Source of the DNA: Pirellulaceae bacterium
GTDB taxonomy: Bacteria; Planctomycetota; Planctomycetia; Pirellulales; Pirellulaceae
Length of the DNA stretch: 52,099 bases
Reading direction: 5' to 3'
NCBI GenBank assembly: GCA_024102795.1
Contig: JAGFJK010000366.1
Span: 1 to 52,099 of the forward strand
Below the pieces are notes generated by a model that searched no databases, had not been told where the DNA came from, and saw only the letters and a program-made list of their open reading frames with translations. Positions within the stretch are counted from its first letter, which is position 1; each line of letters opens with the position of its first letter. This document shows positions 1 through 52,099 of the stretch, in pieces. The position numbers and the translations under genes are program-made.

Positions 1-157
1 CAGCTTATAAGTTGTTGGAACCTCAGTGTTTAAGGCCCTTGGCTCCCGGTGAGCGCCCGTCAGACTGTTTTGGACTTCGAATCCCGCCGGCTTGCCCGGC
101 GGATCGCTAGGTTTTTCACTAACGCCCGACCGGGCGAGCGCGTGCGAATCAAGCTGG

Positions 158-295
158 GATTCGAAGTGGAGGAGAGCGCGGCGCACTGTAGCTAAAAGCC
201 TAACGATCCGCCGGGCAAGCCGGCGGGATTCGAAGAGGAGGAGAGCCCGGCGCACTGTAGCTAAAAGCCTAACGATCCGCCGGGCAAGCCGGCGG
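158..295. repeat. Two 69-bp tandem repeat units
   Basis: Units 158-226 and 227-295 are nearly identical and begin with GATTCGAAG. Each carries the palindrome-rich core GATCCGCCGGGCAAGCCGGC. The same core occurs inverted at about 77-105, so the region could form long hairpins. Confidence 0.75.
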
Positions 296-397
296 GATTT
301 CAGGGGGGCTCGCTCGCCGAAGCGGAGGCCGTTTAAGTTTCCCTTGGTCATAACGCCAAGTCCACTCGGCAAGACAACTCAATAGCTGCACAATCTC
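294..397. repeat. Copy 1 of a ~105-bp dispersed repeat
   Basis: This block aligns by eye with 46018-46122 in the same orientation. Shared landmarks are a GGATTTCAGGGGG-type start, a central AACGCCAA, and an AGCTGCACAATCTC-type end. The copies are clearly diverged, and both touch a GC-rich CCCTCCCC-type palindrome. Confidence 0.6.
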
Positions 398-510
398 GAA
401 GCCGGGGAGGGAGCCAGAAGGATTGGTTTCTTTCCTCGTCGCCTCTTTGAAACTCAAGATCCCGTGAACGATTACCTGCCGACTGACAACTGACGACTGA
501 CGACTGACAA

Positions 511-1740
511 CTAATACGCATCCTGGCGCCAGAAGACCCAGACGGTGCAAAGCAGAATCTTGCAGTCCAACCACAACGACCACTCGCGAATATACTGGTG
601 GTCGCATTCGATTCGGCGAGCCATCTTGTCCAGGGTATTGGTTTCGCCGCGCCAGCCGCGGATCTGAGCCAGGCCGGTGATGCCCGGCTTGACCTTGTGC
701 CGCAGCATGTAGCCGAGGATCTGCCGCCGGTACTGCTCGTTCATCACGCTGGGATGAGGCCGCGGGCCGACCAGCGACATGCTGCCGTCGAGGACGTTCA
801 GCAGTTGCGGAATTTCGTCGATGGAAGCCTTGCGCAGCAGCCGCCCGATCCGAGTGACTCGCTGATCGTCGCGGCGGGCCTGGGCCACGCTGGCTCCGTC
901 TTCGCAGACCCGCATCGTGCGGAACTTCCAGACCAGGATTTCGCGGCCGTCCAGACCATACCGGCGTTGGCGGAACAAGGCCGGGCCGGGGCTGGTGAGC
1001 TTGATGCACAGGCCGACCAGCAGCAAGGGGACGGCCAGCAGCACCAGCAGGCCGCTGGCAACGATCAGGTCCATGGCCCGCTTCAACAGGCCGTCGATGC
1101 CGTACAGCGGACTCTCGAACAGACTCACCACGGGCAGACCACGAATCGTCGTCCAGCGCGAATGCAGCATCTGGAACACAAAGAAGTCAGGCACCAGGTA
1201 GACGGAAGCCGTGCTGTCGCTGAGCCGTTCCAGGACCCGCTGGATCCGCCGTTCCGCTCGCATCGGCAGCGCAATGAACACCAGGTCCACTTGGCCGCGA
1301 CGAGCCCGCGCGACCAGTTCGTCCAGGTCGCCGATCCGCTGCCCCAAACCGGAGGGAATGGGAGGAGTGCGGGCCGCCGGGCGGTCGTCGTAGAAACCAA
1401 CCACGCGGAGGCCTGTTTCCGCCGTCGCGTCAATGTCCGCGGCCAGGCGCAGGCCGAGCTCATTGACACCCACGATCACCACGCCCCGCGTGTTCAGATT
1501 CCGGGCTCGCAGCAGCCGCTGGGCCGCGCGCAGGCCGGCCCGCAGCAACACCATCAGCAGCCAGGCGCCGGCGAACCAGGCCAGCAGCATGGCCGATAAT
1601 GCGGCGACCGGCAGCGGCGACGGCCAGTTTCCCGTGAGGATCGCGGCCAGGGGTAACGCCAGACCGATGGCCACCACGTCTGTGATGCGGCGCAAGGTAT
1701 CGAAGTCCGACCGGCCAGGTCGAATGGGATAAATGCCCAT
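511..1740 (-). CDS. Undecaprenyl-phosphate sugar phosphotransferase (WcaJ/PssY-like)
   Basis: Likely starts exopolysaccharide or O-glycan synthesis by moving a sugar-1-phosphate onto undecaprenyl phosphate at the inner membrane. The 409-residue protein has two N-terminal hydrophobic segments (about 18-36 and 44-68), a nucleotide-binding-like middle domain ([10 protein letters not shown]), a further membrane segment near 225-250, and the C-terminal bacterial sugar transferase domain with [23 protein letters not shown] and [10 protein letters not shown] motifs. Full-size WcaJ proteins have four N-terminal TM segments, so the first pair is missing. The frame stays open upstream, but that stretch is not hydrophobic and overlaps the chelatase gene, so the ATG at 1740 was chosen. 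It lies 77 bp downstream of the chelatase on the same strand. Confidence 0.87.
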
Positions 1741-1817
1741 GGCGGCGGTGAAGTCCTCCGTGGAGGGCCGGCGAGCGACAGGTGTACGCTCGGCGCGCGG
1801 CCCCCTCAGCGGAAAAT

Positions 1818-2351
1818 CTAGCTCGGTTTTGCCCCCGGTGCCTGGCGAAACTGGCAGCCTTCCATGTCCTGGCAAATCGAACACTGGCCGGCCGCGCCCT
1901 GAGCGTGGTCCAGACAGTGCCGGATGCGTTCGTCCATGATCCGCAGCATCAAGGGGTGCAGTCCCAGGGGAGCGGCGACCAGATAGGTCGTGCCGGGATG
2001 CTGGGAGGCGGCCGCCGCCGCCAGCGCCGGAATGTCCTGGGACCAGTGTCTGCCTGGCGACAGGAAATAAGGGAACACCACAATTCGGCGGGCTCCAGCC
2101 GCCACGCAACGCTCGTACGCCGTGGCCAGACTCGGTTCGGCCAGCTCCATGTGAGCCGGCTCCACGATCGCGTACAGCCCCAACCGCCGGAAGGCGTCGA
2201 CGACGTCCAACAACAAGCGGTTGCTCTCCGCGCGGCGCGAGCCATGGTCGACGACGATCACGGCCAGATCCTCCGGCAACTGCGTGTTTTCGGACGCCTT
2301 CCGATCCGCGGGTCGCGGTGGAGACTGCGGCGGGGGCTGCGAACTGGGCAC
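1818..2351 (-). CDS. cbiX: CbiX-like sirohydrochlorin chelatase
   Basis: Probably inserts Co2+ or Fe2+ into sirohydrochlorin for cobalamin or sirohaem synthesis. The 177-residue product is the short single-domain form. It has the N-terminal VDHGSRR motif with the metal-binding His, a second His in YFLSPGRHW, and the PLGLHPLM segment. The C-terminus carries three cysteines (CSIC and a Cys six residues on), which suggests a metal or Fe-S site as found in some CbiX proteins. The GTG start at 2351 was chosen because GGAGGAG lies about 10 nt upstream; longer frames lack a ribosome site and add low-quality sequence. No other tetrapyrrole gene is nearby. Confidence 0.85.
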   Translation of the reverse strand: MPSSQPPPQSPPRPADRKASENTQLPEDLAVIVVDHGSRRAESNRLLLDVVDAFRRLGLYAIVEPAHMELAEPSLATAYERCVAAGARRIVVFPYFLSPGRHWSQDIPALAAAAASQHPGTTYLVAAPLGLHPLMLRIMDERIRHCLDHAQGAAGQCSICQDMEGCQFRQAPGAKPS

Positions 2352-2652
2352 GTTTCTCCGACTCCTCCAATCCTGGGAATCCCTCCAGGATAGCTGGCCG
2401 GGCGACCGTCCCGCGAGAGGCCGGCCGGCGCGACTCCATTTCGGCGGGACTCGGGGCGGCAAGACGGCGATGCGTCGCGCCCGCCGAGTCAAGGTGAGTC
2501 GAGGCGGAAGGGGGACCGGGTGCGGCGGGGACGTGACGCAGCCGCTCCGATTTGCTAATCTATTCGACTGAAACGTTCGCGGTCCGCCCGCCGCCGCGTT
2601 CCCCCCCAAGCTCCGCGGGCTCCACTCCGTCTGCCACCGGCAAGGATCCACC
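2352..2652. other. Divergent intergenic region
   Basis: This 301-bp gap separates the minus-strand chelatase from the plus-strand acidic protein and should hold both promoters. No convincing -35/-10 pair, hairpin or repeat was seen; a weak TAATCT hexamer lies at 2556-2561. Confidence 0.5.
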
Positions 2653-3063
2653 ATGGCGAAGCGTCCCGACGACGATTATGAGTTCGAAGACCCGTACGAT
2701 GAAGTCGCTGATGACGATTTTGACGACGAGTTGGACGAGGACGAGTCGGACGAACCAGACGATCAGGAGGAAGTGGACGAGGCAGAGGATGAGGCGGTCG
2801 CTGAAGCCGAGCCGGAGGAGATTCTGGAACCGGACCACCCGGACACGCTGTCGGCCTTGCGGGACATCGGCGCCCGGCTGGACATCGACGACCGGGGGCA
2901 CGTCTGGCGGGTGTTCTTTTACGAACGGAACAACGACGAGCAGTTGAGCCAGTTGCACGGGCTGGCGGCGCTGAAGGAGATCTGGGTCGTCGGCTCCCGC
3001 GTCACGGCCAAGGGGATTGAGCAGATCAAGGCCAGTTTCCCCAAGGTGCGTGTTTATTCGTAA
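2653..3063 (+). CDS. Hypothetical protein, acidic N-terminus and LRR-like C-terminus
   Basis: This 136-residue protein has no confident family assignment. Residues 5-58 are almost entirely Asp, Glu and small residues, strongly acidic and likely disordered. Residues 62-136 look folded and end in a pattern resembling one ribonuclease-inhibitor-type leucine-rich repeat (LSQLHGLAALKEIWVVG, then VTAKGIEQIKASFP). There is no signal peptide or membrane segment, so it is probably cytoplasmic. The start is the first ATG after a CCACC context. The sirtuin gene begins 38 bp downstream, so the two may be co-transcribed. Its function is unknown. Confidence 0.72.
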   Translation: MAKRPDDDYEFEDPYDEVADDDFDDELDEDESDEPDDQEEVDEAEDEAVAEAEPEEILEPDHPDTLSALRDIGARLDIDDRGHVWRVFFYERNNDEQLSQLHGLAALKEIWVVGSRVTAKGIEQIKASFPKVRVYS

Positions 3064-3101
3064 CGCGCCAAGACCGTCACCTGACGGGCACCAGGATCGC
3101 A

Positions 3102-3860
3102 ATGGAATCAGACTCTTGTGCTCAGGTTGCCGAGTGGCTGCGAAACGCGGGCCACGCCGTGGCCTTCACCGGTGCCGGCATCAGCACCGAAAGCGGCATC
3201 CCCGACTATCGTTCGCCACAAGGCGTGTGGGCCACGTCTCAGCCCGTGTACTACGACGAATTCGTCCGCAGCGCGGAGAAACGCCGGGAGTACTGGCGGC
3301 AAAAGTCCATCTGCCACCGCGACTTCGCCGGCAGCCGGCCGAACCTGGGACATCAGGTGCTGGCCAAATGGGAACGAGAGGGCCGGCTGCAAGCCGTCAT
3401 TACGCAGAACATCGATGGGCTGCACCAGGATGCGGGCAGCCGTCGCGTGCTGGAATTGCACGGCACGGCCCGTTTCGTGGCCTGTCTGAGCTGCCAGGCT
3501 CGCTTTGACGCCGATCCGCTGGTCCAGCAGTTTCTGGTGGACGAGCGTGTGCCGAGTTGTCCGGAATGCGGCGGCCTGCTGAAACACGCCACGGTGTCGT
3601 TCGGCCAGATACTGCCCGAGCAGGTGGTGGATGAGGCGTACGACGAGGCTCGTGCCTCGGACTTGCTTCTGGCCATGGGGTCGTCGCTGGTCGTGACGCC
3701 CGCCGCGCACATCCCGGCGCTGGCCCGGCAGACCGGCGCCAAGCTGGTCTTGATCAACCGGGATCCCACGCCCCTGGACGTCATGGCCGACGTCATCATC
3801 CGCGATTCGATCGGCGAGACGCTGGCGGCCATCGATCGCTTGCTGACGCCCGACGCGTAG
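3102..3860 (+). CDS. Sir2-family NAD-dependent protein deacylase
   Basis: Removes acyl groups from lysines using NAD+, giving nicotinamide and O-acyl-ADP-ribose. The 252-residue protein is one complete sirtuin core. It has GAGIS at 24-28, the class-defining GIPDYRS near 32-38 (class II/SIRT4-like rather than the GIPTFR of class III), TQNIDGLH at 101-108, catalytic His120, and a zinc site of Cys128, Cys131, Cys153 and Cys156. GSSLVV and INRDPTP complete the NAD pocket. Acyl preference cannot be read from sequence. It lies 38 bp after the acidic protein and converges on nadA, with 23 bp between the stops. Confidence 0.93.
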   Translation: MESDSCAQVAEWLRNAGHAVAFTGAGISTESGIPDYRSPQGVWATSQPVYYDEFVRSAEKRREYWRQKSICHRDFAGSRPNLGHQVLAKWEREGRLQAVITQNIDGLHQDAGSRRVLELHGTARFVACLSCQARFDADPLVQQFLVDERVPSCPECGGLLKHATVSFGQILPEQVVDEAYDEARASDLLLAMGSSLVVTPAAHIPALARQTGAKLVLINRDPTPLDVMADVIIRDSIGETLAAIDRLLTPDA

Positions 3861-3883
3861 CGCGGGTCGCCAGCCCGTGCCGC

Positions 3884-5023
3884 TCAACGAATCTGCAGCA
3901 TCCGCTCCAGCGCCACGAGCGCCCAGCGGGCCGTGTCGTTGTCCACTCGAATCACGTTCACCGGCGTCCCAGCCGCAAGGTTCTCCAGGCTCCAGCAGAG
4001 ATGAGCCAGATCGATCCGGTACATCGTCGCGCACATGCAGACGACCGGCGAAAGGAAGTAAATCTCCTGCTCCGGATGTTCGGCCTTCAACCGGTTCACC
4101 AGGTGCAGCTCGGTGCCGATCGCCCAGCGAGTGCCGGGCGGAGCCTGCCGCACCTGCTGGATAATCTTGCCGGTCGAACCCGATTCATCCGCCAGTTCGA
4201 ACACCTCGCGCGGACACTCCGGGTGGACCAGAATCCGGATGCCGGGGTGCTTCTCGCGGAACAGGCTCACGTGCTCCGGCCGGAACACCTGGTGCACACT
4301 GCAGTGGCCCTGCCACAGAATCACGCGGCTCGCTTCCAGCGCCTCGGCCGAGTTGCCACCCAGTTCGTCGGCGTACGGATTCCATACCGGCATCTGATCC
4401 AGGCCAACTCCCATGCCCAGCGCCGTGTTGCGGCCCAGATGCTGATCGGGGAAGAACAGCACGCGACGGGTCTTGGCGAATGCCCATCGCAGGGCCGCCG
4501 CCGCGTTGCTCGACGTGCAGACGATTCCTTCGTGCCGTCCGCAAAAGGCCTTCAAGCTGGCAGCCGAGTTGATGTACGTGACCGGAGTGACGTCGGTCGT
4601 ATCGATCACCTCACCCAGCTCCGCCCAAGCCTGCTCGACCTGGTCGATGGCCGCCATGTCAGCCATCGAACAACCGGCCGCCATATCGGGCAGCACCACC
4701 GGCACCCGCTGCCCGCCGCGCTCCGCCAGCCGCTCCGGGCGGTTCACCAGAATGTCGGCCGTTTCCGCCATGAAGTGCACGCCGCAGAAGGCAATCTGCC
4801 GGCAGTCCCGGCTGTCGGCCGCCAGTTGGCTGAGTTGATAGCTGTCGCCCCGCAGATCGCTGTGAGCGATCACTTCGTCCTGCTGGTAGTGGTGCCCCAG
4901 GATCAGCAGCTTGGGACCCAATTCGGCCCGCACCGCCTCGATCCGTCGCGACAATTCCTCATTGGACAGGGACTTGTAGGGAGCTAATTCAAATTGCGAG
5001 GCGGCTTCGGCAGTCGTGGTCAT
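3884..5023 (-). CDS. nadA: Quinolinate synthase
   Basis: Condenses iminoaspartate with dihydroxyacetone phosphate to quinolinate in de novo NAD synthesis, using a 4Fe-4S cluster. The 379-residue product has LGHHYQ at the N-terminus, FCGVHFMAETADI (first cluster Cys), VCTSSNAA (second) and HPECPREV (third), plus FPDQHLGRNTA and GTELHLVNRL. This is the full length for the family. The ATG at 5023 was preferred to an earlier in-frame one because it starts directly before the conserved region. nadB and nadC are not in the window. The product could share an NAD pool with the neighbouring convergent sirtuin, but no regulatory link is visible. Confidence 0.95.
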   Translation of the reverse strand: MTTTAEAASQFELAPYKSLSNEELSRRIEAVRAELGPKLLILGHHYQQDEVIAHSDLRGDSYQLSQLAADSRDCRQIAFCGVHFMAETADILVNRPERLAERGGQRVPVVLPDMAAGCSMADMAAIDQVEQAWAELGEVIDTTDVTPVTYINSAASLKAFCGRHEGIVCTSSNAAAALRWAFAKTRRVLFFPDQHLGRNTALGMGVGLDQMPVWNPYADELGGNSAEALEASRVILWQGHCSVHQVFRPEHVSLFREKHPGIRILVHPECPREVFELADESGSTGKIIQQVRQAPPGTRWAIGTELHLVNRLKAEHPEQEIYFLSPVVCMCATMYRIDLAHLCWSLENLAAGTPVNVIRVDNDTARWALVALERMLQIR

Positions 5024-5118
5024 GGTGGCTTGGCTGAACGGTTGATTCGATGTGGAGAGCGCCAGATTCCGCTGCTGAATTATAAGGCGGCGACCGGAAG
5101 AAGTACCACCCACCTGGA

Positions 5119-5261
5119 GTCGCCTTTCGCTCCGCGCATAGTCGCCTTTCGCTCCGCGAAAGTAGCGGACGCCGCGATTGGGCCTTCCGGCGCCAGCGAA
5201 ATGTGAGCTGCCGCGCTACTTTCGCGGAGCGAAAGGCGACGATGCACGGAGCACAAGGCGA
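5119..5261. repeat. GCGGAGCGAAAGGCGAC palindromic repeats
   Basis: There are units at 5119-5136 and 5141-5166, an inverted unit at 5215-5240, and a degenerate unit at about 5243-5261. The core CTTTCGC-GGA-GCGAAAG forms a 7-bp stem with a 3-base loop. The same family occurs at 35889-35959. The block ends at the stop codon of the next gene (5262). Confidence 0.8.
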
Positions 5262-5639
5262 CTACGGCGTCGAGGGTGGGGAAGCGTCTTGGTTGTCCGC
5301 GCGGTGTTGCTGGTGCCGCTGGATCAACTGTTCCATCTCCCGGCGGTCCGCCTGGATTTTCTTCCAGCGAACCGACTTGCCTCGCAGCAAGCGCAGCGCG
5401 TACGGGACCCGCATGGTCAGATAGACGCTCATCGCCACGGCGTAAATTCCCAGGCCGATCTGAAAGGAGCGGGGCAGGTCCGCCACGCGCAGCCAGGCAC
5501 ACGCCGCCGCAATCAGCGTGGTCAGCGCCAGCAGCGGCAGAATGCCGAACTGGTAGCGGTCTCGGGCCCTGGTCGAGGCGGAGGCCGCCAGCGGCTCGGA
5601 GGCTGTTGATTGGTCGTCAGCGGCGGGTGGTTCGATCAT
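5262..5639 (-). CDS. Small inner-membrane protein, unknown function
   Basis: A 125-residue protein with a polar N-terminus (about 1-30), two hydrophobic segments (about 32-48 and 61-77) and a charged C-terminal tail (about 84-125) with many Arg, Lys, Gln and Glu residues, likely helical and cytoplasmic. No family is recognised. The ATG at 5639 gives the full hydrophobic region. It lies 56 bp downstream of the larger exported protein at 5696-6598 on the same strand, so the two probably form an operon. Confidence 0.7.
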   Translation of the reverse strand: MIEPPAADDQSTASEPLAASASTRARDRYQFGILPLLALTTLIAAACAWLRVADLPRSFQIGLGIYAVAMSVYLTMRVPYALRLLRGKSVRWKKIQADRREMEQLIQRHQQHRADNQDASPPSTP

Positions 5640-5695
5640 GCCAGGAACGAAGCAAAGGGGGCCGGATCCACGGTTCCTCGCCGCCTCGACGGGGC

Positions 5696-6598
5696 TTAAG
5701 GTCCCTCGGCCGGTTCGAGCAGCCGCGCGGCGCCAGCCCAGCGGGAGGTCAGCAGTTCATGCAACGAGAATCGCAGCTTGGCCTGCTGCTTGTCAATTTG
5801 CCGATTGAACTTTTCCGGCAAACGATCGCGGCTGGCGGCCAGCTTGTCCTCGACCAGGTCCTCCAGGGCCCGTCCCAGTTGCCGGACCAGCGGCCCGTGC
5901 AAGTCGCTGACCCGCCGCAGCCGGAAATCCAGCAGCTTCAGTTCCGCCCGGTCGACGGTCGGTTTCAGCATCACGTCGGGCGGCAGGCGGCTGGGATCAA
6001 GCCGCAAGGCCAGTTGGCAGGAGGCCCGCAGCCGGACCCGCGCGTCGGCCTCGGCGCTCAGACTCACCAGTTGCACGCCCCGTTCCCACACCGACCACCG
6101 CCCGAACGCTTCCAGGCGAGCGACCGTGGTGACGTCGAAAGCCAGCGTCCCCGACTCCGTTTCGCGGGCGTTATCCACCCACAATTGGAAATGTTCGTCC
6201 TTATCGACCACGCGCAGGCGGTACATTTTCCAGGTCCCGTCGTTGACCTCCTTGCGTTTGCGTTTGGTTTCCAGTTTCAGCCCCTCGCGGCGCACCCGGA
6301 GGCCCGTGGTCATTTCCCTGGTCTGTCCCCAATCGCGCAGGTCCTCGAATTTGTCGGGCAGGTTCGCTCGCACCAGCCCGGCGACCAGCGTCTGAAATTC
6401 GTCCGACAGTTCCACCGGGCCCGCCGTTTCGACCAGGTTGGCCGCTGGCGGCTCGCCCGGTTCGGCCCGCACGGGCGGCGGAATCAGCCCGCCCGCGGCC
6501 AAGACTGTTGCGACCAGCCAAGTTGCGCAGCGGGCGGCCAGACGAGCCCTGCGGCCGGTTGCTGGCGTCGGATTCGGCCAGTGGTTCGACGGATGCAT
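5696..6598 (-). CDS. Exported hypothetical protein
   Basis: A 300-residue protein not matched to a named family. A basic N-terminus (residues 1-25) is followed by a hydrophobic stretch (about 26-44) and an Ala-rich cleavage-like site near VRAEP, so it is probably exported. The mature part is rich in charged and Leu residues, contains an FDVTTVARLEAFGRW segment, and ends with helical, Lys/Arg/Gln-rich sequence (about 240-290). The ATG at 6598 follows a GGGGGG tract about 8 nt upstream; another ATG at 6622 would add eight residues. It is divergent from pabA (147 bp) and probably co-transcribed with the small membrane protein downstream. Confidence 0.72.
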   Translation of the reverse strand: MHPSNHWPNPTPATGRRARLAARCATWLVATVLAAGGLIPPPVRAEPGEPPAANLVETAGPVELSDEFQTLVAGLVRANLPDKFEDLRDWGQTREMTTGLRVRREGLKLETKRKRKEVNDGTWKMYRLRVVDKDEHFQLWVDNARETESGTLAFDVTTVARLEAFGRWSVWERGVQLVSLSAEADARVRLRASCQLALRLDPSRLPPDVMLKPTVDRAELKLLDFRLRRVSDLHGPLVRQLGRALEDLVEDKLAASRDRLPEKFNRQIDKQQAKLRFSLHELLTSRWAGAARLLEPAEGP

Positions 6599-6745
6599 CC
6601 CAGCGCCCCCCGGCTGTAACATTTGAGCGGCCTCAGGATAAGATGGGGTACGGAATCTTGCCCGGTTCCACCATCGTCGCGGCGACCGGGTCTTCTGCAA
6701 GGATTCACCGCCCCCCCGTCCGGATGGTCCCGCGAGTGTCCAGGC

Positions 6746-7351
6746 ATGATCGTGCTGATCGACAACTACGACTCCTTTACGTACAACCTGGTGCAAAGGC
6801 TCGGAGAACTCGACTCCCGCCTGGAAATCCAGGTTTACCGCAACGACCAGATCACGCCCGAGGAGATCGAGAGGCTGGGACCGACGCACGTGATCATTTC
6901 GCCGGGTCCCTGCACGCCGAACGAGGCTGGCATATCGGTCGCTTGCGTGCAACACCTCGCGGGCAAGGTACCGCTGCTGGGCGTCTGCCTGGGGCACCAG
7001 TCGATCGGCCAGGCGACGGGCGCTCGGATCGTGCGGGCGCGGCACCTGATGCACGGCAAGACCGACTCGATCCATCACGACAATCGGGGCCTGTTCGCCG
7101 GGCTGCCCAACCCGTTCATCGCCACCCGCTATCACAGCCTGGTGATCGAACCGCCGACGTTGTCCGACGATTTTGAGATCGCGGCCTGGGCGATGGCCCC
7201 CGATGGCAGTCGCGAAATCATGGCCATCCGGCACAAAACCTGGCCGCTCGACGGCTGGCAATTCCACCCGGAAAGCTTTCTGACCGAGTGCGGCCACGAA
7301 CTGCTGCGAAGGTTTCTGCAACAAGGACCGCCCGCAAAGGGTCCGAGATGA
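6746..7351 (+). CDS. pabA: Glutamine amidotransferase subunit of aminodeoxychorismate or anthranilate synthase
   Basis: Supplies ammonia from glutamine to a chorismate-using partner, PabB for folate or TrpE for tryptophan. The 201-residue class-I amidotransferase begins with the typical IDNYDSFTYN and has ISPGPCTP, the nucleophile Cys81 in GVCLGHQ, and His174/Glu176 in FHPES, so the Cys-His-Glu triad is complete. PabA and TrpG are often one amphibolic protein, and sequence alone does not settle which partner it serves; no pabB or trp genes are nearby. Its TGA stop (7349-7351) overlaps the moeA ATG (7348-7350), implying translational coupling. Confidence 0.92.
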   Translation: MIVLIDNYDSFTYNLVQRLGELDSRLEIQVYRNDQITPEEIERLGPTHVIISPGPCTPNEAGISVACVQHLAGKVPLLGVCLGHQSIGQATGARIVRARHLMHGKTDSIHHDNRGLFAGLPNPFIATRYHSLVIEPPTLSDDFEIAAWAMAPDGSREIMAIRHKTWPLDGWQFHPESFLTECGHELLRRFLQQGPPAKGPR

Positions 7352-8589
7352 TTCCGATCTCCGAAGCTCTCGACAAGGTGCTGGCCGAGGCGGGCCAGCG
7401 GCCGGCCAGGCGGTTGCCGCTGAGCCAGGCGGTGGGCCTGGTGCTGGCCGAGAACGTGGCCAGCGACATCGACTCGCCGCCGCACGACAAGGCGATGGTC
7501 GACGGCTACGCGATCCGAGCCTCCGACGTGGCCGCGGGGCACCGGGAATTGACCGTGCTGGAGGAAGTCTTCGCGGGGATGGTCCCCTCGCTGGCCGTGA
7601 ACAGCGGCACTGCCACCCGTATCATGACCGGCGCGCCGATCCCGCCGGGCGCCGACGCCGTGGTGATGGTCGAACGTACCAGCGGCGCGGCGGAAACCCC
7701 GGCTGACGCGGCGGGCGGTCGAGCGGTGCGGCGGATTCGCATCGACGAACCGGCGGTCGAGCAGGGACAGAATATCATGCGCCGCGGCACGTCGCTGCAA
7801 CGTGGGCAGCAAGTGCTGGCCGCGGGATGTCGGCTGCGGGCCATCGAAATCGGTCTGCTGGCGGAGGTGGGGCGGGCAGAAGTGCTGGCGGTGCCTCGAC
7901 CTGGTGTCGCGGTGCTGGCCACCGGCAACGAATTGGTGCCCGCCGGCACGACGCCGGGTGCCGGGCAGATTCGCAACAGCAACGGCCCGCTGCTCGTGGC
8001 CGCCGTTCAGACGCTGGGAGCCGAACCACTGGACCTGGGAATCGCCCGCGACGAACCGGATGACCTGGCCGAACGGATCGGTCGGGGGCTGGAGCAGGAC
8101 GTCTTGTTGCTGTCTGGCGGCGTGTCGGCCGGTGTCCTGGACCTGGTGCCTCAGGCGCTGCAGTCCCTGGGCGTGAGGCAGGTCTTTCACAAGGTGGATT
8201 TAAAGCCCGGCAAGCCGCTCTGGTTCGGCGTGCTCGAGCGGCCCTCGCGCAGAACGCTCGTGTTCGGCCTGCCGGGGAATCCCGTCAGCAGCCTGGTCTG
8301 CTTCCACCTGTTCGTCCGGCCCGCGCTGGCTCGGCTGGCCGGTCACGGCAACGAACCGCTCGCGACTCGCGAGGCCCGGCTGGAGGCGGGTTTTCGCCAC
8401 CGCGGCGACCGCGCGACTTGCTTCCCTTCCCGCCTGTTCGAACAGGACGGCTTGTCGTTCGTCCGGACGCTGGACTGGAAGGGCTCGGCCGACCAGCGGA
8501 CCCTGGTGGAAGCCAACTGCCTGACCCTGTTCCCGCCCGGAGATCGGGACTACGCGGCGGGAGAACTGGTGCCGGTGTACCCGCTTTAG
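7348..8589 (+). CDS. moeA: Molybdopterin molybdenumtransferase
   Basis: Inserts molybdate into adenylylated molybdopterin to form the molybdenum cofactor. The 413-residue protein has the usual MoeA order: an N-terminal linker with PPHDKAMVDGYAIRA, the ITGAPIPPGADAVVMVE-type segment, the MoCF-binding domain with ATGNELV, GQIRNSNGP, LLSGGVSAG and GLPGNPVSS, and a C-terminal beta domain. The ATG overlaps the pabA stop in an ATGA arrangement. No other mo genes are in view. Confidence 0.95.
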   Translation: MIPISEALDKVLAEAGQRPARRLPLSQAVGLVLAENVASDIDSPPHDKAMVDGYAIRASDVAAGHRELTVLEEVFAGMVPSLAVNSGTATRIMTGAPIPPGADAVVMVERTSGAAETPADAAGGRAVRRIRIDEPAVEQGQNIMRRGTSLQRGQQVLAAGCRLRAIEIGLLAEVGRAEVLAVPRPGVAVLATGNELVPAGTTPGAGQIRNSNGPLLVAAVQTLGAEPLDLGIARDEPDDLAERIGRGLEQDVLLLSGGVSAGVLDLVPQALQSLGVRQVFHKVDLKPGKPLWFGVLERPSRRTLVFGLPGNPVSSLVCFHLFVRPALARLAGHGNEPLATREARLEAGFRHRGDRATCFPSRLFEQDGLSFVRTLDWKGSADQRTLVEANCLTLFPPGDRDYAAGELVPVYPL

Positions 8590-8599
8590 GTGGGCCCGC

Positions 8600-8670
8600 A
8601 GAGAGCGATTGGGAGCGATTGGGGACAATCGCTCCACCAAGGAGAGCGATTGGGACAATCGCTCCACCAG
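8600..8670. repeat. GAGCGATTG...CAATCGCTC hairpin repeats
   Basis: Two full units (8613-8639 and 8644-8669) and a partial unit (about 8602-8612). Each forms a 9-bp stem GAGCGATTG/CAATCGCTC with a short G-rich loop, followed by CACCA. It sits just after moeA and could act as a weak terminator or mRNA end-stabiliser, though no T-run follows. Confidence 0.75.
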
Positions 8671-8819
8671 GTGTGCTCGCATCGCCGCGAACTCACGACC
8701 ACTCTACGCAGCTCTCCCAGACTGTCTGGCAGGAAACGGGCTTTGGGCTTAGTTTGAAAGCTGTCCGGCCGATGGTCGGAGGAGTTTGGTTCCCCCGCAG
8801 CCAGTTCAGGTAGTCCGGC

Positions 8820-10730
8820 ATGACGATGACTCAGGACCCAAAGCGGCGATCGGCCGTCCGCCGACGAGACAATGGGAAGCCAGGGGCCACGGATGCCCTT
8901 CGAGCCGCGGCGGGGGCCGCCACGAATCCGGACGTGCCCGGCGAGGGTCGGTCGCGGGAAGCTGGTTGGTATCGATCGACGTGGTTCCTGGGCCTGCTCG
9001 GCGGTGTGCTGCTTCTGGCGGCCTTCCCGCCCTGGTCGTGGTGGCCGCTGGCGTGGCTGGCGCCAGTGGCCTGGTTGTACCTGGTGCGGCTACCGCGACT
9101 GGGCGGCAAATGGCCTTATCTGACCCTGTGGAGCGTGAGCCTTCTGCACTGGCTGGCGCTGCTGCAAGGCATCCGGTTGGCACACTGGGCGACGTACTTT
9201 GGCTGGGTAGCGCTTTGCCTGTACCTGGCGTGCTACCTGCCGGCATTTGTCGCTCTGGCACGCGTCGCCGTACATCGAATGGGTTGGCCGCTCTGGGTGG
9301 CAGGTCCGGTAATCTGGACGGGGCTGGAGCTGTTACGGGGGTACCTGCTGACCGGATTCTCGCTGGCCTTACTGGGGCATTCGCAGGTGAGCGTGCTGCC
9401 GGTGATCCAGGTGGCCGATTTGGGCGGGGCGTACCTGGTGAGTTGCCTGATCATGTTGGTGGCGGCGGCCATCGCTGGTTGCATCCCGGCCGGCCAGTGC
9501 CGCCGGATTGGTTGGCCGGCCCTGGCGGGTGTGGCCGTGTCGGCGACCATTGCCGCGGCTGCCATCATCTACGGATGCGTGCGGATCGGGCAGGACGACG
9601 CCGAGCTTCCAGTTGCCGGCGACAGGGGGTGGCAATCCGTCAAGGCAGGGGGCACGGAGGGTCGGGCGGATGAGCGGCTGACGGTGGCTTTGATTCAGCG
9701 TTCCGCGGAGACGATCTTTGAGTTCAACGCGCAGCGGAACCTGGACATTTACTACCAGTATCGTGAATTGACGTTGGCGGCGGTCGAGCGGCACACGGGA
9801 GTGCAACTGATCGTCTGGCCAGAATCGGTGTATACGGCGAACATTCGGGAACTGCTGTTTGACGGTCCGCCGGAACCTCCGCCCGGCCTGGAAATGAGTC
9901 CTGCCGAGTTTCAGCAGACCGTCGAGCGGTGGCAACTGGCATTTCAGGCCAAGAACCGCGACCTGGCCGAGGCGATTCGGGACGTCAGCCGGGCGTCCGA
10001 GCGGAGCGGAGTGGCCGGCAGCTCACAAACCCCTCCAGAAGGGGATGCGGCTGGACCTTGGCTGCTGGTGGGTACCGACGTGGAGTATGTCCGGGACCGG
10101 GTACCGCATTTCTACAACACGGCCATGTTGCTCGACGCCCGCGGCGGGGTCGCGGGCCGGTACTTCAAGATGCATCCGGTGATGTTTGGCGAGTATGTTC
10201 CGCTGGCGGACTGGCTGCCGTGGCTCTACCGGCTCACCCCCCTCACTCAGGGGTTGTCGGCCGGCCGAGAGCCGCAGGGGTTTGAGGTGGCCGGATTCCG
10301 GCTCTGCCCGAACATCTGTTTCGAGAGTACGGTACCCCATTTAATTCGGCGTCAGGTACGGGTGTTGGAGCGGCGCGGGGAATCGCCCGATATCTTGGTC
10401 AGCATTACCAACGACGGCTGGTTTCGCGGTTCCAGCATTCTGGACCTGCATTTGGCGTGTGCCGTCTTCCGGTCGGTGGAGCATCGGCGACCGTCGCTGA
10501 TCGCGGCGAACACGGGGATTACGGCCTGGATTGACGGCAGTGGCCGGGTGCTGGACCGGATCGGCGCCCTGCGGGACGACTACCTGGTCGCTTCGGTGGC
10601 GCGCGACCGGCGCAGCGCGTGGTATACTCGACTGGGGGATCTTCCAGCCGGCCTGTGTCTGGCGGCGACGGTCGCGGTGGGAGTTGCCGGGTGTTTCCGG
10701 CGGCAGCGGTTAGGACGGTCGCGGCCATGA
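8820..10730 (+). CDS. lnt: Apolipoprotein N-acyltransferase
   Basis: Adds the third acyl chain to the N-terminal Cys of lipoproteins at the periplasmic face of the inner membrane. The 636-residue product is longer than the roughly 510 of E. coli Lnt. It has a hydrophilic N-terminal tail (1-50), about six TM helices (about 52-250), a nitrilase-fold domain (about 280-600), and a C-terminal TM helix. The triad is visible: Glu335 (WPES), Lys450 (RYFKMHP) and Cys500 (NICFES). The extra length lies in the N-tail and in a polar insert around 365-410. Members of this phylum carry many lipoproteins. The start is the first ATG in frame; the 230-bp upstream gap holds hairpin repeats but no clear promoter. 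Confidence 0.92.
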   Translation: MTMTQDPKRRSAVRRRDNGKPGATDALRAAAGAATNPDVPGEGRSREAGWYRSTWFLGLLGGVLLLAAFPPWSWWPLAWLAPVAWLYLVRLPRLGGKWPYLTLWSVSLLHWLALLQGIRLAHWATYFGWVALCLYLACYLPAFVALARVAVHRMGWPLWVAGPVIWTGLELLRGYLLTGFSLALLGHSQVSVLPVIQVADLGGAYLVSCLIMLVAAAIAGCIPAGQCRRIGWPALAGVAVSATIAAAAIIYGCVRIGQDDAELPVAGDRGWQSVKAGGTEGRADERLTVALIQRSAETIFEFNAQRNLDIYYQYRELTLAAVERHTGVQLIVWPESVYTANIRELLFDGPPEPPPGLEMSPAEFQQTVERWQLAFQAKNRDLAEAIRDVSRASERSGVAGSSQTPPEGDAAGPWLLVGTDVEYVRDRVPHFYNTAMLLDARGGVAGRYFKMHPVMFGEYVPLADWLPWLYRLTPLTQGLSAGREPQGFEVAGFRLCPNICFESTVPHLIRRQVRVLERRGESPDILVSITNDGWFRGSSILDLHLACAVFRSVEHRRPSLIAANTGITAWIDGSGRVLDRIGALRDDYLVASVARDRRSAWYTRLGDLPAGLCLAATVAVGVAGCFRRQRLGRSRP

Positions 10731-10768
10731 GGCGGGAGGCCTGATTCGGGCAGGAATTCAGGATTTCG

Positions 10769-10798
10769 TTGACACGCGCCAGCGGCGAAAATTATACT
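10769..10798 (+). promoter_or_regulatory. Strong sigma70-type promoter
   Basis: A perfect TTGACA at 10769-10774, an 18-bp spacer, and TATACT at 10793-10798. Transcription would start near 10805, and GAGGG (about 10829-10833) precedes the ATG at 10844. It drives the coiled-coil/small membrane protein pair. Confidence 0.75.
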
Positions 10799-10843
10799 AA
10801 AGCGGCATCAGCACTTCCGGAACGTCGTGAGGGAATCGGCAAT

Positions 10844-11716
10844 ATGACGCTGCTAGGCAAAATCTTCACGATGCTCATCCTGGTGATGAGCGTGTTGTTC
10901 ATGGGCTTCTCGATTGCCGTCTTCGCCACGCATCGCCAGTGGGACAAGGTGGTGAACAATCCCAACCCGGACCCTTCGAAGGGCGAGCAGTTGGGGTTGA
11001 AGCAGCAAGTCGAGCAGCAGAAGCAGGTCAACGAGGAATTGCGGCGTGAATTGGAGAAGTCCAAGGCGGCCTTGGCTCAGGAACAGGCCGCTCGCCGTCA
11101 CATTCTGGGTAATCTTTACAGCCAGCTTGATCAGCGCGTCCAGGAATTGTCCGACAAGCAGAAGGAACTTGATGCGCTGAACGCTTTCAAGAGCACGGCG
11201 ACGGAGACGTTGAATACCAACGCCAACACGCTGGAGAAGTTGACCAAGGAAGTGATGGATTTGAGGGACGAGATTCGGGTGGCGGAAGAAGATCGCAACG
11301 CGCAGTTCTCCAAGGTGGTCAGTCTGACGGACCAGGTGAATCGGACCCAGGGCTTGTATGACCAACTGGAGGAGCGGCGAACGCAGTTGGCCTTGCAGAT
11401 CACCCGGATGAAGGGCGTGATGGACAAGCTGGGCATTACCGTCGACACGCCGACCGACAACATCCCGCCGAAGCTGGACGGCTGGATCGTGGCCGTGGGA
11501 GCGACGAATACCGATCTGGTCGAGATTTCGCTGGGATCGGATGACGGCATCCGCAAGGGGCACCAGCTCGACGTCTACCGCAACGGTCAGTACCTGGGAC
11601 GGATTGTGGTGATGGAAACCCAGCCGGACCGCGCGGTGGCGACCATTCTGAAAGAATACCGTCGAGGCATCATCAAGAAGGACGACCGTGTCAGCACCAA
11701 GCTCTCTCTCGGCTAA
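10844..11716 (+). CDS. Membrane-anchored coiled-coil protein with MreC/FlgT-like beta domain
   Basis: A 290-residue protein with one N-terminal membrane anchor (about 3-25), a long coiled coil rich in Glu, Lys, Gln and Leu (about 45-205), and a compact beta-rich C-terminal domain (about 215-285). The last contains LVEISLGSDDGIRKGHQLDVY and YLGRIVV, a pattern resembling the beta domains of MreC or the FlgT C-terminus. The layout suggests a periplasmic structural or scaffold protein. The ATG at 10844 starts the anchor and has GAGGG upstream. The next gene starts inside this one (29-bp overlap), so they are probably translated together. The function is unknown; the MreC likeness is architectural and was not tested by alignment. 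Confidence 0.82.
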   Translation: MTLLGKIFTMLILVMSVLFMGFSIAVFATHRQWDKVVNNPNPDPSKGEQLGLKQQVEQQKQVNEELRRELEKSKAALAQEQAARRHILGNLYSQLDQRVQELSDKQKELDALNAFKSTATETLNTNANTLEKLTKEVMDLRDEIRVAEEDRNAQFSKVVSLTDQVNRTQGLYDQLEERRTQLALQITRMKGVMDKLGITVDTPTDNIPPKLDGWIVAVGATNTDLVEISLGSDDGIRKGHQLDVYRNGQYLGRIVVMETQPDRAVATILKEYRRGIIKKDDRVSTKLSLG

Positions 11717-11954
11717 TCCGGCTGTCCCGGCGCCCGCGATTGCGCCCGTGCAGAAGCAGCGGATCAACGTCTACACGATGATGTTGATTCTGTCCTTCTT
11801 CGCGCTGGTGATTTCGTGTGTCCTGCTGTGGTTGGAATTGTCCTCATATAACGAGGGCAAGTATCCCTACTGGGACACCAGTGCCGCTCGGACCACTTCG
11901 TGGCTGATGCCCGCCGGGCACCTGGCGGATGCCACCTTGGCGGGTCGCGGCTGA
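11688..11954 (+). CDS. Small single-pass membrane protein overlapping the coiled-coil gene
   Basis: An 88-residue protein with a Pro/Ala-rich N-terminus, one strong TM segment (about 30-50) and a short polar tail. No family is recognised. The GTG start at 11688 lies 29 bp inside the upstream gene; the first ATGs fall at the edge of the TM helix, so the GTG start gives the more sensible protein. The tight overlap suggests a partner of the coiled-coil protein, as in MreC-MreD-like pairs, but the small size argues against MreD itself. Confidence 0.68.
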   Translation: MSAPSSLSANPAVPAPAIAPVQKQRINVYTMMLILSFFALVISCVLLWLELSSYNEGKYPYWDTSAARTTSWLMPAGHLADATLAGRG

Positions 11955-12008
11955 CCTGGCGGCCTGCCAGACTTGAGTCGTGCCGGGCCAGCGGCCGGTC
12001 AGCCAGTT

Positions 12009-12053
12009 GGGTCCCGGACCGGTCCTGCTTCGGGTCCCGGACCGGTCCTGCTT
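12009..12053. repeat. Short direct repeat, two 22-bp units
   Basis: Units 12009-12030 and 12032-12053 are identical by eye and contain the palindrome CCGGACCGG. They lie in the 305-bp gap before gyrA, upstream of its likely promoter, and could be a protein-binding site or a chance slippage duplication. Confidence 0.7.
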
Positions 12054-12114
12054 TTCGTGTCGCAACATCTTCCGACGAATTGAGTTGCGAAGCTGGTCCT
12101 GTGGCGTCGGTCCG

Positions 12115-12143
12115 TTGCTGACCGAGTGCCAGACCGCTACAAT
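12115..12143 (+). promoter_or_regulatory. Likely gyrA promoter
   Basis: TTGCTG at 12115-12120, a 17-bp spacer, and TACAAT at 12138-12143. The -10 matches five of six consensus bases and the -35 three of six. The leader to the TTG start at 12260 would be about 110 nt. Confidence 0.55.
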
Positions 12144-12259
12144 ACGGGATTGCCGTATCCCGGAATTGATCGCCTGGCGGTGGCGGATGCCGCGGCAGGC
12201 GCCGGTTCGATCCGGGTTTCTCCCACCGACTCGGTTGCCACAAGCGAAAGGGTTGTTCC

Positions 12260-14992
12260 TTGTCGACCGACTCTGATCTGCCCCAAGGTCCCACGTCCGG
12301 AGATCCAGGTCCGCCGGACGACGACCAGGGAAACGGGCAGCGACTGATTGACCTGCCGATTGAAGACGAGCTGAAGAACAGCTACCTGACTTACGCGATG
12401 AGCGTGATCGTGAGCCGCGCGCTGCCGGACGCGCGCGATGGTCTGAAACCGTCGCAGCGGCGGATTCTCGTGGCGATGAACGATTTGAATCTGGGACCGG
12501 GGTCGGCCCGGGTCAAGTGCGCCAAGATTTCGGGCGACACCAGCGGCAACTACCATCCGCACGGCGAGAGCGTGATTTATCCGACGCTGGTCCGCATGGC
12601 CCAGGAATGGAACATGCGGCACGTGCTGATCGACAAGCAGGGCAATTTCGGTTCGATCGCCGGATTGCCCGCGGCCGCCATGCGATACACCGAAGCCCGG
12701 TTGTCGCCGATCGCGGCGATGATGCTGGACGATCTGAAGCTCGACACGGTCGACTTCGTGCCGACGTACGACGAGAGCCGGACGGAGCCGACCGTGCTGC
12801 CGTCCCGGTTCCCGAACCTGCTGGTCAACGGCACCAGCGGCATTGCGGTCGGCATGGCCACGTCGATCCCGCCGCACAATTTGCGCGAGATTTGCGATGC
12901 CCTGGTGCGATTGATCGAAGAGCCGGGCGTGTCGATTGACGAGCTGATGCAGGTTGTCCAGGGGCCGGACTTTCCCACGGGCGGCGTGATTTGCGGTCGG
13001 TCGGGCATTCGCCAGGGTTACCGCACCGGGCGTGGGACGATCGTGATCCGGGCACGGGCGCGGGTCGAGGAGCACGGCAAGGGACGGTACCGGATCGTGG
13101 TGTCCGAAGTCCCCTTCCAGCAGTTCCGGGACCGCGTGGTGGAACGGATCGCAGCCCTGGTCAACGGCGACCGGATCAAGGGTATCGCGGGCATCCGGGA
13201 CGAAAGCGATCTGAAGGAGCCGGTGCGGCTGGTGATCGACATCAAACGGGACGCCGACCCGGACGTGGTGTTGAATCAGCTCTACCAGTTTTCGCCCTTG
13301 CAGGACACGTTCTCGATCATCCTGCTGGCTCTGGTGGACGGCAAGCCGCGGGAGCTGTCGCTGAAGGAGCTGTTGGAGGAGTTCGTCCGTCACCGGGTCA
13401 ACGTGATCCGCCGCCGCACGCAGTTCCTGTTGGCCAAGGCCCGTCGCCGCAAGCACACGGTCGAGGGCCTGCTGCTGGCCCTGGCGGACATCGACGAGAT
13501 CATCCGCATCATCCGCCAGTCGCAGACCGCGGCCGAAGCGAAGAGCCGGCTGATGGGCGTCGAGTGCCCGGCCTCGATGCTGGAACGGGCCCTGGGCGAG
13601 GAGGGTTTCCGCATCTTCCAGCAGGAACGGGGCGTGTCCGACATCTACACGCTGACCGCCGTTCAGGCCGACGAAATCCTCAAGATGACGCTCAGCCAAC
13701 TGGTCGGCCTCGCGCAGCAGAAGCTGGCCGAGGAGCACGCCAGGTTGCTGGACGAGATCCGCGAGTACCTGCGGATTCTGTCGGACGAGCAGAACATGCT
13801 GCAGATCATCAAGGAGGAACTGCAGGAGATCCGCCGCAAGTACGGCGATGACCGGCGGACGGAGATCAGCGGCGAGGAGCTGGGCGAGGTGGATCTGGAG
13901 GATCTGATCACCGAGGAGACGATGGTGGTTTCGCTGAGCCACCGCGGTTACATCAAGCGGACGCCGGCCAGCACCTATCGCGCTCAGCGGCGAGGCGGCA
14001 AGGGACTGAAGGGCGCTCAGACGGACGAGGAGGACCCGATCGAGCATCTGTTCGTGGCCAGCACGCACGCCTACCTGCTGTTCTTCACCAACCGGGGCAA
14101 GGTCTACTGGCAGAAGGTGTATGGCCTGCCGCAGTTGGGGCGCGAGAGCCGCGGCCGGGCGGTGGTCAACCTGTTGAACCTGGAGCCTGAGGAGAAGATC
14201 ACCGACTGCCGCCCGGTGCGGGACTTCGATCTGCCCGGCCACTTTCTGATGATGGCCACGCGCAAGGGACTGATCAAGAAAACGCCGCTCGAACAGTACA
14301 GCCGGCCGAAGAAGGGCGGCATCATCGCCATCAAGCTGCGGGAGGACGACGAGCTGGTGGATGTGGTGGTGGCCAAGCCGGGCGATGAGGTGCTGCTGGC
14401 CACGGCCAAGGGAATGGCCATTCGCTTCAACCAGGACGATGCGCGGCCGATGGGCCGCAACACGTCGGGCGTCAAGGGGATCAGCCTGTCGGCCGGCGAC
14501 GAACTGGTGGGCATGGTGGTCGTGGAGCCGGAGGCCACGTTGCTGACCGTCTGCGAGTTCGGCTACGGCAAACGCACCAATTTCGGCGTCGGCCAGGCGG
14601 CCTCGGAAAGCGAAGGCGCGACCGAGGCCGTGAGTGGCGGCGAGGGCACCGGGGGCAGCGAGGGCGCGGCGGAAGCCGAGGACGAGACGTCGTCCAGCAA
14701 TCGCTATCGCACGCAGCGTCGCGGCGGCAAGGGGATCCGCGACATCAAGACCACGCGCCGCAATGGGCGGGTGGTGAGCATCGTCCGGGTGGACGACGAC
14801 GACGAACTGCTGATGATGACCGCGCGCGGCAAGATCCAGCGGATCGCGGCGCGGGAGATCAGCGTGATTGGCCGCAATACGCAGGGCGTGCGAATCATGA
14901 GCCTGGAGGCGGAAGACACGCTGGCCGCCGTGGTTCGCGTGCCGCGCGAGGACGACGAGGAGGAGGGATCCGGCGAAGGTTCGTCGGCCTAG
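12260..14992 (+). CDS. gyrA: DNA gyrase subunit A
   Basis: Breaks and rejoins DNA in the gyrase A2B2 complex that introduces negative supercoils. The 910-residue protein has the breakage-reunion domain with catalytic Tyr143 (MRYTE) and a six-blade C-terminal propeller. The GyrA box QRRGGKG at 576-582 marks it as GyrA rather than ParC. A second, identical QRRGGKG occurs at 819-825, after a Ser/Glu/Gly-rich insert of about 35 residues (about 780-815). In the quinolone region, E. coli Asp82, Ser83 and Asp87 correspond to Glu103, Ser104 and Pro108. TTG at 12260 is the start, with GAAAGGG upstream. gyrB is not in the window. Confidence 0.96.
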
Positions 14993-15031
14993 GTGGTGAA
15001 GCACGAGTCGTGAAGCTGGGAAGGAAGCCTG

Positions 15032-16366
15032 ATGCGCATCGCCGTGGTGGGGACCGGATACGTGGGGCTGGTCACCGGAACGTGCCTGGCCGATAGCGGC
15101 AACCAGGTGACCTGTGTCGACATCGACCAGGAGAAGGTCGCTCGCCTGCGCGCCGGGCAGATCCCGATTTACGAACCGGGTCTGGCCGAATTGGTGACCC
15201 GCAACGTCCAGTCGGGACGGTTGTCCTTCACCACCGAATTGCCGCCGGCTGTTGCCGGCGCGAAGCTGATATACCTGGCCGTGGGCACGCCGCCGGCCGC
15301 CGACGGTTCGGCCGACCTGAGCGCCTTGTGGAAAGTGGTTCAGGACCTGGCGCCGCACCTGGCCAGCGACGCGATCGTGGTAGTCAAGAGCACCGTGCCG
15401 GTGGGCACCAACCGGGCAGTCTGGCAGCGGCTTCGCGAACTGACCGGCCGCGAGTGCGAAGTGGCCAGCAACCCCGAATTCCTCAAGGAAGGCGCGGCCA
15501 TCCAGGATTTCATGTTCCCCGACCGCGTCGTGGTCGGAGTGCGCGGTTCCGCGGCGGCCGACGTGCTGCGGGACCTGTTCGCGCCGTTTCTGCGAACCGA
15601 CAAGCCGTTTCTGGTGATGTCGCCGGAAAGCGCCGAGCTGACGAAGTATGTCGCCAACGCGCTGCTTTCGACCAAGATTAGCTTCATCAACGAGATGGCC
15701 AACCTGTGCGAGCGGGTTGGCGGCGACATCAACGACGTGCGGCGCGGGATCGGGCATGACGAGCGGATCGGGTTTGCCTTTCTGTTCCCCGGCGTGGGCT
15801 ACGGCGGCAGTTGCTTCCCCAAGGACGTCCGGGCCTTGGCCAGCATCGCCACCTCCCTGGGATTGGAGCCGCGGATCCTGCAGGCGGTCGATGAGGTGAA
15901 TACCCGGCAGAAGAGCGTCCTGATCCAGAAAATCTCGCGGCACTTCTCCGCGGGCGTCGGCGGCCCTGCGGGCGTCAGCGGGCGGACCATTGCCGTTTGG
16001 GGTCTGGCCTTCAAGCCTCGTACCGACGACATCCGCGAGGCGCCGGCCCTGACGCTGATCGACTGGCTGCTGGCTCAAGGTGCCGCGGTTGCGGTCCACG
16101 ACCCCGAAGCGATGCCCAACGTGCGGCGCATCTACGGCGACCGCTTGCGTTACGGCCAGATGCTGGAGGTGCTGTCCGGAGCCGATGCGCTGGCGATCAA
16201 TACGGAGTGGACCGAGTTCCGACATCCCGACCTGGCCGAGATGCGGGCCTTGATGCGGCAACCCGTGATCTTCGACGGCCGCAACCTGTACCAGCCCGAT
16301 GCGGTGCGCCGGGCCGGCTTCACATACTATTCAATCGGTCGCCCCGACGTGCTGCCAGCCACATGA
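15032..16366 (+). CDS. ugd: UDP-glucose 6-dehydrogenase
   Basis: Oxidises UDP-glucose to UDP-glucuronate with two NAD+, giving a precursor for acidic polysaccharides. The 444-residue protein has the N-terminal Rossmann motif [27 protein letters not shown], and catalytic Cys261 in GGSCFPKD, then a C-terminal UDP-binding domain with [15 protein letters not shown]. This is the usual length. A GGAAGGAAG ribosome site precedes the ATG. The TGA overlaps the cutA start (ATGA), so ugd, cutA and the next gene form a coupled operon. The product could feed polymers started by the sugar transferase at 511-1740. Confidence 0.95.
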
Positions 16367-16692
16367 ACATTGCCCTGCAGATCGTGACCACGACCGCCAG
16401 CCGCGAAGACGCTCTGCGGATTGCCGAGCGGCTGGTCGCCGACCGGCTGGCTGCGTGCGTGCAGGTCGATGGGCCGATCCGCAGCGTTTATCGCTGGCAA
16501 GGCCAGGTCGAGTCGGCCGACGAGTGGCGGTGCACGGCGAAGACCTTGGCCCACCGTTACGACGACGTCGAGCGGGCGATCCGGCAACTGCATCCGTACG
16601 ATGAGCCGGAGATTGTGGCGACGCGCATCGAGGGCGGCAGCGCGGGCTACTTGCGCTGGCTCGCCGAACAGGTGGAGGCGGCCGAGCCGTGA
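16363..16692 (+). CDS. cutA: CutA1-like divalent ion tolerance protein
   Basis: A 109-residue trimeric PII-fold protein of the CutA1 family, linked to divalent metal tolerance in bacteria; its true role is unsettled. Family motifs are [24 protein letters not shown], the SVYRWQG segment, and HPYDEPEIV near the C-terminus. The start ATG at 16363 overlaps the ugd stop, and its own TGA overlaps the GTG of the next gene (GTGA). No metal transporter is adjacent. Confidence 0.92.
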
Positions 16693-17183
16693 CGCGACCG
16701 GAGCCCGGCCCAGCCCGCAGTGGGCACGACGCCGTCGCGGCAACCGGCGACTGGCTGCGTTTCTGCATCGCCTGCCACGCTGCGCCCGACTCGCCGCGGC
16801 TGGCAAGTCCCTGCGAGTTGCAAGGGATGATTCTCCAACCGCTCGCGATGGAACCGGCCGAGCTGGCGCAACCGCTGCCGATAAGTTTCGAGTCGGCCTG
16901 CGAAGCGCTGGCGAGACTGCCGCGGATGTTCTGCGAACCGGACGGCTCGTTCGTCTGGCGCGGCGATCAACCTCGCCCGTGGCAGGTCGACGGCGTGCTG
17001 TATGACGACGGGAGGCGACTGGTGCACGTGGAGCTGAAGGGTGAATGTCCGGCCGAGGCGTTCCAGCGGTTGCTTGCCACCATAACGCCCGATCCGCGGC
17101 AACTCGTATATCAGTTGCTTCGCGAAGGTCTCGTTCTGGACCAGCCGCAGTTCCACCGCTGGGCCTCCCGCCCCGCGAATTAA
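16689..17183 (+). CDS. Hypothetical protein coupled to ugd-cutA
   Basis: A 164-residue protein not matched to a named family. There is no signal peptide or TM helix. The N-terminus has a FCIACHAAP motif; the CXXCH makes this formally haem-c-like, but without an export signal a haem site is unlikely. The C-terminal half (about 95-160) looks like a compact alpha/beta domain (VDGVLYDDGRRLVHVELKG). It starts with GTG overlapping the cutA stop. Its TAA stop ends at the first base of the 130-bp inverted-repeat element at 17183, so the original 3' end may have been altered by that element. Confidence 0.72.
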   Translation: MTRPEPGPARSGHDAVAATGDWLRFCIACHAAPDSPRLASPCELQGMILQPLAMEPAELAQPLPISFESACEALARLPRMFCEPDGSFVWRGDQPRPWQVDGVLYDDGRRLVHVELKGECPAEAFQRLLATITPDPRQLVYQLLREGLVLDQPQFHRWASRPAN

Positions 17184-17312
17184 CCTCTGGGGTCGATTTG
17201 GCAAGCTGGGCGCCCCGGCGAACTTAGTGTGGGCGAACGTTGAGCCCCGCTGACGTCTGGCCGTTACCTGGAACCCGTAGACTTCGGCGTTTAGCAAATC
17301 GACCCCAGAGGT
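17183..17312. mobile_element. 130-bp MITE-like element, copy 1
   Basis: The ends are perfect 18-bp inverted repeats (ACCTCTGGGGTCGATTTG). There is no coding capacity. It is the same length as the copy at 20636-20765 and differs at roughly ten positions by eye, in the same orientation. Both copies are preceded by GCGAATT. No clear target duplication is seen. Copies 1 and 2 bracket the sigma/kinase pair. Confidence 0.72.
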
Positions 17313-17336
17313 CAATAGCTCGGGTGCCAGGGTTGG

Positions 17337-19937
17337 CTACTGTGCCACGCGCGGACTTGAGGCGGGCATGCGCCAGATCCGGAGCGCGAAGTCCTGGCCG
17401 CTGATGGCGCCGCCGAAGGGCGAGTTCGTTCCACCGCCCGCGGATACAGCCGTCTGGCCATCGGGCGCGAATTGTGCCTTCCACACCCATCCCTGATGCC
17501 CCAGGCAAAGCTGCAGCTCCTCGCCCGTCTGCACATCCCACACGCGGACCGTGTTGTCCTCGCCGGCCGAAATCAGCCGCGTGCCGTCAGGCGAATAGGC
17601 AACCGAACTTACCTGTCTGGTGTGGCCGTGCAGGGTGCGCAGCACCGTACCGTGTTCCAGGTCCAGGATGCGGATCTCCGTGGCTGTCGCGAATGCCAGG
17701 CTGCGCCCGGTCGGCGAATGACTGATGCTCCAGACCCAGCGCTGCTGGGGCAAATCGGCGATTTTCCGCGCGGCCGCCAGGTCCCAGACCCGCAGGTGAT
17801 TCGCTCCTTGCGTACCGGTCAGGGCCAACTTACCGTCCGGCGAAAACGCGACCGCCCTTACCGCCGGCGTCTGACAGGGCAGCGTCAGGGACCGCTCGCC
17901 CGTTCTCAGGTCCCAGACGACGGCATCCTCTTCGCGGCCGGCGCTGAGGACCGAATGGCCGTCCGGCGAGACCGCCAGCGCGTAAACGCTCGCGGCGTGG
18001 ATTTGCACTTGGCGGAGCAGCCTGCCCGTGGCGATATCCCATACGCCCAGCGCGCCATCGCTACCGCCAACAACCACCGACTGGCCGTCCGGCGTCACTG
18101 CCAGCGCCACCCATTCGCCGGGCGCTTCCCGGCTGCCCGACAAACCGGTGGGCAACTGGATACCCGTGGTGTCACATTGGCGCAACTGCTGGCCCGTGGC
18201 CACATCCCAGACCCGAATCGTCTTGTCGCCCAGCGGCCAGCCACTGCACGAGATCAGCAGCCTGCCGTCCGGAGTGTAGGCCACGTCCTTGACTGGTCCC
18301 TGGTGTCCGGCCAGTCGCTTCAGCTCGAACGGCGACGGCGCGAAGTTCCCGCTGGCGCGCTCCTGGCGCACCTGTTCGCGCAGCAGCGAGTCGGGGTTGA
18401 CGATCGTTACCTGTAGCGGCTGCGTCGCGGCCGGCCGAGGCCCGCCCGGGTTGCCCTGGTCCGTTTCGCCACCCTTGCCGCCTTCACCACTTTCACCACC
18501 AGCGCCACCTCCGTCTCCGCCACCGCCTTTTCCACTCTCGCCAACTTCACCGCCATCGCCACCCTCGCCACCCTCGCCACGCTCGTCGCCGAGGCCAGCT
18601 TTGCTACCGGCGTCAAGAGGGGCGAGGGCGGCGGTTTGACTGGCCACGTAATCCCAGGCTCCGGAAAGCGAAACGGCCGCCAGCAGGATGGCCGCCAGGC
18701 CGGCTACGGATATCGTCACGCGGGTTGCCGCCCTGGTCGAACGATCGCTCCCGGCCACAGCCGGACTGGCGCGTTCGACGGCCGCCAGCGCCGATTGCAC
18801 GGCCGCCATGTTGGCGAACCGGTCGGCGGGAGACTTGTGGAGCAACCGATCGACGATGGCGGCCAGTGAGGGCGGAATCTCGGGCCGCGCATCGTCCAAT
18901 GCCGGTGGCTGTTCGTGAACGGTCCGATGCAAGACTTTCCAGGGATCACAACCGGCCAGCGGCGGCTTGCCGGTGCCCATGGCGAAAAGCACACAGCCCA
19001 GACTGTATTGATCGCTGGCCGGCCCCAGCTTTTCGCCCGCGACGTGTTCGGGGGACATGTACTCCGGAGTACCGGCCAGATGTTCGCCGCCTTCGGGCCA
19101 GTCGTCACCGCTCGACCTGGCCAGCCCGAAGTCGGTCAGCTTGACTCGCCCCGACTTCTCGTCCAGCAGGATGTTACCTGGCTTCACATCGCGGTGGATG
19201 ATGCCCAAGTCATGGGCCGCTTGCAGGCCGGAAGCCACTTGCCCAGCGATCCTGACGGCATCGCGCCAGTCGAGCGGACCGGTGCGCGCCAGGCGGTCCT
19301 GCAGCGAGCCGCCCGACACATACTCCATAACCAGGAAAGGGGTGTTGTCGTGCTGTTCGATCGAGTGGATTTGCACGACATGGTCGCTCCGCACGGCGGC
19401 CAGGGCCCGCGCCTCGCGGAGAAACCTCTCCCGAAAACCGTCCCCGGACCGCGTCATCGACGTCATCAGCTTGATGGCGACATCCCGTTGAAGCTGCGTA
19501 TCGCGGGCCAGGTAGACAATCCCCATACCGCCTTGGCCGAGACGATTCAGGATCACGTAGCGGCCCATGCGACCAGGCGTATCGGACAGGTTGAACTGCG
19601 TCATGGCCGTGGAATCGTCCACCGCCGTTTCGCCATCACTGGTCGGGCCTTGAGTGGGCAAAGTCTCGAACAGGCTTCGCAGCAGCGTAGCCTTGAGTTG
19701 ATCGATTTCGACGGTCGGCTCTGGTTGAGCCTGGCTTAGCCGACGCCCGTATTCGCGCCAACTGGCGGCATCGGCCACGATCAAGTCCAATCGCTGGCGA
19801 CAAGTGTCGCAGGCGTCCAGATGGCGAGTCAGGAACTCGCAGTCGATGGCGGTCGATTCCGCCACCAGCAACTGCAGCTCGGAGTCCGTGAGGCAGGTAT
19901 CGGCCGGAGAGTCCGCGGGAGCGGAGATAGAGATCAT
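17337..19937 (-). CDS. Membrane Ser/Thr kinase with N-terminal zinc-finger-like motif and WD40 propeller
   Basis: An 866-residue signalling protein. Residues 30-50 hold His39, Cys43 and Cys46, the H-x3-C-x2-C pattern of zinc anti-sigma domains. The kinase domain (about 126-390) is complete: GQGGMG at 135-140, Lys156, Glu175, HRD 248-250 and DFG 269-271. A TM helix (about 406-425) and an unusually Gly/Glu-rich linker (about 449-499) follow, then WD40 repeats (about 530-866), probably outside the cytoplasm. The overlapping ECF sigma gene (TGATG) is the obvious partner. Inference: the propeller senses something in the periplasm, and the kinase or zinc motif controls the sigma factor. The ATG at 19937 was chosen from that overlap. 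Confidence 0.9.
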   Translation of the reverse strand: MISISAPADSPADTCLTDSELQLLVAESTAIDCEFLTRHLDACDTCRQRLDLIVADAASWREYGRRLSQAQPEPTVEIDQLKATLLRSLFETLPTQGPTSDGETAVDDSTAMTQFNLSDTPGRMGRYVILNRLGQGGMGIVYLARDTQLQRDVAIKLMTSMTRSGDGFRERFLREARALAAVRSDHVVQIHSIEQHDNTPFLVMEYVSGGSLQDRLARTGPLDWRDAVRIAGQVASGLQAAHDLGIIHRDVKPGNILLDEKSGRVKLTDFGLARSSGDDWPEGGEHLAGTPEYMSPEHVAGEKLGPASDQYSLGCVLFAMGTGKPPLAGCDPWKVLHRTVHEQPPALDDARPEIPPSLAAIVDRLLHKSPADRFANMAAVQSALAAVERASPAVAGSDRSTRAATRVTISVAGLAAILLAAVSLSGAWDYVASQTAALAPLDAGSKAGLGDERGEGGEGGDGGEVGESGKGGGGDGGGAGGESGEGGKGGETDQGNPGGPRPAATQPLQVTIVNPDSLLREQVRQERASGNFAPSPFELKRLAGHQGPVKDVAYTPDGRLLISCSGWPLGDKTIRVWDVATGQQLRQCDTTGIQLPTGLSGSREAPGEWVALAVTPDGQSVVVGGSDGALGVWDIATGRLLRQVQIHAASVYALAVSPDGHSVLSAGREEDAVVWDLRTGERSLTLPCQTPAVRAVAFSPDGKLALTGTQGANHLRVWDLAAARKIADLPQQRWVWSISHSPTGRSLAFATATEIRILDLEHGTVLRTLHGHTRQVSSVAYSPDGTRLISAGEDNTVRVWDVQTGEELQLCLGHQGWVWKAQFAPDGQTAVSAGGGTNSPFGGAISGQDFALRIWRMPASSPRVAQ

Positions 19938-20530
19938 CACGAGTCCTCTGCTTGGAGGGATTGAACCATCTTGTGCAAACGCATCAGGACGCGTCCCTTG
20001 GCCACATACACGGCACCCACGCTCATGCCGAGCGTTTTGGCCGCCTGCTTGCCGCTCTGACCCTCGATCGCCGTCAACTGAAACGCCCGCCAGGTCAACG
20101 GCCCGACGGACTCCTGAACGCGAGCGGCCGCCAGAGCCAGGATCTGCTCCTGGCACTGTCGCTCCCAATCCTGCAATTCGACAGCGCTCGTGTTCACACA
20201 GATTGCCTCTGGCTGTCCCTCGGTTCGAACTGCCATTTCGCGGCGCTGCCGGCAGTGAAAGTCGTGCAGCTTGTTCCGTACGATGCGAAACAACCAGGCT
20301 CGAAAAGTTCCCGTTTCAGGGTTGTAATCGAACCGGTGAACTCCCGTCACCAGTGCCCGCAGCACCTCCTGGGTCAAATCCGACGCGTCGGCGTCCTGCA
20401 GCCCCCGTTTGCGACAGAAGCTGTAGACGACCGGTGCGTAGAGGTCCACAAACTGTTTCCAGGCCTGGAGATCCTGCCTGTCGCGCAGGCGAATCAGCAG
20501 CGTCGGTCGGGTCAGCGGCGGCTGCAACAT
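19937..20530 (-). CDS. ECF RNA polymerase sigma factor (kinase-linked type)
   Basis: A 197-residue ECF sigma factor with region 2 (WKQFVDLYAPVVYSFCRKRG, DLTQEVLRAL, FRAWLFRIVRN) and region 4 (AFQLTAIEGQSGKQAAKTLGMSVGAVYVAKGR). It directs RNA polymerase to its own promoter set, which cannot be told here. ECF factors encoded beside Ser/Thr kinases are a known planctomycete group (ECF-STK). The stop overlaps the kinase start (TGATG). A GAGGA ribosome site lies 8 nt before the ATG. The 130-bp inverted-repeat element ends 106 bp upstream, so any promoter lies in that gap or within the element. Confidence 0.93.
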   Translation of the reverse strand: MLQPPLTRPTLLIRLRDRQDLQAWKQFVDLYAPVVYSFCRKRGLQDADASDLTQEVLRALVTGVHRFDYNPETGTFRAWLFRIVRNKLHDFHCRQRREMAVRTEGQPEAICVNTSAVELQDWERQCQEQILALAAARVQESVGPLTWRAFQLTAIEGQSGKQAAKTLGMSVGAVYVAKGRVLMRLHKMVQSLQAEDS

Positions 20531-20635
20531 GAACTCGTCCTCTGCCTTTGCATTCTGGGCTCCGCCAGAAACCTAACACAAACCCCGGCTGACTTCACGA
20601 ACTCCGCCTGCCCGCATGGACTCCGGGGCGAATTG

Positions 20636-20765
20636 ACCTCTGGGGTCGATTTGGCAATCTGGGCGCCCCGGCGAACTTAGTGTGAGCGACGGCTGACCTC
20701 CGCTGACGTCTGGCCGTTACCTGGAACCCGTAGACCTCGGCGTCTAGCAAATCGACCCCAGAGGT
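20636..20765. mobile_element. 130-bp MITE-like element, copy 2
   Basis: It has the same 18-bp perfect terminal inverted repeats and length as copy 1 at 17183-17312, in the same orientation. It ends 2 bp before the stop codon of the transporter gene (20768) and lies 106 bp upstream of the sigma factor start. The left flank GCGAATT is shared with copy 1. Confidence 0.72.
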
Positions 20766-20767
20766 CG

Positions 20768-22357
20768 TTATCTCAGCAGCTCGATCAGCAGCGGCGCCAT
20801 CAGCGTCAGCAGGATCAGGGCCAGCGGATAGACCGTGGCGTAACTGGTGGCCGGGCGGCTGGAATCGACGGCCGAGGAGATCACGCCCAGCGCCGGGGTC
20901 GAGGTCATCGCGCCGCAGATGCCGCCCAGCATCTCCAAGGCATCCATTTTCAGGCACCAGCGAGCGACCAGGCAGCCGACCAGTAAGGGCACGATCAGAA
21001 TCACCACGGCCGCGCCGCACAGCGCCGGGCCTTGCGCCCTCAGCACAGGCAGCAGTTGCGAACCGGCCTGGGCCCCCGCGTCGGCCAGAAACAGGGCCAG
21101 CCCGATCTCGGAAAGCAAGAACCGCGCGGCGCGCGGCATGTGCCCCACCAGCGGCCCCACGCGCCCGAAGTGTCCCAGCAACAGCCCGACCAGCAACGGT
21201 CCGCCGGCCATGCCCAGCGAAATCTCGGTGTCGCCCAACTGAACCTGGACCTGCCCGACGACCACTCCCAACGCCAAACCGGTGACGAGCGAAATCAGGT
21301 CCGTCTCGTCGATCGTCCGCTCGCGGTGCCCAGCCCGCTGAGTGAACTTCTGCAGGTCATCGGGATTTCCCACCACCGTCAGCGCGTCGGCGAACTGCAG
21401 TTTCTCATCCATCCCCGGCACGATCTCGACGTCGTGGCGATGGATTCGGATCACGTTCACTCCGAAACGCGACAGCAGGTGCAGATCGGCCAGCGACTTG
21501 CCGACCATTTCCTTCGAGGTGACCACGACTTGCCGCCGCTGCCGCTCGGTGTCCAGCGTGTAGCCCGTGTCGTCGCATCGCTGACCCAACGCCTCGACCA
21601 CGTCGCCCAACCGCCGCTGATTGCCGATCAGCAGCAGTTTCTGCCCCAACTCCAGGCGGAAATCCGCCGGCAAGGGCAGCAAGGCCGTGCCGACCAGCAG
21701 ACGCGAGACGCGGCAGTTCGCCCGCCGCAACGTACTGATCTCGTGCAGGCCGCGGCCCACGACCGCCGGGTTCTGCACCTCGACCAACGCTCGGGTGATG
21801 ACCCGCGCTTCCGGCGACTCGGCCAGGTTCTGGCTGGCGGCCTCCCACAGACGGCGAAACAAGCGGGGTGCCAACTGCACGAACACGATCACGCCGACCA
21901 CTCCCACCGGGTACGCCAGGCCGAAGCCGACGGCCACGTCCGAATTGCCTGGCAGCCGTTCGGCCGCCGCTGCCAGCGCCGGAGTGCTGGTCAATGCTCC
22001 CGCGAACAACCCGCTGGCCAGACCTGGACTCAGGCCGAACAGGCGAGCCAACAGCCAGGTGGCGGCCGCGGCCGAGATGATCATGGCCGCTCCCAGGACC
22101 GCCAAAGACTTGCCGTTGCGGGTCAGCGACCGCAGGAAGCTGGGCCCCGCTCCAAGTCCCAGGCAGTAGACGAACAGCACGACGCCGACAATGCCGGCCA
22201 GCCGCGGTACCTGGAATCCGAATTGGCCGGCCGCCAGAGCCACGAACAACACGCCGGCCGAACCGAGCGACAGGCCCCGCCAAGTGAGCCGGCCGAGCGC
22301 CAAGCCCAACCCGACCACCACCAGCAGGGCCAGAAACGGTTTGATGGTTTCATCCAT
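20768..22357 (-). CDS. AspT/YidE-type transporter with two TrkA-C domains
   Basis: A 529-residue membrane transporter of the aspartate:alanine exchanger family. Two homologous membrane halves (about 1-170 and 360-529, each with an SxTPAL segment: ALTSTPALAA and AMTSTPALGV) flank two soluble TrkA-C-like domains (about 190-270 and 280-355). E. coli YidE and YbjL share this order and size. The substrate is unknown; AspT exchanges aspartate and alanine, but most relatives are uncharacterised. The ATG at 22357 was chosen because it starts the first TM helix; a longer frame from 22444 adds a polar leader. It is divergent from the YfhO-like gene. Confidence 0.87.
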   Translation of the reverse strand: MDETIKPFLALLVVVGLGLALGRLTWRGLSLGSAGVLFVALAAGQFGFQVPRLAGIVGVVLFVYCLGLGAGPSFLRSLTRNGKSLAVLGAAMIISAAAATWLLARLFGLSPGLASGLFAGALTSTPALAAAAERLPGNSDVAVGFGLAYPVGVVGVIVFVQLAPRLFRRLWEAASQNLAESPEARVITRALVEVQNPAVVGRGLHEISTLRRANCRVSRLLVGTALLPLPADFRLELGQKLLLIGNQRRLGDVVEALGQRCDDTGYTLDTERQRRQVVVTSKEMVGKSLADLHLLSRFGVNVIRIHRHDVEIVPGMDEKLQFADALTVVGNPDDLQKFTQRAGHRERTIDETDLISLVTGLALGVVVGQVQVQLGDTEISLGMAGGPLLVGLLLGHFGRVGPLVGHMPRAARFLLSEIGLALFLADAGAQAGSQLLPVLRAQGPALCGAAVVILIVPLLVGCLVARWCLKMDALEMLGGICGAMTSTPALGVISSAVDSSRPATSYATVYPLALILLTLMAPLLIELLR

Positions 22358-22743
22358 GATCGCACGTTCAAGGCAAATGCCATGCCGGTGACGGCCACAG
22401 GCCGCGAACATACGCACCGAAAACGCCACTTCGGGTGGTTCCACAACACGCCGGCTTTACTCCTTCCCGACGCGCTGGGCGGGCACGCATTGTGACGCGG
22501 CTTTCTATACACCATCGACGCAGGAATCGGTAGTGCCCAACAATCGGGCACCGGAGTCGAAAGTTCACACATCCGGAGTGGCGACAACTTGCCAGGCGCT
22601 GCGAACAGAGTCAGAATCGGCTCCACCTGAGTGGAGGATCGGGAGGATCGGACGACCCAAGGGACATTCACCGTCGGCCATCGGGATTCGACCGGCGACT
22701 TCGCGGCAACTGAACCAGCACCCTCGCACCAAACCGGAATCCC
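22358..22743. other. Divergent intergenic region
   Basis: 386 bp between the minus-strand transporter and the plus-strand YfhO-like gene. No gene or repeat was recognised. A candidate plus-strand promoter (TTGCCA 22590-22595, 17-bp spacer, CAGAAT 22613-22618) may serve the YfhO-like gene, leaving a leader of about 120 nt. Confidence 0.45.
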
Positions 22744-25656
22744 ATGAACCGACACGTTGCGGTGTTATCGTGGGCCAGCGTCGTGCTGATTCCGTTGTTG
22801 GCGTGCTTCGGCGGGCCGGTTGTCCGCGGCGAAACGTTTGTGCTGCAGGACACCGCCAGATTCTACTACCCGCTGTTTGCCTGGACCCACGACCAGTGGA
22901 TGCGGGGGCGAATCCCGTTGTGGAACCCGCAAGAGAATTGCGGCATGCCGGTCGTGGGAGACACGACCTCCAGCGTCTTCTATCCGGGCAAACTGATTTT
23001 CCTGTTGCCGGGTGGTTTCAACTCGAACTTCAACTGGTACGTGGTGCTGCACGTGCTGGCAGCGGCCGTGTCGGCACTGCTGGCCGCGCGAAGCTGGCGG
23101 GCCAGCCCGCCGGCCGCCGCCTGCTGCGCTCTGGCCTACGCCTTCGGCGGCTACACGCTGTACCAATACACCAACGTGGTGTTTCTGGTGGGAGCGGCCT
23201 GGTTGCCGCTGAGTCTGCTGGCGGCCGACCGGATGCTGCGGCGCCGGAGCCTGAAGTGGTCTGTCCTGCTGGGCGTCGCGTTGGCGATGCTCACGCTGGG
23301 CGGCGACCCTCAGACGGCATACCACGTCGGCCTGCTGGCGGCCGCGTACGGGCTGCTGCTGTCATGGCTCGTTCGGCGACGTCATCGCAGGCTTCGGTCC
23401 ATCCGTGCGGCATCGCCGTCCAGCAGGCACGACGGACCTCGCGCCGCGCATCGACCGGCGCGACGTTCCTCGCCAGGCCGGTCCAACCCGCCGACCAAAC
23501 AGGCGGGCGCGAAACAGCGGCCGGCTTCGATCCATTGGTTCGCATCGTGCTGGCAGTCCGGGCGCCGCGGCACGCGCCGCCGAGCGGTCCTGCTGGCCGC
23601 GGCCGCCACAACCGGAGCGTGCCTGGCCGCGATACAGATCGTGCCGTCGATGCAGTGGAACGCGCGGAGCGAACGGACCGCCTTCCGCGCGCCTCGCAAC
23701 CTGTTTCAAGTTCCCGCCGTGTTGCGACGCGAAGCCAGCCGCCCGCTCGCCGCGGATTCTCCGGCTACCGCAGACCGCGGCGGGAATCCGTGGCACCTGG
23801 TCGGTCAAGGCCTGCTCGGCTCGCCCGAACCCTACTCGCATCATCGCAACTTGTACCGTTACAGCATCCAGCCGTGGCGGCTGGTCGAACTGCTGTGGCC
23901 GAACATCGGAGGCAAACCGTTTCCAGTGAATCGCCGGCTGCTGCTGGCTTGGAACGCCGCTGAGCCAGACTGGACGCCGTCGCTTTATCTGGGCCTGGTT
24001 CCCGTGCTGCTTGGCCTGTCAGCCTGGTCGCTGCGCGGTAGCTCGCTGCGCACGCGCTGGATCTCCGGCTGGGTGCTGCTGGCGATTCTGGCCAGCTTTG
24101 GCTGGTACGGGCCAGGTTGGTGCCTGCGGGCCTGCCAAGGCCTTGCTGCGGCGGATGCGGGCGCGGCGAGCCAGCCGTGGTTGGGCGAACCGGTGGGCGG
24201 CGTTTATTGGCTGTTGGTCACGCTGCTGCCGGGGTACGATCAGTTCCGGTATCCGGCCAAATGGTTCTTGTTCGCCACGTTCGGGCTGGCTCTGCTATCG
24301 GCGCGCGGCTGGGACCGGCTTGTCCGGCGGCCGTGCCCCGCGCTGAGGCTGGCGCTAGCCTGGACCGTCACGTCGGCGCTAGCGCTCGGCATCGCGTTGC
24401 TGATGCGGCCCACGATCACCGGTTGGCTGCGTTCCGTGCTGGCCGACGAGTTACATGGTCCGCTGGTGGCGGAACAGGCCGGCTGGGACCTGGTGCTGGT
24501 AATGCTGCATGCGACGCTGGTCGGCGGCCTGGGTTGGTGGTTGCTGCGGCAGATGTCCCGCACCGCGAAGCTTGGTCCGCGAGTGGGCCTGTTGCTGCTG
24601 ACAGCTTGCGAATTGGCGTGGGCTCAAGGTTGGCTGGTCGTGACGGGGCCAGCGGACATCTGGCGCGATCGACCCTGGGCCGCCGCGCGGATCGACATGC
24701 ACGCGGCGGAGCTGCCGCCGAGCGGCTACCGGGTGATGCGCCGAGCGTGGTCGAACTGGAATCCCGCGGAGTGGACCAAGCGGTCGGACGCGCGGCGATC
24801 GGCCGAGGGGTTGCTTTGGCATCGGGAAACGCTGTTTCCGCGCACGATCCTGACGACTCCGCTGTCGATGCTGGAATCGCCGTCTTCGGTGATGTCCGAC
24901 GATTTTCAGTCAGCCATCGGGATCGCTCGCCAGTTCGGCTCGGCCGGTCCCGGACAGGCGCCCGAACCGCACACGTTGTTTCTGAGCACGCTGGGAGTGC
25001 GGTACCTGATCGAGCCGGCGGGAGCGACAGCGTCGGCGCGGCCGGCGGGATTCGAACCGCTGGCGAACGCGACTTCAGCCGAACGGAACGCGGCGGTGCT
25101 ATTCAACCCGCACCATCTGCCACGGAGTTGGATCGTGCATCGGGTGGAGCAGCTACCGCGGTTGGACACCACCGATCCCCAGGTCCTGGACGCCTTGACC
25201 GCGCACGTCTTTTTTCCCCAGGAGCGGTTCCGCGACTTGCGGCACGAAGCGGTGGTCGAAGTCGGCCGGGCTCCCCTGCCGGTCGTGCCCGTGCAGCCAG
25301 ATGCCCCCAATGACGAAGCCTGCCGCGTGGTGCGTTACGAACCGCGGCGAGTCGATATTCAAGCCGCGCTGGCCAGCCCGGGGCTGGTCGTGCTGAGCGA
25401 CCTGTACGACGCCGACTGGCGGGCGCGGGTGATTCCGGCGACAGGCGAGCGGGCGGTGCCGGTCGAGGTGCTGCGGACGAATCGGATCATGCGGGGTGTG
25501 TTCTTGCCCGCCGGCCGCTTCACCGTGGAGTATACCTACCAGCCTCGCGGCTTCTGGTGGGCGGCCGCGGTCAGCGCGTTGAGTTGGTGTTCCCTGGCGA
25601 TCGGTGGGCTGCTGGCGCGCTTTCGCCGAGCACGATGCGGCCAAACGAGTGAATAG
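22744..25656 (+). CDS. YfhO-like multi-span membrane protein
   Basis: A 970-residue membrane protein of the YfhO family, which resembles polytopic GT-C-like glycosyltransferases and is linked in Firmicutes to lipoteichoic acid glycosylation. Visible features are a short first TM, an Asp in LQDTARFYYPLF as in GT-C catalytic loops, WNPQENCGMPV, about ten more TM segments up to about 620, a soluble domain, and a last TM helix near the C-terminus. An Arg/Pro/Ser-rich insert of about 65 residues (about 210-275) interrupts the TM region. Role inferred: transfer of a sugar to an envelope glycan or protein. The start is an ATG with no strong ribosome site. Confidence 0.8.
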   Translation: MNRHVAVLSWASVVLIPLLACFGGPVVRGETFVLQDTARFYYPLFAWTHDQWMRGRIPLWNPQENCGMPVVGDTTSSVFYPGKLIFLLPGGFNSNFNWYVVLHVLAAAVSALLAARSWRASPPAAACCALAYAFGGYTLYQYTNVVFLVGAAWLPLSLLAADRMLRRRSLKWSVLLGVALAMLTLGGDPQTAYHVGLLAAAYGLLLSWLVRRRHRRLRSIRAASPSSRHDGPRAAHRPARRSSPGRSNPPTKQAGAKQRPASIHWFASCWQSGRRGTRRRAVLLAAAATTGACLAAIQIVPSMQWNARSERTAFRAPRNLFQVPAVLRREASRPLAADSPATADRGGNPWHLVGQGLLGSPEPYSHHRNLYRYSIQPWRLVELLWPNIGGKPFPVNRRLLLAWNAAEPDWTPSLYLGLVPVLLGLSAWSLRGSSLRTRWISGWVLLAILASFGWYGPGWCLRACQGLAAADAGAASQPWLGEPVGGVYWLLVTLLPGYDQFRYPAKWFLFATFGLALLSARGWDRLVRRPCPALRLALAWTVTSALALGIALLMRPTITGWLRSVLADELHGPLVAEQAGWDLVLVMLHATLVGGLGWWLLRQMSRTAKLGPRVGLLLLTACELAWAQGWLVVTGPADIWRDRPWAAARIDMHAAELPPSGYRVMRRAWSNWNPAEWTKRSDARRSAEGLLWHRETLFPRTILTTPLSMLESPSSVMSDDFQSAIGIARQFGSAGPGQAPEPHTLFLSTLGVRYLIEPAGATASARPAGFEPLANATSAERNAAVLFNPHHLPRSWIVHRVEQLPRLDTTDPQVLDALTAHVFFPQERFRDLRHEAVVEVGRAPLPVVPVQPDAPNDEACRVVRYEPRRVDIQAALASPGLVVLSDLYDADWRARVIPATGERAVPVEVLRTNRIMRGVFLPAGRFTVEYTYQPRGFWWAAAVSALSWCSLAIGGLLARFRRARCGQTSE

Positions 25657-25746
25657 CGGGAGACATTTGTTAGCCGAAAACATCGCTTCCAAATTCTCAT
25701 TGTCATACGGCCCAAGAGATAGCAACGTGCGCTGGCTCTTCTTGCT

Positions 25747-25798
25747 CTTCTTCCTTTCGTGTGTTTCGTGTGTTTCGTGGTTATCCCCCGCCTCGCTC
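25747..25798. repeat. TTTCGTG repeat, copy 1
   Basis: A 52-bp unit with the run CTTCCTTTCGTG, repeated TTTCGTG steps, then GGTTATCCCCC and CCTCGCTC. Related copies lie at 30286-30337 and 34031-34078, in the same orientation. Open frames across it are translations of the repeat. Confidence 0.8.
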
Positions 25799-25855
25799 AG
25801 CGCGTGGCGTAGAAATCTCGCTCCACTTTTTGGCGGAATTACCTCCGACAGTGGG

Positions 25856-25885
25856 TTGACGAGATCGCGTCGAAGTCGTTACACT
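25856..25885 (+). promoter_or_regulatory. Promoter of the candidate small RNA
   Basis: TTGACG at 25856-25861, an 18-bp spacer, and TACACT at 25880-25885. The -35 matches five of six and the -10 four of six consensus bases. The predicted start near 25892 is just ahead of the first hairpin. Confidence 0.55.
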
Positions 25886-25891
25886 TGCGAG

Positions 25892-26009
25892 AGCCGCTTG
25901 CACTGACCACTGGGTCCGTGCTCCGGCGGGTCCAAGTTCGCTGGAATTCAAGTCCAGCGGGATGGCCGAGTTTTCTCAGGATTGCTGAGACAATTCGGCC
26001 TTTTTTTTT
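25892..26009 (+). ncRNA. Candidate small structured RNA (~118 nt)
   Basis: A promoter-like pair ends at 25885 and an intrinsic terminator ends at 26009, leaving a roughly 118-nt transcript. Three hairpins are visible: 25900-25921 (GCAC/GTGC outer stem with an ACC/GGT inner stem), 25939-25959 (CGCTGGA/TCCAGCG, 7-nt loop) and the terminator at 25964-26000. It does not match 6S RNA, SRP RNA, tmRNA or tRNA by eye. It could be a trans-acting sRNA or the leader/attenuator of the small gene beginning 35 bp downstream. Confidence 0.45.
25964..26009 (+). terminator. Strong intrinsic terminator with nested hairpin
   Basis: The outer stem GGCCGA (25964-25969)/TCGGCC (25995-26000) encloses an inner stem TCTCAG (25974-25979)/CTGAGA (25985-25990). 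A run of nine T follows (26001-26009). Confidence 0.85.
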
Positions 26010-26043
26010 GACCTTGCACCAACGACCGCACGAATCGCCGCTC

Positions 26044-26400
26044 ATGTTCTTCCGCCGCCTGCCCAGCTTTCGAGTACGCCACGCGCGACGCTACGTGGCG
26101 CGCGGCATCCTCGTGCTGACCGTGGCCATGTTGCTGTCATCGATCGGGCTGGCCACTCCGTCGGCGTTGAAGCTGGGCAGCGAGTCGACGGCCGAGGAGA
26201 CCGAGCGCGGCACGAAGGTCTTGAGCAGCCTGCAGCATCCTGCCCGCCGTGTTTGGCGTACCCTGGACAGCGACGCGACACTCTTGTGCCCGCTGGTGGC
26301 CACCAGTGGGCACGGTCATGGCTTCCGGGCATCCTCGCCCGTCCTCAACCCGCTGCCGGCCTTGCATCTGATCGGGTCCGGGATCCGCATTCTCCGCTAG
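26044..26400 (+). CDS. Small exported hypothetical protein
   Basis: A 118-residue protein with a basic N-terminus (many Arg in 4-18), a hydrophobic core (about 20-37) and an Ala/Ser-rich region resembling a signal peptide. The mature part has no recognised family and no cysteine pair, and ends in a Leu/Pro/Ile-rich stretch. It begins 35 bp after the small-RNA terminator and has no ribosome site, so expression would need readthrough or another promoter. It may not be a real gene; the signal-peptide-like start is the best argument for it. Confidence 0.42.
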   Translation: MFFRRLPSFRVRHARRYVARGILVLTVAMLLSSIGLATPSALKLGSESTAEETERGTKVLSSLQHPARRVWRTLDSDATLLCPLVATSGHGHGFRASSPVLNPLPALHLIGSGIRILR

Positions 26401-26542
26401 CCTGGCGCAGCTTTCTTTCCGCTCAAATCGCCCCGCCCGCCTTCCTCGTTCCGAGTGGATGTGCGAGCCGTTGGACGACCTTCACGCCGGTTGCGTGGTC
26501 GTTCGCCATGACAGTATTCCCTACCCGCCCGCCGGAGCCGAC

Positions 26543-26986
26543 ATGCGTGAAGCAGCCGTCAACAAGAGCCGGAGCGATCTTGAAGCCGAGATCAGCCGAA
26601 TTCTGATTCATTTCGAAAAGGAGTACATGGGGCGGGGACCGGTCGAGACGCGGACGTATTTGTTCGACGACATGATTGTGATTCGCCTGAAGGGTGTCCT
26701 GACACCGGCCGAGCAGAAACTGGTGCAGTCCAGCAGTCCGCGCAGCGAGTACCTGCTCAAGCAGGTCCGCAACGAACTGCTGGCCACCGGGCGGCCGCTG
26801 CTGGAGGCGTTGGTGCAGGACATTTTGAACGTGCCGGTGGTAAGCGTTCACACGGACATCAGTACCAAGTCCGACGAGCGAGTGATTGTGATCACGTTGG
26901 AGGAAAAACTGGATTTCGACGCCTTGCCCACCAATGGCCATGCCGCGGGGACAAGGCGTGTGGGACACGGTCGAACCAGTCAATAA
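26543..26986 (+). CDS. MpsC-like protein (DUF2294)
   Basis: A 147-residue protein of the DUF2294 family, now named after MpsC of the staphylococcal mpsABC cluster; MpsAB takes up inorganic carbon and the role of MpsC is unknown. Hallmarks are FEKEYMGRGP, DDMIVIRLKGVLTPAE, the central LLKQVRNELL helix and VVSVHTDISTK near the end. There is no TM helix. The ATG at 26543 has GGAG 5 nt upstream and starts where the family starts. Downstream on the same strand, past a structured leader, lie Usp, SulP and Usp genes, which fits an anion or bicarbonate uptake locus. Confidence 0.87.
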   Translation: MREAAVNKSRSDLEAEISRILIHFEKEYMGRGPVETRTYLFDDMIVIRLKGVLTPAEQKLVQSSSPRSEYLLKQVRNELLATGRPLLEALVQDILNVPVVSVHTDISTKSDERVIVITLEEKLDFDALPTNGHAAGTRRVGHGRTSQ

Positions 26987-27152
26987 CCACCCGTTGGTTG
27001 TTGTCATCCGGGTTGGTTGAAACTGGTTCCAGGATTGCAGACGAGACAGGTTCGTGGACGGCTCCCACTCCGCTGGGGTGAAGCTGGTCGCGGACTGTCG
27101 GACACGCTGAGCCGAAGCTCATCGGGATACCCATTGCCCGAACGGGGATCAG
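26987..27152 (+). promoter_or_regulatory. Structured leader upstream of usp-sulP
   Basis: The 166 nt ahead of the terminator hold several stems: CACTCC/GGGGTG near 27068-27084, nested in a longer GAC/GTC-based arm; a perfect TGAGC-CGAA-GCTCA hairpin near 27110-27123; and CCCG/CGGG near 27137-27146. It matches no riboswitch class recalled (TPP, cobalamin, SAM, fluoride, guanidine, c-di-GMP). It may be a cis-regulatory attenuator for the anion transporter, or just the 3' end of the DUF2294 transcript. Confidence 0.35.
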
Positions 27153-27194
27153 GCCGGCAAACCGCACGCGTGGGCGGTTTGCCGGCTTTTTTTT
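27153..27194 (+). terminator. Intrinsic terminator with perfect 13-bp stem
   Basis: GCCGGCAAACCGC (27153-27165) pairs fully with GCGGTTTGCCGGC (27174-27186) around an 8-nt loop, followed by eight T (27187-27194). It ends 22 bp before the Usp start codon, so Usp expression needs readthrough, antitermination or another start. Confidence 0.9.
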
Positions 27195-27216
27195 GTGCGC
27201 GATTGAAAGGTCAGCC

Positions 27217-27834
27217 ATGCTCAACGACCACACGGCGGCACCGGACTTTTCCACTAGTTTCCCAGTGGCTTCCCAACGTGGAGAGCTCGCTGTCCAGTCC
27301 GAAGTCCAGCAGCCGGACGCTGCGACCGTCCATCGGGCGCGTTTCACGCATCTGCTGGTGCCCATCCAGCGCATCGAGCAGGAGATTCAGGCCGCGGTGC
27401 TGGGGGTCGAGATGGCCGCGTTGCATCGGGCGAAGCTCACGGTGCTGCATGTTCGGCCGCCGGTTGAAACCGATCCCTCGCCGCACTGGCTCGACGCGAT
27501 CGACCGGCTTTACCAGGCGCTGGACCGCAACGCCGAAGGCGGGAGTCCACGGGCTCCCGATTCCGACGACAGCGTTCGATCCGGTATCCGGCAACTCCTC
27601 AGACGGAACGTCTCCGAGGCACTTTGGAACCGTGTGGAGATGCACCTGGAGTGCCGTGTGGGCGCTTTCGCCGATCACGTGGCCAGGTTTGCGGATGAGC
27701 GGATCGTCGATTTGTTGATCATGTCCAGCGTGCCGACTCGCTGGTGGCTGCCGATATTGCCCGCGCCGAAGCGGCAAGTCCTGCGCCGAGCCAGTCCCCA
27801 GGTAATTCTGGTTGGGCCTGGCGCGGCGCGATGA
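27217..27834 (+). CDS. Universal-stress-like protein upstream of SulP
   Basis: A 205-residue protein. After a variable N-terminus (about 1-43), residues 44-195 look like a Usp-type alpha/beta fold: a first strand FTHLLVPI, helix LGVEMAALHRA, strand KLTVLHV, and a late DLLIMSS strand. The Gly-rich ATP motif of Usp proteins (GxxGxxxxxxxxxGS) is not visible, so it may be a non-ATP member. The start ATG has GAAAGG upstream. It lies 39 bp before the SulP gene and probably regulates or supports it, given that SulP lacks its usual STAS domain. Confidence 0.68.
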   Translation: MLNDHTAAPDFSTSFPVASQRGELAVQSEVQQPDAATVHRARFTHLLVPIQRIEQEIQAAVLGVEMAALHRAKLTVLHVRPPVETDPSPHWLDAIDRLYQALDRNAEGGSPRAPDSDDSVRSGIRQLLRRNVSEALWNRVEMHLECRVGAFADHVARFADERIVDLLIMSSVPTRWWLPILPAPKRQVLRRASPQVILVGPGAAR

Positions 27835-27873
27835 CCGGGTCTCCACAATTTATTCTCGGAGGGTCCGCACAAC

Positions 27874-29325
27874 ATGTTCTGGCAACGCATCAAGTGTTTC
27901 ACTCATGTTTTTGACGACCGCTTCGAGGACCTGACGCGAGACAAGTGGAAGTCCATCGTCTATCGGGACTTCAGCGCCGGGCTGATCGTGGCCATGACGG
28001 CGATCCCGATGGCGATGGGGTTTGCGATCGCCATGGGCCTGCGTCCCGAACAAGGGATTATCGCCGGAGCGCTGGCCTGTATTATCGGCCGCACCTTCGG
28101 CGGTTCGAAGTATCAGGTCTACGGCCCCACCGCGGCCTTCATCCCAGTCATCGCGGGGCTGATGGCCAAGTATGGCGAAACGGGTGGGGGGACGTTCGAG
28201 CAGGGGCATGGATTCCTGGTGCTGGTCAGCCTCGTGGCGGGCGTCATCCTGGTCGTGATGGGACTGACTGGCATGGGCCGGTTTGCCAAGCTCGTACCCA
28301 ACTCGATCATTGTGGGATTCACGGCTGGCATCGCCATCGTCATCGCCCTGTCGAACGCCGGCGAGGCGCTGGGCCTGTCGCTCAGTCTGAAAGGCGGGAT
28401 CGTCTCCAGATTTCAGGAGATTATGGCGAACATCGGGCTGGCCAACTGGTATGCCCTGGGCATTGCGCTCTCGACGTTCCTGATGACCCGCTACCTGCTG
28501 AAGATCTCGATCTTCATTCCCGCCCCGCTGATCGCCCTGGGAGTTGCCACGGCCCTGACGATGTTTGTCTTTCCGGATAAGGGTATCCTGCTGATCAAGG
28601 ACCGATTCGGCGAAATCCCCACGAACTTTTTCGTCTTCACCGGTCCCTCGCTGCCGGGTTGGGAATCGTCCGTTCTGCTGGACATCGCCTACTTCGCCTT
28701 CGCGATTGTGTTCGTGTCGGCGGTGGAAAGCGTATTGTGTTCCTCGATGGCCGACCGGTTGGCGGACAACCGGAAGACACCCTTCAATCCGGACAAGGAA
28801 TTGTGGGGCCAAGGCATGGTCCAGATCCTGACGCCGCTGGTCAACGGTTTCCCCTGCACCGGCGCGCTGGCCCGCACGGCCACCAGCATCAAGGCCGGAG
28901 CGGTCACACCGCTGGCGGGATACTTCAAGGGAGTGCTCAAGCTGGGGTTGGCCGTCTTTCTGGCCGCGTATCTCAACTACGTTCCGATGGCCTGCATCGC
29001 GGGGATCCTGCTGTGGGTCGCCGGCAACATGATCAAACCCTCGGAAATCCGCGACGTGTGGCGACACAACCGGTTTCACGCCGCGCTGATGATCTATACG
29101 GCGGTGATGGTTCCCTTGACGGACTTCCTGACGGGTGTCTTGTCGGCACTGGTCCTCTATGCCATTCTGAAACCGTTTCTGGATCGACCCGCGCCGGATC
29201 ATGAAGAACGGATCGAGGAGCAAATCGAGGAGCCGGCCGAACTCGTCGAGTCGCTTCCGGCGGAACGCGCCCGCGAACTTTCCCCCAGCAGCGAACAGCC
29301 TCAACCAGTAGAACATCTCCGATGA
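27874..29325 (+). CDS. SulP-family anion permease lacking STAS
   Basis: A 483-residue membrane permease of the SulP family, whose members carry sulfate, bicarbonate or dicarboxylates. It shows the family segment GGSKYQVYGPTAAF in the first repeat, about 11 TM segments up to residue 430, and a polar Glu-rich tail (about 435-483). The C-terminal STAS domain present in most SulP proteins is missing. A GGAGG site lies 11 nt before the ATG. Its stop overlaps the start of the tandem Usp gene (ATGA), and a Usp gene precedes it. Bicarbonate is a reasonable substrate guess because of the DUF2294 gene nearby; sulfate cannot be excluded. Confidence 0.9.
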   Translation: MFWQRIKCFTHVFDDRFEDLTRDKWKSIVYRDFSAGLIVAMTAIPMAMGFAIAMGLRPEQGIIAGALACIIGRTFGGSKYQVYGPTAAFIPVIAGLMAKYGETGGGTFEQGHGFLVLVSLVAGVILVVMGLTGMGRFAKLVPNSIIVGFTAGIAIVIALSNAGEALGLSLSLKGGIVSRFQEIMANIGLANWYALGIALSTFLMTRYLLKISIFIPAPLIALGVATALTMFVFPDKGILLIKDRFGEIPTNFFVFTGPSLPGWESSVLLDIAYFAFAIVFVSAVESVLCSSMADRLADNRKTPFNPDKELWGQGMVQILTPLVNGFPCTGALARTATSIKAGAVTPLAGYFKGVLKLGLAVFLAAYLNYVPMACIAGILLWVAGNMIKPSEIRDVWRHNRFHAALMIYTAVMVPLTDFLTGVLSALVLYAILKPFLDRPAPDHEERIEEQIEEPAELVESLPAERARELSPSSEQPQPVEHLR

Positions 29326-30227
29326 ACCGGTTTCAGACAATTGTCGTCGCACTCTCGGCCACCGAGGCGGATCGCACACTGCTGAGCTACGCACGACTGC
29401 TGGCGTCGATCGGGCTGGGCAGGCATTATCACTTCGTGCACGTCCGCACCCCCGCGCGGAAGGCGGACGAATCCGAGTCCGACGCGCAGGTGTTGCGGCG
29501 GTGCGAAGAGATGGTACACGAGGTCTTCGGCACGCTCCAGACCGACGTCTCGCTCGACTGCCACCTCGTCGAGGGCGTGCGCGTGGACAAGCTGCTTGAA
29601 TTCGTTTCATCGCGGCACTGTGACGTGGTGCTGGTGGGGCATCGCAAGAGTCGTAGCGGGCAACGATCGCTGGCCAAACGACTGGCGATGATTGCTCCCT
29701 GCTCGGTGTGGCTGGTTCCCGAAGGCGCCGCCGCGTCGATCACGAATGTGCTGGTGCCAGTCGACTTTTCCGACAATTCCGCGGACAGCGTCGTCGTGGC
29801 GACATCGATTGCCCAGGCCGCCGGGCTGCCGGAGTGTATCGCCGTGCACGTCTTCAGCGACCCCACGATGATTCGCTACGACGAGCGGCTCGAAGATTTA
29901 CGCCACCACGAGCAGGCGTCGTTTCGGCACTTCATCGGGCCGATCGATCGGCACGGCGTGAATGTCGAGGCGATGTATGTCGAGGGGAACAATGTGGCCG
30001 GCACCATCCTCTACACGGCCGGCCGTTGTGGAACCGATCTGCTGGTCATGAATACGCGTGGCCGCAGTCGAGCGGCGTCGATCCTGCTGGGAAGCGTCAC
30101 GACCCAGGTGCTGGTCGACGCGCCGACGGCAGTTCTGGCCGTAAAGCACTCGGGCGCCATGCTGAACCTGTTCCAGGCGCTGCACGAGGGCAGTTCACGC
30201 GGGGAACCGAACCCCAAGACCAACTGA
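29322..30227 (+). CDS. Tandem universal stress protein
   Basis: A 301-residue protein with two Usp domains (about 1-136 and 138-285). Domain 2 carries the ATP-binding pattern, RGRSRAASILLGSVT, so it probably binds ATP. Domain 1 has GHRKSRSGQRSLAKRL, with the second half of the motif degraded, so it is likely non-binding. There is no TM helix. Its ATG overlaps the SulP stop, giving coupled translation. By position it is a likely soluble regulator of the permease, perhaps replacing STAS. Confidence 0.92.
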   Translation: MNRFQTIVVALSATEADRTLLSYARLLASIGLGRHYHFVHVRTPARKADESESDAQVLRRCEEMVHEVFGTLQTDVSLDCHLVEGVRVDKLLEFVSSRHCDVVLVGHRKSRSGQRSLAKRLAMIAPCSVWLVPEGAAASITNVLVPVDFSDNSADSVVVATSIAQAAGLPECIAVHVFSDPTMIRYDERLEDLRHHEQASFRHFIGPIDRHGVNVEAMYVEGNNVAGTILYTAGRCGTDLLVMNTRGRSRAASILLGSVTTQVLVDAPTAVLAVKHSGAMLNLFQALHEGSSRGEPNPKTN

Positions 30228-30285
30228 CGGCCGGGCATGGCACCCAAACCTGTCGGCGACTTGCGGGCTCTGCTTTCTCTTCTTG

Positions 30286-30337
30286 GTTCTTCCTTTCGTG
30301 TCATTCGTGTATTTCGTGGTTATCTCCGCCTCGCTCG
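30286..30337. repeat. TTTCGTG repeat, copy 2
   Basis: It aligns with 25747-25798 and 34031-34078: TTCCTTTCGTG, TTCGTGTATTTCGTGGTTATC, then CCTCGCTC. It lies between the Usp stop and the kinase promoter. Confidence 0.78.
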
Positions 30338-30385
30338 GCCTGCCGGGGAACGAGTGGCTCGTTCGCTCTTAACCTCGTGGAATGG

Positions 30386-30414
30386 TTGAAAACGCCGATC
30401 GAACCGGGTAGAAC
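30386..30414 (+). promoter_or_regulatory. Candidate promoter of the kinase-TPR gene
   Basis: TTGAAA at 30386-30391, a 17-bp spacer, and TAGAAC at 30409-30414. The -35 matches five of six bases and the -10 four of six. The ATG at 30465 follows a GGGGGGATC ribosome site. Confidence 0.5.
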
Positions 30415-30464
30415 ACCCTTACTCAGGCTGTTCGACTCACTTCTTTGGCGGGGGGATCACCGCG

Positions 30465-33400
30465 ATGCCGTATCCCGATGACCCGAGGCTGGATCCGACC
30501 ATTGACGCGGCCCGCGAGCAGGACGCAGTTGGCGACGGGCTCGATACGGTCGATACCACCGCGGCTGCCGGATCCGTCGCCGACACCACGCCCTATGTCG
30601 CAGTCCCACCGGCCGATGCCCCCACGATTCCCGGCTATGAAATCACGGGCTTAATCGCCAAGGGCGGCATGGGTCGAGTTTATGCCGCCCGCGATCTGAC
30701 GCTGGCCCGCGAAGTGGCCATCAAGACGCTGTTGCCGGGCGCCAATGCCGAACGGTTTGTCACCGAGGCACGGATCACCGCCCGGCTGCCGCATCCCGGC
30801 ATCCCGCCGGTGCATGCCCTGGGCACGTTGGCCGAGGGCACGCCCTACCTGGCGATGAAGCTGATCCGCGGCCAGACGCTGGCGGAACTGCTTGAGCAGC
30901 GCGGGTCTCCGGACGAGAAGCTGCCGGGGCAAGTACAGGTTTTCGAACAGATCGCGCAGGCGGTCGGTTTCGCCCACGCCCGCGGGATCATCCACCGCGA
31001 CCTGAAGCCGCTGAATGTGATGGTGGGCGAGTTCGGCGAGGTGCAGGTGATGGACTGGGGGCTGGCCAAGGACCAGGCCGCCCCGGACCGTGCCCCGATG
31101 GAAGACACAGAAGCCACAGGGACGACGGAAACTGCACGGACACCGGAAGCCGTTGACTTGACAGCGGACGGGGCCGTTATGGGCACGCCTGGCTACATGG
31201 CGCCCGAGCAGGCTCGCGGGGAAGCCGTCGATGCTCGAGCCGATGTGTTCGCCCTGGGGTCGATCCTGGCGGTCCTGCTGACCGGCCGTCCCGCCTTCGT
31301 CGGCAGCAACCCTCGGGAAACGATCACCCGAGCGGCCTCGGCCGATCTGGCCGAGATCCTGAAGCAGTTGGACGCGTCCGGTGCGGATGAAGAGCTGGTC
31401 GCGCTGGCCAAGAGTTGCCTGGCGGCCGACATGGCGCAGCGTCCGGCCGATGCGCGGGCGGTGGCTGCCGAAGTGGCCGACTACCGGGCCGGGGTGGAAC
31501 AGCGCTTGAAGGCGGCCGAGACGGAGGCCGCCGAGGCGCTGGTCCGCGAGGCGGAGCAGCGGAAACGGCGGCGCGCGATGCAGGTGGCCGCCGGCGCGAT
31601 TTTCGCGGTCCTGCTGCTGGGCATCGCTGGCACCTCGCTGGGCCTGGTGGTCGCCAATCGCCAGCGGCTCGCCGCCGACCAGTCCGCCGAGAAGGAGCGA
31701 CTGGCCAGCCTGGATGCGCAGGCGAAGGAGAAACTGGCCGTCGCGGCGGCCGAGAAGGAACGGATCGCCACGGAGCTGACGGCCGAGCGGCTGCGGCAGA
31801 TCGAGATGATCAACAACACGATTTTTGACATCTTCACGGAGTTCGATATCCGGCAAGTGAAGCAGGGGACCGAGCCGGTCGAGTACGTGCTGGCGCAGAA
31901 GTTGACCGAAGCCGGTAAGAAGCTGGACGCGAAGGCGATCCACGATCCGCTGGTGCTGGCCAGTCTGCAAGACCGGCTGGGACGCACTCTGTTAAGCCTG
32001 GGAGAGGCCCAGGCCGCGATCGAGTTTTTGACAAGCGCGCTGGCCATTCTCCAGGTCCAACTCGGACCAGAGCACTCCCATACGCTCGGCACGATGAACA
32101 GCTTGGCAATCGGTTACCAGGACGCCGGGAAGCTCGACCTTGCTCTGCCGCTGTTCGAGCAGGCGGTCCAGCTCTCCAGGGCCAAGCTCGGCCCGGATCA
32201 CCCCGGCACGCTCAATTCCACGGTCAACCTCGCCGGCTGCTATGTCTTCGCGGGAAGGCTTGACCTTGCCCTGCCGCTGATCGAGGAGACGCTCCAGCTC
32301 CAAAGAGTGAAGCTCGGCCCCGACCAGCCCGAAACGCTCGCCAGCATGAACAATCTGGCCGCCGCCTATTCGGCCGCGGGCAAACTCGACCTGGCCCTGA
32401 CCTTGTACGAGGAAACACTCCAGCTCTCCAGGGCCAAGCTCGGCCTGGTTCACCCCGGGACGCTCACCAGCATGAACAATCTGGCCGCCGCCTATTTGGC
32501 CGCGGGCAAGCTCGACCTGGCCCTGCCGTTGTTCGAGGAGACACTCCAGCTCAAGAGAGTAGAACTCGGCGCCGACCACCCCGACACGCTCAAGACCATG
32601 AACAACCTTGCCAGCGGCTATCGGGCCGCGGGCAAGCTCGACCTGGCCCTGCCCCTATACCGGATGACGCTCCAGCTTGCCAGGGCCAAGCTCGGCCGCG
32701 ACCACCCCGACACTCTCAACAGCTTGAACAGCCTGGCAGTGGGCTACCAGGACAGCGGGAAGCTTGACTTGGCCCTGCCGCTTCTCAAGGAAGTGCTCGA
32801 GCTCCGCGAGGCCAAGCACGGCCCTGACCACCCTGACACGCTCGGCAGCATGAACAATCTGGCAGCAGGCTATCAGGCCGCCGGCAAGCTCGAACTTGCC
32901 CTGCCGCTGTACCAGAAGACGCTTCCGTTCCGCAAGGCCGAACTCGGCCCCGACCACCCCGAAACGCTTGCCAGCATGAACAGCTTGGCAGTGGGCTACC
33001 ATGCCACCGGCAAGCTCGACTTGGCCCTGCCACTGTACGAGGAGACGCTTCAGCTCAGAAAGGCCAAGCTCGGACCCGATCACCCCGAAACGCTTGTCAG
33101 CATGAACAATCTGGCAGCAGGCTATCAGGCCGTCGGCAAGCTCGAACTTGCCCTGCCGCTGTACCAGGAGACGCTCCAGCTCCGCAAGGACAGGCAGGGC
33201 CCTGATCACCCCGAAACTCTCGCCAGCATGAACAACCTGGCAGCAAGCTACTGGAGATGCAAACAACTCGACAAGTCGATTCCCTTGTTCGAGGAGACGC
33301 TCAGACGCTTTGAGTCAAAGCTCGGACAGGACCATCCGGACGCGATTCGCGTCGCCGCGAACTTGGGCGTGAACTACAAAGACGCCGAGCGGCTGGCCGA

Positions 33401-33965
33401 GGCGCTCCCGCTGCTCGAGGCAGCCTACCGGGCGAGCAGCCGTCACCCGAGCTTGGCATGGGTCGCAAGTCCGCTGCTGGATGCGTACGTCCAGGCCGGG
33501 GAGGCCGCCAAGGGAGCTGCACTCGCCAAGGAACTTCTCGCGACCGCCCGCCCAGGATTGCCCCAGGACAGCCCTCAACTCGCTGCAAAACTTGCCGAGA
33601 CCGGCCGGATTCTGATGCAACTGGAGTCCTGGTCCGACGCCGAGCCGATCATCCGTGAGTGCCTGGCGATCCGCCAGCAGGCGCAGCCCGAGGCGTGGTT
33701 GACGTTCAACTCGCAAGCAATGCTGGGCGCGGCCTTGCTGGGACAAGAGAAGTACGCCGAGGCCGAGCCGCTGTTGCTGGCCGGCTACGAAGGTATGAAG
33801 GCCCGCGCGGAAACCATCCCGCCGCAGGCCCAACCACGCCTCACTGAAGCCCTCGACCGCCTCATCGACCTCTACACGGCCACAAACAACCCCGACGAAG
33901 TGGCGAAGTGGCAAGCCGAACGAGCCACCTACGCGCCGTCCGACCCACAGGAACCAGGGAAGTAA
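30465..33965 (+). CDS. Membrane Ser/Thr kinase with C-terminal TPR array
   Basis: A 1166-residue protein. The kinase domain spans about 58-335, with AKGGMGRVY, Lys87, Glu101, HRDLKPLN at 177-184 and APE near 246-248. The metal-binding motif is DWG (197-199) instead of DFG. A charged linker (about 340-370) leads to one TM helix (about 372-396) and a coiled segment. From about 533 a kinesin-light-chain-like TPR array runs for ten regular 42-residue units plus a weaker eleventh, followed by further helical TPR-like sequence to the end. The TPR part is probably extracytoplasmic and may bind peptides or proteins. No sigma factor adjoins it. Confidence 0.92.
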   Translation: MPYPDDPRLDPTIDAAREQDAVGDGLDTVDTTAAAGSVADTTPYVAVPPADAPTIPGYEITGLIAKGGMGRVYAARDLTLAREVAIKTLLPGANAERFVTEARITARLPHPGIPPVHALGTLAEGTPYLAMKLIRGQTLAELLEQRGSPDEKLPGQVQVFEQIAQAVGFAHARGIIHRDLKPLNVMVGEFGEVQVMDWGLAKDQAAPDRAPMEDTEATGTTETARTPEAVDLTADGAVMGTPGYMAPEQARGEAVDARADVFALGSILAVLLTGRPAFVGSNPRETITRAASADLAEILKQLDASGADEELVALAKSCLAADMAQRPADARAVAAEVADYRAGVEQRLKAAETEAAEALVREAEQRKRRRAMQVAAGAIFAVLLLGIAGTSLGLVVANRQRLAADQSAEKERLASLDAQAKEKLAVAAAEKERIATELTAERLRQIEMINNTIFDIFTEFDIRQVKQGTEPVEYVLAQKLTEAGKKLDAKAIHDPLVLASLQDRLGRTLLSLGEAQAAIEFLTSALAILQVQLGPEHSHTLGTMNSLAIGYQDAGKLDLALPLFEQAVQLSRAKLGPDHPGTLNSTVNLAGCYVFAGRLDLALPLIEETLQLQRVKLGPDQPETLASMNNLAAAYSAAGKLDLALTLYEETLQLSRAKLGLVHPGTLTSMNNLAAAYLAAGKLDLALPLFEETLQLKRVELGADHPDTLKTMNNLASGYRAAGKLDLALPLYRMTLQLARAKLGRDHPDTLNSLNSLAVGYQDSGKLDLALPLLKEVLELREAKHGPDHPDTLGSMNNLAAGYQAAGKLELALPLYQKTLPFRKAELGPDHPETLASMNSLAVGYHATGKLDLALPLYEETLQLRKAKLGPDHPETLVSMNNLAAGYQAVGKLELALPLYQETLQLRKDRQGPDHPETLASMNNLAASYWRCKQLDKSIPLFEETLRRFESKLGQDHPDAIRVAANLGVNYKDAERLAEALPLLEAAYRASSRHPSLAWVASPLLDAYVQAGEAAKGAALAKELLATARPGLPQDSPQLAAKLAETGRILMQLESWSDAEPIIRECLAIRQQAQPEAWLTFNSQAMLGAALLGQEKYAEAEPLLLAGYEGMKARAETIPPQAQPRLTEALDRLIDLYTATNNPDEVAKWQAERATYAPSDPQEPGK
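32061..33446 (+). repeat. Eleven 126-bp coding repeats (TPRs)
   Basis: Each unit encodes 42 residues of the form LGPDHPETLxSMNNLAxxY, then GKLDLALPLYEETLQL. Units 1 to 10 keep exact 126-bp spacing, with unit 1 at 32061 and unit 11 at 33321, so no indels have built up. Unit 11 is degenerate. Confidence 0.92.
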
Positions 33966-34030
33966 CTCTTGCCGTAGCTGCGTGCGATGGCTCGTCACTT
34001 GACGTCACGTCTCATCTCTTGACTCATTCC

Positions 34031-34078
34031 TTCTTCTCTTCCTTTCGTGTGTTTCGTGTATTTCGTGGTTATCCCCCC
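34031..34078. repeat. TTTCGTG repeat, copy 3
   Basis: Third copy of the CTTCCTTTCGTG/TTTCGTGGTTATCCCC repeat, in the gap after the kinase-TPR gene. It is about 95% identical by eye to copy 1 in the core. Confidence 0.8.
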
Positions 34079-34186
34079 CCGCGCATTCGGCCGGGAATCG
34101 CCGGTCCGGCCAACTTCAGTTAGAATACGGTCGGCGAATCAACTCGTACCGCCTGCACGATTCACCCATCCAGGAAGCACGAAGCG

Positions 34187-35083
34187 ATGAACACTCGGAT
34201 CACGACGCTGATGCTCTTGGCACAAAGCCTGCTGTGTACCGTCGTAGCCAGCGGACAGAACGCGTCCACGCAGGATGCCGACGCCAAAGCCAGTCTGTCC
34301 CGAGCGCTGACCATGCACGCCTCCTTCGATGCCGGATTGGCGGCGGATTTCTCCCGGGGCGACAAGAAATGCTATGTCGTGCAAGGCCGGGAACTGGTGC
34401 CGGCGGAGCCGACCGCCGAGGTGCGCCTGGCCTCGGACGCCGGACGTTTTGGCGGAGCGCTGCACTTTACCAGGAAGAACAACTTCCGCCCGGCGTTCAA
34501 GGACGCGGGAGTGCTGGGGTATAACGATACCAACTGGAATGCCACGGTATCCGTCTGGCTGCGTCTGACACCGGACGAGGATCTGGAACCCGGCTACTGC
34601 GATCCGGTGCAGATCGTCGGCGACGACGGCAGAAAGGGCTTCATCTTTCTGGAGTGGTCCAAGGACGAGACGCCACGTTACTTCCGCTACGCCATCCGCC
34701 CGCTGTTCCACATCTGGAACCCGGACAACGTGCAATGGGCCGACATCCCGTTCGACAAACGCCCGATGGTGCAAGTGGAGCGGGCGCCGTTCTCGCGCGA
34801 CGCTTGGACGCACGTCGTATTCACGTTGGAGAACATCAACCACAAGAGCCAGCGTCCGGCGGGCCGGCTGTATTTGAACGGCGAACTGCGGGGAGCGATC
34901 GAGAACTGGGACCTGACGTTTGGTTGGGACCCCAACCAGGTGCTGCTGGTCCTGGGCGCCGCGTACGTGGGGCACCTGGACGACCTGGCGGTCTTCAACC
35001 GCCCGCTGACCAGTGCCGAAGTCAAGCAGCTTTACCAGTTGAAGCAGGGCGTGCGCGAGCTGCACCCGGCCCAGGCCCCTTGA
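34187..35083 (+). CDS. Exported LamG-like (concanavalin fold) domain protein
   Basis: A 298-residue protein with a signal peptide (about 1-23, cleavage-like site after VVASG) and one LamG/laminin-G-like beta-sandwich domain (about 45-280). Family signs are LTMHASFDAG, RFGGALHFT, WNATVSVWLRLTP, WTHVVFTLE, LYLNGEL and the closing HLDDLAVFNRPLTSAEVKQLYQ. Proteins of this kind usually bind glycans or surfaces; no catalytic residues are apparent. AGGAAGC lies upstream of the ATG. Its neighbour downstream is another small exported protein. Confidence 0.85.
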   Translation: MNTRITTLMLLAQSLLCTVVASGQNASTQDADAKASLSRALTMHASFDAGLAADFSRGDKKCYVVQGRELVPAEPTAEVRLASDAGRFGGALHFTRKNNFRPAFKDAGVLGYNDTNWNATVSVWLRLTPDEDLEPGYCDPVQIVGDDGRKGFIFLEWSKDETPRYFRYAIRPLFHIWNPDNVQWADIPFDKRPMVQVERAPFSRDAWTHVVFTLENINHKSQRPAGRLYLNGELRGAIENWDLTFGWDPNQVLLVLGAAYVGHLDDLAVFNRPLTSAEVKQLYQLKQGVRELHPAQAP

Positions 35084-35147
35084 GATGGCCGCTTTCAGTC
35101 TTACTCGCACTCGTGTACGGTTCGTGAAGTCGGCCGCAGTCGCGACA

Positions 35148-35206
35148 GGCTCATCACGCGGAGCGTAATGGCTACTTTGGCTCATCAAGTGGAGCGTGAC
35201 GGCGAC
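35148..35206. repeat. Imperfect 28-bp direct repeats
   Basis: Units 35148-35175 and 35179-35206 read GGCTCATCA, then GGAGCGT and a GGC-AC end. They resemble the GCGGAGCGAAAGGCGAC family at 35889-35959 in their GGAGCG core. Confidence 0.65.
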
Positions 35207-35328
35207 GTTCACCGGCCCTCTTTTCGCCAGAAGCCGGCACTTGAATCGGGGCGGGCCGCGAGTGAAAATTGAGAGCTGTCGCCGTGTCGTCGGGGTCCAG
35301 AAAACTTTGCCAGGCGGGAGTTCATATC

Positions 35329-35883
35329 ATGAAATGCGGGTTACGGAATTGGGGGGTGGTCGCCGCGGTCCTGCTGGCCTTGGCACTCGCGGTGCCGCAG
35401 CCATCTGCTGCCGGGCAGGGGGACGAGGTCAACGATGCGACTCCATTGGAAGCTCGCGTCCAGCAACTCGAAACTCGCGTGCAGCAACTGGAGAATCTGG
35501 CCGCGGTGCTGGAACAATTAACCAAGGCGATCACCGACCTGCAACGGACATTGGCCGAACAGAAGGCGTTCAAGCCCGAAGTTGCTGCCGCCGGCTCTGA
35601 CGATGCGGCGACTCAAACCGGCGGTTCCTCCGAGAGTGCCACCGACTCCGCGGCGGCCGCCACCACGGCGGGACGCATCCTGGTGCATAACCCGGATACC
35701 GTCACCAAAATCATCAAGCTGAACGATCGCCAGTTCCGCGTCGCGCCCGGTTCGACCCGCTTGAACATGAACCCGTACGGTCCCGTCGAGCTAATGCAGT
35801 TCGAGAACCTGCCCGAAGACCGCAACGACTGGCGTTGGAACGAGCAGGACGGCGTGTATGAGTTAATCGTCAACCTAAGATGA
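35329..35883 (+). CDS. Exported coiled-coil hypothetical protein
   Basis: A 184-residue protein with a signal peptide (about 1-28, Ala-rich cleavage site), a heptad coiled coil (about 36-80: repeated VQQLETRVQQLE), a Ser/Ala/Thr/Gly-rich linker (about 85-115), and a C-terminal domain (about 116-184) with GRILVHNPDTVTKIIKLNDRQF. No family is recognised. The ATG at 35329 was preferred over an earlier GTG because it starts the signal peptide. Convergent with the cytochrome gene; the 77-bp gap is almost wholly a repeat block. Confidence 0.75.
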   Translation: MKCGLRNWGVVAAVLLALALAVPQPSAAGQGDEVNDATPLEARVQQLETRVQQLENLAAVLEQLTKAITDLQRTLAEQKAFKPEVAAAGSDDAATQTGGSSESATDSAAAATTAGRILVHNPDTVTKIIKLNDRQFRVAPGSTRLNMNPYGPVELMQFENLPEDRNDWRWNEQDGVYELIVNLR

Positions 35884-35888
35884 AGAAA

Positions 35889-35959
35889 CGCTACTTTCGC
35901 GGAGCGAAAGGCGACAATTTTCGCGGAGCGAAAAGCTACTATGCGGAGCGAAAGGCGAC
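35889..35959. repeat. GCGGAGCGAAAGGCGAC repeats filling a convergent gap
   Basis: Three units (35889-35914, 35918-35940 and 35942-35959) of the family at 5119-5261. They occupy nearly all the space between the stops at 35883 and 35961. The CTTTCGC-GGA-GCGAAAG palindrome works on either strand and could act as a bidirectional terminator. Confidence 0.8.
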
Positions 35960-35960
35960 T

Positions 35961-37820
35961 TTACTCCACCAGCATGAACTCGGAGTGATCCCGCAGTTGC
36001 AACTGGCCGTCGATTCGCGGCTGGTCCAGCCCGCGGGGACTCAGCAGCAACAGGCGGGCCAGCCGCTGCTGGTCGTATAGCTCGGCGTCTTCCACGGGCT
36101 GTCGCAGCCAGGCCTCCAGCGCCTCCCGCGCCTGGCGGGGACCCGGCATGGCGGCCGCATCGGGAGTGGAATCCGCGGGCTGGCCCGGCAAGGTCTCCAG
36201 TCCGCGCGCGGCCACCCACCGCACGGCCGAGTAGCGGTCTGTCAACAACTGGCCCAGATACGGCGCCATCCAGTCGGTACCGGAAGCCTGCTGCGCGGGT
36301 TGCCAACCCAGGTGCCAGGCCACGACCGCGCGCTGCAAGGCATCGCCGCGCAGCAGCCACACGAGCGACGCGGCGATCGTCCGTTCTTCCTCGCTTAACT
36401 CCACCTCCGCGTGCCCGTGCCAGTCGGCCAGGTGCTGGCTGGTCCACTGCAGCGTCTGGTCCAGATGGCACAGGTTGCAGGCGTTGGGCCGCCCGGCCGC
36501 AACAAACCCTTCGACCACTCGCGGGCTGTCGATTTTGTGGTTGCGGATCGCCTTGAGCAGCGCGAAGCTGGTATGCGGCATGTGGCAGTTGTAGCAGCGG
36601 CTTCCGTCCGAGTCCGCCGCGTGGTGCGTGTGTTCGGTCAACCGCTCGCGCAACGCGCCATGACACTGCAGGCACGCCTCGTTCCCGTCCATCTCGGCCG
36701 CCAACTGATCGTCGGGCTGGCTGGCGTGCATCGAGTGGCACGACAGGCACGAGACCGGACCCTGCTGGTAGCAGGCCGAGGCTGACAGGCCGTTAAATTC
36801 GCGCCCGCCGCTGGCGTTGGTGCCATCGGCCCAAAAGCGGCGAGTCCCGGGTTGCTCGTCGGCCGCCGACAGCATACGTCCGAAATCGCTCAAGGCGTCG
36901 CCGGGCCGCAGGCGCGTGCCCGACGTAAACAGTTCCGGGTCGGTGTGATGGAAATGGCTATGGCAACGGCCGCAGATCTGCGACGACAGCTCGTGCGACA
37001 GGTCGGCCGGATTCACGATCCGCAGGTCCTGCTCGGTTGGCGATTCGCCCGGCCGGAGCTGCCGCATTGTTCGCAGATGCTCTTCGCCGGGTCCGTGACA
37101 GGCCTCGCACGAAATCCCCAGTTCGGCCACCTTCGTCTGATCCATCACGTTCCGAACTTCATCCTGTCCCGGCTGGGCACCGGTGGAGTGGCAGAGGATG
37201 CAGTTGCGGTTCCAGACCTGAAACTGGGCGCTGGGGCGCCAGGGCAATCCCACCAGGAAGGAGTCGCGACGATGGACCCACCGACCCGTTGCCAGGTGAT
37301 AGCGCCAGGGAAACTGCCACAGTTCGCGTCCAGTCCCGCTGGGATACCAGTAGACCTGGAAGTGGTGTGAGCCGGTGGTCATCACGATCTGGTGCCGGGA
37401 CCGCGGCGGCTGCGTCACGCGGGACGCATCCTGACCGGCGGCGAAGGCCTGCAGTTCCCAATGCGGATCGACCATGTCGACCCAAAACTCGTCGCCCTTG
37501 CGCAGCAGATACGCTTCCATGCCTTCCACCTCCAGCCGCACGTTGTCGAACGATGCGACCACGGTCTCGGGCGTTGCGGGTTGCGTCATCGTGCGGTGGT
37601 AGGTCGCATGCCAGGAGGCGTGCTGCGTCTCGTGGCACGAGCGGCAGGCGTCCGAGCCGACATAGCCCTGGTCGGTCGCCCGCGGAAACACCGTGCTCCC
37701 GCTGCCACCTGGAGCCGATCCGTTGAGTGCCCTCCACGCGGCCAGCCCACCAAGGACCGCCAGCAGCACCAGTCCGCAGGCGGCGGCCAGTCGAGTCGAG
37801 ACTTGCGAACGGGACGGCAA
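35961..37820 (-). CDS. Eight-haem c-type cytochrome
   Basis: A 619-residue exported protein with an N-terminal signal-anchor (about 10-32) and eight CXXCH haem sites: CRSCH, CILCH, CEACH, CGRCH, CLSCH, CLQCH, CYNCH and CNLCH. Extra His residues near the sites could be distal ligands. The last 150 residues have no haem motif and are helical with HEAT-like repeats. It resembles the multihaem/TPR cytochromes of planctomycetes and is probably a periplasmic electron carrier or redox enzyme. TTG at 37820 is the start, with AAGGA upstream. It is last in an operon after DUF1501 (37-bp gap). Confidence 0.9.
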   Translation of the reverse strand: MPSRSQVSTRLAAACGLVLLAVLGGLAAWRALNGSAPGGSGSTVFPRATDQGYVGSDACRSCHETQHASWHATYHRTMTQPATPETVVASFDNVRLEVEGMEAYLLRKGDEFWVDMVDPHWELQAFAAGQDASRVTQPPRSRHQIVMTTGSHHFQVYWYPSGTGRELWQFPWRYHLATGRWVHRRDSFLVGLPWRPSAQFQVWNRNCILCHSTGAQPGQDEVRNVMDQTKVAELGISCEACHGPGEEHLRTMRQLRPGESPTEQDLRIVNPADLSHELSSQICGRCHSHFHHTDPELFTSGTRLRPGDALSDFGRMLSAADEQPGTRRFWADGTNASGGREFNGLSASACYQQGPVSCLSCHSMHASQPDDQLAAEMDGNEACLQCHGALRERLTEHTHHAADSDGSRCYNCHMPHTSFALLKAIRNHKIDSPRVVEGFVAAGRPNACNLCHLDQTLQWTSQHLADWHGHAEVELSEEERTIAASLVWLLRGDALQRAVVAWHLGWQPAQQASGTDWMAPYLGQLLTDRYSAVRWVAARGLETLPGQPADSTPDAAAMPGPRQAREALEAWLRQPVEDAELYDQQRLARLLLLSPRGLDQPRIDGQLQLRDHSEFMLVE

Positions 37821-37857
37821 GAACGGGATTCCTTGTGCAATCTTCCAGGCTCGCCGC

Positions 37858-39270
37858 TCAAGCCAGCAGTTCGGTCAGGACGCGGCCGTGGACGTTGGTC
37901 AAACGCCGCTGGATGCCGTTGTGGTAGAACGTCAGCCGCGTGTGGTCGATGCCCAGCAGGTGCAGAATCGTGGCGTGGAAATCGTGCACCTCGACGGGAT
38001 TCTCGGCCGCCTTCCAGCCCAGTTCGTCCGAACTGCCGTAGACCAGGCCATGTTTCAGCCCAGCGCCGGCCAGCCAGGCACTGAACACATCCGGATTGTG
38101 GTCGCGACCGGGTCCGGCTTTGTCGCCGGCGCTCTCGGCGTACGGCGTGCGACCGAACTCGGTGTTGAACACCACCAGCGTTTCGTCCAGCAGACCGCGC
38201 TGGCGGAGATCGCGCAGCAACGCGGCCACGGGCCGGTCGATCCTGGACGACTCACGGCGATGGTTATCGGGCACGCTGCCGTGCGCGTCCCAGTGGACTT
38301 CGCGGCCAAACGCCGCCCCGCTCCACAACTGCACGAAGCGCACGCCGCGTTCCACAAGCCGCCGGGCCAGCAGGCACCCACGGGCGAAATCGGCGCATTC
38401 CGGGCGGTCCACGCCGTAAAGGGCCAGCGTGGACGCCGTTTCCAACGCCAGGTTCGTGGCTTCCGGAATCGCCAACTGCATGCGGGCCGCCAGCTCGTAG
38501 CTCCGCTGGCGACTCGCCAGCATCTCGTCCGCCTCGTGCCGCGAGCGATGCCGATCATTCATCCAGCGCAGCGCGGCATACCGGGCGGCCAGCGCGGGAG
38601 GCTCAATCTCGATCGCCGGCTGCAGATCGCGGACGGCGGGGCCCGACGTCTGCAACACCACGCCTTGATGCCGCGCCGGCAGGAAGCCGCTCGACCAGTT
38701 GTTCGCGCCGCCCGTCGGCCACGAACGGCTGTCGGGCAATACGACAAACGTCGGCAGATTGTCCACTTCGCAACCCAGGCCGTAGGAAATCCAGGAGCCT
38801 GCCGCCGGGAAACCCAAGGTGCGAAAGCCGCTATTGGCCTCGTACGTGGCCGGCGTGTGATTGCCGGTGCCCGACCAGAGGGACCGAATCACCGTCAACT
38901 CGTCCGCCACCTCGGCCAGATGCGGAAACAGGTCCGAGATCCACAGGCCGCTGCGGCCGCGCTGCCGGAAAGTGAAATGGGCCTGGTGCATGCGGCCCAC
39001 GCGCCCCATGAATCCTTCGGCTCCGGCGGGCGGTGTCTTACCGTGCAGCTTTTCCAGGTGCGGCTTGTAGTCGAACGAATCGACCTGGCTCAAGCCGCCC
39101 TGCAGAAACACCTGGATGACGGCCGTGGCTCGCGGCCGATGGTGCGGCGGGGCATCGGCCGCTTCGCCCGGCACGGGGGCCGCCAGGGCTTCTCTTCCCA
39201 GCAGGCTGGCAAGCGCCATGCCGCCCAGACCATGGGAGAAGCTGCCGAGCAGATCTCGTCGAGTGAACAC
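37858..39270 (-). CDS. Tat-exported DUF1501 protein
   Basis: A 470-residue DUF1501 protein of the alkaline phosphatase/sulfatase superfamily, very abundant in planctomycetes; the activity is unproven. The N-terminus has a twin-arginine signal (TRRDLLGSF, then a hydrophobic region to about 30). Conserved pieces are QGGLSQVDSFDYKP, SGTGNHTPATYEAN, NTEFGRTPY, GRDHNP and HDFHATILHLLGIDH. GTG at 39270 was chosen because GGAGGA lies 8 nt upstream and it puts the Tat motif at residue 3; longer starts add 21 residues. It follows the PSD1 gene by 52 bp, an arrangement typical of this phylum. Confidence 0.92.
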   Translation of the reverse strand: MFTRRDLLGSFSHGLGGMALASLLGREALAAPVPGEAADAPPHHRPRATAVIQVFLQGGLSQVDSFDYKPHLEKLHGKTPPAGAEGFMGRVGRMHQAHFTFRQRGRSGLWISDLFPHLAEVADELTVIRSLWSGTGNHTPATYEANSGFRTLGFPAAGSWISYGLGCEVDNLPTFVVLPDSRSWPTGGANNWSSGFLPARHQGVVLQTSGPAVRDLQPAIEIEPPALAARYAALRWMNDRHRSRHEADEMLASRQRSYELAARMQLAIPEATNLALETASTLALYGVDRPECADFARGCLLARRLVERGVRFVQLWSGAAFGREVHWDAHGSVPDNHRRESSRIDRPVAALLRDLRQRGLLDETLVVFNTEFGRTPYAESAGDKAGPGRDHNPDVFSAWLAGAGLKHGLVYGSSDELGWKAAENPVEVHDFHATILHLLGIDHTRLTFYHNGIQRRLTNVHGRVLTELLA

Positions 39271-39322
39271 GGTGGCTTCCTCCGCGCGACGCGACGGCCG
39301 GTCGCGGTTTTCCGATCGGCCT

Positions 39323-42166
39323 TCAGTGGACAAACAGAAACTCGTTCGCGTTCAGCAACACCAGGCAGTACTCCGCCAGCCCGTGCTGGTCGATGTACCG
39401 CTGGCCGAACGCCAATTCCTCGTCATCGGGAAAGCGGGCGAACGCCAGGGCGTACGCTCGCCGGATCCGCGCCGCGATGTCGGCCTGCTCGTCACGCCGC
39501 AGGCGCTCCGCGAATCGCTCGGATTGATACTGCATGAACTTGTTGTTGAGCAACGTCAGGGCCTGCAACGGGGTGCTGGTGACCGTGCGGCGAGGCGTGG
39601 CGACCGAAGGGTCGGGACAGTCCAGCGCATCCAGCAGGGGGCTGGTCCCCGACCGCACATTCGTGCGGTACAGACTGCGGCGTTGAAATTCGGGACCGAC
39701 CGCGTCGAACACCGAGTACGTCTCGTTGTTGCCCGCGCTGGACACGGTGTAGTCGCGAAACCCCGGACCGCCGAGTTGCCGGTCGAGTTGTCCGCTGATG
39801 GCCAACACCGCGTCGCGATACGTCTCCGCCTCCAGGCGCCGCGGTGCGTAGCGCCACAACAGGCGGTTCTCCGCGTCGACCGCCAGCGCCGCTCCGCCAA
39901 CTCGCGAGGCCTGCCGGTAGGTGGCCGATTCCACGATCAACCGCTGAATCCGTTTCAAACTCCAGGCCGGTCCCTCGGCGGGATGCACCAATTGCCCGGC
40001 CAACCAGTCGAGCAGTTCCGGATGCGACGGCTGCCCGCCCTGGAAGCCGAAATCGCTGGGAGTGGCCACCAGCCCCTGGCCAAAGTACCAGCCCCACAAG
40101 CGATTGACGATGACTCGCGGCGTGAGCGGATTTCGCGGATCGGCGATCCAGCCGGCAAGTGCCTTCCGCCGCTCGGCCTCGTCCGCCTCGGCGCCAAGTT
40201 GCCAATCCGCAGACACACCTACCAGCGCGGCGACTCCTCCCGGTGTCACGACTTCACCCGGGTGGCGGAAGTCGCCGCGGGCCAGCACGCGCCAGGGACC
40301 GGGTTGCCGCGGCGCGGTGGTGTGCACGGGGCCGGCTTCCAGCAGTCGCAGCACGGCCTCGGCCCGCGAACGCATGGCGGCCAGTTCGCGTCCGAGCGGC
40401 TGTCCTGCCGACGCGCCTTGCCGATCGATCTGCTCCAGGCGCGAGCGCCAGGCGGCAGCCTGCTGTTCCACCTCGTCGCGGGCTTCCGCCGGCACGCACT
40501 CGCGTTCGTCGCCGTGATAGGTCCCCCCCAGCGCCGCCGACAGCCGGTAGAATTCGCGCTGCGTGACGGGATCGAACTTGTGATCGTGGCAACGGGCACA
40601 ATTCACGGTCAAGGCCAGGAACGTCTGGCAGACCGTGGCCACCAGGCCTTCCAGTTCCTCCTCGCGGGCGAAGGCCCGCATGTCCGGCGTGCCGTTGTTG
40701 TACGCTGTCAGATCGTAGGGGCCGACGACCAGAAAACCACTGGCCACGACGGCCAGCGGATCGTGCGGCCGAAGCACGTCGCCGGCCAGTTGCCAACGGA
40801 TGAACTGGTCGTAGGGCAGATCCGCATTGAACGCCTCGACCACGAAATCGCGATACTTCCAGGCGCTCGGTCGAAACTTGTTGCGCTCAAATCCCTGGCT
40901 TTCGCCAAACCGCACCAGGTCCAGCCAGTGCCGAGCCCAACGTTCGCCGTAGTGCGGCGAATCGAGCAGTCGGTCGACCAGCCGCGAGTAGGCTTGGGGA
41001 TCGGGGTCGTTCACGAACGCCTCGACATCCTCCGGCGCCGGCGGCAATCCCAGCAAGTCGTACGAGAGCCGGCGGATCAGAGTCCTGCGGTCGGCGGCCG
41101 GCGCCGGTGTCAGTCCGGCTTGATTCAGGCGGTCGAGAATAAAGTGGTCGATGGGGTTCACGACCCAGTCGGTATCGGCCACCGCCGGCGGCGTCACGTC
41201 GCGCAGTGGTTGCAGCGACCACCAGTTGTAGCCCGCTCGCCGATCGCTGGTGTACAGAAACGGGTCGATCGGATCGGCTGCCCACTTGGCACCGGCCGTT
41301 ACCCAGCGGCGCAGCGCCACCCGCTCGTCCTGGCCAAGCGGCTCGCGTCCCTCCGGCGGCATCTCGCCCGCTTCCACTCGCCGCAGCAGTTCACTGCCGT
41401 CCGGATTGCCAGGGATCAGCACCTGGCCGCTGTCGCTGGCACCGAGAGCCGGTTCGCGCCGGGTCAGGTCCAGGCCGCCCTTGCGGTCCGCGGCGTTGTG
41501 GCATTCCAGGCAATGGCGCGCCAGCAGGATGGCCACCTGGCTGTCGAGCGTCTGGGGCGCGGGGACGGCCGCGGGTGACATGGTGGCCGCCGCCGGCAGC
41601 GGGTTGTCCTGGGGTCCGAGCTTGCCGTGCCAGACTTCCAGCCCTGACAGGTTGGCATGACCTCCGGTGGCTTCGACTTCCAGCCGACCTTGAACCACGT
41701 CCAGCGTCCAAGGGCCCAGCCGTTGCCAGTGGCCCGCGGCGCCACTCACCACCCGCTCGGCCACCAGGCGGCCGTTCAGGCGAATATCGAAGGTCTGCGA
41801 GTCGTTATCTTCCCAGACGTACAGGTAGACGCTGTACTTGCCCTCCGGCAGGCCGGCGATGGCGACCTGTGCTCGGCCTAGCGACGACCAGCGGCTGGAG
41901 CGAATCATCCGAGCGCGGTTGGTGTCGGTGGGCGGTTGCAGACGGACCATCTGGTTCTCAAAGGCCGCCTCCCGGCACTCGACGCCCGCCGAGTTGCCGG
42001 CTTCCCAGCGCCGGCCGTCAATTTCGAGCGCCGGGCCGTTCAGGTTGATCGCGCGATACAACCCGGTCGGAGCCTCAGCATGTGCCGGCGGCAACGCATA
42101 ACCGCACGCCAGGCAGTTCCACGCTCCCGCCAACAGCACGCACCAGGTCAGCCCATAAACTCGCAT
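39323..42166 (-). CDS. Malectin-PSCyt1-DUF1549-DUF1553 (PSD1) protein
   Basis: A 947-residue exported protein of the planctomycete cytochrome-linked class. Order: signal peptide (about 1-30); a malectin/CBM-like beta domain (about 36-180, INLNGPALEIDG...LEVWHG); PSCyt1 with one haem site CLECH and a nearby MPPEGR Met; DUF1549 (about 330-540) with CARCHDHKFDP at its end; and DUF1553 (about 680-940) with TPRVIVNRLW, GFRDYTVS and SLYRT. The pair with DUF1501 is thought to act on complex glycans, but no activity has been established. The N-terminal malectin-like domain points to carbohydrate. Start: ATG 42166. First gene of the three-gene operon. Confidence 0.9.
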   Translation of the reverse strand: MRVYGLTWCVLLAGAWNCLACGYALPPAHAEAPTGLYRAINLNGPALEIDGRRWEAGNSAGVECREAAFENQMVRLQPPTDTNRARMIRSSRWSSLGRAQVAIAGLPEGKYSVYLYVWEDNDSQTFDIRLNGRLVAERVVSGAAGHWQRLGPWTLDVVQGRLEVEATGGHANLSGLEVWHGKLGPQDNPLPAAATMSPAAVPAPQTLDSQVAILLARHCLECHNAADRKGGLDLTRREPALGASDSGQVLIPGNPDGSELLRRVEAGEMPPEGREPLGQDERVALRRWVTAGAKWAADPIDPFLYTSDRRAGYNWWSLQPLRDVTPPAVADTDWVVNPIDHFILDRLNQAGLTPAPAADRRTLIRRLSYDLLGLPPAPEDVEAFVNDPDPQAYSRLVDRLLDSPHYGERWARHWLDLVRFGESQGFERNKFRPSAWKYRDFVVEAFNADLPYDQFIRWQLAGDVLRPHDPLAVVASGFLVVGPYDLTAYNNGTPDMRAFAREEELEGLVATVCQTFLALTVNCARCHDHKFDPVTQREFYRLSAALGGTYHGDERECVPAEARDEVEQQAAAWRSRLEQIDRQGASAGQPLGRELAAMRSRAEAVLRLLEAGPVHTTAPRQPGPWRVLARGDFRHPGEVVTPGGVAALVGVSADWQLGAEADEAERRKALAGWIADPRNPLTPRVIVNRLWGWYFGQGLVATPSDFGFQGGQPSHPELLDWLAGQLVHPAEGPAWSLKRIQRLIVESATYRQASRVGGAALAVDAENRLLWRYAPRRLEAETYRDAVLAISGQLDRQLGGPGFRDYTVSSAGNNETYSVFDAVGPEFQRRSLYRTNVRSGTSPLLDALDCPDPSVATPRRTVTSTPLQALTLLNNKFMQYQSERFAERLRRDEQADIAARIRRAYALAFARFPDDEELAFGQRYIDQHGLAEYCLVLLNANEFLFVH

Positions 42167-42353
42167 CAATTGACTCGCCGGCGAGCATCCAATACCAAGT
42201 CCTTGCTGCCCCTGATTCTAAGCTGGCAAAGCCAAGGGCGAAAGGTTCGTCATGCCCGCGCGCGAGTGGCCCGACGCCGTGTGCGCGGTTATGGTTATGT
42301 TGACTTCTGATGCCGCCCGCTGGTTCCGCCCACCGATTCCTAAGGTGCCGAAC

Positions 42354-42914
42354 GTGTCCCCAAACAACCCCCTGTCGCGGATGGCTGTCGAACAGGCCGA
42401 TATCACGCGGGCCGCCGTTGAGGCGATCGTGAACGCGGCGAACCAGCGAATGCTGGGCGGTGGCGGAGTGGACTATGCGATCCACCGGGCGGCGGGACCG
42501 GGGTTGCTGGAAGAATGCCGTGGAGTGGCCGAGGTACGGCCCGACGTCCGCTGCCCGACCGGCGAGGCGCGGATCACGGGCGGCCACCGGTTGCCGGCAA
42601 GGTGGGTCATCCATACGGTCGGACCCGTCTGGCACGGCGGCCAGCAAGGGGAACCGGAGCTGCTGCGAAGCTGCTATCAGTCGTCCCTGCAATTGGCCGT
42701 GCGGCAAGGGATCCGCACGATCGCCTTTCCTGGCATCAGTTGCGGCGTGTTTGGCTATCCGCTCGAACTGGCCGCCCAGGTCGCGGTCCGCGCCGTGGCG
42801 GATTTTCTGGCCGCCGACGACATGTTGGAACAAGTCACGTTCATGGACATTGACGGCGAAGTCGTGGCCGCGTTCCGAACGGCACTGGAAGACGCCGGGG
42901 GCCAGCGGCGGTGA
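42354..42914 (+). CDS. Macrodomain protein, probable ADP-ribosyl hydrolase
   Basis: A 186-residue macrodomain protein of the MacroD/YmdB type. Motifs are the NAANxxxLGGGGVDYAIHRAAG loop, GEARITGGHRLPARWVIHTVGP, and GISCGVFGYP. The family removes acetyl from O-acetyl-ADP-ribose or mono-ADP-ribose from proteins. GTG at 42354 has AAGG about 8 nt upstream and was preferred; ATG at 42381 (177 residues) is also possible. Divergent from the PSD1 operon, convergent with dsbD. Sirtuins make O-acetyl-ADP-ribose and one is encoded 39 kb away, so they may share metabolism. Confidence 0.87.
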   Translation: MSPNNPLSRMAVEQADITRAAVEAIVNAANQRMLGGGGVDYAIHRAAGPGLLEECRGVAEVRPDVRCPTGEARITGGHRLPARWVIHTVGPVWHGGQQGEPELLRSCYQSSLQLAVRQGIRTIAFPGISCGVFGYPLELAAQVAVRAVADFLAADDMLEQVTFMDIDGEVVAAFRTALEDAGGQRR

Positions 42915-42980
42915 AGCTGAACGGGCACACATGCCCTTCGCCCCGGCCGCACGCGACGGCGCTCGCTTCCAGCCGGGCAC

Positions 42981-45566
42981 TTACCGTTGCCCAGTGGCCG
43001 CCAGCGGTGAAGCCGTTCCGGCACGTTCCGCGGCGCTCGCCTGCTGCTCGCCGCCCGCGCTGGCCTCGCGCAGCCGCCGAATCAATTCGGCCTGCGTATA
43101 ACCGCCTCGCAGCAGCACCGGCTCCTGCGGGCGGCCCGCCGGGAAAATCGCCAGCAGCGGCACGTCGGTGCTGCCCAACTGTTCCATCAGCTTGAGGATT
43201 TCGCCCCGCAGTTCGGGATCGCGAATGCTCTTGTTGGCCACCAGCGGCACGATCTCATGTTCGTCCACCACCTCCCGCACCGGCTCGGTGTTCAACACAT
43301 AGCGTTCCAGCCACTTGCAGGTCTGGCACCAGTCGGCCGTAAAATCGATCAGCACCGTCCGCCGCTGGGCCGCGACTTGCTTCAACGTTTGCTCCGAGAA
43401 CGGTTGCCAGGGCAGTTCGTGGCCGTTCTCCTCCCGCCGCGGTTCATCGCCCACCAACTGTTCACCTTCGGCCATTTTCCGCTCGCGGGCGGCAATCTGC
43501 TGGTCGACAAACGAGACCATCCGCAGATCCATTACCGGCCCCAGCCAGCCGAAGGCGACCCAACCGATGAACGCGGCGAACCCCATGCCCGTGCCCCAGG
43601 CGACAAGCTGCCGCCGCGTTTCCGCATACAGCGGCGTGCGCCCGACCCACCACAGTCCGGCCCAGAGTCCAAACAGCAGCGTCACCGTGGGCAGCAGGTT
43701 CGCCCAATCCACATAGGACAGAATCCAGATCACCGTGCCCAACAGCACAAAGCCCATTACGTTCTTGAAGGTGTCCATCCAGGCTCCCGGCTTGGGCAGG
43801 AACCGCACCAGCCGCGGGTTGGCTCCGATCACCAGGTACGGCATGGCCATGCCCAGACCCATGAAAGCGAAGACCATGTACACCAGCAGCGGTGGCTTGC
43901 CGTTACACCAGGCCAGCGCGGTGGCGATGCCGGGCCCGCTGCAGGGCGTCGCCAGCAACGTCGTGACGACGCCCTTGAAAAACGCTCCCGCCGGCCCTTC
44001 CTTCTCGGCCAGACCCGTGGCGGCCCCGGTTGCCGCAAAACCCGGAATCGGAATCTCCCACACTCCGAGAAAACTCAGGCCCATCGCGAACACGACCGCC
44101 ACCATCGGAATGTTGAACTCGTCGAACGTGTTCTGGTCGCCCCAGCTCAGGTTCCACACCACCGCCAGCGTGGCCAGCACCATGAACACCGACACCAGAC
44201 CCGCCGTGTACCAGAGGTTCAACGAGAACACGCGGGCCCGGCTCTCGCCCGCTTGCTGCACGAATGACATGATCTTCAAGCCGATCACGGGCAGCACGCA
44301 GGGCATGAAATTCAGGATGAACCCGCCCAGCAGAGCGAACAGGATGGCCTGCCAAATCGGCGCCTGAGCGGGGTTCTCGCCGACGGGTCGGATGTCGGCG
44401 ATGTCCAGCGCCCCGGCCGATGCGGACTGGTTGGCAGCCGCCACTTGCCGCTCGGCAATCTCCGCCGCCTGCTCGTAACTGGCGGGTGTCAGCAATAACG
44501 GCACCTGCCCGGCCTGGGGCTGCTGAGCCACTTCGACCCGGACCAGAAACTCGGCCGCCGTCATCTGGTCGCACTGGTTCTCGGAACATACCTGGTAGCC
44601 GACCAACCCCCGCAGTTCGTGCGCGCCAGCCTCGATGTCGGCCGGGATCGTCACCGGCACGGTCCAGGTCACGGTTTGCTCGTGGTACCGTGTCACCGGT
44701 TCTTCCGGCAGACCGGTTTCCTTTTCCAAGGGCGGTGCCGAAACCACCGGCTCGCCAAATTTCCAGCCGTCACTCAAAGGAACGATCAACGTGGGTTTCG
44801 AGATCTTGCCTTCGTCCCGGTCGGCGCGAGCGTACACGTGCCAGCCCGGATCCGGAATCGCGGTCAGCGACAACTGAATCGTGGAACCGGGCGTGGCGAC
44901 CTGCGGATCGGCGTGGCCCCGCCAAGCAATGTGCGCGCCGCTGGTGCGATACTCTTCCGCGACCGGCTCCGACGGAGCCGATTGGTAAGTACCGGCGAAC
45001 TTCGCCGCCAGTTGTCTGTCATCAATCGGCACGCACTGTCCCATCTCCTCGCAAATCTGACCGTTGAAGATCACATTCAACTTCAAGGTCGCGGGATCCA
45101 CCCCCTCGCGGAATTTCAGCGGCGCCGTCCAGACGACCGTCCCCGAATGCTCCTCCACCGGCACCGGAAACAGGTCGGGAGGATGGACGGTCGGCGGCGC
45201 GTCGGGCACGAACGGGCCGACCAGTTGCGCATCGGGGGAGGCCGCAAGCAGAATCTGCGTCCGACCGGGGCCGCCATCCTGCTGAGTGACCGAGTAGATG
45301 TGCCATTTGGGTTGCACCTTGGCCGTCACGTGGAGCCGGCCGTCGCTGGCGCCCTCGCGAGCTTCAAAGCTGGCCGACAATTCGACGGCTTCGCCCGAAG
45401 TGCTCGGCGCCGGCGGCAACCCGCTCAACTGGTCGAGAAAGTTGAAGCCCGAACCGCTTCCGGCCGGAGCAACCGGCGTTGTTTCCTGTGCCCAGGCGGA
45501 CAGCGTGGCCGCCAACCAGAACGTGGCGGCCGTGGCGATCAACCCAACCAGCGAGGGACGCTTCAT
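42981..45566 (-). CDS. dsbD: DsbD-like thiol:disulfide interchange protein with doubled N-domain
   Basis: An 861-residue DsbD-type transporter that moves electrons from cytoplasmic thioredoxin to periplasmic proteins. It has a signal peptide (about 1-27), two successive DsbD-alpha-like domains (about 50-185 and 205-345, each with a Cys pair: CEEMGQC and CSENQC), an eight-TM region with FMPCVLPV and ATPCSGPG, and a C-terminal thioredoxin domain with WCQTC (Cys747 and Cys750). E. coli DsbD has 565 residues and one N-domain, so a second copy is present. ATG 45566 begins the signal peptide. No partner cytochrome biogenesis gene is adjacent. Confidence 0.9.
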   Translation of the reverse strand: MKRPSLVGLIATAATFWLAATLSAWAQETTPVAPAGSGSGFNFLDQLSGLPPAPSTSGEAVELSASFEAREGASDGRLHVTAKVQPKWHIYSVTQQDGGPGRTQILLAASPDAQLVGPFVPDAPPTVHPPDLFPVPVEEHSGTVVWTAPLKFREGVDPATLKLNVIFNGQICEEMGQCVPIDDRQLAAKFAGTYQSAPSEPVAEEYRTSGAHIAWRGHADPQVATPGSTIQLSLTAIPDPGWHVYARADRDEGKISKPTLIVPLSDGWKFGEPVVSAPPLEKETGLPEEPVTRYHEQTVTWTVPVTIPADIEAGAHELRGLVGYQVCSENQCDQMTAAEFLVRVEVAQQPQAGQVPLLLTPASYEQAAEIAERQVAAANQSASAGALDIADIRPVGENPAQAPIWQAILFALLGGFILNFMPCVLPVIGLKIMSFVQQAGESRARVFSLNLWYTAGLVSVFMVLATLAVVWNLSWGDQNTFDEFNIPMVAVVFAMGLSFLGVWEIPIPGFAATGAATGLAEKEGPAGAFFKGVVTTLLATPCSGPGIATALAWCNGKPPLLVYMVFAFMGLGMAMPYLVIGANPRLVRFLPKPGAWMDTFKNVMGFVLLGTVIWILSYVDWANLLPTVTLLFGLWAGLWWVGRTPLYAETRRQLVAWGTGMGFAAFIGWVAFGWLGPVMDLRMVSFVDQQIAARERKMAEGEQLVGDEPRREENGHELPWQPFSEQTLKQVAAQRRTVLIDFTADWCQTCKWLERYVLNTEPVREVVDEHEIVPLVANKSIRDPELRGEILKLMEQLGSTDVPLLAIFPAGRPQEPVLLRGGYTQAELIRRLREASAGGEQQASAAERAGTASPLAATGQR

Positions 45567-45762
45567 GACGTGATTCCTGTCGCAGTAAGCCATTCTGCTG
45601 CAAGTGCTTGATTCTAGGCGTTAGCTCCCGGCACGGTCAACGTGTGGGTTTGTTCCAAGGTCCCGTTACTCAACAGAGGTCATGCAGCATATAAGTTGTT
45701 TTCTCAAAGGAATTTGGCGTGACTAAAGAATCTCGCCGCCCGCTACGACGAGCACCCTTTGA

Positions 45763-45812
45763 AATCCTTCTGGCTCCCTCCCCGCTTCGGGGAGGGTTGG
45801 GGAGGGGCCTGC
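45763..45812. repeat. CCCTCCCC palindromic repeat, copy B
   Basis: It reads CTCCCTCCCCG, a TTCGG loop, then GGGAGGG and GGGGAGGGG. It pairs with itself and, inverted, with copy C (45973-46022). Other copies: 401-420 (partial) and 51880-51930. Confidence 0.8.
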
Positions 45813-45972
45813 GGGACTATGGAGCAAAGCGATTCGCTCAATTCGCACATGGCTACTCGCGGGACGCGGATTTCGGACAAGTCGAACATCAATTTGGGAT
45901 TTGAATTCTTGAGTGCGTCAGGTGTTGGCTGATTCCGTCGGGTGCCAGCTGCGTCAAAACAAGATGCACAAG

Positions 45973-46022
45973 AGCCCCTCCCCAGCCCTCCCCGGAAGCC
46001 GGGGAGGGGGCCAGAGGGATTT
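45973..46022. repeat. CCCTCCCC palindromic repeat, copy C
   Basis: Inverted relative to copy B. It carries CCCCTCCCCAGCCCTCCCCGG and its GC-rich complement, and runs directly into the 46018-46122 repeat. Confidence 0.8.
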
Positions 46023-46122
46023 CCAGGGGGGGGAGCGCTCGCCAACACGGGAACCATCCATGTTTTCCCTCGGTTGCAACGCCAAACTCCCTCGCCAAAA
46101 CAACTTAAAAGCTGCACGATCT
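46018..46122. repeat. Copy 2 of the ~105-bp dispersed repeat
   Basis: Matches 294-397 with clear divergence but shared landmarks: GGATTTCCAGGGGG start, central AACGCCAA, and AGCTGCACGATCTC end. Confidence 0.6.
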
Positions 46123-46242
46123 CACAATAGGATGGATCGGATACACATCTGTCTGACAGTTCGGCCCCCAACTCCAAGAACGACGGCTCTGAGTGCCACT
46201 TCTTACACCGCACAGCACGCATTCTCGTTCTCGGCTTGCCGC

Positions 46243-47361
46243 TCACGGCCTCAGCAACACTCGGTCGCAAAGCTCGTCTAGCCGCGCCAACACCGCCTGG
46301 CGGGCGAAACGACGCTGCTCCAGGTAGATCCACCGCAGCCAATTCATGCCCCCCAGAAGTGTGCCGCTGGTGTCGAATATCGGCACCAGGCCCCGCTCGC
46401 GATCGTTCAACGGACGCACTTCGGCATACGCCGCCAGGCCCCGTTGCCAGGCCTCGCGATCGTTGCCGGCCAGACTGCCCAGCAACCGAGCCACGTCTCC
46501 GCAGACGGTCTCCCAGCGCATGGCCCCGAAGTCGACGATCCCTGTGACCCGATTGTCGGTGAACAACACATGCGGGTGCCAGATGTCGCGAATACAGGGT
46601 TGTAGCGGCAGTCTGCAATCAACCACGTTCCGCAGTTCGCGGCACAGCGGTTCGGCCAACTGGTCGAAAGCGGCCAGGAGTTGGCCCGCGCGTCGACCGA
46701 TTTCCGGGCAGCGGTCAAGCGACTCCTCGCGGTGCCCGCCGACCGGCGGGACGGCGTTGTTCCATGCGGGTTGGAAGCGGGACGGGTCTGAGACGTTTCC
46801 CACGGCGATATGGGACTGCGAAAATTCGCGGAGCCGAGCGGCATCGCGCGCCAGAAGCTGCTCCAGAAAGCCCAATCGTTCATTCAGCCCGCGGGAGCGC
46901 GCGAACCGCAATTCCTGCTCGCACGGAAAGCTGGCCGCCGCCCGATGGAATTCCGCCAGGGCTCGCATGGCGGCCTCCAGCAGTTCGTTCGACGGATGCT
47001 GACGGAAGTCGGCGGCACCGGGCAGCCAGGGGGTGAGTTCCCACCAGTGGCCCTGCCCCGCGACCAGCGTTTCTCCCGCGATCGTCGCCAGCGGCACGGG
47101 AACCTGCGAAAAGCCATTACGCACCACGTGGCTCAGCACCTGGTGCATCCAGCGCAAGCGTTCGGCCGGGGGAGATTCGGCCGGCCAGCGGCGCAGACCA
47201 AACGCTTCGTGGCCAACGGTGACTCGCCAGATCCTCGCGCCGCTGAACCCTCCGGCGTTGCCGAGCGGCTGAATGTGAGTGGGATCGATTGCCAGCGGGT
47301 ACTGGCTGAGCACCCAGCGGGCGGCAACTAGTTCTGATGATGATTCACCCGGGGAAGGCAT
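46243..47361 (-). CDS. APH/choline kinase-fold phosphotransferase
   Basis: A 372-residue protein of the aminoglycoside/choline/homoserine phosphotransferase fold. Visible are an N-lobe with GGFSGARIWRV (about 35-45), a helical region, IRDIWHPHVLF in the catalytic loop, and GIVDFGAM, the DFG-like metal site. The usual HGDLHPxN loop is changed: Asp kept, but the leading His/Gly and the Asn are replaced (RD, then WHPH). Substrate unknown; antibiotic resistance is not implied. It lies 73 bp downstream of threonine synthase on the same strand, so a homoserine kinase type II role is possible but unproven. Start: ATG 47361. Confidence 0.82.
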   Translation of the reverse strand: MPSPGESSSELVAARWVLSQYPLAIDPTHIQPLGNAGGFSGARIWRVTVGHEAFGLRRWPAESPPAERLRWMHQVLSHVVRNGFSQVPVPLATIAGETLVAGQGHWWELTPWLPGAADFRQHPSNELLEAAMRALAEFHRAAASFPCEQELRFARSRGLNERLGFLEQLLARDAARLREFSQSHIAVGNVSDPSRFQPAWNNAVPPVGGHREESLDRCPEIGRRAGQLLAAFDQLAEPLCRELRNVVDCRLPLQPCIRDIWHPHVLFTDNRVTGIVDFGAMRWETVCGDVARLLGSLAGNDREAWQRGLAAYAEVRPLNDRERGLVPIFDTSGTLLGGMNWLRWIYLEQRRFARQAVLARLDELCDRVLLRP

Positions 47362-47434
47362 GGCGAAGGGGATTCCAACGTGCGGCGGATGGGCACTCCT
47401 GTCAGTCTTCGGTGGTGACCGGTCCCCGCGACGC

Positions 47435-48652
47435 TCAAGCCAGCGAGCGCCAATCGATCGGCGCTCGGATGTCCAGCCGAGGCAGGTCGCAGGCGATCGC
47501 CTCAGCGTACTTCTGCGCGGCCCCCGTGTTGAAGATGACAACTCTTTCCCGCGGGTTGATCCAACCCTCGGCCAGCAACATTTCGAGCGCTCCGACGCAG
47601 GCGGCGGCCTCCGGGCAGACCGGGATGCCTTCCCGCGAGACGGCCAGCCGGTTCCATTCGGCCAGCCGCCCCTCGGCAACCGCCACGCCCCGCCCGCCGC
47701 TTTCGCGCAGCACGTCGAGGACCAGGAAATCGCCGATCGCGGCGGGCACGCGAATTCCGCTGGCGATCGTGCGGGGCCGGTCCACCGGCTCGGCGAACCG
47801 CAGACCAGCCTCAAACGCCCGCACAATCGGCGCACAGCCATCGGATTGCACGGCCACCATGCGCGGCCGGCGCGGCGACTTGAGCCACCCGATTTCGGCC
47901 AGCTCCTGAAACGCTTTCCACATCCCGATCATCCCGGTGCCGCCCCCGGTGGGATACAGGATCACGTCGGGCAGTTGCCACTCAAACTGCTCGGCCAGTT
48001 CCAGGCCCATCGTCTTCTTGCCCTCGACGCGATACGGCTCCCGCATCGTCGACAGGTCAAACCAGTTCATGTGCGGCTTGCCTTGCTGCACGATCCGGCC
48101 GCAGTCGTTGATCAGACCGTTGACCAGATAGGCGCGAGCGCCCGCCAACCGGCACTCGTACTGGTTGATCACCGGAGTGTCCTCCGGCATGAAGACGTAG
48201 GCCTCGATACCCGCTCGCGCGGCGTAGGCCGCCGCGGCTCCGCCCGCGTTGCCGGCCGACGGGATGGCCACTCGCCGCACGCCGAACCGCCGAGCCATGC
48301 TGATGGCCATCGCCAGCCCGCGGCTTTTGAAGCTGCCGGTGGGCAGTTGCGATTCATCCTTGATCCACAGGTCCTGAATGCCCATTTCCGCCCCCAGCCG
48401 CGGGCAGGGCAGCAACGGGCTGCAACCCTCGCCCAGCGTCACCGCCTGGTCGCCACCGATCGGCAGCAACTCGCGATATCGCCAGATCGTCGGCGGGCGA
48501 TCCCGCAACTGCTCGGGCCTGACGCTCGCGGCGATGGCGGGCAAGTCGTAGCGGACCAGCAGCGGCCGATCCTGGTGTACCGTCTGCAGCTCGCCGGCCG
48601 GCAGCACCGTGCCGTCGATGGCGGCTTCCAGATGCGTGACAAAGCAGTCCAT
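47435..48652 (-). CDS. thrC: Threonine synthase
   Basis: Converts O-phosphohomoserine to threonine using PLP. The 405-residue protein is a fold-type II PLP enzyme with VTLGEGCSPLLP, PLP Lys109 in PTGSFKSRG, SAGNAGGAAAAYAARAGI, and GGGTGMIGMWKAF for phosphate binding, plus FNTGAAQKY at the C-terminus. It lies 48 bp after the end of the aminoacylase-dipeptidase gene on the same strand and 73 bp before the APH-fold kinase. Other threonine-pathway genes are not in the window. The start ATG at 48652 gives the normal N-terminal extension. Confidence 0.9.
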   Translation of the reverse strand: MDCFVTHLEAAIDGTVLPAGELQTVHQDRPLLVRYDLPAIAASVRPEQLRDRPPTIWRYRELLPIGGDQAVTLGEGCSPLLPCPRLGAEMGIQDLWIKDESQLPTGSFKSRGLAMAISMARRFGVRRVAIPSAGNAGGAAAAYAARAGIEAYVFMPEDTPVINQYECRLAGARAYLVNGLINDCGRIVQQGKPHMNWFDLSTMREPYRVEGKKTMGLELAEQFEWQLPDVILYPTGGGTGMIGMWKAFQELAEIGWLKSPRRPRMVAVQSDGCAPIVRAFEAGLRFAEPVDRPRTIASGIRVPAAIGDFLVLDVLRESGGRGVAVAEGRLAEWNRLAVSREGIPVCPEAAACVGALEMLLAEGWINPRERVVIFNTGAAQKYAEAIACDLPRLDIRAPIDWRSLA

Positions 48653-48700
48653 GGGGGCCTCGCGAGCCGAAAAAATAGACAGCGGTGCGGCGCCATGCAG

Positions 48701-51574
48701 CTACTGGCGCTGTTCCCGCGCGACCCGTTCCGCCTCGCGAATCACCCGCCGGACGTTGCCGCTCATGATCTGATGGATTTCAGCGCGGGTGTAGCCGCGG
48801 TTCAGCAGTTCCTGAGTGATGACGGGATACGTCGACACGTCTTCCAGTTGCCGAGGCAGTTTGGTGACTCCATCAAAATCGGAACCCAGTCCCACATGGT
48901 CAATACCTGCCACCCGAACGATGTGGTCGATATGATCCACCACGTCGTGCACCGTGCCGGCCTCGATCGGGTTTTCCAACCGCCAGCGAGTCAGTTCCCG
49001 CTGGTAGTCTTCATCCTTGGGGAACTGATCACGAAGTTTCCGCTGCGCGTCGAACATGCTGGCCATGCGGCGAGCGGATTCGGGGACGATGAAGCCGGAA
49101 AAGAAGTTGACCATCACCACGCCGCCGTTGCGGGCGGTAAGCCGCAGCACGTCGTCCGGCACATTGCGGGGGTGATCCGCCACGGAGCGGGCCGAGGAGT
49201 GTGAAAAGATCACCGGCGCCCGGCTGATCCGCAGCGCGTCCTTCATCGTCTCGGCCGAGACGTGCGACAGATCGACCAGCATTCCCAGCCGGTTCATTTC
49301 CCGGACGACTTCCTCGCCAAACGGATTCAGACCCTCGTGGGCCGGCTGGTCGGTGGCGGAGTCGGCCCAGGCCAGCGTGTCGGAGTGCGTCAGCGTCATG
49401 TACCGTGCGCCGAGCTCATACAGCCGGCGGAGATTGGCCAGCGAATCCTCAATCGCATGCCCGCCTTCCACGCCGATCAGCGAGGCGATCTTGCCCTGCT
49501 GCCGGCAGCGGTCGATATCCTCGGACGACAGCGCCAGCCCAAACACGTCCGGGTACCGCTCGACCATCGCCTTGACCAGCTCGATCTGTTCCAGCGTCTG
49601 CTGCAGGGCGGTACCCTGGCGAGCGGTATTGGCCGGGACGTAGACGGACCAGAATTGAGCGCCCACGTTGCCAGCTTTCAGACGGGGGATGTCGGTATGC
49701 AGTTCCGGCTGCGGCTTGGCGATGTCGAACCGGGCGAACGAGCGGGAGCCTTTCTGCCGGATCTCCCAGGGCAGGTCGTTGTGGCCGTCAAACACGAAGC
49801 TCTGCTGGTGGATGCGCCGCGCCTCGTCGCTGACCTGTACCTGGCCGCGCGAGCTGACGGATTTGCCTGGCCCGTGGACCACGCGTCCCGGCTTGGCCCC
49901 GGTATGCTCGCCGTCCCGCAACACGGGGACGCCGTTGACCAGCACGTCCCGCACGCCCACGGCCAACTGATGCGGCTGCTCGTACGTCGCCCGGTCCGCG
50001 ATCCTGGCCGGGTCGAACACCACGACGTCGGCGAAATAGCCTTCCCGCAGCAGGCCGCGGCCGCGCAGACCCAGATTGCGGGCCGGCAGGCCGGTCAGCT
50101 TGTGAATGGCCGTCTCCAGCGGAATCACCCGCTCGTCGCGCACATAGCGCCCCAGCAGCCGGGCGAAGCAGCCGTAAGCGCGCGGGTGCGGGTTCGATTT
50201 CAGAAAGGCCCCTTCGGGAGCCAGCGACGAGCCGTCCGAGCCGAAACTGACCCAGGGCAGAGCGATCTTCCGGCGGACGTTTTCTTCGCTCATCAGAAAG
50301 TACACGCAGTCCACACGGCTGCCGTCCTCGATCACCAGGTCCATCGCGGTCTCCTCGGCCGACTTGCCGCGCTGCGCCGCCACTTGAGCCAGCGTCTTGC
50401 CGGTCAGGTGCTTCAGATCCGGGTTGCGGAAGCCGGACAGCAGGACCTGCTCGGCCGAGCCGGCCATCAGCAGCAGGTTCTCCCACTCGTCCGTCGGCGT
50501 GCGCATTTCCCGCACCACGCGCTCGCGAATCTTCGGGTCGCGGAGCCGGTCGCGCCACCGTTCGAAACCGCCCTCCTGCACCCAGGGCGGCATCGAGGCG
50601 TTGAGTCCCGTGGCGCCCGCGGTGTAGGTGTACATGTCGGCGGTCACTTGCAGACCCTCGGCCTGAGCTGCCTCGACCTTGCCGATCACCTCCTGCAGTT
50701 TGTCCCAGTTGGGCTTGCCGGCCGCCTTCAGGTGATAGATTTCGGCCGCGATCCCGGCCTGGCGCGCAATCGTCAGCAGCTCGTCCACCGCCTCGACCAG
50801 CCGGTTGCCCTCGCTGCGCAAGTGCGAAATGTAGACGCCCTGGTATTCGGCGGCCACCTTGCACAGCTCCACCAGTTCCTCGGTGCTGGCATAGAACGCC
50901 GGGGCGTAAATCAACGACGAACCCACGCCCAGCGCGCCGGCCTCCATCTCGCGCCGCACGAGCTGCCGCATCTGTTCCAGCTCCTCGGCCGTCGGCCGCC
51001 GGTCTTCGTAGCCCAGCACGTGGATTCGCACGGTGGTCGCGCCGACGAACGAGGCCACGTTGGGCGACACTCCGCGGCGAGTCATGTGATCCAGGTATTC
51101 GTGCAGCGTGGTCCAGGGAACGTCGTACTTCACGTCGCCCTGGCTGGTTTGCAGGTCGCGCCGCATCGCCTCGTTGAGCGGCCCCATCGACCACCCCTCT
51201 CCGAACACCTCCAGCGTGACGCCCTGGTGCAGGTCGCTCAGCCCCCGCCCGTCGGCCAGCAGCGACGTGGTGGCCCAACTGAGCATGTTGATAAATCCCG
51301 GAGCGACGGCCTGCCCGCGAGCGTCGATTCGCAGCCGGCCCTCCGCCCCGCTCAGGTCGCCCACGGCGGCGATCCGATCGCCACGGATGCCCAGGTCTTC
51401 CCGCCGCGGTGCCCCGCCCGCGCCGTCGTAGAGCGTGCCGCCCAGAATCAGCACGTCGTATGGCCCAGCTTCGTCCGCCGCTCGGACCGCTGGCAGTCCA
51501 GCCAGCGGCAGCAGCAAGCACAGCAGGGCCAAGGAAAATGTTCCGACAGGTCGCAATCCGCGGGCGGCGAGCAT
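48701..51574 (-). CDS. Fused D-aminoacylase-like amidohydrolase and M19 dipeptidase
   Basis: A 957-residue exported protein: signal peptide (about 1-32), D-aminoacylase-like amidohydrolase (about 38-560) and membrane-dipeptidase-like M19 domain (about 585-950). The M19 part is intact: DGHND (His598, Asp600), [32 protein letters not shown] and [10 protein letters not shown]. In the first half the usual HTHxD metal motif after PGFI is replaced by NMLSW (96-100) and the GNCG Cys is absent (GEGWSMG), while [17 protein letters not shown] and FGSDGSS remain. Together they might deacylate N-acyl peptides and cleave dipeptides, including D-residues from peptidoglycan. Start: ATG 51574. Confidence 0.9.
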
Positions 51575-51693
51575 GATGGGACGCTTCCGGTAAGAAAAAT
51601 CAGGTGGTGGAGAAATCGGCGCCGGAAACCACCGGCCGATTGCCCCGCTTTATAATCCACGCACGGGCAATTTCCTAGTTTAGCGGACCATTG

Positions 51694-51714
51694 ACCTCTG
51701 GGGTCGATTTGGCA
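51694..51714. repeat. Orphan end of the 130-bp inverted-repeat element
   Basis: ACCTCTGGGGTCGATTTGG plus CA matches the left end of the elements at 17183 and 20636. No matching right end follows within the window. Confidence 0.7.
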
Positions 51715-51879
51715 GGATAGGAAGAATAACGTCGGACGACGTGCTTGCTGGCGGGGCGAGGATCCGTGGGCGCCGAAGATCGGTGGTCTGGCTGGTGCGG
51801 CGCGAACCCAGGCGGACGCGTTTCGAAGTTACGCTTTGCTTGCTGAAACCATGCTGCCGGGAAGGCTACGAAATTTAAG

Positions 51880-51930
51880 ACCCTCTGGCTCCCTCCCCGG
51901 CTTCCGGGGAGGGCTGGGGAGGGGCTCGTC
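51880..51930. repeat. CCCTCCCC palindromic repeat, copy D
   Basis: CTGGCTCCCTCCCCGGC followed by TTCCGGGGAGGGC and GGGGAGGGG; same family as 45763-45812 and 45973-46022. Confidence 0.8.
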
Positions 51931-51946
51931 GAGGCGGTAGCGTTTG

Positions 51947-51964
51947 ACCTCTGGGGTCGATTGG
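51947..51964. repeat. Second orphan end of the 130-bp element
   Basis: ACCTCTGGGGTCGATTGG is a near-match to the left end, in the same orientation as 51694, 253 bp away. Only the terminal part is present. Confidence 0.6.
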
Positions 51965-51975
51965 GTACGCTGCGG

Positions 51976-52099
51976 GCGACTGGCGCGCCCAGAATCACGG
52001 GCTGGAAGCCCATGCTACGACTGGAAGCGCATGCTGCGACTGGCGCGCCCAGAATCACGGGCTGGAAGCCCATGCTACGACTGGAAGCGCATGCTGCGA
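51976..52099. repeat. 60-bp tandem repeats at the window edge
   Basis: From 51976 the sequence repeats exactly every 60 bp to the window end, giving a little over two units. Each unit contains GGGCTGGAAGCCCATGCTAC and a variant GGAAGCGCATGCTGCGAC, so the array itself is built of a shorter repeat. It continues past the window. Confidence 0.88.

Follow-up and report, generated by a model that had tools for sequence, protein, structure and literature searches.

Tyrosine transposases that lie between terminal inverted repeats have been described as TIRYTs or TIRtrons, and copies of these repeats can also occur around the genome singly, as dimers, or in groups (PMC3733652). In the same description, R. 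baltica holds many TIRYT genes and repeats, and a GGGGWSAS motif is common to some, but not all, of the published terminal inverted repeats (TIRs) (PMC3733652). Among published TIRYTs, 20/26 belong to subclass 2.1 (PMC6006769), and 17/20 of the REP classes reported for clade I RAYTs occur mostly as doublets (PMC3116915). The repeat family that we describe here is new and is of the known TIRtron/TIRYT kind; no description of this particular repeat was found in the literature, which was searched by topic.

The window, by which we mean the whole stretch of 52,099 nucleotides that was analyzed, is contig C292 of a Pirellulaceae bacterium assembly of 8.56 Mb in 519 contigs. It contains two 130-bp elements on the + strand, copy 1 at 17183..17312 and copy 2 at 20636..20765, which are 93% identical by sequence comparison and have the same orientation. 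Each begins with a left terminal repeat (17183..17200 and 20636..20653, + strand) and ends with its inverted counterpart (17295..17312 and 20748..20765, − strand), perfect over 18 bp in both copies and over 19 bp in the right-hand copy. The 19-mer end has 6 matches in the real window at a tolerance of 3 mismatches, versus 0 in 100 window shuffles. Between the elements lie two minus-strand genes, one for an ECF-type sigma factor of 197 aa (19937..20530) and one for a serine/threonine kinase with a WD40 propeller (17337..19937), and the ATG start of the kinase gene overlaps the sigma stop codon as TGATG. Pfam supports these identities with Sigma70_r2 above its cut-off (Sigma70_r4_2 falls slightly below, 21.9 versus 25.7 bits) and with Pkinase and WD40 in the kinase gene; genes that Pfam does not support were called with a simple codon model fitted to the window, and these calls are approximate. 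An initial annotation made from the sequence had proposed just this arrangement, including the equal lengths, the shared orientation, the 18-bp perfect ends, the TGATG coupling, and the nature of the two genes, and all of it holds.

Both window elements abut gene 3′ ends. A + strand reading frame ends at 17183 in a TAA stop whose final base is the first base of copy 1, and this copy is placed between two converging genes. Copy 2 lies between two minus-strand genes, 105 bp upstream of the sigma gene start and 2 bases from the stop codon of an antiporter gene (Asp-Al_Ex / TrkA_C permease, 20768..22444, − strand) that is located upstream of the module. The left 40 bp of the 130-bp element are 84–87% like other members of the end-repeat family described below. 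Past the ends and this left subterminal stretch, the interior shows no similarity to the transposase element on contig C263 (below) or to the other loci examined, and it was found at only these two places in the assembly, both flanking the sigma/kinase module, which makes the two copies each other's closest kin there. Beyond the element ends, their likeness extends for ~7 bp on the left and to scattered bases on the right. The initial annotation had noted a shared left flank, GCGAATT; it is present in both copies, but its ATT is the consensus of the whole end-repeat family (88/117 sites), so that only GCGA is specific to the pair. Comparison of the flanks at the two elements showed no target duplication, in agreement with the earlier description.

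The end repeat is widespread across the genome. The 18-mer with at most 1 mismatch occurs at 167 sites (85 forward, 82 reverse) versus 0 in a reversed-sequence control. Among 100 listed sites, 14 are less than 900 bp from a contig start, where ~5 would be expected from 519 contigs; this excess suggests that the assembly may break at copies, and 167 may be a lower bound. Positional counts given here use either the 100 listed of the 167 sites or 117 distinct sites (≤2 mismatches) in the loci examined. Conservation continues outward from the end as ATT in 88 of these 117 sites and inward as a looser GGCAGGATGGG. The left shoulder of the end reads GAC-N-ATT in 36/117 sites and GGAC-N-ATT in 19/117. 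GGAC-N-ATT resembles an IS200-type target or guide, but the full shoulder is present at those 19 sites only, and we regard it as no more than a lead. On contig C117, a second copy starts right after GGAC within a first, but the first never resumes beyond it. The bodies beyond the conserved end fall into several different-looking groups, and the majority of the 117 sites are solo ends whose bodies have no tie to the transposase element. Inward-facing pairs within 1 kb number 10 among the 100 listed exact sites. GC skew carried no information on strand preference, being close to zero and of varying sign along the window, and 11/20 solo sites, from one batch of loci, agreed with its sign.

Two further ends, which the initial annotation had not noted, occur in the window itself, a solo terminal repeat with a different body (51694..51711, + strand) and a solo repeat with 1 mismatch (51947..51964, + strand). 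These solo ends (51694–52095) are near a perfect 60-bp tandem duplication containing CACGGGCTGGAAGCCCATGCTAC, a sequence that also trails many copies of one end-repeat subfamily elsewhere; the duplication is probably a separate repeat family. The window holds other repeats as well. Another dispersed palindromic repeat (CGCTACTTTCGCGGAGCGAAAGGCGAC) is found in both orientations at 5118–5263 and 35889–35942, and a 47-nt inverted repeat pair (45972–46018 and 51881–51927, 5.9 kb apart) is 98% complementary and rich in CCTCCCC; similar stretches adjoin several copies of the 18-bp end family. Finally, 126-bp tandem units, reported as nine overlapping 300-nt copies, occupy 32054–33361 inside a long reading frame (30465–33965); the encoded protein also has matches among the kinase regions of relatives.

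End-repeat sites avoid genes and often abut gene 3′ ends. Among 104 end sites with enough flank, 1 is genic, 8 are too close to a locus end for assignment, and 95 are intergenic, the last comprising 54 between tandem, 26 between convergent, and 15 between divergent genes. By comparison, 6000 random points included 3968 genic, 880 tandem, 388 convergent, and 387 divergent positions, with 377 unjudged. Within 50 bp of an end site, the counts were 35/106 for gene 3′ ends versus 3/84 for gene starts. Widespread occurrence near gene 3′ ends, which the initial annotation had considered damaging to a cassette interpretation, is thus found for the end repeat and is not found for the 130-bp interior.

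A candidate source of the ends is present in the same genome. Five of its genes score above the cut-off of the PF01797 profile, and one of these, on contig C263, has an exact copy of the 18-mer on either side, in inverted orientation, the whole forming an element of 901 bp from end to end. Its protein is a Y1 (IS200/RAYT-type) tyrosine transposase (PF01797 score 54.2 versus a cut-off of 23) that stays under the NCBIfam cut-off for the REP-associated tyrosine transposase model (60.5 versus 80 bits). The HUH motif and the catalytic tyrosine are conserved in this and three other Y1 transposases, read by eye as NHWH and YVERN in C263, C341, and C455 and as SHWH and YVERN in C517. At the C517 gene, an inward-facing pair of ends starts on the last base of the transposase stop codon. 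The Y1 transposase genes at C341:4731–5515 (L124) and C455:10450–11211 (L123) have terminal repeats of their own (25 bp at 100% and 28 bp at 96%, respectively), which are unlike the window's repeat and suggest that each Y1 enzyme in this genome has its own end sequence. At least three TIR-flanked Y1 transposase elements are therefore held by the genome.

Part of the repeat family consists of deletion derivatives of the C263 element. Inward-facing end pairs at most 1100 bp apart, with up to 3 mismatches per end, number 22 in the loci examined, the C263 element included. Of the 21 others, 10 match the C263 element beyond the ends, over more than 45 bp at 70–83% identity, and in 7 of those 10 the match enters the transposase reading frame. 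The matching pairs form one group of 176–189 bp, a second of 309–312 bp, and a single 225-bp element. The two 130-bp elements in the window match the C263 element at their ends only; since their interior lacks similarity to it, their descent from this element is argued from the ends.

The reading that we favor, with a probability of roughly 0.77, is that the 130-bp elements share the ends of a Y1 element and have likely been spread in trans by its enzyme, and that the two copies in the window arose by local copying while the genes between them stayed in place. A C263-type Y1 transposase would act in trans on short noncoding elements with 18-bp inverted ends, and the elements would spread singly, leaving behind the genes that lie between them. 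IS200/IS605 enzymes cut single strands and leave the target unduplicated. By analogy with these and with RAYT enzymes, the transposase may cut the ends as single strands and insert them with no target duplication, which the lack of such a duplication in the window fits. The same enzymes serve as a mechanistic analogy for end recognition (PMC6006769), in which the transposase would bind a small hairpin of each end (ATTGACC/GGTCGAT), predicted to fold weakly at −3.2 kcal/mol. On this view, one of the window copies would be the parent and the other its nearby daughter, presumably copied from it, or both would be local daughters, and hairpins in transcripts would at most affect the 3′ ends of neighboring mRNAs. 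The elements that bracket the module probably belong to an ordinary repeat family and do not delimit a mobile signaling cassette. The symmetric bracketing would then be one instance of a repeat family found throughout the genome, for which a likely enzyme can be named.

One alternative is that the second copy arose by local duplication through recombination or replication slippage, with no transposase involved, and later diverged by 7%. An interior unique to two nearby copies in the same orientation accords with such an event, and so do three ends spaced regularly at 166 bp near the start of contig C336 (C336:50–399). However, the likeness between the copies stops at the element ends, apart from the ~7 bp and scattered bases noted above, and such precise ends favor a transposase over illegitimate local duplication. 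We regard this alternative as unlikely.

The spacing of copies supports the favored reading of local copying and bears on a stronger form of it, in which the transposase family would preferentially place elements nearby and in the same orientation and so enclose host operons between direct repeats. Among the 100 listed sites, 11 loci have same-orientation neighbors within 5 kb, the sigma/kinase module being one of them, and no outward-facing pairs were found there other than the ones that necessarily result from the double elements on C292 and C400. At C400:13508–16933 (L110), a different subfamily is represented by two elements of 493 and 447 bp that share 83% identity and stand in the same orientation ~2.5 kb apart, and this locus and the present module are the two cases seen of same-subfamily pairs at kilobase distance. 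The two predicted reading frames between the C400 elements have no Pfam match, and that locus shows no match to any gene of the window, including sigma and kinase. In a rough simulation of 88 random units on 7.4 Mb (a guessed length; 2000 runs), close neighbors in any orientation numbered 5.1, with a maximum of 13, compared with 12 observed in the same orientation, an excess that is suggestive only. That the 130-bp interior is found only at the flanks of the module speaks against a purely incidental arrangement, which would not predict this. Preferential local copying nonetheless strikes us as distinctly unlikely. If it were true, the sigma/kinase pair would be a pre-formed cassette prone to loss or amplification, and the outer ends could in principle move all 3.58 kb.

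The initial annotation had gone further and viewed the region as a composite, bracketed by miniature inverted-repeat transposable elements (MITEs), in which the signaling pair could have moved or been duplicated as a unit. The MITE-like character of the elements stands, now with a candidate source transposase, but the composite unit is not supported. Movement of the 3.58-kb sequence by the elements or by the outermost inverted ends would accord with the intact, inverted outer ends at 17183 and 20765 and with an interior confined to these two places. Against it, the GC content of the module is ordinary (0.654 versus 0.651 for the window), target duplication was not seen in the flanks, and the end repeat is dispersed over the whole genome, nearly always between genes. 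The 100 listed sites also include ten other loci with same-orientation neighbors, and C400 has a comparable bracketed 2.5-kb stretch with neither a sigma nor a kinase gene. The genome also lacks any close duplicate of the pair, its top-scoring sigma paralogue reaching only 36% identity. We therefore find the composite cassette improbable. No empty site was found that would demonstrate mobility, and movement of the sigma/kinase genes is unproven.

Related genomes offer a further view of the signaling pair. We searched 59 relatives, none of the same genus, and compared 20 sigma loci, each the best match from one of 20/59 relatives (omitting G053, which ranked immediately above the lowest relative included), together with 13 antiporter loci, for a total of 33. 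The sigma gene adjoins a kinase gene in 19/20 of the sigma loci, and in the twentieth the contig stops 0.3 kb past the sigma gene. With up to 2 mismatches, the end repeat is absent from all 20 sigma and 13 antiporter loci, and with up to 1 mismatch it is absent from 57/59 relatives, each of the other two having one stray copy. Because the two genes are adjacent in relatives that lack the repeat, they are likely an old pair that has been kept together in the absence of these elements. Gene order around the pair differs between the relatives and the window, and so speaks neither for nor against an insertion here. In the 33 loci there was no match to gyrA, the dehydrogenase gene, the small reading frame at 16827–17183, or the gene at 22744–25656, and antiporter and sigma matches occurred together in 0/33 loci. 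Single further window genes are found near the antiporter or the sigma gene at L171, L175, L197, and L201. A scan of genome contigs with the sigma protein, from which the present genome's own records may be missing, returned two relatives at 35% identity.

In one relative, G008, contig C78 (L225, L226) carries a sigma/kinase pair, an antiporter gene, and two further homologues within ~17 kb. About 8.4 kb separate this less similar pair from the antiporter gene, on the other side of which are homologues of the window genes at 37858–39333 and 39323–42166. Its sigma factor is 32–37% identical and is not that genome's best match. The arrangement may be due to chance, G008 having 22 sigma matches, or may be a trace of old linkage; such linkage, if real, would speak against a recent arrival of the sigma/kinase pair.

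The elements are predicted to fold strongly if transcribed, at about −67 kcal/mol for the hairpin of each 130-bp element; the + strand of copy 1 and the − strand of copy 2, folded as RNA, both beat 200/200 shuffles (z = −5.8 and −5.5, respectively). Least probable of all is that they are host regulatory RNA or terminator structures selected at the borders of a signaling operon, which these stable predicted hairpins and the placement beside gene 3′ ends would suit, but the elements have no Rfam match (three weak matches in the window, below gathering scores, are all in coding genes), no T-tract terminator or sigma-70-type promoter was found at them (the sole terminator-like site found is inside the sigma gene), the 167 end copies have differing bodies, and the end repeat is missing from the sigma loci of 20 relatives.

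Under the favored reading of singly spreading elements with Y1-type ends, the window elements share features with several known systems. A composite transposon consists of cargo genes flanked by two similar elements that point the same way. The module has this layout, but no cargo movement, cargo copy, or target duplication is seen. As in MITEs, the elements are short and noncoding, their terminal inverted repeats are those of a resident transposase element, and the family includes internal-deletion subfamilies; a body derived from the transposase element is recognizable in 10/21 other inward-facing pairs and was not detected in the two window elements. They differ from MITEs in showing no target-site duplication, a feature that is not expected of a Y1 transposase, unlike a DDE transposase. 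With REPINs, as published, they share inverted doublets of a short conserved end with a predicted hairpin, an extragenic position, a link to a RAYT, and some tandem clusters. In contrast to REPINs, the GTAG or GGAG foot of REPs is missing, with GAC-N-ATT as the left shoulder in 36/117 sites, singlets predominate (22 inward-facing pairs versus 117 sites, counted with different mismatch limits), and the element measures 130 bp.

The comparison with TIRtrons and TIRYTs, as far as these have been described, is closer. In both, a Y1 transposase gene lies between terminal inverted repeats (here the 901-bp element on C263), the repeat is dispersed as single, dimeric, and grouped copies (here 167 sites), and several transposases with different repeats are present in one genome. 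Differences are that the end found here, GGGGTCGA, is one base (the seventh) off the GGGGWSAS of some TIRs, and that many copies have bodies unrelated to the transposase element. The closest known kind is thus TIRtron/TIRYT repeats, followed by REPINs. With a transposase element, several deletion derivatives, and more than 100 end copies in one genome, the family is a good setting for studying how REP-like repeats arise from tyrosine-transposase elements.
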